NCBI GenBank assembly: GCA_963920765.1
Contig: OY987244.1
Coordinates: 22,362,358 to 22,426,357, forward strand
DNA length: 64,000 nt
From: Ulota crispa
Taxonomy: Eukaryota > Streptophyta > Bryopsida > Orthotrichales > Orthotrichaceae
Reading direction: 5' to 3'
Positions 1 through 64,000 of this stretch are shown piece by piece; within the stretch, counting starts at the first letter, position 1; the number at the start of each line of letters is the position of its first letter. A model generated the notes under the pieces. It was not told the origin of the DNA and made no database searches. It worked only from the letters and a program-made list of their open reading frames with translations. The position numbers and the translations under genes were made by a program.

Positions 1-940
1 AGTTTGACAGGATGGATTGAGATGTATTACCATTTAAAGCTAATCTTTAGATATTTTAGCCTTTGCGTAAAAAAATTAAGCCTCGTTGACTGCATATTGT
101 GGAGATTTTTTGCTCTATGGTGCTGAATTTATTGGTTGAATATGCTTCTACGCAGGCTAGGCATATTTACGTTAATTTCCGTGGTTAACATAGACGTGGA
201 ACACACCCTACACAGGCTTGCAAACATGGGTTAGGAATTCTTGATGCACTAAGTCTTTTTGCAAATCAAATTTCCAAATCATGTTTTTTGAGAAATAAAA
301 ATCTAAACTAATACATTGAATTTTTTGGCTTTACTAACAATCACCAAAAAAAGAAAGTGAAAAACAAACAAATCTCTAGTAGCTATTGCAATTCAAAGGC
401 TCATGTATTGATCTAAAACAGTAGTCATACTCAAATGAAGGGTCACAATATGTTCTTTATGATTTCCAACATGTTCCCATCATTGGAAACGTCTAATTCC
501 ATTTCTTAATCATCCAATGCTCCAAATGAATGAAATCAATTCTCACAAGACTAAGGCACATAGGAATATCTCAATATAACATTATTTTCTTACCCTTCAA
601 AATGTGACTTTGGAAGTCGTAGGGATACAGGAGTGGACACATGCAAGAGCTTCACAAGTTGCCTTGCACTAGAGTAGCCTTCTTTGCTGGCCTTGGCAAA
701 AATTCAAAGGCAATTGCCATGCTCATTATGCCTCCAATTTACTAATTCTTCAAAACCCTCCATAGATTTTTAAATTGCAAAAACCAATTTCAATAAAATT
801 CAAAACCCCACAGACCCCTTGCAAAAATCTCTTTCTCTAATAAAATTCAAAAAAATTGGTCAAAAATCCGAATAACACAATCCCAATAACACAGGGCTAG
901 CCCAAAAATCAATTTTGTCCCCTAAGGTAATTCTAGGCCT
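1..940. other. AT-rich gene-free stretch
   Basis: No open frame, splice pattern or repeat end that I can support. It is AT-rich intergenic DNA leading up to the first TTAA element. Confidence 0.6.
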
Positions 941-1862
941 TTAACCCTTAAAGGACCGAGCAAAGATTTCACCGAAAACTCTTAAAAACTGTCATTTTTA
1001 GAGCATCACCCAAATTTGAAAACAAAAACATTTTTATGCATATGTGACTGTAGGATATTGTAAAAGAATAGTTTTAGAAGATGTGGAAAAAATTTCACAA
1101 TTTTCCACCACGTGGATTGGAAGTTAGAATGGTTTGAATATTCAAAAACGTCTTGTGAAAAACCGGGCAGCTACCCTTCAGAAGGTGAAATTCCCAAGGA
1201 AAAAATGCCATGTGGGTGGTGCTTCTCTAAAATTCTTTATTCCACCTAAGTAAAGTACATGTCAAAAAAGTTTCAAATCATTTGGAGTTGTATAACATAT
1301 GGAAAAAAATTAGTAAGTAAAAAAAAGTAGAGAATGAGTCAAAACACTAAATTGTTAAGAATTTCATTATGGAAATGAAAATGCCAATCCCAATGGTCTT
1401 AATGTTGTCATAAACAATCTTCATCTTTTGGTTTTGTTTGTTTTCCAAAATGTTGAAAATTGAGTAAAATAAAGGACTTCAAAGTTTATTTTGGAGTAGA
1501 GAATCCATAAATTGCCTGCAAACAAAAAATCCTCATAACTTTCATCTTGTTGATCCAAACGGAATGATTGAAAGCTTCCTACATTCACAGAAATCTCCTA
1601 AACCAACTTAAATTTTTTTTTTTTGAAAAAAGTAATTTTTAAAAATCTGCCCAAGCTGCCCCTCAAACATAAAAAACAACATACTAGGCCATAACTTTTT
1701 ACTCATAATTTCAAATGTGATGAAATTGAGTGCATATGAAAGATAAACCTTGTCCCCACATTTTGTTAAAATTTCAGCCTAAAATATGAAAAGCTCCAAT
1801 CACAGGTACTTGCCTAAAATCGCTATGTTTCTAAAAAGGGGGTCTAGTCCTTTGGAGGTTAA
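941..1862 (+). mobile_element. TTAA-bounded inverted-repeat element, copy A
   Basis: It starts TTAACCCTTAAAGGACCGAG and ends CTAGTCCTTTGGAGGTTAA, so the ends are inverted repeats bounded by TTAA. The body is non-coding. It can be aligned by eye along most of its length with 8706-9642 in the same orientation, and with 1951-2870 and 11425-12354 in reverse. Shared blocks include the stretch around 1290-1600. The TTAA edge and C-rich tip resemble piggyBac-type ends, but no transposase is present, so it would be a non-autonomous element. The superfamily assignment is inference. Confidence 0.75.
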
Positions 1863-1950
1863 GGACTAAGGTAGAGTGTCACAAAATCATCTTTGTCAAC
1901 AATGTTTTCTCTTTTTGAAGTTGTTGAACCTTGTAAACAATTTGACAAAT

Positions 1951-2870
1951 TTCCCCTTAAAAGACTGTTGTCCCTTTGGGGGACAATGGGGATTTTGGGC
2001 ATGTACCTATGGCTAAACTATTTTGTGTAAATTTTTGAAACTTTTATGGAAGATGGGAATTCATCTAATTTTTTCCTCATTCTAACATTTGACAAAGAAG
2101 TTATGCAAGAATTTCTGCTGCCTGAGGGTGGGAGGGCAATTTGGACAGCACAAAAATTTCTTTAAAATTTCCATTTTTCTAATATTAAAATCAAAAATTG
2201 ATTCTTTAGATTTTTTTACACCTGGGAAGCTTTGAATCATTCCATTTCAATCAATGAGATGAAAGTTATGAGATGTTTTAGTTTGTGGGCAGTTACAGAT
2301 CCTCTACTCTAAAATAAACTTTGAAGTCATGTATTTTCTACAGTTTTCAATATTTGGGAAAAAAACTAAACCAAAAGAAGCAGATTGCTTATTACAACAT
2401 AATAACCATTGGGATTTGCATTTTTCATTTCAATAATTAAATTCTTAACAATCTAGTGATTTGATTCATTCTCTACTTCTTCTTACTTACTATTTTTTTC
2501 CAATGGGTTGTATAGTTCCAATTGATTTGAAAATTCTCCCACACATGCCTAACTTGGTCTTCTACATGGAAAAAATAGACCTCAACTTTGTGTAGAGCAA
2601 TTTTATTCATGTAAGAGTGGTCAAAGGCTTCTAAATTTTTTGGACACCATGGAAAAAAACCTTAATTTTCACTTTAGATGTAAATATCTCCCTCGTCTCT
2701 ATCTATAATGATCTGATTTTTTTCCCGCAAGTACCTCTTCTATTTTAAGACAAGATCCTATGGTTGGATTTCCCAAAAAAGAAAAAGAACCTACTTTCTT
2801 ACTCATCCCCTACAAGTGGTAGTTTTCAGTGATTTTGAGAGAAAAAAGGGCTCAGTCCTTTAGGGGTTAA
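1951..2870 (-). mobile_element. TTAA-bounded inverted-repeat element, copy B (reverse orientation)
   Basis: Same family as 941-1862 but reversed, so the two copies form a large inverted pair with about 90 bp between them. The right end reads CAGTCCTTTAGGGGTTAA. The left end is worn (CCCCTTAAAAGAC) and is followed by a subterminal hairpin, TTGTCCCTTTGGGGGACAA. About 920 bp, no coding capacity. Confidence 0.7.
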
Positions 2871-5183
2871 GAACAACAATTTTGGCAAATTTTCCTTAAA
2901 AGAACAATAATTTGTACTTGATCTAACTTGGTTCATAATTTTGGAATCCTTGTGGAATTATTTGTGAGTTTTCAAAGTCAACAACTTGTAGAGATTTCTG
3001 TGTTTGTAAAGAGAGCAAGTAACTACTCACTACTTACCCTTCATTTTACATTGGAAGATTCAAAAGCAATATCTAATTTTAGTTAGTACTTTGGTGTCTT
3101 AAAAGCAAAACATTTAGAAAAAATCAAAAGTTTGTAGTTGCAAGCCTTATATGGTATAATCTGATTTACACAATATTTCTTTAATTTTTATTTGCGTTTT
3201 CTTGCAAGTATTCATGACTTATGCAAAGAAAAGCCACTTGGGTTGTAAGAAAAGAAAAGAAAAGAAATTGTGAAGGAATGGAATTTGCCATTTGTGTGGT
3301 AATATGGTAGGATTTTCAAAATTTGTTTTGAAATTTTTCTTATACGATTTTGAACAAAATAAAACTAGCAATGAACATTTAAACTGTTTGTGAATTTTTT
3401 AAATATGCGTTTTGGAATGATTGACAAAACACATGAGATTCATGACTTTTTCAAATTGTAAATTTGTTTACTGTTTCTTTTTATATAAAATGTACAAATT
3501 TTGATCTATCTACAACTTAACCAAGAATGTGAAGGCTCCAAATGAGGTTTTCTTTTTGGTTTTGTAAGAAAATTTTAAAATCTTACAGTTTTAGCTACCA
3601 CTCAAAAATTTATGTCAAAGTAATTATTCATTTTGTGCCTGTGATAAAATTTTGACGGTTAGTATTTTGCAAGTCGAAATGTGTACATTTCATACTAGAA
3701 ATCATGAATTCACCAGTGTAGACTTAAGTTTGAGTTCAAATGCTGCAAATTTAGCTGAAATGTCAACTTCAAAATACCGATATTTTCTTTGGTTTTATAT
3801 TACATACAACAAATGAGGAAAAGTGCTGCTCATGAAAGAAAACTTTACCTTCGTGTATCTTTTGTTCATTTTTAACAATCAAAGAATAATTTTCTTGATT
3901 GGTCAATTGAAGGTAAAATCAAAACTTAAATCTAGAAACTAAGACACCAAATTTGTTTTGAATGAATCAAATTTTATTGTTAAAAGTCATTTTAAAGAAG
4001 GTGACTATTGATTACAATTTTTGAAAAAATTAACTGAAAGTCTGAAATTGTTCAGATTGAAAGACAACTCACAATATCATATTGTGAAAGTATGAAATTA
4101 AAGACTCTATGTAATTTGAATGTCATAAGCTAGCTTAAAATTGACATATAGGTATATGGCAATGGATTTGATTTTAGAAGGATTAAGATTCCACAATATC
4201 TATTTAGAACGGTTTAGAGATGTAATTCAATGGGCAAGGAAAATCCCAAGGCATCCTACCTTAGATATCAATTGAATACATCCACTTGTGTAAACAATAG
4301 ATTGACTGAGGCTTTTAATGTAAAGTTTCTTGAAATGTAGGCCAGTAGTGCTACTTTTTTGGTCAAAGATGGATGACATGCAGACACACCAATGAACACG
4401 GTGCTAATTTGTTAAATACACCACATTTTGGTGTTGTGGGCATTTAGGGGTGTGAGCACAACATATTGTCATTTGGAAACATAAAGGTGAGATTATTATT
4501 TAAATGCAGCAATTTGAAAAATAACATAACTAAATAAAACATCAAGATACTACTGATAACAAAAAGATTACCAATTGACAAAAAAAGAAGTTAAATTAAA
4601 ATTATGTGTTGCTGACCAAGTGAGTGAGTATATGCCCTTACCTTCATAACCCCCAAGTGCTCAAGCCATTTTCACCAAAATTAGGGTTTTGGGAAATTTA
4701 CAACTTTGATGCATTGTATCTCAATTAATTGGATGATCCACAAAAAGTGACCATTGAAAACAGTGGAACACCTACTTAGAAAATGATTTGCAAATTTTGG
4801 GAATAGTTGACCATGGGAGATGGGAGATTATAACATTTGATCAAACAACATGCAATGGCAAAATCTCATTTTTTGGTAGGTAGTTGCTATTTATTAATTT
4901 CTGTAAAATTCTACAAGCTCCTAATTCCTCTCAAATTTTCTAAGTAGCAAGAGTAGATGTGAATGCACACACTTGCAAATTAATAAAGATTGTACTTCTT
5001 TGTATGTTAGTTTTAGGGCTTCATCATGGAAAACAATGATAGGCACAATTGGTGAGGGTTGGCAATTTGCACAACATGTTCTATCAAAATTTTATGCAAG
5101 ACACTAGGAGCTCTATGCAAAATATTGAGATATCTATGCAAAATATAAAGAGAGTTGTCCAAAACATCCAGAAATTGGACAAC
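2871..5183. other. AT-rich gene-free stretch
   Basis: No supported gene. Only short homopolymer runs and a small AAAAG repeat near 3248 stand out. Confidence 0.55.
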
Positions 5184-5419
5184 GCTATTTTGTGAGCATA
5201 ATATGGTGAGCTATGAGCGGTGAGCCAAGAATTTTGTGAGCATGAATCAATCTTAAGCTCAAAATCAATCAAAAACCCAAAAATTTAGCAAATTTTTCAA
5301 GAGAAAAAAGTTCAAAATGCATAAATGAAGGGCCCACCATACATGGATTTAAGTGAAATTTAGTAATTTGACAAAAAAATGTACGCTCATGGCTCACAAA
5401 TCCTTGCTCACAATATAGC
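5184..5419. mobile_element. small foldback MITE
   Basis: The left arm at about 5184-5219 (GCTATTTTGTGAGC ... ATGAGCG) matches the reverse complement of 5384-5419 (CGCTCAT ... GCTCACAATATAGC) at roughly 80% over 35 bases. Total length is about 236 bp, with no coding sequence. Arms this long around a short centre fit a MITE or foldback element. I could not define a target duplication. Confidence 0.5.
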
Positions 5420-5482
5420 ATTCCTTGGCTTTTGCACAAGTTGATCTTATTTTTTTACTTGAACTCTTTTGGATTCATTTTC

Positions 5483-6952
5483 TTAACCCCTAAAGGACCA
5501 TTTGTCCGTTCAACGAACAAATGGGATTTTGGGCAAGTACCTACGACCTCAATTTTTGTCCTGGTTTTTTTAAACTTTTTTGAAAATAGAAAAACACATT
5601 AGCTTTTGGGGAATCTAATTTTTATTCCAATTGATGCCAAGGAGCAAACGTTATGCCCAAATAAGCACAAATTTGGGGACTTCGGGCAGCAAAAAAAATC
5701 TTATAAAAACTAGAAAAAAAATTTAATTTTTTTCTCATAGACTATGTGTTTGTCTACATCTGAAGCTTTGATTCATTCCATTTGAATTGGTTATGAGAAA
5801 GTTATGGACAATCTTGTTTTTTGGGCAATTCAAGCATCTTCTTGAAAAATAACTTATAAACTTCAAATTTTAATGCAAGTATAACATTTTTTCAAAAAAA
5901 TTGTTTGAGAGTGTGAAGTTTGCTTTCTAAAACAATCTCACCATTGGGATTATTGCATTTCAATTCCATTGTAGGGTTATTAGCAATTTAAGTTTTGTTC
6001 AATCTCATACCTTCTTCTACCCAATGTTTTTTTCAAAGAATGAAAATTAATTATTTTTTATTGTTTTTTTTTTCCCAAAATTACCAACTCAACTTCCCAC
6101 CATGCAAAAATAGAATTCCAAACTTTGTGGTGCAAAAATTTTAAGTTAAAAAAGTTCAAAGTCAAATAATCTAGTTAGGCAAGGTGCAAAATAAGCTATT
6201 TTTACACTTTAACCCCTAAGCCCCCAATTGACCATTTTCTGGTTGCTGCCTGTTTTTTTTGGAGTACCTGAGACAAAAAAAAACTTTTTTCAAATAAACA
6301 TTTTTTTTCCATAATAGATAACCAAGTCTACTTTCCAACTTAACTTGAATCATGTCAATCCAAGTTAAACTCCTCCAAGGAAATTTTTTCAAAGACAAAC
6401 ACTTCAATATTTGCTAGTGTTGTAGAATTTACTATATCGGGAAACTAATGATGTTCCCTCCTTTCAAAAGATAGCATTTTTGAATTTTAGGATAGAATGT
6501 CTATTTTTAACCAATTATACCAAATTTTGAAATCTATGAGTAAAATTTGTAATTTTGGTGAATATTAACTGGTAAATGCTTCTAAATTCATTAAATAAGT
6601 GTACAACACTTTTTTTGAATATTTGACCATATGGATAATTGCTAAACATCATGATTCTTCTTTTTTCTTTTGAAAAATCTTTCATTAAAGTTACAAGAGT
6701 TTTTTTTTTTGAATGCATTTATGTTTTGCCCTTACCCCCTTGAGCGTTTAGGGGTTAAACACAAATATCTTCCAATCTATGCAATCAAAATTCTTGAATT
6801 TTGTATGACACACTCCTATACTAGTGTAGTACAAGATCCTATAGTCAAATATGCAAAAATATTAATTTTCAAACTTTTTTACTCTTTGCCATAGAAGTGG
6901 CAGTTTTGAGTGTCTTTTGATAAAATAAAGGCCATGGTCCTTTAGGGGTTAA
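5483..6952 (-). mobile_element. TTAA-bounded element, copy C, carrying a nested insertion
   Basis: It starts TTAACCCCTAAAGGACC and ends GGTCCTTTAGGGGTTAA. The span is 1470 bp, but removing the nested element at 6209-6758 with one TTAA leaves about 920 bp, the length of the other family members. Just inside the left end is a strong hairpin (CATTTGTCC ... GAACAAATG), as in copies B and E. It runs in the orientation of copies B and E. Confidence 0.75.
6209..6758. mobile_element. 550 bp TTAA element nested in copy C
   Basis: It is bounded by TTAACCCCTAAG on the left and CGTTTAGGGGTTAA on the right. The flanks joined across one TTAA read ACTTTAAACACAAATATCT. The same place in uninterrupted copy E reads ACTTTAGATGTAAATATCT (near 12153-12171), and copy B is alike. 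This is an in-window empty-site comparison showing a clean insertion at TTAA. The interior is T-rich and non-coding, and it is a different subfamily from its host element. Confidence 0.75.
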
Positions 6953-8705
6953 TAGAGCTGGTCATATGCCTAGCATTTTTCTTAACATTTTTATTGGGAA
7001 AAACACTCTAAAACTTTAGAATAGGAAACCAACTTCAAGAAACTTCTCATACAAAGTTTCTTTTTCAACAAATTTTGGCTTCCACATACAATAATGTTTT
7101 CAAAAAATGAACAAAAGAATTTAGGTTTTAGCTAGCTTTAGAGAAAGGGGGAAAAAGAAGGAAACTAGCCAAAAATTAAAATTTTGACAAGCTTGATCAA
7201 CATAGGGCCACACTTACCTTAGGTGAAGTTAAGGGTAATAAGCAAAAATGGTTGCCATTATAGAATGAGGTTGAGTCAAGGTCTAAGAAGGAAATAGCTT
7301 TGCCCCTCAACCAGTAGGCAAGATCTCAAAATTTCAGTTGTAACGTAAATAGTTGTGCGCGTCTTGCACTTCAAGCAAGCATAATTACATATTCCATCAT
7401 GATTTTTTGTTTACAAACTAAAATGGTTTGAAAATAATTGCATTAGAAACATGCTCTTTGGGCACACGTCCTCTAATTTTTTTGTGGAAGTATACCAAAT
7501 ACTATATAAGTACTAGCTTGCCAAAAATTGCTATATTGCCAGAAATTAATGTTTGGTCCTTTTGAGGTTAACATATTTTTGCAAGATACCTTGATTGATA
7601 CATTTAAGTAACTATCTTACATCCATGTAAAAAAGATAACCTCTAGAATCTATTACACAACAAAGCTTCATACACAAGCAACAAAATATTGTGGAAACTT
7701 TGTAAAATCTCAATTGTTTACCATTTAATTTTGAAGATGTTTGAATAGGTTTTTGTTTTTATGTGACTTCACCAAACTCATTAGCATAGACATCTTTTGC
7801 TACAAAGTTTTTAACAAAATGATATTTGTAACTTCAATTGCTACAAGTCCTATTTAACTACTAAAGACTATTCACAGCTCATAAATAATAATCCAAAAAC
7901 TGATTTAGTTTGCAAAATGTTGTAAGATACTTGTAAAACATCAAGAGATGCTTACAAAGCATAGGAAAATATATTCAAATGAGAAAGTACATGCAAAACA
8001 TGGAGGAATGTTCAAATGTATTAGGACACAGAAAGTTTATAGTTATATGAATAATCCATAAGTAGCTAAATCATTGTGTAACATCAACATCTTCAATCTA
8101 GTTTTTTATATTGAAATTTTCAAACCTCCAAGCCCATTTGTTAACAAGGAAAGCATACCTTACTTTATACAAACCCCCATCTCCTTGAAGTTAGAAGAAA
8201 TTTGGCTGCATACTATAGCCAAATAATCTTGCTAGTAGGTACTGAGTTGCAAGGAAGATCACAAGTTTGTTTTGTTTTTCATTGCTCTAGCAATAGGCAA
8301 TTCAAAATGCATGTATGTAAGGAAGAAAATGGATAGAACACTCTAGGTTTGCAAGTTCATCTATAAAATCAACCAGTAAAGGTAAATTTCATCCAAATGT
8401 TGACATACATAATGAATTCAAAAGACCAGGGATGCCACAGCTTTATTCAAATTATCCAAATTTTATATTTAGTTCTGATAATGTTTAAGCAATTAGTGTC
8501 AAAATGGGATAAAGCGGTTCTAGTGAAAATTCGTCCAATACTGTTTCCATGAAAAGTACTAAGGGTAGACTTCCAAATTATGTTATTTTTGATGAAATCC
8601 AAAATGTCATATCCTAGAACAAACTTGTGCATGGAAGTCTAGCTAATTGGCATATTATAAAATTGACAAATTTGTCTTGCATGATTTAAATACAGCGCTT
8701 GTGTT
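6953..8705. other. gene-free stretch with a single worn element end
   Basis: No gene is supported. Around 7520-7571 the sequence (TTGCCAAAAATTGCTATATTG ... TCCTTTTGAGGTTAA) resembles the right end of TTAA copies A and D, so a decayed or truncated copy probably ends at the TTAA at 7568-7571. I could not find its other end. Confidence 0.45.
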
Positions 8706-9642
8706 TTAACCCCTAAAGCACTAAGCTCAAATTTTCACCAAAACGCTTTAAATCTGCCATTTCTAGTACAAGTATCATACTTTAGAAAAAAAAACTTTTT
8801 TGACAAGTTTAGCCATAAGATCTTGTACTACACTAGTATCAAAAGATTTGGAAAAAAATTTAGGAGTTTTCACCATGTAACTTGTTAGATATTTGAGTTT
8901 GAATTGACAAAAAGCCATTTTTTGTCTTTGAAAAAATTTGGGCAGCTGCGCTTCACAAGGTCATATTTGTATGAAAAAAATCCAAAATAGTTGTAGTTTT
9001 TTAGATTTGTTCTTCAAAGCAAGTTGGGTACACACTCAAAAAACTTCCAATCATATGGAATTGTAAAACACATGGAAAAAAATAGTAAGTAAAATGAAGT
9101 AGAGAATGATTCAAACCACTAAATTGTTAAGAACAAAATTATGGAAGTGAAAAATTCCAATCCCAATGGTTGTCATGTTGTGATAAACAATTTGTATATT
9201 TGGGGTTTTTTTTGTTTTTCTAAAATGTTGAAAATTGAGTAAATTAATGGACTTCAAAAGTTTGTTTTAGAGTAAAGAATCCATAGCTGCCTGCAAACAA
9301 AATCTCCTCATAACTTTCATCACATTGATCAAAATGGAATGATTCAAAGCTTCCCAAGTATGTATAAATATAAAGAACCAATTTCAAAAAATAAAATAAA
9401 ATAAAAAAACGTGATATTTAAAAAAAAAAATTGGCTACCCGTTGAGCAAAGAAAACTACAAATAATACATTAAATTTTGAACCATGAAGCCAAAAGTTAT
9501 GAAAATTGTTGGGCCTTAAAGCTACTCCGTGGACACATCATGTGTGAAAATTTCAAAGAAAAAAATGAAAACCCCATTGGTAGTGAGTTGCCCAAAATTG
9601 CTATGTTGCCAAAAAAAAGTTGTTCAATGCGTTAGGGGCCAA
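8706..9642 (+). mobile_element. TTAA-bounded element, copy D
   Basis: It starts TTAACCCCTAAAGCACTAAG and ends GCGTTAGGGGCCAA, the final TTAA having decayed. It is about 937 bp and matches copy A along its length in the same orientation (for example 9040-9350 against 1265-1580). No coding capacity. Confidence 0.7.
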
Positions 9643-11424
9643 AAAGCTTCTACAAAGTGAACCTGATCTAATATTGGTAATTGAATTTAGTTAATAATAG
9701 AAACTCACCAACATTATACAACATGCTGTCACAAATACTAGAACTTGATTATTTTCTAGCAACGCTTATAACATACCATCGAAATTATTGTCACTAGCAT
9801 TCCAACGAGTATACTATTCATTTGCTTTTGACGAGAATTCCACTAGTGAAACTGTCTTGAACAATTGATGCCACTACATTTTGAACTTCAACATATTTTA
9901 GATTTTTTAAACAACTAGGCTATCATGCTCCTTCACTAGTTTGCTCCGTACTCACATGGAAATAATCAACAAGGTTTTTTGTATTCCACAATAGACTATG
10001 TAGAGATGTGGACAAAACGATCCATTCTTCACTCAAACCCTTCCCATGTAATCAATTTGTCTTCAAATCCAAAATCAATTACATATTTTAAAAGCTTATG
10101 ACGGGGACAATATGCATTAAAATTTGAAGTGGAGACTATTCCAACTCCATACCTTTAACGTATGTCAAGTGCAATTATGCATTATCAAATGCGCTAAATT
10201 CATCAACTTCAAGTCTTCCACTACCAGTTTTTTTTAGCTTGTAACCACCTTTAAGAGCTTGAAATTACCTCAACTCAAGCGAGCTTCTTGTAGATAGAAA
10301 GAGGAACATAGTGCACTAAAATTTGACTTGAATCAAATTAGGAAAAGTGTTAATAAAACAACATTTGAAAAAAGCATCAAATTATTATTTATTTGTTTAT
10401 AAAATCAATATAAATCCACCCGCAATCTAAAACCAATACATTCTCAATCTATTATTAGAACTTTTGAGATATACAATTTAAAATTTTGAATTTAATGAAA
10501 TATTGAGTGTGTGGGAGGGGTGTGATGTGGGAATGCATCTTTGTGTCCCCATCTCTATTATAAGTTGTTTATCCTATTATCACTCCACTCCTATTATCAC
10601 TTTTCTATCTTAAAAATTTCATATCTTTTAGGGCTTAGTTCCAAATCCAAGTTTACAAGTATTGCAAGAAAGGCCTTAGAGTATTTCACTAGTAATGCAA
10701 ATTTTGTTCCATTTGACCAAAATTTGCAAAAGATATAGCATATTAGCTATGTAGACCTTAGTTAGATATACAATTTATTGCCCCAATGCCTTAGCTATAG
10801 CAATGTTAATTGCAAAATACCAAAATAAATGAAAATTGTCAACTAAGTTAACATTTATGAATGACCACATAGGCCAAGGAAAGGAAGATGAAGTTTAAAA
10901 ATGAAAATGACAAAAATTTATCATGTATATATCACAATGAAAACCTCTAAGGAAGTGATAAGGAAGTGATAATCAGGCAATTTCAAATTTGAGGGGAACC
11001 TTGACCTTACCTCATTGAAACCTTAATAACTAACTCAAAATTCACTCATTTAGGAATTTGGAACTTAATACAAAAACTTAACTTGATTATCTTTCAGATG
11101 AGACCATAACCATGTCATTTGATATATTAACTATTTTTTAATTAAATTTTTACCTAAGGCCCAATGATAATAGGGTAAACTACCTGTACCCCTACCAACT
11201 TTGATAAAAAAAGCTTGACATCTGACCAACTTTGCTTGGACATGAAAATTTGCTACAAGAATGAAAAAAATCCCAAGGATGAAGCAAATCCTAAAGAACG
11301 AAGAAAAGGTTCATGAAGACTTCCATTACTGTGAAAGTCAAATTGACAACCTACATTAATAATTGGTTGTCAAAAGAGACAACCTCCACAACACAAAATG
11401 GATTGTAAAGGAACAACCAAAACC
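9643..11424. other. AT-rich gene-free stretch
   Basis: No gene, element end or tandem repeat that I can support. Short open frames here have no recognisable content and the composition of the surrounding intergenic DNA. Confidence 0.5.
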
Positions 11425-12354
11425 TTAACCCCTAAAGGACAATTTTCCCTTCGCGGGACAGGTGGGAGTTTGGGCATGTACCTTTGGATAGATTATTTTG
11501 TGTGATTTTTTGAAACTTTTATTGAAGGTGGGGAAAATAAAGATCTATGTTGGCATCTAATTTTTTCATCATTCTGATAATTATTGAAGAAGTCATACAT
11601 GAAAATCTGAAAAGCAAGGGAGGACTGCCCGCCCGGGCAGCCCAAAAACTTCTTTAATTAAAAAAAAAAAAAAATTGAAATTGGTTTTTTAGATTTTTTG
11701 ATAGGTGAGAAGCTTTGAATCATTCAATTTCAATCAATGACATGAAAGTTATGAGGAGTTTTTGTTTGTGGGCAGTTATGGAATCTCTACTCTAAAATAA
11801 ACTTTGAAGTCCTTTATTTTACTCAAATTTTATTATTTTGAAAAAAAAAAAAAAACCAAAGGATGTAAATTGTTTATCACAACATTATGACCGTTGGGAT
11901 TTGCATTTTTCATTTTAACAATTAAATCCTTAACAATTTAGTGATTTGACTCATTCTCTACTTCTTTTTAGTTACTGATTTTTCTTATGTGTTGTGTAGT
12001 TCCAATTGTTTTGAAAATATTCCGACACATAGCTAACTTGAACTCCTACATGGGAAAAATACAGCGCAAAGTTGCGTAGAGCAATTATTTTCATGTAAGA
12101 ATGTTCAAAGGCTTCTGAAATTTTATCGGCAACATGAAAAAACTTTTCTTTTCACTTTAGATGTAAATATCTCACTCATGTCCATCCGAAATGACTTGAT
12201 TTTTTTTTCCACAAGTACCTAATCTAGTCTAGGGCAAAATCCTATGGTTGGATTTCCCAAATTTAAAAAAAAAATTACCTTCTTACTAACCCCCCAAAAG
12301 TGGCAGTTTTAAGTGATTTTCACTGAAAAAATGGCTAAATCCTTTAGGGGTTAA
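11425..12354 (-). mobile_element. TTAA-bounded element, copy E
   Basis: It starts TTAACCCCTAAAGGAC and ends ATCCTTTAGGGGTTAA, 930 bp. It is the best preserved and uninterrupted member, so it serves as the reference for the site of the nested insertion in copy C. A subterminal hairpin (TTTTCCCTTCGCGGGACA) follows the left end. No protein is encoded, and the required transposase would have to come from elsewhere. Confidence 0.8.
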
Positions 12355-12391
12355 AACGACAAGCCACACACCTCTTCTCCAACCATCATGC

Positions 12392-12401
12392 GCCACGTGG
12401 C
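12392..12401. promoter_or_regulatory. palindromic G-box
   Basis: GCCACGTGGC is a perfect 10 bp palindrome with the CACGTG core bound by plant bZIP and bHLH factors. It lies at the start of the GC-richer island, 70-80 bp upstream of the short open frame at 12471. Confidence 0.4.
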
Positions 12402-12470
12402 AATAAAGAGGGACAGTAGAGGGTCGAGGGCGCTCTGGCGATCAAAGCTTCCTCACCAGCAAAGTTCGAA

Positions 12471-12623
12471 ATGCAGGCTTCGGATGCTTTAGCGCCGCCT
12501 TTGAGATTTGCATTTTCCGGACCTCCGCCCTGCGCAGATTCATGGCCATGGCCCATGGGCCTCGTAATCGGGGTCATCGATAGGGTTCCTCTTCTCCAGT
12601 ACGGAACTCCATCGGTCTTCTGA
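12471..12623 (+). CDS. short hypothetical ORF (50 aa), possibly a first exon
   Basis: An ATG-to-TGA frame of 50 codons beginning MQASDALAPPLRFAFSGPPP. It lies in a stretch whose base composition rises sharply above that of the flanking elements. I do not recognise the protein. A possible intron follows: a splice acceptor (TTTTCTTGCAG, ending near 12721) lies before a second composition-rich stretch (12722-12850) with a short open frame beginning RSDYDGWKASWKSKPDRR. That makes a two-exon gene or its remnant conceivable, but I cannot define the donor or show that the frames agree. No promoter beyond the upstream G-box is evident. It could equally be a non-coding or decayed exon. Confidence 0.25.
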   Translation: MQASDALAPPLRFAFSGPPPCADSWPWPMGLVIGVIDRVPLLQYGTPSVF

Positions 12624-12944
12624 CACAGAAAATGAGGTTATAAATGCAAGTCTCCGCGTGATTGCCTTTTAGTTGCCAAATTGCGGCACACCGTTCATCG
12701 ACCATCGCCATTTTCTTGCAGGAAGATCCGATTACGACGGGTGGAAAGCTTCATGGAAATCGAAACCTGACCGACGGACTACCTCGGAGAGGAGGCTCAT
12801 ATTACTGGACATACGTCGTGGGGGCCAGTGAGGGTGGAAAAGCACTATTTTTTCCACCTGTCAGAAAATGTGAGAGTTCAGATATTTACTATCGGGAGAT
12901 TGAATTTGAGAATGGGAATTGATATGTACCACACCCTGGGAAAA

Positions 12945-13255
12945 TTTGAGATTTTTACCATCTTTGGATATTGAATTTAGACTTGGACTTAGAGACCATG
13001 ATTTAGTCTAAAGCCATAAAAGAGTTACAATTCAACAACACCCAATGAAAAAGTTTAGCTAGGGAGAAAAGAGTTACCTTTACTTTTGTTTGCAAAAAAA
13101 GATAAACATTTTCATTGGGTGTTGTTGAATTGCAACTTTTTATTTATAGTTTTAGACTAAATCATGATCTCTAAGTCCAAATTTGAATTCCAAATTCTCA
13201 AATTTAGCTTTTTGATGGTAGAAATCTAAAATTTTCCCCGAGGGTGTGATACAAT
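12945..13255. mobile_element. foldback element, family F copy 1
   Basis: The arms at about 12945-13055 and 13110-13255 are inverted copies. Matching blocks are TTCAACAACACCCAATGAAA against TTTCATTGGGTGTTGTTGAA, and GAGACCATGATTTAGTCTA against TAGACTAAATCATGATCTC. A central loop of about 50 bp separates them, and nothing is coded. A partial arm of the same family recurs at about 13288-13395, and a full relative sits at 18613-18931. Confidence 0.7.
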
Positions 13256-13399
13256 AATTGAAAAGGTGTGATACACATACCAATTCCCTTTGAAAATTTG
13301 GAATTCATGTTTGAATTCAAAAACCCTACTTTAGTCTCAGACCCTAGAGTGGGATACAATTGAACAACAAAAAAATATAGGGGGCAAATTATTACTATT

Positions 13400-14136
13400 A
13401 CCCTTGGGGAAAACTTTTCCGCCCTGACCCCACACCGACGTGTGTGCAGTAAACCTGAGCCCTCGGAGAGCTGTTATTTTTTTGAAATTTTTTATACAGT
13501 TCTTGTTCTTTACAATTGGCTCGAGGCAATTCGGCCGAGGTACTGTAACTATTTATGGCGAAGTTTGTTGAATTTTTCGGTTTCTCCGGAGAGAACTGTA
13601 TAGTTTGAGGCTAATTATAGAAATCTCTCAACATACTTTTATAAGGAATACTGGCTTACAAATGGCTTTCTCTGCTTAAAATTTTCCTATATACTTGGAC
13701 CTAGATCATGGAAGTTGTCGACGTCCGGTGATATGCAGCCAAATAAGATCAGTGGCTTTCGTATTGAGGAGTTTCTTGCAAAGTTGCGCCATTAATTTCT
13801 GCCATGGCGGATGCGTTTTGGTGTGCGCCATGTGTGTCTGTGACAGAGTCTTACTGCAAATAGCCCGACGCCCGAGAGTCCGCAACGAACAAGCAATCAT
13901 GGACTATTTTGGCTGCGGCTGAGACAAGACTCGAGGATTTGGAGGACGACTCCTCTGCACTCTCCGGTACAGTAGGTTCCGCACTTCCGCCGATCGATTC
14001 GCAAGAGTGGAAGGAGGTTGAATGTACAGTAACTTACAGTATTTGGTTGAGTGGCTGCACTTGCGTAAGGTATGTACACCCAAAAGTGACACTTACTTTA
14101 TATAGATATGGTAATTGGGAGGTTGTTTTGAGAATC
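13400..14136. other. composition-rich intergenic or upstream region
   Basis: Base composition is higher than in the flanking AT-rich DNA, but I find no convincing coding exon. Overlapping short frames occur on both strands. Given its place upstream of the DUF688 gene it may be distal promoter or the remnant of another gene. Confidence 0.3.
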
Positions 14137-14139
14137 TAA

Positions 14140-14437
14140 GAGCATCTCCATCCCGTAGACGTAACCAGTAACTCAATTTTTTTTGAGAGCGTTTTGTTCA
14201 ATTTTTCAGTGAACATGCACAACACAACACATGCTGTACCAACCGATAACCACTAGGCAACCACTGAGGTGCAAACAGTTGGCAAACCCTTACAAAATGA
14301 AAGAGAATAGTCTTCCGCATTAGCTGTTGCGTGGAAGTGAAAATCTGGAACTCTGGCGTGCACGGAGCGAAGTAGCATTTCTTGCTCTCGCAATAGTCAC
14401 GTTTGCGTGTGTGCTTGCGTTCGCGGTGGAGATGCTC
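14140..14437. mobile_element. Harbinger-like MITE with TAA duplication
   Basis: The terminal inverted repeats are GAGCATCTCCA (14140) and TGGAGATGCTC (ending 14437), directly flanked by TAA at 14137-14139 and 14438-14440. The GAGCATCTCCA type of end with a 3 bp TAA/TTA duplication is typical of Tourist/PIF-Harbinger MITEs in plants. 298 bp, non-coding, and about 1.5 kb upstream of the DUF688 start codon. Confidence 0.7.
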
Positions 14438-14820
14438 TAATGGCATGAGCTTGTTAGGAAATGGGGACACATTCAAGGAAAGTTGTCTTTGGAGTTTTCT
14501 GTGATCATATGAATAAAATATGAATTGTTGAAAGCAACTCTTATTGTAATCACTAAACTCTTAAAAAAGCGACAACAAAAAAACCATGTCACACTCAATC
14601 ATAAACAACCACTTATATAATTTCTATTTCCTTATGTTAACTTTTGTGTCTGATTTAGATGCATGTGTGTCTTATTTGGGTACAAAAGTGCTTATTGTTA
14701 AATTGTTAAATTTAATTTTAGATGTCACTAAATGGCTGGTGTTACTAATGGGTGTACGTACCTTATTTGTGGCTCGAATGACCTCCTGATAAAATGAATT
14801 CGTTTCATATGTCCTAAAAA

Positions 14821-14828
14821 TATATAAA
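14821..14828 (+). promoter_or_regulatory. candidate TATA box for the DUF688 gene
   Basis: TATATAAA sits at the point where AT-rich DNA gives way to the composition-rich leader. About 1.1 kb of probable leader, including an intron, would separate it from the start codon. A CACGTGG G-box core also occurs inside this leader near 15144. No transcript evidence is available. Confidence 0.35.
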
Positions 14829-15350
14829 CAAACTGGAGAGTGTATTTTTATCGGAGTTTTACTATAATGTAGAAAGCGAGAGTCACGGCAAGCGGCCACC
14901 AACATCGCCGCAGTCATTGGACAGGCACTCGTGTGCTCGTAAATGTGAGTGAAAAAGCAACGCTTGGTCATATCCCTGCTTCGCTGCCTCGTTTCCTTGC
15001 CGTGATTTGGTCGCTCAACGTGTGTGTGTGTGTGCCATTTCTATAACAGCCTTGGCAATACTTCCGGTCAAGTCCTTTCCTCACAGTTCGGACATCGTCT
15101 TCTTGCGCTTCCGGCACTCTTCAAGAGCTCAGGACCGTTCTATCACGTGGTGCAAGGAGAAAGATAATCCGCCTCCTGAGTATCTATTGCGCAGATTATT
15201 AATTTTCGTTTTCGGTTCCCTTTTATCAGAGTGTCTCTGGAAGCCATTCCCTCTAATCAGGTTGTCTCTTTGACGCTGCCGAGGGTTCTTGATATGTTGC
15301 ACATTGAAGACATCTTTTGAGTGGAGAATATCGTCCAATCCAGCTCGAAG

Positions 15351-15761
15351 GTGAGTGGTTTTCTTGTTGCAGCGACTGTGTATCATTCTTATTATGCTTC
15401 TATCTACCTTCTTGCACGAAAATCTACGTCGATGTTATATTACCATAGACTGATGGAAGATGCTATCACTTACTGTAAACGAATGCACCGAGATTCTGAA
15501 CCATGCGAACATTTGAGGACATGGATACTTTAGAGGGATGAATACGTGATGTGTCTAGTCTCGTGAACTGAAAAGTCTCTGTTTTCTCTTCAGACTGCCT
15601 GGTGGCTCTTGATTGTCCCAATAAAATTCTTATTGCGTTTTGTTGCTTTTGCATTCTACAGTTTCTAAGGAATCCTCTACTTTGAGGAGCATACGAGCTG
15701 ATAGCTTCATCTTCAGATTCTCTTCAATGTTGTATCAATTCAACCTTTGAATCTTCCGCAG
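15351..15761 (+). other. probable 5'-leader intron of the DUF688 gene
   Basis: A strong donor (CGAAG|GTGAGTGG) at 15351 and a pyrimidine-rich acceptor (AATCTTCCGCAG) ending at 15761 bound a 411 nt T-rich stretch. The intron lies wholly upstream of the start codon, as is common for plant leaders. The donor/acceptor pairing is my choice. A nearer acceptor (TTGTTGCAG near 15370) would give an intron far too short. Confidence 0.45.
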
Positions 15762-15839
15762 ATGCTGCTGCAGATGCGGAAACACGAGCAGGTGCAAGTA
15801 GCAGCAGTAGATCTTCCAAGAGAGTACCTGGCAGATTAA
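15762..15839 (+). promoter_or_regulatory. upstream ORF (25 codons) in the DUF688 leader
   Basis: The first ATG after the proposed leader intron opens a 25-codon frame (MLLQMRKHEQVQVAAVDLPR...) that ends at TAA 108 nt before the main start. It is in the same frame as the main gene but separated from it by stops. If it lies in the mature leader it would be expected to reduce initiation at the main ATG. That role is inference. Confidence 0.35.
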
Positions 15840-15947
15840 TACGCGCTGGAGAAAAACCATTGTGAGAGTGTCAGTCCAGACAGTGTCACGCAGAACATTT
15901 TGTGGCAAAGAGTTCAAAGAAATACTTGGAATGCGAAAGGGTCAGCG

Positions 15948-16727
15948 ATGAAGCAAGAGTACGAAATCCCAAGTTCCCCTGTGGCCATTCCATACAAGTG
16001 GGAAGCTGCACCGGGTACACCGATTGCAGAGGTCGTGCCGGTGAAGCCGCCAAAGGTTGAGCCGTGTAAGAGTCCACTCCGCCCTCCTCCCGGCGTTCGC
16101 AAACTAAGCAAGCCATTGGAGTTCAACACTTTCGAGCCAGAACGGCCCATAGCTGCCGAGGCGCAGCTCATTGAAAAGATCCTGAAGAAGCTGAACAAGT
16201 TACGAAGAAAATCGATGGTCGCAGCAGCGTGCTTCACTTCTGAAGCGCAACGCGTCATAGAACACAGCGGCATGTTGTTCCCCATGGACGAACTCGATGG
16301 ATGCAGCTACGACTCGGATACCATGAGCTCATTCGATCATCCAAGCACACCATACTCTTCTACCTCTTTTGAATCTGCTTTCTCCGAGCCTAGTTTCAGT
16401 CGACGAAACACAGGCTTCTCCCCTTCTCCTTACTTGACCCGAACGCCGCCATCGACACGTCGTTACGAGGACGTAGATGAATACTTCGACCTCAACAACG
16501 AGACTAATCTCCCTGGACCTCGCGAGTCGGCTTGGCACGTCCAACACTCCTCAGAGCTCAGGCCTCCTCCTGGTACAGTGAAAGTTCAAATCCGACGGTC
16601 TTACAGTGCCTTGCTTCCCACAATTCTGCGCCACTCGTCATCCTCTCGCAGCTTGAAGCAAATGTCGCTCGGGCGCCCCTTTCGATGGTCCAAGTCGACG
16701 AAACAGCTCGAGTTGGGGAAAATGTAG
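15948..16727 (+). CDS. DUF688-family protein
   Basis: Encodes 259 aa in a single exon. The start chosen is the ATG at 15948 (MKQEYEIPSSP). The open frame extends upstream only to a TTG, and the ATG places the family motif near the N terminus as expected. Residues 14-25 read IPYKWEAAPGTP, the signature of plant DUF688 proteins. It is followed by a proline-rich LRPPPGVRKL near residue 44, a basic helix near residues 72-94 (EAQLIEKILKKLNKLRRKSM), a Ser/Thr-rich middle, a second RPPPG near residue 216, and a basic Ser-rich C terminus (LRHSSSSRSLKQ). There is no signal peptide or membrane segment. It is shorter than many flowering-plant members. The molecular function of the family is not established. 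Base composition and codon use differ clearly from the surrounding AT-rich DNA, and there is no sign of decay. Confidence 0.85.
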   Translation: MKQEYEIPSSPVAIPYKWEAAPGTPIAEVVPVKPPKVEPCKSPLRPPPGVRKLSKPLEFNTFEPERPIAAEAQLIEKILKKLNKLRRKSMVAAACFTSEAQRVIEHSGMLFPMDELDGCSYDSDTMSSFDHPSTPYSSTSFESAFSEPSFSRRNTGFSPSPYLTRTPPSTRRYEDVDEYFDLNNETNLPGPRESAWHVQHSSELRPPPGTVKVQIRRSYSALLPTILRHSSSSRSLKQMSLGRPFRWSKSTKQLELGKM

Positions 16728-18149
16728 CTTGTCTGTATAAAATAGTAGATTTCCTTTCACAAATTTCACTCTCATGCGGCCATTGATCCCTCCTCACTCA
16801 ATATGCATCTACTGCCATTGCTTCAGTGCCACCCGTGTAGTCAATTCTCCTCTTCTTACTAGATCATCAGAGACGAGGATCACTACACCGTGTCCTGTTA
16901 TGGTTCAGTCCGCCCAGTGCCCTGGAATCCCCCCTTCGGTATTTGCAAGTAGTTGTAAACGAGAGTGGACCCTTTAGAGCTTGACAAGATAGTGAAAACA
17001 GAGTGTATCAAAACTTAGGAATAGGTTTCAGCACGAATTCAAGAGCTGTGCGTTTCTCTTCTTTTCTGCTTGCTTGGATGCAAGTGGTTAATCTTTGATA
17101 GTGGTCAGGATCTCAGATCCGTAAGTTTTGTTTCTACAAGAGCTGAGTAATCAATGATAGCATCTCTCTCTCGTGAGTCTCGTCTGAGATCGTCAGAGTG
17201 TTCATTGTATTCTTTACTGATTTTCTTCTGTCTGCTGTGTGCTTCTGAGCTCCTTAAATGTGTACTGTGAAGATCACAATTAGAGGTACGTTTTTAATTT
17301 AATTACAGTAACGAAAAAAAAACGCTTCCATCTTTAAAACTTTGGATTCAATTAAAGATCCATGATGGGATTGTGGTAGGCACTGAACTTTTCATGTGGG
17401 TTATTTTTTGTTGGCACTTGTGATGAGCAGACCAGCTTACAGAGGGTAACAAGTTCAAAATTTGAACTAACATCTCATAGCATTTTTTCGCAACATGGAA
17501 AGTTTAAAATAATACCGTTGCATTTTTTTTGGAATTGTGTATTTGAGACAAAAATCTATACATTTCATTGTATTGGCTGTCGTTCCTACATTCTTGCACT
17601 TTTTCTATTCTCTTGGGGTTCAAGACACCCTATGATCTCATGCACTAGAGTTCATCTTGAGATTTTAGTAGGCATAGAGCCAGCCTTCATCCTTTCAAGA
17701 ACGGCCTTCTTTCCCAATATGTGGAATATGTGATTTTTTTTTTTTTTGTTTTTTTTTGTTAATTTTTTTCACCTCAGTAAAATATGGTAATTAAAAATTT
17801 TACACTAGAAAATCAACTTGAGGAGTTTATAATTTATATTGGGATTCAAAGACTCTGAAACGTACTATTTTGGTGAAAGAGATAAAATTGACCAACAAAA
17901 AAATAGAGGCTTAGTTTTACTAATATTTACGTTTTTTAAGAAAATTGGAGTTTTTTATTCCTAAGTTTGCATATTAATAAAGAAGGGGTTTCTTAAGAAG
18001 ATAGAGGCCGGTCTTCTGTCAAAAATCTCTACCCTAGATATATTCTAATGGACAGGCCTTATGGTTGACAATAGCATACAAGTGTTCAATTTCCTCTAAA
18101 TCCTTAAAAATAACAAAATGTTAAAGATATTTGAAATGTGGATAATTTA
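16728..18149 (+). other. 3' region of the DUF688 gene and following intergenic DNA
   Basis: Composition stays gene-like to about 17280, so the first 500 bases are probably 3' UTR and flank. After that it becomes AT-rich. No further gene is supported. Confidence 0.4.
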
Positions 18150-18405
18150 AACGCGTTATTTGTTAAATTGGGAAAATCATTACATTTTGGGACTTTTGAA
18201 GGTTTCAGGTGACCACCTAAAATTAAGCTCACAACATTTTTTTGGTACTCGTGCTCTCACTTGAGAGGAGGAATTTGCAAGAGAAAAATTCTTAGTGGCT
18301 CAGATTAAATTTGATACCTTCAAATTTAATTTAAGGTGGCTTTTTGGGTTTAAGGTGGAGTACAAAATGGTACCTTTTTTTTCCAATTTAATGAATAAGG
18401 CGTTT
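18150..18405. mobile_element. MITE, family M copy 1
   Basis: The ends are inverted: AACGCGTTATTTGTTAAATTGG on the left, and AACGCCTTATTCATTAAATTGG as the reverse complement of the right end. TTA flanks both sides, giving a 3 bp duplication. About 256 bp, non-coding. Related copies lie at 57861-59218 and 60533-60784 and share the inner block around TTTTGGGACTTTTGAAGGTTT. Confidence 0.65.
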
Positions 18406-18612
18406 TATAAAAGAAATTGATCTATGCACACTTGGGGTTTGTTATATGTAGACCCACTTCAAGAAAACTTGTCCAAATTGACATGTCCAAATTGACTAAA
18501 TGTGTTCAAAATGACAAAAAAACGTCCCCCAATGACAAAAAAAATGTCCAAATCAACATGGCCAAATCTATAAAAACTATCCAAATTGACACAGTTCCCT
18601 TATAGTGACCTC

Positions 18613-18931
18613 GGGGTAAATTTTACATTTTTACATCAACAAGTTGAATTTGGAAAATTTGAATTCATATTTTTTATTTTGAGACCTTGATTTAGTTTAG
18701 AATCACACATGAGGATACAATTGAACAATGCCTAGTGTAAAAGCTTAGCTTTTTTTTACAAACAAAGGTAAAAGTAATACTTAACCCCCTAGTTAAACTT
18801 TTCCATTGGGTGTTGTACAATTGTATCCTCCTTTATGGTACCAGACTAAATCAAGGTCTCTAAATCCAAATCTAAATTCAAATTTTCCAAAGTCAACTAG
18901 CTGATGGTAAAAATATAAAATTTACCCCCAT
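18613..18931. mobile_element. foldback element, family F copy 2
   Basis: The inverted arms begin with GGGTAAATTTTACATTTTTAC and end with its near-complement (GTAAAAATATAAAATTTACCCCC). Inner matches include ACAATTGAACAATGCCTAGTG against the TTGGGTGTTGTACAATTGT region. It is the same family as 12945-13255, with the same order of blocks (a GAGACCTTGATTTAGT-type block and a TTGGGTGTTG block). Confidence 0.7.
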
Positions 18932-20058
18932 GTACATGTAACAAACCCAAGGTGTGCCTTTATCAATGACGCTAGGACGCAAGCCTCAAGCGGGAAGCAT
19001 GCGAGCCTCGAGCGGGAATTCCATGAGCATGGGCTAGAATTTTGGTTTAATTTACATTTTGGTATTGGGATTTTACATCTTTGTTAAAAATTCCGCAAGG
19101 TTTAGATATTTTTGGTGGCGAAAGTGCCAATGGGGACCTATGACCATGGCAATAGTAGGCACCTATGACCGTGGAAGTGTAATCGGCATTTGCAATTACT
19201 GGGACCTCCAAGAATGTTGTTCAGAGGTATGATGTTCTAGGGAGCCAAAAGAGAGTATTGAGGTGGACTACAGGGACGTAATAGTTCTAATAGGTATTGA
19301 AGAAAACATTAATAAGTATGATTATGAGAACATGTGTGAAGGGAACTTGCGGTTTGAAGATTTGTAAGCTTCTTGGTCAGGATAGAGAGGGGGTTGGTTT
19401 AGGAAAAAATTCAGATGCTTGAATCAGAACTGATGCACTTCGAAGTAGGGGGTATGGCTTATAGGTGGACTAGATCGTACATCACGTTCATGGATGTCAT
19501 GCTTACAAAGGAAAAGGCTGAGTAATGCAGTTTTAAGGAAAAGAATTTATTGCATTGTAAGGGTGCCAATAGTGAAGGGTTAAAGGTTAACTAAATAAGA
19601 ATAGGTACAGAAAGTTGGTTTTAGGGATGGTGCATTTAGAATTACCAGGATTACTTTGACAACAACAAAGGCATAGATAAGAAACTACACTTCTGAGGTA
19701 AAAATGCTTGATTGTAATTCATTGTCATGAATAAAATGTGCTAAAAATACTGTCAACCAAAGAGGATGGAGACCTAAAATTCAGCAGAGGAAAAGAGCAA
19801 CTAGCAGAGCTAACAATCTGGATAACCCTGCTTCTTTGTCTTAATGATCTTTGCTGCAATCTGTAAAGTCTTCATTTCATAATAGCTCAAGCTTGGAACG
19901 TGCACAAATTTATGCTTCACAATGTCTATGACACAAATGCAACAAAACATGAAATACAGGTGTTTACAGTTCACATACTATTGTTGTCCTCCAATCGTAG
20001 ATGCAGCCATATAGGAAAAATCTGGACAAGTACACCTTGAAAAATTCCCTATAATGAT
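18932..20058. other. gene-free stretch downstream of the MULE-like gene
   Basis: A short duplicated motif (GCCTCAAGCGGGAAGCATGCGA / GCCTCGAGCGGGAATTCC) lies near 18972-19020. Otherwise no gene is supported. It lies just beyond the 3' end of the minus-strand MULE-like gene, so part may be its 3' flank. Confidence 0.4.
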
Positions 20059-20527
20059 TCAATAAATGTTCTTTGAATCCTGCGTCCTAGTTTCCAAGGT
20101 GACAATTGCTCCAAGTCTAAGCAATGGTTGCAATGTCACTCCAAGAATATTTCTTGTAACATTACTTGCAGTCTCCCATTTGTTTCTTTGCTTAGTCGTT
20201 GGTATGTTGGTAATGCGTCGAATTGTACAATTATGCCTCCTTGTTGGATAAGAGTCTAGATTTGGGGGTGACTTCTCAGTGTAAAATTCGCATTCAAAGT
20301 CTGTAGATGAAGTAAATAGTTGTCTCAGTGACAATGTGGGCCTTTCTTGCAGGCGAAACCCTGCATGCTGCAAAAATATGGACTCCTCATGAGAAAGATT
20401 TGTCCTTGGGAAGATAGGCCACACCTCCGGAACCTCAGGCCAATCCAAAACAAAATTCCTCTTAAATCCTGAAACACATTGATGCATGTCATCGGGGCAA
20501 AACCAAAAATCGGTGCTGACCTTCCGT
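20059..20527 (-). pseudogene. C-terminal part of the MULE-like gene, cut off by the LTR element
   Basis: On the minus strand an open stretch runs from the left edge of the retrotransposon to a stop near 20059. It starts KVSTDFWFCPDDMHQCVSGF and includes DWPEVPEVWPIFPRTN and LDSYPTRRHNCTIRR. Its frame agrees with the stretch ending at 31096 on the other side of the retrotransposon once the 4 bp duplication is allowed for. It is therefore the last part of the gene described at 31096-36005. The Cys/His/Trp-rich character (FWFCPDD, HNCTIRR) suggests a zinc-binding tail, but I know no named domain for it. Separated from its promoter by 10.6 kb of inserted DNA, it cannot be made as part of a normal transcript. 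Confidence 0.65.
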
Positions 20528-20532
20528 TGTCC

Positions 20533-20552
20533 TGATGGAGATATCTCCATCA
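20533..20552. repeat. perfect 20 bp palindrome at the LTR edge
   Basis: TGATGGAGATATCTCCATCA is identical to its reverse complement and starts five bases inside the LTR. It recurs at 28942-28961, and with a worn left edge in the solo LTR at about 40811-40828. Confidence 0.85.
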
Positions 20553-20794
20553 TATAGATATTCGTTATATGTTTATGTTTGTGTTGATTTCAATAAATCA
20601 ACAGTTGAGGCAAAAGGGGTGGTCGTGGTGAGGATCACGGTTTGGTGACAACGCAGCGGCCATAGATTCCAGTGCGCTGCGCCGTCTTGTCACATGCACA
20701 ACTCAGGGGAGTAGGTAGCGGGTTGGCTGGGCCAATTTCCTGCCTCACTAGCTGCCAAGCCGTGAGCCGCCGTCACCGCTCGACGAGTCCGATG

Positions 20795-20845
20795 GGATTC
20801 GAACCCGGACCGGCGGGCGACCAGAGACGACCGCTTCTCCAGCCA
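20795..20845 (-). repeat. tRNA-like (Pol III promoter-like) segment inside the LTR
   Basis: On the minus strand, GGTTCGAATCC (20805 to 20795) is a canonical B-box. TGGCTGGAGAAGCGG (20845 to 20831) resembles an A-box 25 nt upstream. The spacing and arms do not give a good tRNA cloverleaf, so this is at most a tRNA-derived relic, such as a captured SINE. It is repeated identically in the 3' LTR. In the solo LTR its CpG-containing positions have changed. Confidence 0.4.
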
Positions 20846-22131
20846 ACCAAGTCCACGACTTGGCGACTGAAGACAAGCGTTTGACGCTATTATATGCTCG
20901 CAAGGGCACGTGGCCACTTTACGATGGCATTTATTTTGTAATTTAATCATTTTCATATGTTTATCTAGATGTTTTGGAAGGCTCATATATTTTGCCTTTG
21001 TTTGAATAAAAATACTAAGGGTTTAGAAGTCAATAGGAAAGGTGTGAAAGGAGAAAAGGTTTGGCATCTATGGTGGGGTTAGGATAGGGAGGGCATGGGC
21101 TGATGTGCCTCACCTCCCTACCTTAGATAGGGTCGAAATTGTGGAGGAAAGATCCCTTAGTTGTTGGAAGTTAGTGTATGAGTGTTGGTGGGAAGAAGGA
21201 GAAAAATCCCGAAACTTTGATGGGAGATTTTTTTCTGTGTATACGTGATTTTGAATTGAAATTTGAGGAGGTTGTTTCTTGTGTGATTACCTTTCCAAAA
21301 TGAGTTTGCAAGTTTGATTTGAAGTTGTGATGCAAAAGTTATGAGTGTTTGAATTTTGGAGTCAAAAAGCCAAACTATGAAAAAAGGCTGAGACTTCGAC
21401 AAGCCATAACTTATGATCTGTATATCATTTTGCAACAAGATTTGGAGAGAGTGTTTATCTTATTATTGGCTTTCTAGAAAGTCTTTAAACTTGAGGTTTG
21501 AAGCTTGGACAAGAAAGTTATGGAAGTGTGAAGGTTTGGAGGTGGCTGCCCTTTTGTTAGGAGAAAGCCGAGATTTTGAAGAGCTACAATTTTTGGACAG
21601 TATGAGATTTTCTTTTCAAAATTTTAGGAGTGATAGTTTGTTGTCATAGCTTTTCAAATTGTCTTTAATCATTTCATTTGGAGTTTTATTGAAGAAGTTA
21701 TAGTGGGTAGAAGTTGCGGGTTTGGGTGCTCTCTAAAAAATTGAGACCCACACTTTGATTGACTAGAGCTTTCGGACAAAGTTTTGTTTTGAAGTGCAAA
21801 TTTTATGGGTTGAAGCCAGTGATATCATCTTTCTAAATTGATATCACGTTTCTATGGGTGATGTATAGAACAAAAGTTATAGAGGTTTTTAGAGGCAGTG
21901 TTTAGTTTGTAAAGAGGAAGAAGAGCCTCTACTTTGAACTCGCATAACTTTTGGACAGTATCTTAGATTGAGTTGAAATTTAGAGGGATGTTAGAAGGTT
22001 AGGAGAGCTTTTCAAATTGCTATTACACTTAGCATTTGAATCTTTGAGCCATCAGTGGCATTAGATAGAAGGTTGCTGCTTTTTCTAGGACTTGTTATTT
22101 GTGATTTTCCCCATTGTTTTTATTAAAACAT

Positions 22132-22197
22132 GAAGACTTGAAGACTTGAAGACATGAAGACTTGAAGATCTGAAGATATGAAGATTTCAAGAGGAAT
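22132..22197 (+). repeat. GAAGACTT-type short tandem repeat
   Basis: Seven or so degenerate copies of an 8-9 bp unit (GAAGACTT, GAAGACAT, GAAGATCT) near the inner third of the LTR. It is also present in the 3' LTR and the solo LTR. Confidence 0.7.
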
Positions 22198-22736
22198 GTT
22201 TTGGGTTTATTTTTTATGTATGTGTGGGATGTGGCTTTGTTATTCCTAGCCGGTTTTGGAGGCTCGTTTGTCAATTCATTTCCATTCTGTTTTGTAAACC
22301 TTGTTGCGGGCAGTTTGGGTTAAACCAAACTTAACCCCATTTATTGTCGTGGTGACGAAGTGGGATTAATCACCCACATGGTCGAGACTTGCTCTGTTCT
22401 CACGATCTGGAGTTTTGGCCAGCAGATCGTGAATTTGATTTTAGGATCCCGTCATACGGACGGCAGCTCGTGTCTGCTGTCCCGATCTACCCGTCCCGTA
22501 TCCAGTGGGCTCTTATCCCTACCTTGACCCTTATACCCTTAGAGCCAGCCACAGGATAGGCCAACAGAAGACTGAAGATTGAAGATTTGAAGAGAAGATC
22601 AAGATTGACAACGTTTTCAGTCGGCAACGCACGATCGCAGCAAGACACCCTGCGTGTTCCCAAGGCGCGCTCCTCTCAACCCGACATTTGGTGCTTCCAC
22701 TGAGAGAGCTTTGGGGCGATTATTGTGTTTGTTGAT

Positions 22737-25700
22737 ATGGGAGACAGTAACGAGGCTTTCGGCGCCAATACCGGTGGTGCTGGTGGAGCTGATTTGCCTC
22801 GAGAGGTTCCAAGCGCCACTACCAGAGGTGTTGGTGGACCTCAGATGCCAATGGAGGATCTCCTAGGAGCATTGGCCATATTCATGGAGCAACATCGAGC
22901 CAACCAGGGTGGTCAAGTAGCCACCGAGGCGTTGAAAGCTGTTGTTGTGAAGACTGGTAGGTTTGACGGCAAGAACATAACCAAATTTTTGCGAGCCTAT
23001 GTTTGCAAAATGGAGGTGCATCAAGTTGATGAAAATCGAATAATGGCTACCTTCGACATGGCAGTTGTGCCTGACATTCGTGACCGTGTGCGAGAGATCC
23101 GCGAAGGAGTTCACACTTGGATTGCCTTTGCTGAGCGTCTACGTGACGAGTACTTTGACGAGGACACGGAAAGGATGACCAGAAGATCTTTTCTAGAATG
23201 AGTGGAGCAGCGGCCAGGAGACAACATGGATGCTCATGAGCTGCTGAAGGCCTTTGAAAAGAAGTTTTCTCAGTTATCCATGATTGAGAGACGCCTCTTC
23301 AACACCAGGAAGGCAGAGCTTTTCCTTCAAGCAGCTGATGCTGCATTGGAGGATAGACTTCTTCTACTTCTTGGAGATCGTACCACAGAAGGTGGTTTTA
23401 CCACCGATTGGAGAAGGGTGGAAGAGACCGTGACCTTGTTGGCCAAACAACAACGTGTGAGGTCAAGAGGATTTGGAGCAGGAGTAGACACTAATCCAAT
23501 TTCAGTTCCAAAAAGTCTTAAAGTATCTTTTGCACCATCATCATCAACAACTCCAGGGTCTATCTTGAAGACCACCAAAACCAACGAAGGTAATGCTCTT
23601 GAAGAACTCATCAAGAGTTTCAAAGAGCTGAAGGTGGAGTTTATTGAGTTGAGGAAGTCTCAGGCATCTGGCTCTTCTTCATCGTCACAGCCATCTGATG
23701 GAGGGAGGACACTTCCTTGGAGATGTATATGGTGTGACAAGAGCGAGCAAGATGGCAAGCATCGTCTTTGAGACTGCACAGAGTGCGACGAAGTCTTGAA
23801 AGATGGCATCGTTGAATTTATTGACGGCAAGCTTCATGATTCATCCACAAAGACACCATTGAAGACCAACTTTGGCAGAGGAGGGATGAAGAAACTTATG
23901 GAGGGAAAGATGAGACGATCTAGTTCCATACATGTACGTGAGGCTGATTCATACCACATTGAAGTGGAGCAGCACTCAATTGGAGCTTCACCCGCTCAAA
24001 GAGCCACACTGATGAAACGAGGAGCTCAAGCCATCAGAAATGTAACTGGATGGGAAGACCCGGTTGATGCAAGCAGCATCAAAGCATTTTTGGAGAGAGA
24101 TCAAGCCAACGTTGATCACTATGAGGCCTCAGTTGAAGAGAAGCGTGGGAGAGTTGAAGCTGAAGATGGTGAAGAGCCTTCATCAAAGAAGAGGGCTCAA
24201 GCGCAGAAAGATTCTGCAAATGAGTCGAGGCGCAGAGTACAAACGCGCTCGAAGACACAAAGTCCAAGCTTTGTGCACCCTGAGGATGATTTGCTTCCTG
24301 ATAGAGACTGGGGGCAGTCTAGCGGCAGCGGAAGAGGCCATGAGAAAGAGGACTCTAGCAAGCCAAAGGGGAAGAGCCCTGCTTATAAGCTCCAGTCCGA
24401 CATTGAGACCTCCATTGATATGAAGGGAATATTGGAAGAGAGGATCTTGGATGCCAAGATCGAGTTCACATTGAGGGAAGCACTTGGCATAGCCAAGAAA
24501 GACTTTCATGAGCTGATCATCGACATCATCAAGCGAAAGAGACAGATGACAGCGGAGACTGTGATGGTGAGTGCTTTGGACACTCACATGACCATCGATG
24601 AAGAGATTGAGATTGGCGAAGTTTTTGCCATGATGGGAGATCATGAGGCTCACTGCAGTGAAATTACACTCACGGAGGTGGCAAGAAAAGAGCCAGAGAG
24701 GGTGCACCGCTCAAATGGAAAGGCTAATGAAGCAAAAGTTCAGACATCTGATGATGGAGTATCAAAGATTGAAGCTAAGACTTTTGAGTTCAGTTGTGAT
24801 CATTCTACTGATGGACCTCGTGATGTCGAGACTGAGTTTCAGCAACCGTATTGGGCTAGAGCCACCACTGAGACGAGAGTGAAGCTTGGTGGAATGGATG
24901 AGTCTGTTTTGGCCCTTGTAGATCATGGTTCAGAGATCAACATCATATCTCGCAATACCTATGAGAAGGGCAAATGGCCAATTGACACAGAACATGGCTG
25001 GGTGATGAGAGCAGCTAACAATGGGCGCAGTTCATTGTATGGAGCTTGCCCTTCAGTGCCAGCAAAGATTGGAGATGTGGAGGTTGAGCAGAATTTTTTT
25101 GTTCAAAATACTGGGGCATATCCAGTGCTTCTGGGCCAACCTTTCATCACTGCTTCGCGCATGGAAACCAAAGTGTTGGATGATGGATCTCACTATGCTC
25201 GAATTCGAAGTATAGATGGGAAGAAGTCAGTGCAGTTCTTAACTGTGAGAGCTGACAATGAGAGGCATCGAATGCAACTCAGAGAAGTATCTTTGCCGAC
25301 TTCTCTGAATTTTCCGGATTTCTAGAGGGCACACGTGGGATGTGGGGATCCACGGGTGCCAAGGATATCAATACTAGAAAATTCCCCAATATACATACTG
25401 CTTTCAAGTGTGGATTTTTGAGCGTGACAAAGTGTGGATTTGCGAGTTTCATGGATGCCAAAGACTTGGACCATGTACATAGAAGATTTATCAAAAAGAA
25501 GGAGAAAAACCTAAAAAAAATGAAGGTTCTTGAAGAAGATGAGAGCATTACTGGTGTGTATGAAGAAAGTGGCATGCCAGATGATATCTTGCATACTCTG
25601 CAAGATTTGAAGACAAATAAGGATGCAGAGCCGACTACTCATTGTCTTATTGATGTCCATACAGCTGCAATGCATCATGAGATTTACACAGCAATGGCAA

Positions 25701-28700
25701 AACTGTGTTCTTCTAATATCGATGGATATAGACCTGAAGCTGCAGTACATACCAAGTACAAGACTGTGAACAAGAAGGTGAAGCCAGTGGCTACTCAGCT
25801 ACCATTTGACACTGATGATCACATCAAACAAGCTGAAAAAGAGCCAAATTTGAGAGAGTCAAGGAGAATTGGACACAAATTCACCAAAGAGACTCTAACT
25901 AACCTCAAGATTGGAGGAGATGGTTTCCTGACTGAGCCAGAGAAAAAGAAATTTCAAGATATGCTTTTGATGCATGGAAAGGCCTTTGCTTCTTCTTCAG
26001 ATGAGATTGGGTGTGTGCAGCCAAGTGTTGTAGCACCAATGGTCATATTCACAGTACCACATATACCATGGGATTTGAAGCCTATTCCAGTGCCTAGAGC
26101 TCTACTGCCGAAATTAGTGGAGTTGCTCAAAAAAAAGACGCGCATGGGCATACTAGAGCCTTCAATGGCCCCATATTCAAACCGTTGGTTTACTGTGCCA
26201 AAGAAGTCAGGAGCATTGAGGTTCATTCAAGATATGCAGCCTGCAAACAAAATTACAATCAGAAACAAAGGATCAGGCCCTGTTGTTGACGAAGTGGCGG
26301 AGGCATTTGCTGGACATGCAATCTATTCCATTGGAGATCTATACTTTGGTTATGATCAATTTCAACTTGCTGCTCAAAGCAGGGATTTGACGACCATGAA
26401 GACTTCTCTTGGATTGGTGCGTATGTGCACATTGCCTCAAGGCGCTACTAATTCAGTGGCACACATGCAAAGCGCTATGAATCAAATTTTAAAAGACTTT
26501 GTGCTAGAGAAAACCATACCTTTTGTGGATGATATCCCAATAAAAGGATGCGAGGAGAATCAAAGAGACTTGACGGTTCAGAGTGATGGTTGCCGAGCCT
26601 TTGTAAGCAACCATATTCATGACGTGGCTCAAATCTTGGGCAGACTTGAGGAGGTGAATTTGACTCTATCCATTGATAAGTCAAAGTTTGGGGTGAATGA
26701 AATTCTGGTGGTTGGGCACTTATGTGGCTCTTATGGAAGAAAACCTAATCCTGAAAAGGTTGATGCAATTGGAAAAATGAAAGCCTGTAGCAATATCACC
26801 GAAGTAAGGAGGTTTCTTGGAGCTTGTGTCTTCTATCACATATGGATTCCCCATTTTGCTCATATATCAGAGCCTCTCTACAAATTATTGCGTAAGAGGA
26901 CCAAATTCATTTGGGAAAATGAGCAAAACTTGGCTATGGAAGAGTTGAAGAGGATTTTGGAGTCGCCACCAATTCTCAAGCAAGTGAACTATGATTGCAA
27001 GAGGCCGGTGATCGTGACTGTTGACACAAGTCCAATTGCCATAGGTTGGGCTATTGGACAAGATGATGAGGAAGGCAAAAGATTTGCTATTCGATTTGGA
27101 GCAAGGATTTTGACATAGCGTCAGAGAGCATATCCACAAGTGAAAAGAGAACTATGGGGTGCTCTTACAGCTCTGAAGGCGGACAGAAACTACCTTATTG
27201 GAGCAGAGGTGGTACTGGAGACTGATTGCTTACCTTTGCTGGGGATGATAGCAAATTGTTCTTCGCCAGACATTGCAATGCTTCGATGGATCGCCTACAT
27301 CAAATCTATGAATCCGGTTCTAATACACATTGAAGGCAAAAAGAATTCTGTTGTCGATATGTTGTCTAGGGCAAGGTATTCTAATGAAGATGAGATGATG
27401 GGCCACGAAGATGTCGAAGATTTATTGCATGGAGGCTATGTGGTGACGATAGATGCTGAGAGCTCATCGATTGATGCTTTGCCATTCAAAGCTGAGCTTT
27501 ATGAAGAAAAATTGAAAGACATTAGGCTATATTTGAGCACAATGAAGCTGCAAGAAGGATGGACAGACAAAACATTCAAAGACATCAGGCATCAATCCTA
27601 TAGATATCTTTTGAGAGAAGGATTTTTATGGAAGAGGGCAAAAAGAGCTGATGAAGTACCATTGAGAGTGGTGGGGACTCTAAGACCAAAGCTGAAGTTC
27701 TCAAGGAGTTCCATGATACTCTTTGAGCAGGTCGCAGAGGTGTATGGGCCACTTATACAAAAATCAAGGAGAGGTACTGGTGGAAAAGACTTTATAAAGA
27801 CGTTGAAGAGTTTGTAGTTTCTTGTGTGGTGTGCCAACTGCAATCCAAGGTGCGCCACAGAGATGAATTACATCCAACTTACCCTCTAGCAATCCATTTT
27901 CAATGGATGATAGATTTGGTAGCCATGCCAAATGCTATGTGGGGAATGAAGTACCTTGTTTTGGCACGAGAGGAGCTCTCAAACTTCGTTGAGGGCAAAG
28001 CCTTGAGGACTAAGGCTACCGAAAATGTATGCCGATTTATACTCGAAGACATCTTCAGTCGTTATGGCAGCATTGGCCGAATGAGAGCTGACAGAGGAGA
28101 ATTAAACGCCACTGAGGCCAAAGAGTTCTTCAAACGTTATGGTGTGCAATTGAAGCTGACGACGGCTTACAACCCTGAGGCTAATGGCAAAATTGAGAGA
28201 GGGCATCCTCCGATCATTCATGCTTTGGTTAAAGCTTGTAAAGGCAAACCAAATATGTGGCCAAAGCTATTACCATTTGCTTTGTGGACAGACAGAACTA
28301 CGCACAGTACAGTTACTGGTTACATGCCTGTCGAACTTGTGTATGGGCAGAAACCTATTATGCCGGCGGAAGAGGATATTCCCACATGGGTGTTTCTTTC
28401 ATGGGAGGATGGTATAAGCAGAGAAAGACTGTTGGAACTTTGGATTCAATAGCTTGGAAGGTTGTCAAGTGACCTTGATATTGCATTGGAGAAGATGAAG
28501 ACAGCGAGGCTCAGCAATAAAGAGCGATTTGACAAAACACACAGATTAAGAACTAAGCAGATTGGAGAGGATGATTGGATCCTTGTATTTGACAGTACAT
28601 TAGGGCATCAGCATAGTACAGTGCGCAAATTTGCTAAGAGATGGTTTGGACCCTATGTTGTAATGAAAGTGCACACCAACGGCACTTATTCACTTAGGAA

Positions 28701-28926
28701 ATTGGATGGGACTTCTCTGCGCGTGCCTGTTGCTAGTAAACGAATCAAAGCTTTTCGAAGGAGTGGAAGATTTCATCATGAAGACCTTGAGGAGATTTTT
28801 GACCCTCAAGAGGTGCGAAGCCACGAAGGAGCTGAAGATAGAGATGACGATTTGAAAGATGCAGAAGACAACCAAGATATAGAGGACGAGCAAACTTGGC
28901 ACATACCGCAGGATGTGCAGGTTTAG
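22737..28926 (+). pseudogene. gag-pol region of the Ty3/Gypsy element (broken)
   Basis: Parts in order: gag-like from about 22737 to 23950; a long charged linker; an aspartic protease-like region around 24850-25170; reverse transcriptase around 26030-26800; RNase H around 26980-27400; integrase core around 27800-28400; and a C-terminal stretch to 28926 with a GPY-type motif (RWFGPYVV). No chromodomain is evident. The region is interrupted about six times and is treated here as a fossil. A purine-rich tract (AGAGAGGG, 28925-28932) next to the 3' LTR is in the place of a polypurine tract. Confidence 0.88.
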
Positions 28927-28936
28927 AGAGGGTGCA

Positions 28937-31095
28937 TGTCCTGATGGAGATATCTCCATCATGTAGATATTCGTTATATGTTTATGTTTGTGTTGATTTC
29001 AATAAATCAACAGTTGAGGCAAAAGGGGTGGTCGTGGTGAGGATCACGGTTTGGTGACAACGCAGCGGCCATAGATTCCAGTGCGCTGCGCCGTCTTGTC
29101 ACATGCACAACTCAGGGGAGTAGGTAGCGGGTTGGCTGGGCCAATTTCCTGCCTCACTAGCTGCCAAGCCGTGAGCCGCCGTCACCGCTCGACGAGTCCG
29201 ATGGGATTCGAACCCGGACCGGCGGGCGACCAGAGACGACCGCTTCTCCAGCCAACCAAGTCCACGACTTGGCGACTGAAGACAAGCGTTTGACGCTATT
29301 ATATGCTCGCAAGGGCACGTGGCCACTTTACGATGGCATTTATTTTGTAATTTAATCATTTTCATATGTTTATCTAGATGTTTTGGAAGGCTCATATATT
29401 TTGCCTTTGTTTGAATAAAAATACTAAGGGTTTAGAAGTCAATAGGAAAGGTGTGAAAGGAGAAAAGGTTTGGCATCTATGGTGGGGTTAGGATAGGGAG
29501 GGCATGGGCTGATGTGCCTCACCTCCCTACCTTAGATAGGGTCGAAATTGTGGAGGAAAGATCCCTTAGTTGTTGGAAGTTAGTGTATGAGTGTTGGTGG
29601 GAAGAAGGAGAAAAATCCCGAAACTTTGATGGGAGATTTTTTTCTGTGTATACGTGATTTTGAATTGAAATTTGAGGAGGTTGTTTCTTGTGTGATTACC
29701 TTTCCAAAATGAGTTTGCAAGTTTGATTTGAAGTTGTGATGCAAAAGTTATGAGTGTTTGAATTTTGGAGTCAAAAAGCCAAACTATGAAAAAAGGCTGA
29801 GACTTCGACAAGCCATAACTTATGATCTGTATATCATTTTGCAACAAGATTTGGAGAGAGTGTTTATCTTATTATTGGCTTTCTAGAAAGTCTTTAAACT
29901 TGAGGTTTGAAGCTTGGACAAGAAAGTTATGGAAGTGTGAAGGTTTGGAGGTGGCTGCCCTTTTGTTAGGAGAAAGCCGAGATTTTGAAGAGCTACAATT
30001 TTTGGACAGTATGAGATTTTCTTTTCAAAATTTTAGGAGTGATAGTTTGTTGTCATAGCTTTTCAAATTGTCTTTAATCATTTCATTTGGAGTTTTATTG
30101 AAGAAGTTATAGTGGGTAGAAGTTGCGGGTTTGGGTGCTCTCTAAAAAATTGAGACCCACACTTTGATTGACTAGAGCTTTCGGACAAAGTTTTGTTTTG
30201 AAGTGCAAATTTTATGGGTTGAAGCCAGTGATATCATCTTTCTAAATTGATATTACGTTTCTATGGGTGATGTATAGAACAAAAGTTATAGAGGTTTTTA
30301 GAGGCAGTGTTTAGTTTGTAAAGAGGAAGAAGAGCCTCTACTTTGAACTCGCATAACTTTTGGACAGTATCTTAGATTGAGTTGAAATTTAGAGGGATGT
30401 TAGAAGGTTAGGAGAGCTTTTCAAATTGCTATTACACTTAGCATTTGAATCTTTGAGCCATCAGTGGCATTAGATAGAAGGTTGCTGCTTTTTCTAGGAC
30501 TTGTTATTTGTGATTTTCCCCATTGTTTTTATTAAAACATGAAGACTTGAAGACTTGAAGACATGAAGACTTGAAGATCTGAAGATATGAAGATTTCAAG
30601 AGGAATGTTTTGGGTTTATTTTTTATGTATGTGTGGGATGTGGCTTTGTTATTCCTAGCCGGTTTTGGAGGCTCGTTTGTCAATTCATTTCCATTCTGTT
30701 TTGTAAACCTTGTTGCGGGCAGTTTGGGTTAAACCAAACTTAACCCCATTTATTGTCGTGGTGACGAAGTGGGATTAATCACCCACATGGTCGAGACTTG
30801 CTCTGTTCTCACGATCTGGAGTTTTGGCCAGCAGATCGTGAATTTGATTTTAGGATCCCGTCATACGGACGGCAGCTCGTGTCTGCTGTCCCGATCTACC
30901 CGTCCCGTATCCAGTGGGCTCTTATCCCTACCTTGACCCTTATACCCTTAGAGCCAGCCACAGGATATGCCAATAGAAGACTGAAGATTGAAGATTTGAA
31001 GAGAAGATCAAGATTGACAACGTTTTCAGTCGGCAACGCACGATCGCAGCAAGACACCCTGCGTGTTCCCAAGGCGCGCTCCTCTCAATTCGACA
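28937..31095 (+). repeat. 3' LTR
   Basis: 2159 bp, same ends and internal landmarks as the 5' LTR. It differs at about six positions by eye, near its outer edge, its middle (around 30250) and its last 130 bases. Confidence 0.92.
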
Positions 31096-34000
31096 CCGTC
31101 TGCTTTTGTACTCCAGTTTCTAACTGCGATAAGTTGGGGCCGGGGTACCTTTGCTACCTTTGGCAATTTTAGCAACACACTTCATTTTGGAACTCTGTTG
31201 CATAGCATGGCATTTAACACCTGACTTATGGCTCACTCTACGTATGTGCCACTTGAAAGGGTTGCACTGGCTTTCAAAAGGAATTCAAACATATACACTT
31301 GAAGTAGTCCCAGGAGCCACAACAGGTGAATGATTAGAAACAAGGGAAGGGGCGCTTGACCTTATTTTCACTCGGGGATGAGAAATGTTAAACTTATCAA
31401 GTCGATGTGACTCTCCCTCACTGCCAATTGCAATGTCCACTTTTCTTTTAAGACTTCCAAAAATCTCCTCTCCTTACAAATGAGGAATTCAAGTTTCCAC
31501 ATCTATGCCTGCGGGCAATGCATGCAGAGCCATTGCTAGTTTCTTGGGGTCCCCACTACGCCTTGCTACTCTCAACTTCAACGCCTCTTTGGTCAAACTA
31601 GAACTTGGAGCTTTACCATTGAGGTAAGCTCTGTAATTGGTCATTTGCATCCAAGCCCAAATATTGTCATCGCAAGTTGCTTCAAATAAACTGTCTCCTT
31701 GGTTTCCAGACATCCGTAACCATTTGTTATGGACTCTCTTTGATAAGTTGCACATTGGCATATTTGCCAATTCATCCAAATCCAAATCCTGCATAACAAG
31801 AACATTTATAAGATAAAAACTGGGCATAGAAAGAAAAATAAAAGTACACAAATACATCATACTGCAGAAAAGAATGTCAAGAATACTTTAGAGACCCAAA
31901 AACAAACCGGCAATCATAACAAATTGACCAAAGTTCAATACCATAATTTTGGAAACTTCATGTTTACTTTCACGGAAAGAGCTTCAGTCGGCGCCGACTG
32001 AAGTCCAGGAGGTAAAGATTTTGTGTCTATCATGACATGATCTACTAGTTATTGGACGCAGAACTTACACAATATACATGAATGGCTTACACACTAAAAA
32101 TTCAGCATAATCCTACTCTATGGTGTATTTGAACAACGTTAATGCTATTATGGGGAAAAGAGGTATATCACCTCAATGTCAATGGCCACAACCGTAGACA
32201 ACAAATGACTTGAGGCATATGCTTGCCATACAAAGTTGCAGCATTGCTAGGTGATCAAATATATATCAAACCATGAGAAATAAAATTGTTCTCTAATTAT
32301 AACACTAGTTTTTCATAAACAGAACATTCGAACTCCAACAAATATCAATAAAAGGGACAGTTCAAATATTGCTTATAAATCATACCTCCTACATCAGTCT
32401 AAAAAAGTCATCAAGAAAATCCTCATACCTGGCCAACTTGAGTATTTCAAGGTCCAAAAAGCTACCATACAATGATATTTTGCCAAAATAGACGATTTTG
32501 ACACAAAAATCTTGGTAATTCTGCCAATTCTAACAAGACAGCCCTCATACAAACAGCAATCAAACAAGGTTCATGGTCATAAAATACTCTAAAAAAGGGT
32601 TACAAAAAACATATACCGGCATCAACAATATTCAAATACAACAAAATCAATTGAAGAGCTCATTCCATCAAGTTCTGATTAAATGGTTTGCAAAACAAAT
32701 CAAACTCTGAAATTAGAAACATGAAGAGTGACTTGACCATTTGATCAACACCCCCCATTGCCAATATCAAAAATGCCAAAACGCAAGCCAGTGTTCTAGA
32801 TGAGTTAACCCATCTTTTGTGGTAGCATCGGCAAAGAATTCGGGGATGTGACTCTCCAATTTTTAGTAAACTCCTTGAGATAAAAAATAGGGTCAATTTT
32901 ATTCATTAAAGATAAATTTTATATCTTTTTTAGATTTACCATAGCATTGGAAAAATATTTTTTGCTTCATTATATGTAAAATAGGGTGGTATATAATCCT
33001 CCATTTTAGAATACTATAGAAATAAAAAGGGTGGGAATTACACAATTATCCTAAAATAGTTTAGTAGGATGAGTGTGGGGTTTAGATTTCATGAGCAATA
33101 TGGATGAAAAATGGTTTTTTCCATCTAGGTTTTGGGTTGTAATGGTTTAGGGTTAGGAACGGGTTGTAGGGTAATTGAAGAAGGGTCAAGCGTACTGGCA
33201 AAGGCTGGCATTGTTGTGGAATCTTGAGAGTAGGGTTTGTGCTAGCAAGCACATTGGATTCTTTACATGATGTTATGCTGAGCTTACTGTTACTCTTGCT
33301 AGCACTTAGGATTCTCAGATTTGAGATTTCTTTCTTGCTGTTTGCAAATTTTCTCTCCCTAGATTAGCTAAGCGCGCTAAAAGTGGCAGCAAGGGTGCTT
33401 TGCAATTGAAGTTTTACATCCTCCTTACAAAATTTTCCTCATAGCAATGTATTTGCAAGCATGCAAGTGTGAGCTTAGTGGAGTTTGCATTCAAGGTTGG
33501 ATTTGTTTTCCTTATTGGGGAGTTCGGGGTTGGATTTCTTAACTTCTCCCAGCAATGATGGTGGTGGACGTCGGCGTTATTGCTCAGTTCTTTTTGCAGT
33601 TCTCGGCAATAAGAATTTGGGTTCACGCTTAGATTTATAGTTATTTGCTTTAGCTTTATGTTCTTTGAAGCATTTTCTCTTTGAAATGTGCTTTTTTGTA
33701 ATTCAAATGCTTGTAAGGGCTAAAGTCATAAACCCATTGTATAAATATAATTTTTTCTTAGGATACTTTTGTGTTTGTGAAAAAAGTAGGGTCTGAAAAT
33801 TTAGGTCATATAACGATTTAGAAATAAGCATAGGGTACCCTAAAATACGCTGAAGTAGCTTTTTATCTAAAGAAAAGGAGGAAAAAATTACCTTAAAGAA
33901 TTTAAATACCCTCCATTTAATTACCCCATTATCATAGGTGGTATCCAATCGTAAAGGGGTGTGACCCCTCCCCCCGAGGCAGAGAACCACCAGTATCGGA

Positions 34001-36005
34001 TAGCAAGGTATCAACTCTCTGCTACTTCCATGGTCTTGGAGTCTTTGTACTGCTTGCAGAGTTTCATATGTAGAGACTGCAAAGCTTCTTTGATGTGTTT
34101 CTAAGTGTGTTTGTGCAACGAAGTGCTCCAATGTAAGAGGCATGTCCTCTCACAATTTTGCAGTACATCTTTTAGTGAACCAGTCCCAAAAACTATATGG
34201 ATTGCTCTCCAATTTGCCATGGCATTATCTGCCATGAACCCCTTGAAGTTTGGCTTTGCAACACCTCTTGTTGCCATTATTGCAATCAAGGATTTCCAAA
34301 ATTGAACCTGGATCTCGATATCTTCTAACTGCATATAACACGTAGCTATGGTCATGACTTTCTTGTAGCTACTATCATAGACGTGACAAGCCATAGTAGT
34401 CCATTCTTGAACCCGTTTGACATGATCAAACTTGACCCAAGCATTCTATAAATCTCCCCCCGCTTGCATTTGCTTTACTAAATCCACACCACTTTCTGGT
34501 CCATCCGTGAGCATCTTGAACAAGTAGACTTTCTCTATCCTTTGGCCAAGGAAAATACTATCGTGTTTGAACTCGGATTTGGATAAACGCTTCATTGTCA
34601 TAATTTTGTCAATGATTCCACCTTTATTATTGGACCATAACAAAGATATATGACTGCGGATATTAGAACTACTCAAGTATTGAAATTTGTCCATCACCTC
34701 GTTCCTGCCCACGCTGTCCAGCATTGTCTTCTCACTTGCCCCATCATGGAAAAGACGGTTTGTTACAAATTCCTTCTTGGTTGATAATGCAATTGCTGAG
34801 ATTGTGGCCTTTGGGGTCTTTGCTACAGCGGAAGCTAACAATTCATTGATCTCATTTGCAGAATCTTTGTGCATTCCCTTTGTGACAAGGTGGTTGTGAG
34901 CGCTGAAATGAATAGCGGCCCTGCTCATTCTAAAATTTGTACCGTACACTTAACAGATTCTTGCTTCACATGATTTCAAACATATTGGAGGAGACTTGCA
35001 AACTTTACAAATTATTGTGGAGTCCTTTGGCACAACTCTACCAACCAAAAAAGGGAGTGACGTGCACCCTGCCCACTCTGGGTCATTTTGTGCAGCTGCA
35101 CGTTCAAGGTATTGACACTAGGAGTTGTCACACTCTAAATGTCCAGCACAAAGTGCTTTTTGAAATTTAAGCCCACTATCATTCTGAATATTTGTGGTGA
35201 CCAATTTGCACCACAGATGTCCATCATATTGCTTATCCATCCCTTCTAAGTTCCTTGCTCCTGAGGCAGAAGCATTTGATTGACAAGGAGGAAGTTCGAA
35301 TACAACATCACCATCAAAAATAGGTGGTAAGGAAGCAACTCTATGATGTTTTGTGGTATTGAAATCTAACAGAGACAACTCGTTCCTATAGTGATGCATT
35401 CTAGAAAGCTTTGTTAAACAATCCATAATACTGAGCACTTCAATAGAATTAGGATGCAATGGGGGACGGCTGCAATCAAACCGGTTCTCCCCAATATTGC
35501 GCAGTCCCAATACACAACAGTGTGGAGGCCGCACAGTGATAACTTCTTTTGATATGGTAGAATCCCCTCTCATAGGCTTCACTGGAGAGTCACACTCAGA
35601 CTCACTTGACAAATCTACAACAACATCCAATTTCTCAAGCTTCACTGGCAGTGGCAATGATACATTCTCCGTGCTTACGCTCAACTTGGAAAGCACAAGA
35701 GAGGACAATGTTGTTGGAATATGGGGCATGTCAACACTGGAACCACTATGAGGAAGAATTTCCTTTTGGAGTTGCATTGAAGCTACAGAAAGAGTTAGTC
35801 CGTAAACCCTGAAACTACTTTCATAAAAATTCCAAACCTGAACACCATCAACAATAGACTTGACTGTTGGGACGCACTGAACCAATTCTTTGATAGCTGA
35901 TATCTTCTCTTCCTCAACATATATTGACAATTTGTTAAAACAAAAACAAACGTGCAGAAGATGATTGGAGACAATAGCAATGCCGTCACTATCAAGAGGA
36001 AGCAC
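31096..36005 (-). pseudogene. MULE-like, zinc-finger transposase-type gene (spliced, decayed)
   Basis: Read on the minus strand, coding stretches run from about 36005. The N-terminal third is a Ser-rich region of no known domain. Around 35160-34950 is a Cys/His cluster (CAGHLECDN...CQYLERAA, then CKVCKSPPICLKSC) that fits a WRKY/GCM-type zinc finger as found in some Mutator-like transposases. Around 34440-34105 is a stretch (FKGFMADNAMANWRAIHIVF ... CLLHW) matching the D...C..H pattern of a MULE transposase core. A donor near 33892 and an acceptor (TTGTTATGCAG) before 31788 define an intron of about 2.1 kb. The next exon (31788 to 31096) has MCNLSKRVHNKWLRMSGNQG and is cut at the LTR edge; the remainder is 20527-20059. 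A few in-frame stops are present. Role, if it was ever active: transposase or a domesticated derivative. The family call is moderate. Confidence 0.6.
31982..32003. repeat. 22 bp perfect palindrome
   Basis: The core TTCAGTCGGCGCCGACTGAA with one more pair on each side is fully self-complementary. It lies in the large intron of the MULE-like gene. The same core (TCAGTCGGCG/CGCCGACTGA) is the centre of the 128 bp repeats at 40045-40290 and 45505-45900. Confidence 0.85.
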
Positions 36006-38149
36006 TAGAGGGATGTCTCTCCCAGTTGCCCGTATGTAAGCTACACTGAGGAATGACTAGAGCTCCACAACAAGTGACAGCCAAATGACAAACTAAGGAT
36101 AGATATAGAAACAAACTTGGACCTAGGTGTTACAAGTAGGCGACATGCGAGTTCCACCTTGTATGGCAGTGGGATGATTGTAGGATGAACTTTTTAGGCT
36201 AACAGAGGTAGGTTGGTTCAAAGGTAATGAGGTTTAAAGGACCTAATCAATTTTTAGAGTAAAGAGAGGGGGTGGTATAAAATTATTGACATCAACTACA
36301 ATGACAATAAAAAAGTAACATAGAATCATATCAAAACTTGCAGAGAACAATGAATGCTTTATTGAGCTTTGCAGAAACTCACTGCATATAATGCTAATCA
36401 ACTAAAATAATATGATAAAGGACCTATATGGGTCGAAATATTCAAACCACACTAGCATAGAAGGCAGCAAAGAGTTTAAACCGGGTTGTTAAATTATAGT
36501 CATATGAAAAACTACAATCATACATTGGTCCAATTTAGAATAGGGATGACCCAATAAGGATCCGAGACCCAGCCGTTCTCATCAATATTAAGAAGCCAAG
36601 AGTAGCCACATTAATGAAAAGAATCTGGTTAAATGGAATCAAATGGAGATTGAGAAGCTGTACAAAATCAAGACAGTATTTGCTTATCACCCGAGTAGAC
36701 TTACTTCAAAGAGTTATTCATAGATTTGTTCTCTTGAAGTTCAAAAACAATGCAACTCTGAACTGGTACTACACACAATATTGTAGGTGAGTGATAAGGA
36801 TATCTTTATTTACTAGCCACCACTTTGATGTTTTCATTATTTGAATTTGAAAACTTAAAGAGGGACTCTAAGAAAATGAATTGAGCGCAGCACATTGCAA
36901 AGGACTACCTGCCACCTGGTACCACTGAGTCATTGACAGCAATTGGATGTAACTATTGCACAAGTAAACAAGCTTAACGGCTGCGTTTGTATTTTGGTTG
37001 TTCATAGAAATGTTGGATAGTATAAGTAAGAAGTTTCATTGCAACAAAAGAACTATATAGTAGCAACTAAGAACTTGCGGTCTCACATATCAGATTCATA
37101 TAAGACCAGGATTTCAGTAATTAAGCTATAGTGCTTTGCAGGCTACTAGATAATGAAGAGACGGACTAAGAGTATTTCCAAAATACTAGTGAGACTTGAT
37201 AAACTGCAGAAAGTGCAATTGTTTCCAGTTGCTGAGTGTCCTGAAGTAGAGGTGGCTGGCTTTGTCTTATCAAATATTTAGCAGCAAGGAGGACAAGTTC
37301 ATAGCCAGTCATCTTGCACAAGTTGTGCGGAAACATCACAAAAGGTTTTTGAGTTTTCGACCTCATTCCCTAGAACTTCAGCCTTTGCTAGTTGTGTATT
37401 AGTATTGCATGGTAGTCAGTTAAAATCAAGAAATGATGCAATGACGTATTCTTACTTTGAGTCATTGCCAACTGGCAAGTGTAGAGCACTGTAAAGGGGG
37501 CCCACCATTCATGCCACATGGCACATTGGCATTTGTTCTAGTTTTGATCGTTCTACATTCAACGTCATTGTTTTTGAGTATGAGCGCTTGTCCTAGGATT
37601 TTGACTCGTCCGTTCCTAACTAGCTTAACCTGTTAGGGTTTTTGCATTTGCACACCAAGGCATTAGAATCGGAACCCAACCCCTTTACTGGCAAACGCTA
37701 AAATCGACTCAAGGTCGTTTGCCCCTGTGTTGCAATGTTGCATCTGGCCGGCGCTCAAAACATCGTGGGGAAGTCAAGTTATTCAATCAATATTAGCACC
37801 CGCCTCTAGGTTATTAAGTTTCTCGATCTGCAAGAGCCGCTTTGGTCATCACAGCATCAAATGAAGGATTAGAATGACGTACTCAAACAAGATGATTTTG
37901 AGTGAGCTTGTATTGCTGAACTGCATAATCCTGGCTAGAAATTGCAAGGGTTGAGTCAGGGCTTCTGGAATGTGGAACTTCCTTCAAAAACTTTGTAGTT
38001 CAATTAAGATTCATTCAATGCAATGTTAGTATCAAAGATTTAGTTTCATTATCAAACTAATTAGTGTCAATGCTTACAGGTTAGGGTTTGCGAGAAAGCT
38101 TAGTGCGGTTGTTCCTAATCCAAGCAATGACTGCAACTTATACGGATTG
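36006..38149. other. intergenic region between two divergent genes
   Basis: No gene is supported. It separates the minus-strand MULE-like gene from the plus-strand ParB/methyltransferase pseudogene, so promoters for both would lie here. Short open frames on both strands have no recognisable content. Confidence 0.4.
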
Positions 38150-39968
38150 AGGTTTTGTAGTGAAATAATGTGGATTATGCATCACTAGAAGAAATCCAAA
38201 CCTGACTTCAGAGGTGCCTTCTTCCATCATGCAGGGAAGAGACTTGCCGGAAACAATGTCGCAGTCGCGTTAGCTAAGGAACCGGGTCGTCATCAAACTA
38301 GAGTTGAGCAAAGACCAAAGCAAGCACAAGCATGCAGATCCATCTAGGAATGAGGTGAGCGATGCAGATCTATCATTGTTATCTGGAACTTGTGAATTCC
38401 AAACAAATGTGGGGGAGAATTGTGTGGAGTTGTAGCACTGGCGTTCACGTCGATGTTCAAAGAAGGAAAGGTATTCAAGCCAGTGCAAAGTGTCATTAGT
38501 GACGCAAACGATTGTTGGTAGAGCGGTTGTCAATTTAAATGGAATTGATACAAACCAAGTTAGCTTATGAGTCACCTATTGCTACAGCTCACCTTGGACC
38601 ATTGACAAAGTAGTGAGCCTCTTGGTTTAGGCAATCATTGCAACTTCGACAAAACCGACATCGCATAAGAGGTATCGTCTTCAAACAAAGACACAAACAC
38701 GTCAAAGAAAGTGGTGGCCAAAGAGGGCATCCTCACAACCTCCACGGTAATATACACAAACCCCACCCATTTGCATTGGAATCATGGAATGAGAAATGGC
38801 CTTGTTCCTGGCGTAATGATAGGTAGAATTCACAGCTCAACATGAGAGACTCACTTGTCCTCCTTGATAACTATTGCATTACAAGTGACGACCCTGGAGC
38901 ATAGCCCACCCGGCGAGAATTCGAACTCTCCCCACACTGACGCCAGCAAGCAGCCAAAAATTGGAGACAATGGGGACAAAGAGGTAGCAGAGGGGGAAGA
39001 AGGACCAGAGAAAGACGCTGATTTATTGGAGTACAATCTTTCTCGCAACCAAAAGCTAAATGTTGTGGCAACAACTGCAGGATTACGCCTACAGCCAGAG
39101 CATTTATCCAGGGCTTGGATCCCCTTGTGCCGCCTCATACTGATGCCAATGGTTCAGCCAACACTCGCTTTTGACTTGACAAAACTTGAGCACGAGTTTG
39201 TTCATGGGTATTGTAACAACTCACCCGTCTTCTATGTTTCCACCACAAATGAAAGTGGCGAGGGGACAGACTTCTTGGCAGATGAAGTTGCAACATGGGG
39301 AAAACTTTGGTAGGCAAAGAAAAATAGATTTTTGCTGCAAATAGCAAAGCATCTTGAACTCATTCACATAAAGAACTCAAAGTTCTTTATTTGCAATGAC
39401 AACCATAGAAAAATAGCCTGGATGAACCACATCCAGAAGTTCTACGTTGAGGACCCCCTCTGGCACATTAGCGTGGACTGCATCATTTTTGTGACAAAGG
39501 AAAAATTTAACATTATTATGTAGATTATGCATGACATCAACAAGTAAGTCTAATCCATATAGCAACCTACATCATTTAAGTTCTGAATTCATTGCTGTCA
39601 AACTATTCAAAGTTTGTCAAAAAGGACAACAATGATGTTTGAGCATCCTTCACTGCAGGCATATAGAGGATTTGCATGTGAAGACAAACCTGGTTCACAC
39701 CATGTACTGGACGCAGACCTACAATTTGCTACTAGCAGAAAGTTTTATCAAGCTCATGCGCCCTGCCAAGTTGAAAAACGGAAAACAGTTTAGTCAAAAA
39801 GGACTTGGTATAGCGTTACTGGAGACATCTTTACAACCTTCATGTTTAGGGAATGTTCTTTTAGCCATTCCAAGCATTTTGGAGAAATGTGTCTAAAAAT
39901 GATGAGAAGAACTAAGTTTAGTTGAAATGACATTGAGTATGCTTGTGCCAAGTTAATATGACTGAAGG
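38150..39968 (+). pseudogene. ParB-like N-terminal part of a spliced ParB/methyltransferase gene
   Basis: The plus strand holds decayed exons. Around 38280-38560 a stretch includes LSKDQSKHKHADPSRNEVSD. From about 38870 to 39543 the reading includes RAWIPLCRLILMPMVQPTLA and then FFICNDNHRKIAWMNHIQKF. The order, an I-P-x-x-x-L start followed by an [D/N]-x-N-H-R-x-x-A-W block, fits the ParB/Srx fold, where the consensus is DGxHR or DGERR. An exact GT-AG intron (39544-39658, 115 nt) joins in phase to HIEDLHVKTNLVHTMYWTQT, which ends near 39900. In-frame stops show it is not functional. It and 46177-49624 appear to be one gene, because the latter begins at a splice acceptor and continues the same strand. 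ParB domains fused to DNA methylases are known from phages and bacterial mobile elements. Confidence in the domain is moderate. Confidence 0.5.
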
Positions 39969-40044
39969 GTGAGTGAACTGGACAAAGTGCGCATGGTTTT
40001 TGAAGAAATGCACAACGTTATTAAGACTTGCATTGAAGCACAAG

Positions 40045-40290
40045 CCGAGCGATGCGCGTGCCCCCAGTAGCTCAGTCGCCGCCGACTAAACCGCTGGGGG
40101 CGCGCACATCTGCCTCCAAGCGCGCATCTCACACTTCCATAGTCTGCCTTGTGTCCATCAGTATTGCACTTGGGGGCGGATACACGCGCCCCCAATGGCT
40201 CAATCAGCGGCGACTAAGCCGTTGGGGACGCGCGCATCCGCCCTCAAGCGCACATTCCTCGCTTCTTGTGAGTGCTCAAACCTCCCCCTT
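40045..40290. repeat. palindromic 128 bp repeat, cluster 1 (about two units)
   Basis: A C+G-rich block with units of about 128 bp, each a long imperfect hairpin around GCTCAGTCGCCGCCGACT-type centres and joined by CTTCCATAGTCTGCCTTGTG. The same unit occurs three times at 45505-45900. The contrast with the AT-rich surroundings is strong. Confidence 0.75.
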
Positions 40291-40803
40291 GAAAAGTAAG
40301 CGCAAGCACAACCAAGTTCTAATCTTAGCTGGAATTGAGTTAATCGTGAAAAAATAGCATGAAGGTAGGTTTGAATTGTAGATATTCAACCTAAAGTTGC
40401 CTTCCAAGCAATGATTCTTTTCTAATGAACTTACAACATACAATGATGAGCAAAGAAATAATTGATACGATACATCAAGCGTGGCTAGTTGCAATTGCAG
40501 CATAGGTGGTCATACCTCGTCACGGGGCTTGACATACCCTTTAACTGGATGGTGAGCAGCCTCCATTTTCAGGTGCGCATGCTGGATTGAGTGTTATAAT
40601 AATTCTATTCTAGAGACATATAATCACAACACTCTAGTGGGTTGATACATCAACCCGTTCTAATGGACTAATCTATGCTACTACCTTGTGACAAATAATC
40701 ACAACCTAAATTGGCTTCAATAACCTAGGATTGAGGATTATCTTAATCCTTTGGATTAGTCACAAGATATTCCCTTATCCAGTCAAATAGAAGAATATGA
40801 CGG
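40291..40803. other. short stretch without recognised features
   Basis: Between repeat cluster 1 and the solo LTR I see nothing beyond ordinary AT-rich sequence. Confidence 0.5.
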
Positions 40804-42919
40804 TGTCATAATGGAGATATCTCCATCATGTAGATACTCGTTATATATTTATGTTTGTGTTGATTTCAATAAATCAACAGTTGAGGCAAAAGAGGTGGTC
40901 GTGGTGAGAACCACAGTTTGGTGACAGCGCAGCGGCCATAGATTCCAGTGCGCTGCGCCGTCTTGTCACATGCACAGCTTAGGGGGGTAGGTAGCGGGTT
41001 GGCTGGGCCAATTTCTTGCCTCACTAGCTGCCAAGCCGTGAACCGCCATCACCGCTCGACAAGTCCGATGGGATTCAAATCCGGACCGGCGAGCGACTAG
41101 GAACGACCGCTTCTCCAGCCAACCAAGTCCACGATTTGACGACTGAAGACAAGCGTTTGACGCTATTATATGCTCGCAAAGGCACGTGGCCATTTTACAA
41201 TAGTATTTATTTTGTAATTTAATTATTTTCATATGTTTATCTAGATGTTTTGGAGGCTCATATATTTTGCCTTTGTCTGAATAAAAATACTAAGGGTTTA
41301 GAAGTCAATAGGAAAGGTGTGAAAGGAAAAAAAGTTTGGCATCTATGGTGGGGTTAGGATAGAGAAGGCATGGGCTGATGTGCCCCACCTCCCTACCTTA
41401 GATAGGGTCGAAATTATGGAGAAAAGATTCCTTAGTTGTTGGAAGTTAGTGTATGAGTGTTGGTGGGAAGAAGGGGAAAAAGCCCGAAACTTTGATGTGA
41501 GATTTTTTTCTGTGTATATATGATTTTGAATTGAAATTTAAGGAGATTGTTCCTTGTGTGATTACCTTTTCAAAATAAGTTTGCAAATTTGATTTGAAGT
41601 TGTGATGCAAAAGTTATAAGTGTTTGAATTTTGGAGTCAAAAAGCCAAACTATGAAGAAAGGCTGAGACTTCAACAAGCGATAACTTATGATCTGTATTT
41701 CATTTTGCAATAAGATTTGAAAGGAGTGTTTATCTTAGTATTGAGTTTTTAGAAAGTCTTTAAACTTGAGGTTTGAAGCTTGGACGAGAAAGTTATGGAA
41801 GTGTGAAGGTTTGGAGGTGACTGCCCTTTTGTTAGGAGAAAGCCGAGACTTTGAAGAGCTACAACTTTTGGACAGCATGAGATTTTCTTCTCAGATTTTT
41901 AGGAGTGATAGTCTGTTGTCATAGTTTTTTGAATTATCTTTAATCATTTCATTTGGAGTTTTATTGAAGAAGTTATAGTGGGTAGAAGTTGCGGGTTTGG
42001 GTGCTCTCTAAAAAATTGAGACCCACACTTTGATTGACTAGAGCTTTCAGACAGAGTTTTGTTTTGAAGTGAAAATTTTATGGATTGTAGCCAATAATAT
42101 CATCTTTCTAAATTGATATCACATTTCTATGGGTGATGTATAGAACAAAAGTTATAGAGGTTTATAGAAGCAGTGTTTAGTTTGTAAGGAGGAAAAAGAG
42201 CCTCTACTTTGAACTCACATAATTTTTGGACAGTATCTTAGATTGAGTTGAAATTTGGAGGGATGTTAGAGGGTTAGAAGAGCTTTTTAAGTTGCTATTA
42301 GACTTAGTATTTGAATCTTTGAGCCATCAGTGGCATTAGATAGAAGGTCGCTGCTTTTCTAAAACTTGTTATTTGTGATTTTCTCCATTGTTTTTATTAA
42401 AACATAAAGACTTGAAGACATGAAGACATGAAGACTTGAAGATCTGAAGATATGAAGATTTCAAAAGGAATGTTATTCCTAGCCAGTTTTGGAGGCTCGT
42501 TTGTCAATTCATTTCCATTCTGTTTTGTAAACCTTGTTGCGGGCAGTTTGAGTTAAACCAAACTTAACCCCATTTATTGTCGTGGTGACAAAGTGAGATT
42601 GATCACCCACATGGTCGAGACTTGCTTTGTTCTCACGATCTAGAGTTTTGGCCAGCAGATTGTGAATTTGATTTTAGGATCTCGTCATACGGACGGCAGC
42701 TCGTGTCTGCTGTCCCAATCTACCCGTCCCGTATCCAGTGGGCTCTTATCCCTACCTTGACCCTTATACCCTTAGAGCCAGCCACAAGATAGGTCAACGA
42801 AAGACTAAAGATTGAAGATTTGAAGAGAAGATCAAGATTAAAGACGATTTTAATCGGCAACGCACGATCGCAGCAAGACACCCTGCGTGTTCCCAAGGCG
42901 CGCTCTTCTCAACCCGACA
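40804..42919 (+). mobile_element. solo LTR of the same Ty3/Gypsy family
   Basis: 2116 bp, TGTCATA...CGACA, aligning end to end with the LTRs of the full element. It is flanked by ACGG on both sides (40800-40803 and 42920-42923), so it arose from a complete insertion followed by LTR-LTR recombination. Divergence from the full element's LTRs is several percent in the stretches I compared, many of the changes being C to T or G to A. It also lacks about 43 bp present in the full LTR at about 22203-22245. It is therefore much older than the full element. Confidence 0.88.
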
Positions 42920-43130
42920 ACGGGGTGCGGATTTTCGTGTGCAATATGATGCAAAAGCAAATCCAAAGATCTCTACGTGCTTCAGAACAATGGTTAATTT
43001 ACTAGTGCTAAGCCTAAAGGTTGGTAAGGGCAATTAAGGGCTTGATTTAACAATTCAAGAAGTCAAAATTTGTCATGAGAAGGAGGGGCGGACCCCTGGC
43101 CTAGCAGGGGCGGCAAATCCGTAGCTCAAA

Positions 43131-43820
43131 GGCTAGATTGATGAAAATACTGAGAGGCTAGATTGATGAAATTGCCAAAGCTAGAGTGATGAGATTGCCA
43201 AGGCTAGATTGATGAAGATGCCGAGAGCTAGACTAATGGAAGTGCCAAGGCTAGACTGATGAAATGCCGAGAGGCTTGGACTAATGAAAATGCCAAGAGG
43301 CTTGGAGTGATGAGAATGTCGAGAGGCTAGATTGATGAGAATGTTGAGAGGCTTGGATTGATGAGAATGCTGAGAGGCTAGACTGATGAAAATGCTGAGA
43401 GGCTAGACTGAGGGGAGTGTCAAGAGGCTGGACTCCGAGAAATGCCGAGGCTGGACTCATGAAAAATGCCGAGGGGCTAGACTGGAGGGAATGCCGAGGC
43501 TTGGACTAATGAGAATGCCAAGAGGCTTGGACTGATGAAAATGCCGAGAGGCTAGACTGAGGGGAGTGCCAAGAGGCTAGACTCATGGAAATGCCGAGGC
43601 CAAACTCATGAAAATGCCAAGGGGCTGGACTGAGGGGAATGCTAAGGCTTGAACTGATGAGAATGCCGAGAAGCTTGGACTGAGGGGAATGCCAAGAGGC
43701 TGGACTGTTGAAAATGCTAGGGGCTAAACTCATGGAAATGCCAAGAAGTAGACTCAGATTGAGAGTGCCGAGAGGCTAGACTGATGAGAATGCCAAGAGG
43801 CTAGACTCAAATTGAGAATA
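43131..43820. repeat. degenerate minisatellite, unit about 20-25 bp
   Basis: About 30 irregular units of the type GGCTAGACTGATGAAAATGCC(GAGA). Units vary in length and sequence, so this is an old array. No coding function is supported. Confidence 0.85.
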
Positions 43821-45504
43821 GCTCGGGACTATCCTGGAAGTGAGAACGCCAAGAACTCAGTCTCAGGGGGAGGTGACTGCTGGTTGGGGACGATGGATCA
43901 TATCATTTGCCAAAGGAATCTATGGCCAAGGCTGGGCCTCAAGCTGAAAGATTTAGCTAGCACAGTGACTTTTCAAAGAGCTAGCCTGTGGAATCAAAGG
44001 AGCTGGCCAATGTGAGGCTGAGCTGTCATGATTCCTCAAGAGCTGCTGGGAAGGCTTGTGATGCGGGGGCGAGGCGGGGACGGCATTCTGGTAAGGTTTT
44101 GGTAAGGGAATGGTAAGCCAAGGCTATGGACCATGACGTCTCTCTGACTATGACTCTAAGGGCTGACCAGACCCACAATGACTAATGGAGACTTCTATGA
44201 GGTATGGAAAAGCGGCATTGCTAGTCGTAATCCAACCCCCTAGTGGTTAGTAAGACACTTCTAATCTCCACTAAGGAAACCACAACAATCTTAAGGAGAT
44301 GAAAGGAGTGGGAGGTGGGTCTAAGTGAGAGGGAGGCCAAGGACAAGTGGATAGTGGGGGCAAGGGTGAGTGATCAAAGGAAAGGTTCTAAGCATGGAGG
44401 GGAGGAGCCCAAGTGATAAGTGGCCAAAGAGTGTTGAGAATGATGGCTTGGGAGGAGGTGGGCCTCCCTTTATACATTTAGGAGAGGACATCTTGGCCCT
44501 CTATCTAGGAGATCCATAGATCCCTTGAAATCTACCTAAAATCTAAGAAAAACTCAAAATGGATGAATTTTGGATGAATTTGCCATAACTTTTGGAGCGT
44601 AGCTCCAAACAACAAACGGACAGTGGTATTGGATTTCTTGAACCTAAAATAGTTGGTTTTGGTTGTTCACACTTCCAATTCTAAGCTGCAAGGCGTCGGG
44701 AATCTTGAATGAAGGGTTAGGGATGGATGGATGAAAAACCCATAATTGGTAATTCATCCCAAATTGAGGTATTGACTTTCCAAGGTCTTCCAACGTTGTC
44801 AAGGGAGCCAGGAAACACTCCTTGATTCCGTCAATTGGGCTCTAAATAGATACAATCTTGAAATTGGATGTCGCGCACGTTCTTAAAATTGGATGGATGT
44901 TGCCATTTGAAGTCTTGCCGCTATCGAAACGAACTGAAACTTGGGGGATCTTCATAAATCCTTGAGAAACTCTTCTATGAATTTTGGTAGCATTTTATTG
45001 CCATTTTCCAATCTCCTTTGACTGGAGCCGATTGGTAGCCTAACAAGGTTAATTGTTTGGAATCACGCTCTCTGAAAAGCGGAAGGTCTTAGAAACCTTA
45101 GGTGTGGACAAACTAAATTGACAATGTGACTTGACTAGGTGATGTGGCCCTTGGCCATGGCATAACTAATCTAACCCTCTCTAATTAGGCTAGTGGAGAC
45201 TTTTGGAGGGGATCCCAAGTCCCATGTGACTAATCCTAAACTAACCCTCTCTACTTAGGTTAGTGGGGACTTTTGGAGGGGATCCCAAGCCCCATGTATG
45301 TATGTCACTCAAACTAACTAAAAACTACTATATCTCACTAAACCTCTCCTAATGACATACCAAATGGAATAGGGTAAATGGTGTACTGCTAACCATTTGG
45401 TTTAACTAATCTAAATCAACATAAATGGCTATTCCATTTATATTGATGTAATTTCAAAGCTAAGTAAAACAAAAAATGAATTCAAGACTTCTAGTGCTAA
45501 ATCT
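43821..45504. other. gene-free stretch with a 70 bp direct duplication
   Basis: Mostly unassigned sequence. At 45171-45300 a unit of 70 bp starting CTAACCCTCTCTA and ending near CCCATGT occurs twice in tandem with few differences. It lies between the minisatellite and repeat cluster 2, inside what is probably an enlarged intron of the ParB/methyltransferase pseudogene. Confidence 0.5.
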
Positions 45505-45900
45505 AAGACTTACACTTCCATAGTCTGCATTGTGTCCATCAGTATTGCGCTTAAGGGCAGATGCGCATGCCCCTAGCGGCTCTGTCGGCCGCAACTGAGC
45601 TGCTAAGGGCGCGCGCATCCACCCCCAAGCGCACATCTCTTGCTTCCATAATCTGCCTTGTGTCCATCAATATTGCGCTTGGAGGCGGATGCGCGCGCTT
45701 CTAAGTGCTCAGCCGGCGGCAATTGAGCCGCTACGGGCTTGTACATCCGCCCCTAAGCGCGCTGCGCTCGCTTTCATAGTTTGCTTTGTGTCCATCAGTA
45801 TTGCGCTTGGAGGCAGATGCGCGCATCTCCAATGGCTCAGTCGGCGGCGACTGAGCCATTGGGTTGTGCGCATCCACCTCCAAGCGCGCAACCTTTCCTT
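45505..45900. repeat. palindromic 128 bp repeat, cluster 2 (three units)
   Basis: The phrase TGTGTCCATC occurs at 45531, 45659 and 45787, exactly 128 bp apart. Each unit contains a long hairpin. In the third unit it spans 45803-45887 with arms of about 40 bp, centred on GGCTCAGTCGGCGGCGACTG. C+G content is far above the surroundings. Confidence 0.85.
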
Positions 45901-46176
45901 TTTTAATTTAGAAAGAATGCTGCTTCTGTGCTTTTGAGGCAGATTTAGGGACTTGCCTATGCATCGTTGTTGCTCAATAAGCTCTTCGGTGGTCGGCTGA
46001 TAGTGCTCCGACACTTGATTAATGCTCATTATTATTGTTCTTTTTTATTAGTTCAGTCGTTCTTTGCAATTGCGCATTCATTAGGTGTTGCTAATTTGAA
46101 TAGTTTATTTCATTTTTTCTTGTGCAAATGACAGTCTCATAATTATCATTCATATTTGCATGTGCTGATTATGCAG

Positions 46177-49100
46177 CAAGAGTTATCGATGGCGGCGGAC
46201 CACACTTTGAGGAAGTACCAAGAGACAATGCTTGTTGAAAACTAGACTGAGGCCAAAGCTGCAGATGCTATGGGCAAGGGTGCAAAGGACAAAAAAAAAC
46301 AGCTATATATGAAGATGATGAAGCTTGTTGCTGTTGCTAACCCAGCAAACTTGAAGGAGTTTTTGAAGGAGGTAAGGTATCAGTGATCCCTTTTTGACAC
46401 AATTGTTTGTGTTCTAGATTTTGTTACTGATGTTTGATCTTATTTCCTTCATAGGCGGAGAAGCATTATAGCTCAAACAAGACTCCCAAGATGAACTAGG
46501 AGAAGCTGCAGATTGTGGCCATTTGTCAAACAAGTGCTTATCACAAAACCAAATTCCTGAGATGGTGGAATTCATCCATTCCATCAAGAGAGTCATGGCG
46601 TTTCCCTCCTAAGCCGGTAGTGGAGGACCCGCTTAAATCTTTTCTGGAAAAATGTGTTTGGTATGCCGGGGTACAATTTCTATCCCTAAACTTTATGGAT
46701 TTTTTGAGATCACGTATGATGATGTTTGCCAAATTTTGCTGTATTCTCTGCACTCCAGGCTCTTTGCATGTTGCTGATGTTCTTATAATTGGTGCTTTAG
46801 GTTGAAGATGCAGTTGTTGAGTACTTTGACTCTATTGTTAAGAAGGACAATGTCCCTGTTGACATGTCTGTCTCAATGGAGCCGCAGTCCTTGCCCAAAT
46901 ATATTGAGGCATGGCAAATGAAGATTTGGAATAAGGAGTTTCACTCATATTTGAAGGGAAATTCTTGTTTCAAGAAAGGTGACAATTTTTCAAACTTCAA
47001 AGGATCCAAACAAGCTACCCGGCGTGTATTGTTTCGGTAAGTATGTGGGCACACCACATGAGTTTTTATTTCCTTGACTTAGATCACACTTAATTTTTGC
47101 GCCCTTTTCTTGTTGTATGTTCATAGTTCTTATTCTCAACTTGACTATACGTTTACTGCTGTTGTTGTTACTATTCTTGTTTTGTTAAATGGTTGTTGCT
47201 GAATTTGGAGTTTCTTTGGTGTTTCAAGAGTCTTATGTAGTGTTTGGTTCCTGTAGTATGTATTCATTCTAGAAATAGTTATTTCTTGCAAGTTGCCTAA
47301 CTCTTCTGGTCTTTTGGCGGGTCATGTTCACTTGATTTATCCTTGTTGTTGCATCATACTTGTAAATGACAATACCATCCTTCTTGTGGTTGTGCTTTTT
47401 ATATTACTGCAGGTATTTCAAGTATGAGTTGCAGGCAAAGAAGGCTGTCCATCGAGAAGACCTTCCCCCCTTTCTGTCGTCATGGCTTGACACTTATTTG
47501 TCTAAATGTATGTTTACAACTTTTAGATTCGCACTTTCACTACCTCTCATCTTGCCAGCGATGCCTAATACCTTGATTGCCCCTTAGTATTCATGCACCC
47601 TTCTGAGGTAGAGCTTTGGAAATCACTTGAAGGGAAAGAGGTGGTGGATATGAATATTCCTGAATTTGCTGGTATGGACGAAGAAACCAGGGAGAAGGCA
47701 ATCACTAAAAGGATTGCGGCGGATAAGAAGAAGGAAGATAAGGAGGTACAAGTTCTTGCTCAGAAAGCTACTAGGGATGCTGAGAGCAAGCAAAACTAGA
47801 AGAGAAGCAAGCTAGGCAAGAAGAGAAGGCCACTGCTAAAGACGTGGATGGAAAAAGCAAAGCAAAGTGGAGAAAGGCATCCCTAGTTACCAGCAACATC
47901 CCCCCTTCTTCTTTGCTGAGCCTCTCCCAACAAGGCTTGAAGCACACACTTGTTCTTAGTCAATTGTCTGACAAAGACAAGGAAGTCCTTGAGGATGTAG
48001 ATATTACATCTCTTGGTGATGATGACAATAATGGCATGGAGGAGCTCATCGTCAATCTGTCCATGGTCACCGTGGTTCAAGAGATGGCGGCCCCAAAGCC
48101 TAATTTGTTTTTCCAAGTCATTGACTTTGTAAAGAAGGTTTGTCTCTATCCTTTGCAATGTTCTTGTTTAGTGCTGAGTTTTAGTTTTGGCACCTTCTGT
48201 CTTTGCATGTTGTGTCTGCAATTGTTCCTCGTGGAGGCTAAAAATTTGTGTTGGCTTGTTTTTTTCAAGTTTGCGTCTTTAAAGGAGAGATTGTTCTTAG
48301 GTATGGCAGGTACAAATGTGGCGGTCAATCTTGTGCTGGTTGACTGCCCCAAGAACCTTCCTGTTCCTAGGATTTTTGTTAATGATGAGGATATTCTTGA
48401 GTGGAATAAGGATGTTGAGTACACCCTTCTCAATGTGGCCTTTGCTTTCTCCGAGGACCAGCTTCATGATGATGGTTCCCTAATCATGATGCATTCTTAT
48501 TGCACAGACTCAAAGAGCTGCATTGTTGGTCTTTGTGAGCTTTACAACATGGTTGTAAGGAAGGAATGGATTGGGATGAATCGCCTTCATGGGACCTTTG
48601 CAGTTGAAGACAAGAAAACGGTTAGTTTGACATACCTTTGTTAGTTGATTTACTCCTTTGGTTCTATAGTTCATTTTGTCCTAAAGTTCTAATGCTACAG
48701 CTTGCCTAGTTTGTAACAGACCCAAAAGTTTTTCATCACTCTATTGGTGAAATACCTAGGACGCTCTTGCAAATCCAATTTCTCTTTTAAGGTCTCCTCG
48801 TCCATGAAGAAACTAGATCAAGACCTTGGCATAGATGATGTCTTGCAGAATTTCTATGGGAGGGACGACCTTGCAATGGACGGGGATACACCATGGAGAG
48901 GACCACGCAAGAAGAGCCCTAGGCTTTTGCAGTTGCTTATTGAAGTTGCAACGGATGAAGGCAACGTTGTTGTTGATTGTACAGTTTCAACAGGCAGGCT
49001 TCACTCTATCATGTTATCTTTTATATTTTTGGAGAAGCTGATTTGTTGTTTTTATACCTTTACTAAATCTTCTTTCTTGCGCAGGTGCCTCCCTTATTGC

Positions 49101-49624
49101 TTGTTGTGGCATTGGTCGCAATTTTGTTGGTGGAGGGAGATTCAAGGGTCTTTGATGGTGTCTTGAAGCCAATGATTTGAGCTCCAAAACTGATGGCGGC
49201 CGTTCAAGATTCAATTCCTTCTCTTATTGCTAGCCAAGATCCGGATTTAGCTGTCATTGTCCCTTGCAAATTCACCTAATTAACAAGGGTTGGTGAGTAA
49301 GTTCCTTAAAATCCCTTCTTTCATTTGGTATTGTACTATTTTGTTTTTTTATTAAGCTAAAGTTGCATTCTTCTATGTTGTAGCCATTCTGGAGTGAAGA
49401 CAAGGAAGCATTCTAAAGCAAGGCTCATGAAGGAGGTTTGGGTTAGCTCTAACAAAACATATTTCATGCCTTCTTATGCTGAAAAGATGGCTACTGCATT
49501 TGATTGTTGTGGTTCAACACAACCTTCCACTTGTTTGCCTTTTTATGCTGGCAATGTTCATGAGTTCTTAGATGTTATGGCAAGTGAAGGAGAGGATACA
49601 TCATCAGACCCTAGTTCCACTTAG
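46177..49624 (+). pseudogene. beta-class DNA methyltransferase-like part of the spliced ParB/methyltransferase gene
   Basis: A series of exons joins in phase: 46177-46371, 46455-46670, 46801-47036, 47413-47507, 47588-48137, about 48301-48620, 48720-48993, 49085-49292 and 49384-49624. The intron at 48994-49084 has a GC donor. Near 48320-48360 the reading NLVLVDCPKNLP sits where amino-methyltransferases have motif IV (DPPY); here the catalytic motif is altered. Later, KKSPRLLQLLIEVATDEGNV and VVDCTVSTG followed by ASLIACCGIGRNFVGG match motifs X and I of the beta class (usual form: KP...LL...I...T...G..VLDPF.GSGTT..AA...GR..IG). The order IV, then X, then I is that of the beta class. Middle exons hold a Lys/Glu-rich coiled-coil-like part (KRIAADKKKEDKEVQVLAQK). 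A few in-frame stops and a frame change show it is not functional. If it was once active it would have modified DNA amino groups. Confidence 0.6.
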
Positions 49625-50544
49625 CCATCCATTGACAAAACCTTCTTGGGAATATTGAACCCCAAGTTTCTGTTTCTTCTAGAGTGATCGGTTTTGTCTT
49701 CCCTATGCTTGAACTGGACCATCATCTCTTGTGTTACCATCTTTTTCCTCTACATTTCATCTCTAAATTTGCATTTTTAAGCTCTAATGTCTAAACCACT
49801 CCTTATTCTGACCCTTAACACACGGTTATAGGCCCTTGTATGATAATTTATTAAAATTATTTTCCCCGCTCACATGCTCACATGCTTACATGCTCATGAA
49901 TGCTCACACGCTCGCCCCCTAGCAACCCTGGTGCATTTATCAATTCCCTTTTATAAAGCACAATTTAGAAGAAGAACCAATTGATGGCTTTTAAACAAAA
50001 GTTGCAGACTATGAATCACAAATCTTATCTATAGATGAATCTACCATTGCACTAAAAACCTTTCTTATTAAAACATGAAACAATAAATTCAAAAATTCCT
50101 CTCAATTAGATTATAGAATAAAAATAATCGTTTTTACAGAGATTTTTTATCAATTGAAATAATAACCTCTACTGCTGGTCTTTTTAAAATGATTTGAGAA
50201 ATTATTCTAGAAGGGTCATTTTTTAAACTAGAAAAGTTAGTTCTTAAGGTGAAACATTCTTGTACTTTTTAAATTACACACAACTTTCATAATATGTTTT
50301 TGAAATCTATACTAAATGTAAGCTAAAATTTTAACATAAGAAACTAGTAGCATGTGGATGGATGAACCAAGAAGTTTTTCTAAGCATGAGATTTCTTTTT
50401 GTTCATCAAATGTTCAAATTTGAATGATTTGTTTTGTAAGGGCACAAATAGGTAGCTTCACCTCCAAAATTGTTGCTGGCTTATTGTAGGAAATTTTAGA
50501 ATATTGAAATTCTTTGAATTTCATATAATGCTTCCATTTGATCT
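49625..50544. other. 3' flank with a short tandem repeat
   Basis: At 49867-49913 degenerate TGCTCACA units (CTCACATGCTCACATGCTTA) form a short tandem repeat. The rest is AT-rich with no gene supported. Confidence 0.5.
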
Positions 50545-52040
50545 TTAACCCCTAAGGTCCCAAGGTTTGTCCAACATACACTTTGAACCTGGGCAGTGTT
50601 GTATGAACTCAATCTTCAACAAATGTTCTCAAAATTTTGATCAAAGGTAGATTCTTTTATTTGGGTCATGTTAAAAATAAAAATAACCCAAATCCAATGA
50701 CTAGATTTTAGATTTCTTGTAGATTGTTTTTGGGCAGCTTGAGCAACTTGAGTTAGATGGATTGGGCTGCTTGGACAAGCATAAAAATTGCCCAATTGGC
50801 CAAATTTGCCCAAGTGGTTGGGGTTCTCCATTTGGCAATATAAACTTACTACAAGGCTTACAAGGCTTTCAAGGCTCTCAAGGCTCTTTCTCTCCGAGGG
50901 CTTTTTGTTTGGAGCCCCAAGGCCCTTTGTTTGAAGTCCCATGATTTTGGCTCTCTTTATGGAATTCCATGCTTAGGATTCCAAAAATTTACATATGAAT
51001 TTTGTGATTTTTTTATCAAGAGGTGTTTTGTAAATTTAGAGTAAGATGTATTTGTTCTCAATAAATAAAAACACTTTTCCAAAAAATTATAGAAATGCAA
51101 GCAAAAGGTCATAAATAGAGACAAATAGATTCTTATGATCAAAATCAATTCTCACATTCTCAAAAGCACATACTAGACACACCGACACTCTTCCATTCAA
51201 TAACACAGAGTTATTTTTTCTTTTCAAGAAAGTCCCTTTCAATCTTATAAATAAATGTCAATAGATGATGAAATTCACACAAAAGCAAGAAATGCTCAAG
51301 TCCTAAAAAATTGCCTCAATTTTTTTTAATTACTAAAAAGTTATATTTCCTATTCAAAAGATCAAGGGGCACACTCATAGATTATAATTTTGCAATTTAC
51401 AAAAGATGAATGGATTAGAAGTGGAAGTCATAATTAAGTGGTGACATGCATTCACTTAGCAAAACTTATGAAAATTGTGGACACTAGGGAAGGATAAATA
51501 ATTGACAAAGTATGCATTAATTATTATTTTATTACCAAGAAAATGATTTCTAAATGGTTGTTGGAATAATCCCTTCATTGTTTGGATTCTAAAAATAAAT
51601 CCATGCACAAGAAATTATTCTAAACTTTCTAGTGTGTTACCAAGTTTTCAAACCTCCTTGTAGGAAATTTAGAGTAAGTTACTCTCATTTCCCTTGATTT
51701 TAGTCATAATGTACCTAACAAGATTTTGATGTCAATGGAGAAAAAGCCTCAACTCATGTCCATCAATTATTTTACTCCAAAGAGATCCAAAGTTTGATGA
51801 TCCTACCAAGCAAGGACAAAAACAACTTTTTTTTTAAAACTTTGAATGTTATGATCTTTCAATCCATGCAATAAAAGGCTGATTTTTTTGCATATATATA
51901 TAGCATAAACATTGCACTTTAGTTTTGTACATTTGAAGTTTCAAAAATAAGTTTCAATGATCATTTTGCATCAACATACTCAAAAAAAGCATTTTTTTGA
52001 CATTTTTTGAGAATTGTTTCCTTGGGCCTTTAGAGGTTAG
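50545..52040. mobile_element. larger element with TTAACCCCTAAGG ends
   Basis: The left end TTAACCCCTAAGGTCCCAAGG matches the reverse complement of the right end, CTAACCTCTAAAGGCCCAAGG, with three or four changes. 1.5 kb, non-coding as far as I can see. An AAGGCTYTC short repeat lies at 50851-50890. The first 12 bases are shared with the TTAA family of the left third of the window, but the interior differs, so it is a separate subfamily. Confidence 0.5.
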
Positions 52041-54040
52041 ACAAAGCTTTTAATGTTGTTTGAATCCTTTTTATCTAAAATGTTTCTACATACCACATAA
52101 GTTTCTTGTTGTTATCACTATTTCATTTTTGTTTTTATCCTAATCAAGTTACTAGATTATTGACATTTCATGTATAGATCTAGTCCTCATCCTAGACTTT
52201 ATGCTATTGTCTCCAAAAAAATTCACCTAGCACATAAACCTGCAATTATATCTCCAAGTGCAAATAAAATATTCCCTAAGTGCAACCTTGATGTGTTACG
52301 TAATATGACTTCTCAAAAAAATTGAGTTTTTAAAAAGAAAAAGAATAGATACTTGCATTCAAAGCATCAAACTATTTTAAATTTGCCAAAATCTTCAGCA
52401 AAAGAAAAATTGGAATCAATAGTTGAAGTTCATTATTCTTTATAAAGCTTGGTCCTTGTGTACAAAAATTTGTTAACATTCCCTAAACTATAACTCAAAT
52501 GTGCATCCAACAAATGTCCATCCAACAAATGTCCATCATTATTCATTACCTTGTAGAAGATTCTAGTTGGGTAAGGATTAACTCCTAAAATAATTTACAC
52601 AATTCAATGAGATAAGTATATTGCGTAAAAAGTACAAAACAAGCTTAATTCAAATTTCTAAAATTGAAATGTTCTTTATCTTGCCCTCTCTATATCAAGC
52701 AATATGGCTTTTTATTTCAAAAAAATCCATGCTTTTCCTGATAAATAAATGCTAAGAAATCCTATAGGCCATTAAACTTCTTCAAGTATTTGCTTATATA
52801 ATTTAGAAAAGTGTTCAAAGGTTTCTAGTAGCCACTTGTAAAATTTAGAGTTCACTTGAGATACTAAACAAATAATTTAAACTCACGAAATGCAAAGGCT
52901 CAATAAACTTTGTTTCAAAAAATAAGAATTAAAATATAGGATGAGATATTTGAAATATATAACAAGTACAAGTGAATCACTTTCAAATTATTAAAGGGAA
53001 TATAAAATCAGCGTAGAGTTTAAATCTTGAAAGAGAAATTAATGCCATATTCATTAAATTGGGAAACCAGATTCCCAAGTTGTACGTCACCGTAAACCGA
53101 TTTTTTCTCCTTAAATCGTTTGAACGCTAGATTCAAAGGTATCAAATTCAGTCTAAGCCATTGAGATTTTGTCCCTTGCAAATTCCTCCTCTCAAGTAAG
53201 GGCACGTGTACAAAAAAAACACTGCTTAAACCTAAAACTTGGTTTAAGGTGATTACCTTAAACTTAGTTTATTCCCAGAATAGACGTTTTTTCCCAAATT
53301 AAGCAATATTGTGTTAACTATCAAGATTGAAGATTTCCTCAACCTCCACTTCTACACATATTACTTAAGAGCTTTGTAAGCTACTTACATTAGTTAAGAA
53401 TGCTTTTTAAGAGGTTTGCAGAAGCTTAACTTTCTCTTTCAAAAAATTATTAAAAAAGTTTTTGAAGAAGCTTCTACTTGTCTCAAAGCTACTTCTAAAA
53501 TAACTTCACCTTATTTTTTTGTGAAGATATTATCAATGAGATTACTCTATTTATTTCTTATTCTCTCATTATATATTTGTGACAGTTATCAATGAAATTG
53601 GAAACGTTATTTTGAAAAATGGAGGCTTAAAATTCAAAAGATGTTATAAGAGGTGTAGGGATAATTACCATAAATCACAAAAAGCTTTGACATATTCTTC
53701 ACACAATCAAAAATTTAATACTACACATTTTATTCAACCAGAATACTGACGCTTGCATTTTATTTTTAACACACATGGATACAAGTGGCCCGGTTTAACT
53801 TAGGAGACTCTCCCTTCATGGTTTTGTTGCCTTTATATGGCCACCCCTTGCAAGCACGTTAGTCTCAAATTTGTAATAATATGTTGTTTGCTTTCACTTA
53901 TAAACTATTTAGACCTATTTGTTACAATGTTCGATTTGTCTCTATGATGAACAGAACATATCTTAAGTAAAATTGCAAATGAATTTGGCTAACTGGCAAA
54001 AAAAAACAATCAAGAATATACAAACACACTATTTTTTTGT
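52041..54040. other. AT-rich gene-free stretch
   Basis: No gene, inverted repeat or array that I can support beyond a short direct repeat near 52505-52535 (ATCCAACAAATGTCC twice). Confidence 0.5.
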
Positions 54041-54935
54041 ATATACTAGTCTTGAACTCATTTTGCTGCCATAAAATGGTCTCAAGACTCGTCTATCGTG
54101 GTGGTGTGGGATTCAAATTGGGGGATTTTGAAAAACAAAAAGAAGGAAATTTTATTATAAAAGGGGTAGCCTCATTTAGCATACCATAAGTGAAATGTGA
54201 TGTTTCCATTTAGCATAGGTAGACGGCTGAGGTATATGTGATGTTTCCATTTAGCATAGGTAGACAGCTGAGGTAAATATGATATTTCCATTTAGCATAG
54301 TAGAGGTAAATGTGGTGTTTCCATTTAGCATAGGTTGAGTAGTTCCATTTAGCATTTTTTTGTAGAAATTTAACGTGAAATTTTTAGTATAATTTAAATT
54401 CTCAAATTAGAATGGTATTAAAGTAAATTCAAATATTTCCTTTTAAATAAATTGAATTGGAGAATTCTATTATAATTTTTCTTGAATTCAATTTAGTAAT
54501 AAATTTAGTAATAAAAACATTTATGCTATTCATAAAAGATATACAAAGAAATTCAAATTTTTTGAAATAAAAATACAAAACATCCAATGAGGCACTTTAA
54601 ATTTTATATAAGTTCAAACATGTCCTTCCATTTATCTCTTGGTTTTTGAATTTTGAATTTATAGTTCAAATTAAGAATTGTCCAATGGGGCTTATCAATT
54701 AAATATGTCTTTTCATGTCAATCTACACCTCTTTCAATTTAAAATTCAGATTTAGGTTTTAAAAGTATTCAAAGGGGTGAAATTAAATTGTCTTTTCATC
54801 TCCCTCCCTACCCCTTTGTACTCAATTTAAACCACAAATTAAGAGCTATCCAATAAGGTTCATTAAAAATGTCTTTTCATTTCCTTAATGCCCCCCTTGG
54901 CCAATCACTAATTATCAAACCGAACACACAAACAA

Positions 54936-54968
<33 letters not shown>

Positions 54969-57070
54969 CAAACACACAAACACAAAATACACTATGGAAA
55001 GTGTGCATTTTTTTATAAGGATACGAGTCTTGATCCCATTTTGCTATTGCAAAATGGTCTCATGACTCGTCTATCATGGTGGTGTGAGATTCAAGTTGGG
55101 GGATTCAAGTTGGGGGATTCAAGTAGGAAACTTGTATTTGTAAAAACAAAAAGGAGGGGAAATTTAGCCACATTTTGCTAGTTGAATTTTAAATCAAAGA
55201 TGGAATGGGTTTCATGAAAAGATGTCCTTTTACACGCAACGTCCATACCATTGTCCTTTCACTTTGCCCCTTGGCCCTTGGCCAATCACTAATTATCAAA
55301 CCGGACACACAAACCAACAAACTTAAAATACACTAAGAAAAGTGGGCATTTTTTAATAAGGATATGAGTCTTGATTCCATTTTGCTACTGCAAAATGGTC
55401 TCAAGACTTGTCTATCATGGTGGTGTGGGATTTGAGTTGGGGAATTTTGAAAAAAAAAGGAAAAAAATTAGAAGGAGGTAGCCCCATTTAGCATGGCTGA
55501 GGTAAATGTGATGTTTCCATTTAGCATAAGTACATGAGTTTGCAACCCCATTAAGCATTTTTTTGTAGAAATTCAACTTGAAATTTTTAGTAAAATAAAA
55601 ATATCCCATGAGGTACTTTTAAATTTAAATAACTAAAGTTGAAATAAAAATAATTAATAAAATCTCCAATATTAGAGAGGGAGAGGGAGAAAATCTAACA
55701 TAGAGGAGGGGGGAGGGGATTCTCTCCATTTGGCATAGCTAAATTGATTTGAAGAATATTGAATTTCAATTTCAAAATAAATAAACTCTCTAATGTGGTC
55801 CAATCCATTTCTTAAATTCAAATCAATTTGTCCCTTCATCTCTCCCTCCCCACCCCTTTGTAATTGAATTTCAAATCAAAGGAGGAAAAATGTCCAATGG
55901 GTTTCACCAAAACATGACCTTCCACATCCAACATCCATGCCATTGTCCTTTCACCTTGCCCCTTGGCCCTCGGCCAATCATTAATTATCAAACACACAAA
56001 CACACACACACACACACACAAAATACACTATGGAGAGTGGGCATTTTTTTATATAGATAGACGAGTCTTGATCCCATTTTGCTACCGCAAAATGGTCTCA
56101 AGACTCGTCGATTGTGGTGGTGGGGTTCAAATTGGGGGGTTTGAAAAACAAAAAGGAGGAAAATTTGTTAAAGAAGGAGGTAGCCCCATTTAGCATAGCA
56201 AAGGTAAATGTGATGTTTCCATTTTGCATAGGCAGATGAAATGGCAACCCCATTTAGCATTTTTTTGTAGAAATTCAACTTGAAATTTTTAGTAGAAATT
56301 TCATTTAAAAAAAAAGATTGTTATTAAACCAATTTAAAGAGCTGAATTTAAATAACCCTAATATAAAATTTCTAATAAATTAAGCAAATTATGATAATCA
56401 TTTGAATTTAAATTAGTAGAAAGAAATATATGTCATTCATAAAAAGAGCCCAAAGAAGTTCAATTTTATTTTTTATAGACAAATTAAAAATATCCAATCA
56501 TGCACTTTGAAATTTAAATAAATAAAATTGAAATAGAAAAATGCTCCCCACCCTTGAAGAATATAGAATTTCAATTTCAAAATCAAATTAATAAAACACC
56601 CAATATGGTTCAATCCATTTCTTAAACTGAAATCAATTTGCCTCTTCATCTCTCCCTCCCCACCCCTTTGTAGTTGAATTTGAAATCCAAGTTAGATCCA
56701 ATGGGGTTCACCAAAAGATGCCCTTCCACACCAAACACCCATGTTATTATCCTCACTTTGCCCCTTGGCCCTTGGCCAATCACTAATTATCAAACCGGAC
56801 ACACAAACACACAAACCAACATAAAATACAAAGGAATTTGCCTCTTCATCTCTCCTGCCCCACCCCTTTGTAGTTGAATTTCAAACCAAAGTAGGGAAAA
56901 GGTCCAATGGATTTCCACAAAAGATCTCCTTTCACACCCAACATCCATGCCATTGTCCTTTCACTTTGCCCCTTGGCCTTTGGCCAATCACTAATTATCA
57001 AATCGGACACACAAACAAACAAACCAACAAACACAAAATACATTATGGAAAGTGGGCATTTTTTTATAAG
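54041..57070. repeat. recurring cassette with hairpin and (CA)n tract
   Basis: A cassette recurs about four times: a CCCCTTGGCCCTTGGCCAATCACTAATTATCAAAC block, an ACACAAAC/(CA)n tract, AAAATACACTATGGAAAGTGGGCATTTTTT, a long hairpin, and a CCATTTAGCAT block. Hairpins lie at about 54045-54093, 55022-55070, 55362-55410 and 56060-56109. At 54196-54340 a unit of about 40 bp (GTGATGTTTCCATTTAGCAT...) is repeated four times in tandem. Pure or near-pure CA tracts are at about 54935-54985 and 55995-56020. No coding sequence is supported. Confidence 0.7.
56060..56109. repeat. long hairpin, best-preserved copy
   Basis: GACGAGTCTTGA ... CCATTTTGC pairs with GCAAAATGG ... TCAAGACTCGTC around a loop of four or so bases, with one or two unpaired bases. 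Four copies lie in the cassette region. The arms are far more conserved than the flanks. Confidence 0.75.
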
Positions 57071-57523
57071 GATATATATATATACACACATATATATATA
57101 CATATATATATATAGGAAATTACTATAGCGACACCCTAAACTGCTAAAGGGACACCCCCTTTGAGCATGAAAGTGTGATTTTTAATGTTGATTTTGCTAA
57201 CTTTTTAAACTTGGATCAAAAGATTTATTTCATCTTTAACATTCTGAGGCTATACTAAAAAAATAGGTGTGCTTAAATTTCAAACTAAAAATATAGGACT
57301 TTTGAGTTATTTAAAGCAAAAATATATCAAAAATTAGTATTGGTATAATAAAATTTCAGTTTTTTTTTTCATATTTTTCAAGTTTTCTTTCAAAGAGGTG
57401 AAAATGTTGTGATTGAAGGAATGATGGACCACTTCATAGATAAAAATCAACAGTAAATTATCATATTTCATGCTTAGAGGGGGTATCCTGTTAGCAATTT
57501 AGAGTGTCGCTGTAGTAATTCCC

Positions 57524-57562
<39 letters not shown>
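57071..57562. repeat. (TA)n tract split by a MITE
   Basis: TA-rich tracts at 57071-57114 and 57527-57562 bracket the MITE at 57115-57523. The simplest reading is one (TA)n microsatellite into which the MITE inserted. Confidence 0.65.
57115..57523. mobile_element. MITE with long terminal inverted repeats in a (TA)n tract
   Basis: The left end GGAAATTACTATAGCGACAC and the reverse complement of the right end, GGGAATTACTACAGCGACAC, match at 18 of 20. Similarity continues inwards for about 80 bases (CCCCCTTTGAGCATGAAA against CCCCCTCTAAGCATGAAA). About 409 bp, non-coding. A TA target would fit a Stowaway/mariner-type element, but the TA-rich flank makes the duplication impossible to prove. Confidence 0.7.
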
Positions 57563-57570
<8 letters not shown>

Positions 57571-57860
57571 TTGTATATGTATTTTTGTAATTATTGTGTT
57601 AACTTTCTAAGGATATTTTTCTTTATTCTCTCTTTATAATCATTATATTTTGAATAAAGACAAAAGAAGTCATGCTAAAAGCATGTTAGTATTGTAATAT
57701 ACCTAACATATTAGTGTGGAGTATAAGTTTAGTAAATGTTATTGAAGAGGTTTTTAGGCTTGAAAGTTGACTAAGATTGGGACCTTTGATGTAATTGTTT
57801 TGTAAGTCTTAGTGTGATTTATTTCCTAAGTTTTGTGTCTTGAGGCTCTATTTTTTATAA

Positions 57861-59218
57861 CTAGAACTTCTTATTAGGTAAATTGGGAAAAAGAGTATTT
57901 TTTGGGACTTTTGAAGGTTTTAAGTGATCACCTAAAACCAAGCTTAGTTTATTTTTGAGTACACGTGTTGTCACCTAAGAGGAGAAATTTGGGAGGGAAA
58001 AAAATCTTATTGGCTCAGACTGAATTTGATACCTTCAAATATGGTTTAACCCCAAAGTGACATTGCATTTTTGGGGCTTCTAGAAATTTGCTCTAATTTG
58101 AACAAAAAGTCAACATTTTGATAAGCTGTATCAATTCTTTTTGAATTGTAACCGTATAAAATCAAACTAGACATGTTAGAGATCTCATTAGAAAAGAAAA
58201 TACAACAATATCTCTTATGGATTGAAAGATTATAATGTTTGATCATGAGGGTGTTAAAACTGTGAAAGTGATATGAAGTCTTTCAATCTTCTTTTTACAT
58301 GCCAAATTCAAAAAGTTGGTCACCAAAAAAATATGAGGTTAAAGGGCCTAGCACGCATAACCCCAACCAATTCATGACTTCTCTATATCTACTCTACAAT
58401 TTTTTTAATGAATTTCTAATGGGATTTTTCTTAAAGATCTAGTGTATTTGAGGCTCATTCCCAAGAGCCCTCAACACTACATAAAGTCAAGAGTTCACCC
58501 ATGCACTAAATCTTGAATAGAAAAATCATAATCAATCATTTGCAAAATTAGATTGTTGAATCTAAAACTAAGGTCATTAGAGAAAATATGAGACCTCTAC
58601 AAGGCCCCTAGGAACCCCTTTCAAGGGGTCTCCTTAATTATTTTAATTTGTACTTTGGGACAAAATAAATACCTTACACCCTACTATGCCTTTGAGTACA
58701 ATCATGGCTCACTTTAGCATGTCCAATTTTCATTGGGCGTCACAATTACATGTACATATTACCATGGACCTTTTACTCTACATTAAAACCTTTAACCTAA
58801 TACTTGTGAGGGTAACATTAGTTATGATTGTGTACAATATTAGGAGAATAGTTAAGAAATTGTGACATAGTACTAGATTGCCATTTTCTATTCATAGTTT
58901 TAGTGATGTACGTCATACAAGGTAGAGACACTTCACACACGCTTTTAATGTACCCACTCTAGGCCCAATTATAGTTAGAGAGACCATTCTTAAGGGCCAT
59001 GGGGAGGGTTTATATTTTTTCGAATGTCAAAAAGAACTTTTCAAAAATATAAACTACTAAAAATAATAATTTGATTGGGTTTTCTTTAACTTCAAAAATT
59101 GACCAAGGACAGTTTCTATCCCCAATGACGCTTTGGGGTTAAGATGATTTCTTTGGATCTAGGTGACGTACAAATTGGGACCCCCTGTTTTCCCAATTTA
59201 CCTAATATGGTGTTCTAG
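57861..59218. mobile_element. MITE, family M copy 2, carrying a nested element
   Basis: The left end CTAGAACTTCTTATTAGGTAA and the reverse complement of the right end, CTAGAACACCATATTAGGTAA, match well, and TAA flanks both sides. The inner block (GGGACTTTTGAAGGTTT, then AGAGGAGAAATTTGGGAGGG) matches 18150-18405 and 60533-60784. The span is enlarged by the 1.1 kb element at 58046-59142; without that it is about 260 bp, like its relatives. Confidence 0.65.
58046..59142. mobile_element. 1.1 kb TTAA element nested in the family M MITE
   Basis: The ends TTAACCCCAAAGTGACATTG and the reverse complement of the right end, TTAACCCCAAAGCGTCATTG, match at 18 of 20 and are bounded by TTAA. Non-coding, and related only at the tips to the TTAACCCCTAAAGG family. 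The host MITE is restored to family length when it is removed, so TTAA was the target. Confidence 0.7.
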
Positions 59219-59904
59219 TAAGTTGTAGATGGCTTTATATCACACATGCATTTACAAAATAAGATCTTTCAATTATTGCAAGAATTTGAGTAGTGCCAAA
59301 ACTCTTCACACTTATTTGAGTGACTTGTATTATGAATAGGTCTAAATAGTGCAAAGGCTTGGGATATATCCTGTCCTTATTCTTACATTAGAGATATGGT
59401 CACAACCTTTTGTTACTGGCCCTTAGACATGACTTGGCAATGTAGCCTCTATAATGTGGCATCATTCACTCACTCTCCACTTGAGTTGAGGTGAGTACTC
59501 ACCAAATGATTTAAGAGTTTTGGTATATTGATTGTTGAATCATTTGGTGGTTAAGATATTGACAAAAAGTTATTACAATAGTCACAGTATTTGAGATAAT
59601 ATTTAAATACCATAACGCATTGAAGAACAACTTCACAATTATTGTGAATTATAGGGAATTCCTCATCAAGCAACACCTCCATATGGTTAACCCCACACCC
59701 AGCAAGGTTGGTCGTTAGCATGCAAATTGAGAATTTAATGCTAAAATTTTAGTTTAGGTGGTTTGTCATTTCTTTAATTATACCAGTATCACCTTCTTGA
59801 AAGAAAGAAGAGTAAACACAAATTTGTGATTAAACCTTTATCATACCATTATTTTTCTTTACAACAACTTCTTGCTCTATGTAATTCCAAAGTCCTATAT
59901 TTTC
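59219..59904. other. AT-rich gene-free stretch
   Basis: Nothing supported beyond ordinary intergenic sequence. Confidence 0.5.
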
Positions 59905-60385
59905 AATGGAGAATTTGATGGATACCCTTGAAGTTTGCAATATTTATAAAAATGCCTTCAATTTTCAGAAATTACTTGGATATTCTCAAACTATAATTTT
60001 CAAGCATTTGTCTTATTGTGCATGCCCCACTTCCTTCTCCCTTAGTGCGGATGTTTCTTCTTTCTTATTTAATTGCATTCCGTGCTTCAACATTGATCAT
60101 GACACATTCCACACAAACCCTTATACTTGCTCCTATAGAAGCTACTTCACAAGTTGACCAACAATTTTTCTTTGATGCAAGAGCTCTCTCAACATGTTAT
60201 GAAGGTGGTGGTTGCAACACTAACTACAACATAGGAAAGAAGCAAAATGTGCACAAAGGAAGAAGGAAGTGGTGTGCACAACAAGACAAATGTTTGAAAA
60301 TTATAGTACAAGTGTACTTGTGTCATTATTGAAAAACCAAAGGCATTTGTATAAATATCACAAACTTCAAGGACATCCATCAGAT
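59905..60385. mobile_element. foldback element with arms of about 180 bp
   Basis: 59910-60085 matches the reverse complement of 60195-60380. Paired blocks include CTTGAAGTTTGCAATATTTA with CTTGAAGTTTGTGATATTTA, and CAAGCATTTGTCTTATTGTG with CAAACATTTGTCTTGTTGTG. As a result, similar short open frames appear on opposite strands (plus: LEVCNIYKNAFNF; minus: LEVCDIYTNAFGF). These are by-products of the inverted repeat rather than genes. Confidence 0.65.
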
Positions 60386-60532
60386 TTTCCCTATTTTCAA
60401 TTGCAAATCAAATTTTTAAGACACAATCCTAACATAATAAAAGTGAACAACTCTTCAAATCCAAATCATTCTTTTACTATTGAATCCTCAATTTGCATGC
60501 TCACAACAAACCTTGAGATGGGGCATTAACAA

Positions 60533-60784
60533 TATAACAAGATATTTGTTAAATTGGGCCAAAACGGTCATTTTGGGACTTCTGAAGGTTTGGGGTGATC
60601 ACCCCAAAGTAGGCCCCAAATTGAGCTCCAACGTTTTTTTTGGTACACATATCCTCACTTGAGAAAAGGAATTTGTGAGGGAAAAAATCTTAGTGGCTCA
60701 AACTGAATTTGATACTTTTGTGGATTGAGGTGAAATACAAAATGATATCTCTGTTTTTCCAATTTAACGAATATGACGTTATAT
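60533..60784. mobile_element. MITE, family M copy 3
   Basis: The left end TATAACAAGATATTTGTTAA and the reverse complement of the right end, TATAACGTCATATTCGTTAA, match, followed by ATTGG in both. The inner block GGGACTTCTGAAGGTTTGGGG matches the other two copies. About 252 bp, non-coding. Confidence 0.65.
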
Positions 60785-60799
60785 GGGGCTATTGCTTGT

Positions 60800-63352
60800 T
60801 GCTTTAGCAATTCCTTAAATTTTCAATACAATTATTGAAAAAGGAGTCAATACCAAACGTTGCCCTTCCTTCAAGCAAATTCCGCCGTAAGCAGATGCGT
60901 GCAGGTTTGTGCACGATGACCGGTTTGACCGAAGCACGCATGCGGTGGAGTATTAGCGATGGTGGCTCCTCTTCCACAGAGAAGTCCTTGTTTGTTGTTG
61001 TTGCTGCCTGGGGATGGTGGGACCACAACGTCACATGGCCTAACCTCGAACCTAATTGGGAGGCTATGGCGTGTGCCAAGCTGTTTTTTCTCTTTCTTTT
61101 CTCTTGTACTGAACTGTACATTAGAACAGCATACTGAAAGTGCATTTGGTTGAGTGTTGATGCCTTCCATCGATCGAACGATGACGTTATGGCGCACACC
61201 AGATCGAACCGTCAACAGGTTAACAATCGCTACAAGTAACGTGCTCATGCTGCCAGATATTTTGGCATTTCTTCGAGGACACTCCGGTACGAGGAGGAAT
61301 TATAGTTTCAGCCGAGAGTGCCATGGCCAGGTATGTAGACGTAAAAATCAAGCGTTCATTGTGTGATTGACGCATCCGATCTGTCCGAGATGTTCACCGA
61401 TGGCATGAGCACGTTTTTTATCTTCACTTGTTCGTTGCACCTCAATTTCGATTGCAGTTGGATACTTCGGTACGACGAGGTGGAATAGTTTCAGCCGAGA
61501 GGGCCAGGTATGTAGAAGTAGAAATCAAGCGTTTATTGTGAGGTTGACGCATCCGATTTGTACGAGGTGCTTACAGATGGCATGAGCACGTTTTCCATCT
61601 CCACTTGTTCGTTGCACCTCAATTTCGATTGCAGCTCGATAAATTGGAAATTTTGATGCAAAGTGTAAACAGAGAGACTCTGGTGAAGAATTTCTTTCGA
61701 AGGTAATATTAGAGACAGGAGAACTTGGAAACATCGATTCGTTGTGTAAATAGACCGATAGGTGATGCGGAGTTCATTAATGGTGGTTTGAAAACAGAGC
61801 TTGAAGTTCAATTGCATTTTCGGAGGAGGAATAGTTCCAGCCTATAGTTCTACGTTTGTAGCCAATAGCAGGCTTTTGTTGTGCGATTGACTGCTACCGA
61901 TCTGTTTGTGGTATTCACAGGTGACACTGTCTCGTTTTCTTTATCGTTGGACCTAATTCCAATTGCAACAACGAAGTTAGGAAGAGCTTCGGAACATTGT
62001 TAAACAGAGCGATCACGGTCGAAAGTTCTTCTTATGACGGTGAGAGAGTTAGGAAGACCTTGGAATTGTTAATTTGGTGTGCAAATGGAGTGATCGGTAG
62101 TGCAAATTTCATTGAAATCTAATTGCTTTTTCAGTTTGGATTTGACACCACGACTGAATAATACTCTAGGTCATTCTATTTTAATGTTGCGATATTTCAG
62201 CTATGGTTATAGAGTGGGAACACCAAGGCGTCGTTGTTTTCAAGTATTTCTTGTCCAGTGTTGTTTTGTCCGAATTAGTTGCACGGTCGGGTTTGAGCTA
62301 CTTGTTTGAAGCCTGTGTACGTTCGGCTCGGCTATAGTGTGCGGTGTAAGCTTCATCAATTATGCGTTGTTTGTGCAAGACATCTTTATTACAAGCTTAG
62401 GTCGCTGAATCTCTAGGTCTATTTTGTCGTTATCTTGTGATCGACAAGATAATCATTCTTGAAATAACTAGGTTAGCGTACTCGTAGACTTGCTCTTGTC
62501 ATCACTATCATTTTGTAGATTCTCCTGAATGACTGGTCCTAAGAGCTTGCCACTGTCTATAGGATTGTATTTGCTGCTCTCTAGTATTTTTTTAAGATGT
62601 GGAGGCAACTTGTCCACGACTCCCCGAAGTCCTAAGTACAGAGTCGATAACGCCATCCAGCGAGGACACATGATGATGTCCATGTGGAACTGAAATGATC
62701 ATCACTTGTAGCTATGCTCCTGCTTAGTCTAGAATCTGTTTCTTCTCGTGCTGGAAAGTAGCACTGTATATTCTACTCTCATTCACGACTTGATGGAGAG
62801 CATCTGGTTTATTCTGAGGGATTGATGCAGATCTGGGTGGAAACCTCGGCTGACAAGCAAATTGCTAACTATTGATGTGCCTCTTTCAGTATAAAGAGAG
62901 GAGATGCTTATGAGACCATGTCGTCAGCAAATTTGGGCTGTTTGGAGAAATTGATGACTTCTGAACGTCGAAGTTATTCTCCCGATTCGTTTCAATCTTA
63001 GACTCTGTTGTAGTTCATGTAAGTATCGGTCTTTGGATGCTTGAATTTTGTACTCTTTGAGCGTCTAGTAGAGAATTGGTTAAGCAGATTTCAAAAATAT
63101 ATCTTCCTGTGGCTTCGTCCCAATTCACGGTGAAATAACTTCTAAAAATCTAAGGTTGTTGCATTACTAAAACTCTACTCTTTAAGTCAAATTTACTCTT
63201 CTGCTTGTTTTAGCCGATCTGCCTTTCTCGATGAATTGGGGACATAGATATGAGTAGTTTACCTGCAACACAGGTTTCATGTTAACCATTTGACGGTATC
63301 AGACATTATCATCTTTCATCTTCAACTTCCTTTCTTGCTGGTGGATATTCTC
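60800..63352 (+). other. probable promoter and spliced leader of the right-edge gene
   Basis: Composition rises from about 60830 and stays gene-like. No long open frame is convincing. Several donor- and acceptor-like sites occur (CCAG|GTATGTAG, TTCGATTGCAG, and TATTCTCAG ending at 63352), which suggests a long multi-intron 5' leader. The start and direction of transcription are inferred from the plus-strand coding exon that follows. Confidence 0.4.
61261..61640 (+). repeat. tandem duplication of an exon/intron-like module, period 183 bp
   Basis: CGGTAC at 61285 and 61468, and GCCGAGAG at 61311 and 61494, are each 183 bp apart, and the blocks agree over most of their length. Each unit runs through a donor-like CCAG|GTATGTAGA and ends at an acceptor-like CAATTTCGATTGCAG. 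A third, more diverged copy starts near 61822 (GGAGGAGGAATAGTTCCAGCC). Confidence 0.75.
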
Positions 63353-63372
63353 AGGATTGAAGTAACGTCAAG

Positions 63373-64000
63373 ATGACTACATTCACTTCATATAACTGCA
63401 ATGCGCAATATGTGCTGAATGCTTCGTTGATGGGCAAATCTTCACCAAGTGAAACCAAAACTACACGTTCTGGACCGAGGACCAGCATGGATGCAAAGAT
63501 AGGTGGCACTTTTTGTCCAGGAGAAGGTAGACATTTATCAGGCCGCATTATCCGGGGTAAATTTGCGACGTTTCGTCGAAGAAAATTGATGAAAGAGCTT
63601 CACACCAACAACGTAGCTGTTAAAAAGCGATTCCATAGTTTTCGAGTGCCAGTATGCTTTATGGACCAGCTTCCTGCAGCGTACATAACTCAACAGTGTT
63701 TGCAGCACATACAGACAGACTTACTGCTGGCAGTGGTAAATCCTGCTATTCACTTCATCAAGCCCTCCTTTGAAATGCCACACGTCCTCTGTTCAATACA
63801 GTCTGCATCAGATTATTACACTGTGATCGAATCCCTGACTTCATCCTTCCATCATGTGGAGCAGTTCATGTCACACTTTATGCCAAGCCTTGATCAAATT
63901 GAAGTTAGTGTTTCACCTGCGCAGCAATTCGTAGATCAAATTGGGGTTTCAACGTCATCTGATTACGGAAGCCTGAGAGCTATGCCCGGGGGAATGCCAG
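63373..64000 (+). CDS. 5' part of an unrecognised host gene, running off the window
   Basis: From the ATG at 63373 the frame is open for 209 codons to the window edge. An in-frame TGA 18 nt upstream, and a splice acceptor (TATTCTCAG) ending at 63352, support this ATG as the true start with a leader intron before it. The protein begins MTTFTSYNCNAQYVLNASLM, is rich in Ser, Thr and basic residues for about 90 residues (including FATFRRRKLMKEL), then turns more hydrophobic (PAAYITQQCLQHIQTDLLLA). It ends in the window with SSDYGSLRAMPGGMP. The N terminus would suit a plastid or mitochondrial transit peptide. I do not recognise the family. Codon use and composition match the DUF688 gene, not the surrounding elements. 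It is incomplete, so length and C-terminal domains are unknown. Confidence 0.6.
   Translation, partial: MTTFTSYNCNAQYVLNASLMGKSSPSETKTTRSGPRTSMDAKIGGTFCPGEGRHLSGRIIRGKFATFRRRKLMKELHTNNVAVKKRFHSFRVPVCFMDQLPAAYITQQCLQHIQTDLLLAVVNPAIHFIKPSFEMPHVLCSIQSASDYYTVIESLTSSFHHVEQFMSHFMPSLDQIEVSVSPAQQFVDQIGVSTSSDYGSLRAMPGGMP

Follow-up and report, generated by a model that had tools for sequence, protein, structure and literature searches.

A methyltransferase-like gene in the moss Ulota crispa is carried by a dispersed family of two-gene DNA transposons

Coding blocks recalling prokaryotic DNA-modification proteins lie within a 64,000-nucleotide stretch of the moss Ulota crispa (contig OY987244.1), here called the window, and raise the question of whether they are the remains of a single acquired gene or part of a larger unit. 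A first-pass annotation had read positions 38150-49624 as a dead, spliced gene joining a ParB-like domain to a beta-class DNA methyltransferase, and had proposed an ancient acquisition from a prokaryote or phage. The exon blocks it described are real, ordered and on one strand. Translation of the window placed the blocks from IPLCRL to NDNHRKIAW in a single frame on the plus strand (about 39119-39421), followed on the same strand by VLVDCPKN (about 48333-48356), SPRLLQLLIEVATDEGNVVVDCTVSTG (about 48915-48995) and GRNFVGG (starting at about 49114). The copy is indeed broken, its frame being interrupted by two stops in the first exon (39311 and 39521), one in exon e1 and one in e2, and by a frame change after GRNFVGG.

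These blocks cannot be attributed to chance, since every exon searched is matched over 100 times across this genome. At least 138 matches were found for the first (so-called ParB-like) exon, at least 131 for the motif IV exon, at least 136 for the motif X/I exon and at least 137 for a piece (34101-34445) of a neighbouring gene, gene A; the search scores about 150 candidates, and all copy counts are lower bounds. Removal of second pieces of the same copy left 133, 127, 135 and 125 matches, respectively. Among the matches listed, a motif IV exon followed in the same orientation at 62 of the 133 first-exon places, against one on the mirrored side and about 0.36 expected. The first exon thus belongs to the same unit as the downstream exons; the ParB part of the earlier reading, treated below, did not stand. 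A motif IV exon had an X/I partner in 95 of 127 cases listed. Gene A lay upstream in the opposite orientation at 85 of the 133 first-exon places listed, both genes were present at 66, and one or both partners were missing at 67. Random expectation for these pairings was below 0.5, and mirrored-side and other-strand controls gave 0-2.

Similarity between the window copy and a second copy extends to both ends of an element whose limits, nested insertions and exons are given in Table 1. With up to 3 mismatches allowed, the left-end pattern matched the genome at least 80 times (at least four of these being right ends picked up by the loose pattern), against one match in a reversed-pattern control; the right-end pattern likewise matched at least 80 times, against none in its control. 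The right end was also aligned in 14 copies, that of the window included. In a second copy, C11, GTACCCTCAT flanks both sides (10/10), so that a 10-bp target duplication was seen in both copies with both flanks read. Ten of the 66 two-gene places had both ends, and eight of these ten spanned 12.1-18.1 kb. A cargo exon lay within 12 kb of 47 of the 80 right ends listed (one tally, outside the main recount), and gene A within 8 kb of only 17 of the 80 left-end matches listed. The terminal sequences, the target duplications and the recurring partner gene identify a transposon as the unit that was amplified. Our results show an element with two divergently transcribed genes, about 12-18 kb long in eight of ten copies with both ends. 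The window exons are one worn copy of its cargo gene within a dispersed family, not a lone fossil; the first-pass annotation had missed this, and its bounds were too narrow, the unit being 18964-49930.

Table 1. Features of the transposon copy in the window
Feature	Position	Strand	Remarks
Whole DNA transposon copy	18964..49930	.	30967 bases including nested insertions; end patterns, second-copy similarity, flanking duplication
Left target duplication GTGCCTTTAT	18954..18963	.	9/10 identical to right one
Left terminal sequence CAATGACGCTAGGACGCAAGCC	18964..18985	+	genome pattern matches
Gypsy-type LTR retrotransposon inside gene A	20523..31135	+	bounds approximate; domains, L053 alignment gap, LTR-like repeats
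Gene A	31489..36056	-	head-to-head with cargo gene; 3' part continues left of Gypsy insertion (18964-20522)
First cargo exon (so-called ParB-like block)	38846..39547	+	start approximate; in-frame stops 39311-39313, 39521-39523
Second cargo exon p2 (HVKTNLVHTLY block)	39663..39790	+	end approximate; tblastn
Solo LTR, same Gypsy type, in large intron of cargo gene	40798..42910	-	bounds approximate; repeat matches
Exon e1	46183..46370	+	bounds approximate
Exon e2	46455..46670	+	bounds approximate
Exon e3	46813..47037	+	bounds approximate
Exons e4, e5, e5b and introns between	47412..48137	+	bounds approximate
Methyltransferase motif IV exon	48270..48620	+	genome matches, profile comparison
Methyltransferase motif X and motif I exon	48795..48989	+	genome matches, profile comparison
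Exon with motif I helix and motif II (GASLIACCGIGRNFVG...)	49084..49290	+	frame broken here; end approximate
Last cargo exon (C)	49388..49624	+	start approximate
Right terminal sequence CAGGGTTGCTAGGGGGCGAGCGTGTGAGC	49902..49930	-	imperfect inverted repeat of left end
Right target duplication GTGCATTTAT	49931..49940	.	pairs with left duplication at 9/10

The window copy is interrupted by one Gypsy element, in which RVT_1, RT_RNaseH_2 and Integrase_H2C2 scored above the cut-off and rve slightly below it, and by one solo LTR. As to the kind of transposon, hAT elements make an 8-bp target duplication, and Helitrons make none and end in CTRR. A hAT element was suggested by the CAGGG end but does not fit a 10-bp duplication; a Helitron was ruled out, as duplications are present and conserved sequence continues beyond CTAG. 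The duplication length falls within the range given for Mutator-like elements in the accessible text of two accounts (7-12 bp, PMC10741241; 8-11 bp, PMC6446971). The terminal inverted repeats are imperfect and only about 21 bp long, and the second account, in the part available, describes some Mutator-like families without long ones (PMC6446971). Pieces of gene A, to which similarity was also seen against locus L053, had no trustworthy Pfam or PDB match. Because no transposase domain was recognised in them, the role of gene A is judged from its position; it is probably the transposase, and we infer one of Mutator-like kind that moves both genes together.

The structure of the cargo gene was compared in 20 loci selected for having both cargo halves near each other. 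The first exon (both parts), the IV, X/I and last exons kept their order and strand in all 20. Exons e1, e2 and e3 were present between them in 19 (L036 lacked them), and the p2 block was detected by tblastn in 19, L034 having a weak match to the p2 tail only. Exons e4 and e5 were unmatched in some loci. The halves might instead be two adjacent genes, one for the first-exon domain and one for the methyltransferase-like protein: the interval between p2 and e1 measured 0.6 to 3.1 kb in 18 loci. The constant order and strand in these selected loci speak against this arrangement, as does a GT-type donor at the 3' flank of p2 in L052, one of three copies read, the other two being less clear. We regard two genes as possible but rather unlikely, and a splice from p2 to e1, hence one protein, as the better reading. 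Tandem repeats with a period of 61 bp or longer occurred in cargo introns of 10 of 18 loci, and a long array was absent from the other 8. The repeats are partly palindromic and change between copies.

Beta-class amino-methyltransferases carry their motifs in the order IV, X, I, and their catalytic motif IV is (D/N/S)PP(Y/F/W). Compared with a methyltransferase profile, the downstream exons scored 63.2 (E 1.1e-8), with a maximum of 23.5 among shuffles and none of 100 as good. The same held for the IV exon alone (0/100) and the X/I exon alone (0/100). A single alignment crossed motifs IV, X, I and II, in the beta-class order, and alignment with phage ParB-methylase fusions over IV to II gave E 3.3e-5 (0/40 shuffles). 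These results show, at the level of profiles, that the C-terminal half of the cargo derives from a beta-class amino-methyltransferase, as the first-pass annotation had proposed. The relation is visible by profile-profile comparison only: with Pfam, single members gave PF01555 in one of 14 X/I rows (E 0.02) and in none of 19 IV rows. A direct search of the genome with PF01555 had four matches (best E 0.22), none above the cut-off. A PDB profile search gave nothing for the IV exon and one uncharacterised protein for the X/I exon (E 0.11). The double proline of motif IV was found in none of the 20 readable copies of 21 (the window and 20 loci), so the canonical catalytic motif is missing; the motif reads D-C-(P/L/S)-(K/E)-N in 16 of the 20. 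With the double proline lost from all the copies read, the domain might work by a changed chemistry or transfer no methyl group.

ParB/sulfiredoxin-like domains consist of a strand, a DG-x-HR loop, a helix and a strand. The residues of the first exon and its predicted order of elements fit this pattern, with a poor predicted fold (mean pLDDT 48.5, 26 rows), and in several alignments K-F-F-V-C-D-G-N-H-R-R-L-A fell on the DG-x-HR segment without significance. The Pfam check suggested in the first-pass annotation found no ParB match in any of 26 fragments at E up to 1, and PF02195 found none in the genome at E 0.001. The hhalign references were YbdM of E. coli, together with six relatives from phages, and three phage fusions, and the variable middle was included in some comparisons and left out of others. 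In one run 5 of 60 column shuffles reached the true score; in repeats, 3-15 of 40 did so over four references, and 3-26 of 50 in another run. With no Pfam match, hhalign scores no better than shuffles and one poor fold, the proposed ParB domain was not upheld, and a ParB identity of the first exon is not established. Two other matches were taken as chance: a quinoprotein, the sole PDB match at E up to 10 (E 0.005, over an F-V-C-N-H-R stretch), and a weak match to RDM1 (E 0.015) in one of 26 members.

All seven cargo exons tested were under purifying selection. Median dN/dS was 0.13-0.28 in frame and 0.77-1.79 in shifted frames (pairs with computable dS, 47-161 per exon). Because of this selection, the cargo protein was probably functional during the expansion of the family. 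Since half of it is related to bacterial DNA-methylating enzymes, the element may have acted on its own DNA, and self-marking or anti-silencing would be the most likely use. We consider it fairly probable that, as a whole, the locus is explained by the cargo gene of a two-gene DNA transposon whose protein marks or shields element DNA. Gene A would mobilise both genes, and the cargo protein would bind the element through its first-exon domain or its methyltransferase-like domain and, by marking or shielding it, protect it from silencing by the host. A more specific version is doubtful: a prokaryotic-type modification enzyme and a ParB-like DNA-binding module would have become a self-recognition protein that reads or marks the element's own intron repeats and keeps it unsilenced, a second solution independent of the VANC proteins discussed below.

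Other origins were weighed against this transposon reading. A host gene of prokaryotic origin, a ParB-methylase fusion that gained introns, decayed and was later amplified by unrelated duplication, would account for the real methylase similarity and for a broad order like that of the phage fusions. Its lone-gene form is refuted by the counts of ends and partner genes; the terminal sequences, target duplications and recurring partner point to amplification as a transposon, and the ParB profile tests fail, making this account improbable. Passive capture of a host gene in the manner of Pack-MULEs, with no role for the element, is also very unlikely. Gene capture is frequent in Mutator-like elements, and their duplications are of suitable length according to the portions of PMC10741241 (7-12 bp) and PMC6446971 (8-11 bp) available, but freight would hardly show strong purifying selection across copies in the seven exons tested, or keep the first, IV, X/I and last exons in 20 of 20 selected loci.

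An endogenised giant virus remnant with DNA modification genes seems the most far-fetched. For the moss Physcomitrium, insertions of giant viruses have been reported (PMC12344493, in part), but the units here have terminal sequences, target duplications and introns, and no close relative of the IV exon or ParB-like block was found in viral contigs, nor of the ParB-like block in phages. The prokaryotic or phage source proposed earlier is suggested by similarity alone; viral, prokaryote and phage collections, scanned at a depth that reaches close relatives only, yielded none.

The phage fusions L068, L069 and L070 themselves scored above the N6_N4_Mtase cut-off in all three cases, and above that of ParB_N in one and slightly below in two. 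Their methylase half can be aligned with the cargo over motifs IV to II, whereas their ParB half has no significant alignment to the first exon, and their motif IV is DPPY, unlike that of the cargo copies. Among mobile elements, fungal DNA transposons of several superfamilies encode a TET/JBP dioxygenase, proposed to counter silencing, according to the text available from Kojima 2025 (PMC12730594). The U. crispa element likewise is a DNA transposon with an accessory enzyme of DNA-modification type, but its cargo is methyltransferase-derived and has an extra N-terminal domain. Retrotransposons with a C5 cytosine methyltransferase, including some in charophytes, are described in the accessible part of de Mendoza 2018 (PMC5890265); they too carry a methyltransferase-type gene, whereas here the carrier is a DNA transposon and its gene an amino-methyltransferase relative. 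VANDAL elements, listed as MuDR families in the available text of PMC12730594, encode VANC, a sequence-specific anti-silencing protein (PMC10398659, in part). As described there, they resemble our element in being plant DNA transposons that have an accessory gene and, in noncoding sequence, tandem repeats differing from copy to copy, and the intron repeats recall the target repeats of the VANDAL proteins. The 4mC methyltransferase of Marchantia (Walker 2025, as cited in passages of PMC8885841 and PMC12344493) is likewise of amino-methyltransferase type, of bacterial origin, as is suggested for the cargo, and from a bryophyte; it is set apart by being described as an enzyme that has no additional domains and acts across the whole genome (PMC8885841).

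No published account of such an element was found in the open-licence literature, where broad queries covered top-ranked titles only. Transposons with epigenetic enzymes reveal the conflict between genomes and transposons over DNA marks. If our reading is true, parts of amino-methyltransferases would join dioxygenases and C5 methyltransferases in the transposon toolbox, and a changed catalytic motif would have been maintained under selection. The case is also a warning that other plant gene families, large and without a known function, may be transposon cargo.

The unit carrying the cargo gene is a transposon. Across copies, similarity at the DNA level ended at a single right-hand point, window position 49930, inside conserved sequence. 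Read inwards from there, the right end had 80 genome matches at three or fewer mismatches (control, 0). On the left flank of C11, a second copy, similarity continued to about window position 18950, skipping the Gypsy-type retrotransposon listed in the table. The left-end pattern, starting at 18964, also gave 80 matches (control, 1), at least four of which were right ends picked up by the loose pattern. GCTAGG..GC.AGC was common to both ends and formed an imperfect inverted repeat. In the two copies read on both sides, the flanks were GTGCCTTTAT and GTGCATTTAT in the window and GTACCCTCAT and GTACCCTCAT in C11.

Features of the window (positions in nucleotides of the window)
Feature	Position	Strand	Details
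Open frame, 295 aa	15840-16727	+	host-gene-like; Pfam search at E 0.01 gave no match
Gypsy-type retrotransposon, nested in gene A	20523-31135		reverse transcriptase, RNase H and integrase matches
Piece of gene A	34101-34445	-	at least 137 genome matches
GC-rich repeats of ~80-90 bp, cargo intron	40050-40250 and 45540-45890	both orientations	matched in the same intron elsewhere in the family
Tandem array, periods 148-174 bp	43130-43802		GAGGCTTGGACTGATGAGAATGCC units; between a solo LTR and exon e1

The sequence blocks named in the first-pass annotation were recovered at their positions, all on the plus strand. In the 274.8-Mb genome the first cargo exon, labelled ParB-like, had at least 138 relatives, the exon named after methyltransferase motif IV at least 131, exon e3 at least 115 and the exon named after motifs X and I (X/I) at least 136. 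Twenty loci were picked by hand for proximity of the first and IV exons, so that their pairing within this set is by choice. The first, IV, X/I and last exons had identical order and strand in all 20; e1, e2 and e3 were matched in every locus but one (L036), and an HVKTNLVHTLY exon followed the first exon in 19. A few weak exon matches were out of order or on the opposite strand.

Genome-wide pairing counts, independent of this hand choice, were made over the places listed minus second pieces (133 first-exon, 127 IV, 135 X/I and 125 gene A). X/I followed IV at 95 of the 127 IV places. IV followed the first exon at 62 of 133, against about 0.36 expected at random; the controls gave 1 on the mirrored side and 0 on the other strand. 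Gene A, known from the window and from parts of a few copies, lay upstream of the first exon on the other strand at 85 of 133 (mirrored side 2, other-strand control 0). X/I adjoined 43 of the 80 right-end matches and gene A 17 of the 80 left-end matches (other strand, 1). A methyltransferase exon and gene A were both present at 66 of the 133 listed first-exon places, 20 of them with a right end, 13 with a left end and 10 with both. Of these two-ended copies, eight spanned 12.1-18.1 kb; the other two were the window copy, at 31.0 kb, and one of 40.4 kb. The window had been described as holding a gene fossil; a broken copy is indeed present, but these pairing, end and span counts identify it as a single, heavily interrupted member of a transposon family and not as a lone gene. 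Separately, 33 of the 80 right-end matches had no listed cargo exon within 12 kb, and these may mark shorter or cargo-free relatives.

The proposed relationship of the downstream exons to beta-class amino-methyltransferases was supported. Nineteen rows built from the IV, X/I and I2 (motif I helix and motif II) exons were aligned to ten beta-class enzymes, nine of them from phages and the tenth YhdJ. This gave a probability of 95.6, E 1.1e-8 and a score of 63.2, which none of 100 column shuffles reached (maximum 23.5). The IV and X/I exons, each taken alone, also beat all 100 shuffles (IV, 29.7 against a maximum of 25.9; X/I, 34.8 against 19.9). With three phage ParB-methylase fusions the alignment covered 178 columns from motif IV to II (E 3.3e-5; 0 of 40 shuffles as good). 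An unrelated ParB-type reference gave a probability of 0.06. Prolines and an aromatic residue in motif IV matter for catalysis. Of the 20 readable copies, 16 had D-C-(P/L/S)-(K/E)-N at this motif and none had PP; motif I in the nearer copies was approximately D-C-T-x-S-T/I-G-A/S.

The ParB-like domain, by contrast, was not established, and we treat the ParB identity of the first exon as a lead. Its pattern K-F-F-V-C-D-G-N-H-R-R-L-A, after which a strand is predicted, resembles the ParB DG-x-HR segment; it was placed there by some alignments, without significance. Against ParB-type profiles, the true score was reached by 5 of 60, 3-15 of 40 and 3-26 of 50 shuffles in three sets of comparisons. 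None of the 26 members searched matched Pfam ParB, and the exon model had a mean pLDDT of 48.5. No close relatives of this block were found in the phages scanned, and the viral contigs and prokaryote genomes scanned likewise gave no close relative.

The copies read were the window copy and 20 others, drawn largely from the better-matching members of the family; many were disrupted by stops, as in old transposons. Median dN/dS between copies was 0.18 (first exon), 0.25 (e1), 0.13 (e2), 0.15 (e3), 0.27 (e5b), 0.21 (IV) and 0.28 (X/I), calculated for these seven exons from the 47-161 pairs per exon with computable dS; shifted frames gave 0.77-1.79. The cargo gene nevertheless seems to have stayed functional during the spread of the copies.

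In 10 of the 18 loci having the interval, the large cargo intron contained tandem arrays with a repeat period of 61-319 bp; the other eight lacked arrays of that length. By eye, the repeat units were GC-rich, partly palindromic and different between many copies, with some common to close copies. Fungal DNA transposons carry TET/JBP (PMC12730594), retrotransposons carry C5 methyltransferases (PMC5890265) and VANDAL elements carry the anti-silencing VANC (PMC10398659). By analogy, the cargo gene fits this pattern of mobile elements with their own epigenetic enzymes. VANC targets are fast-changing tandem repeats, as are the cargo intron repeats of this family, to which the cargo protein may bind. 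This protein might be a methyltransferase that is still active but has altered chemistry, might only bind, or might serve transposition in some other way.
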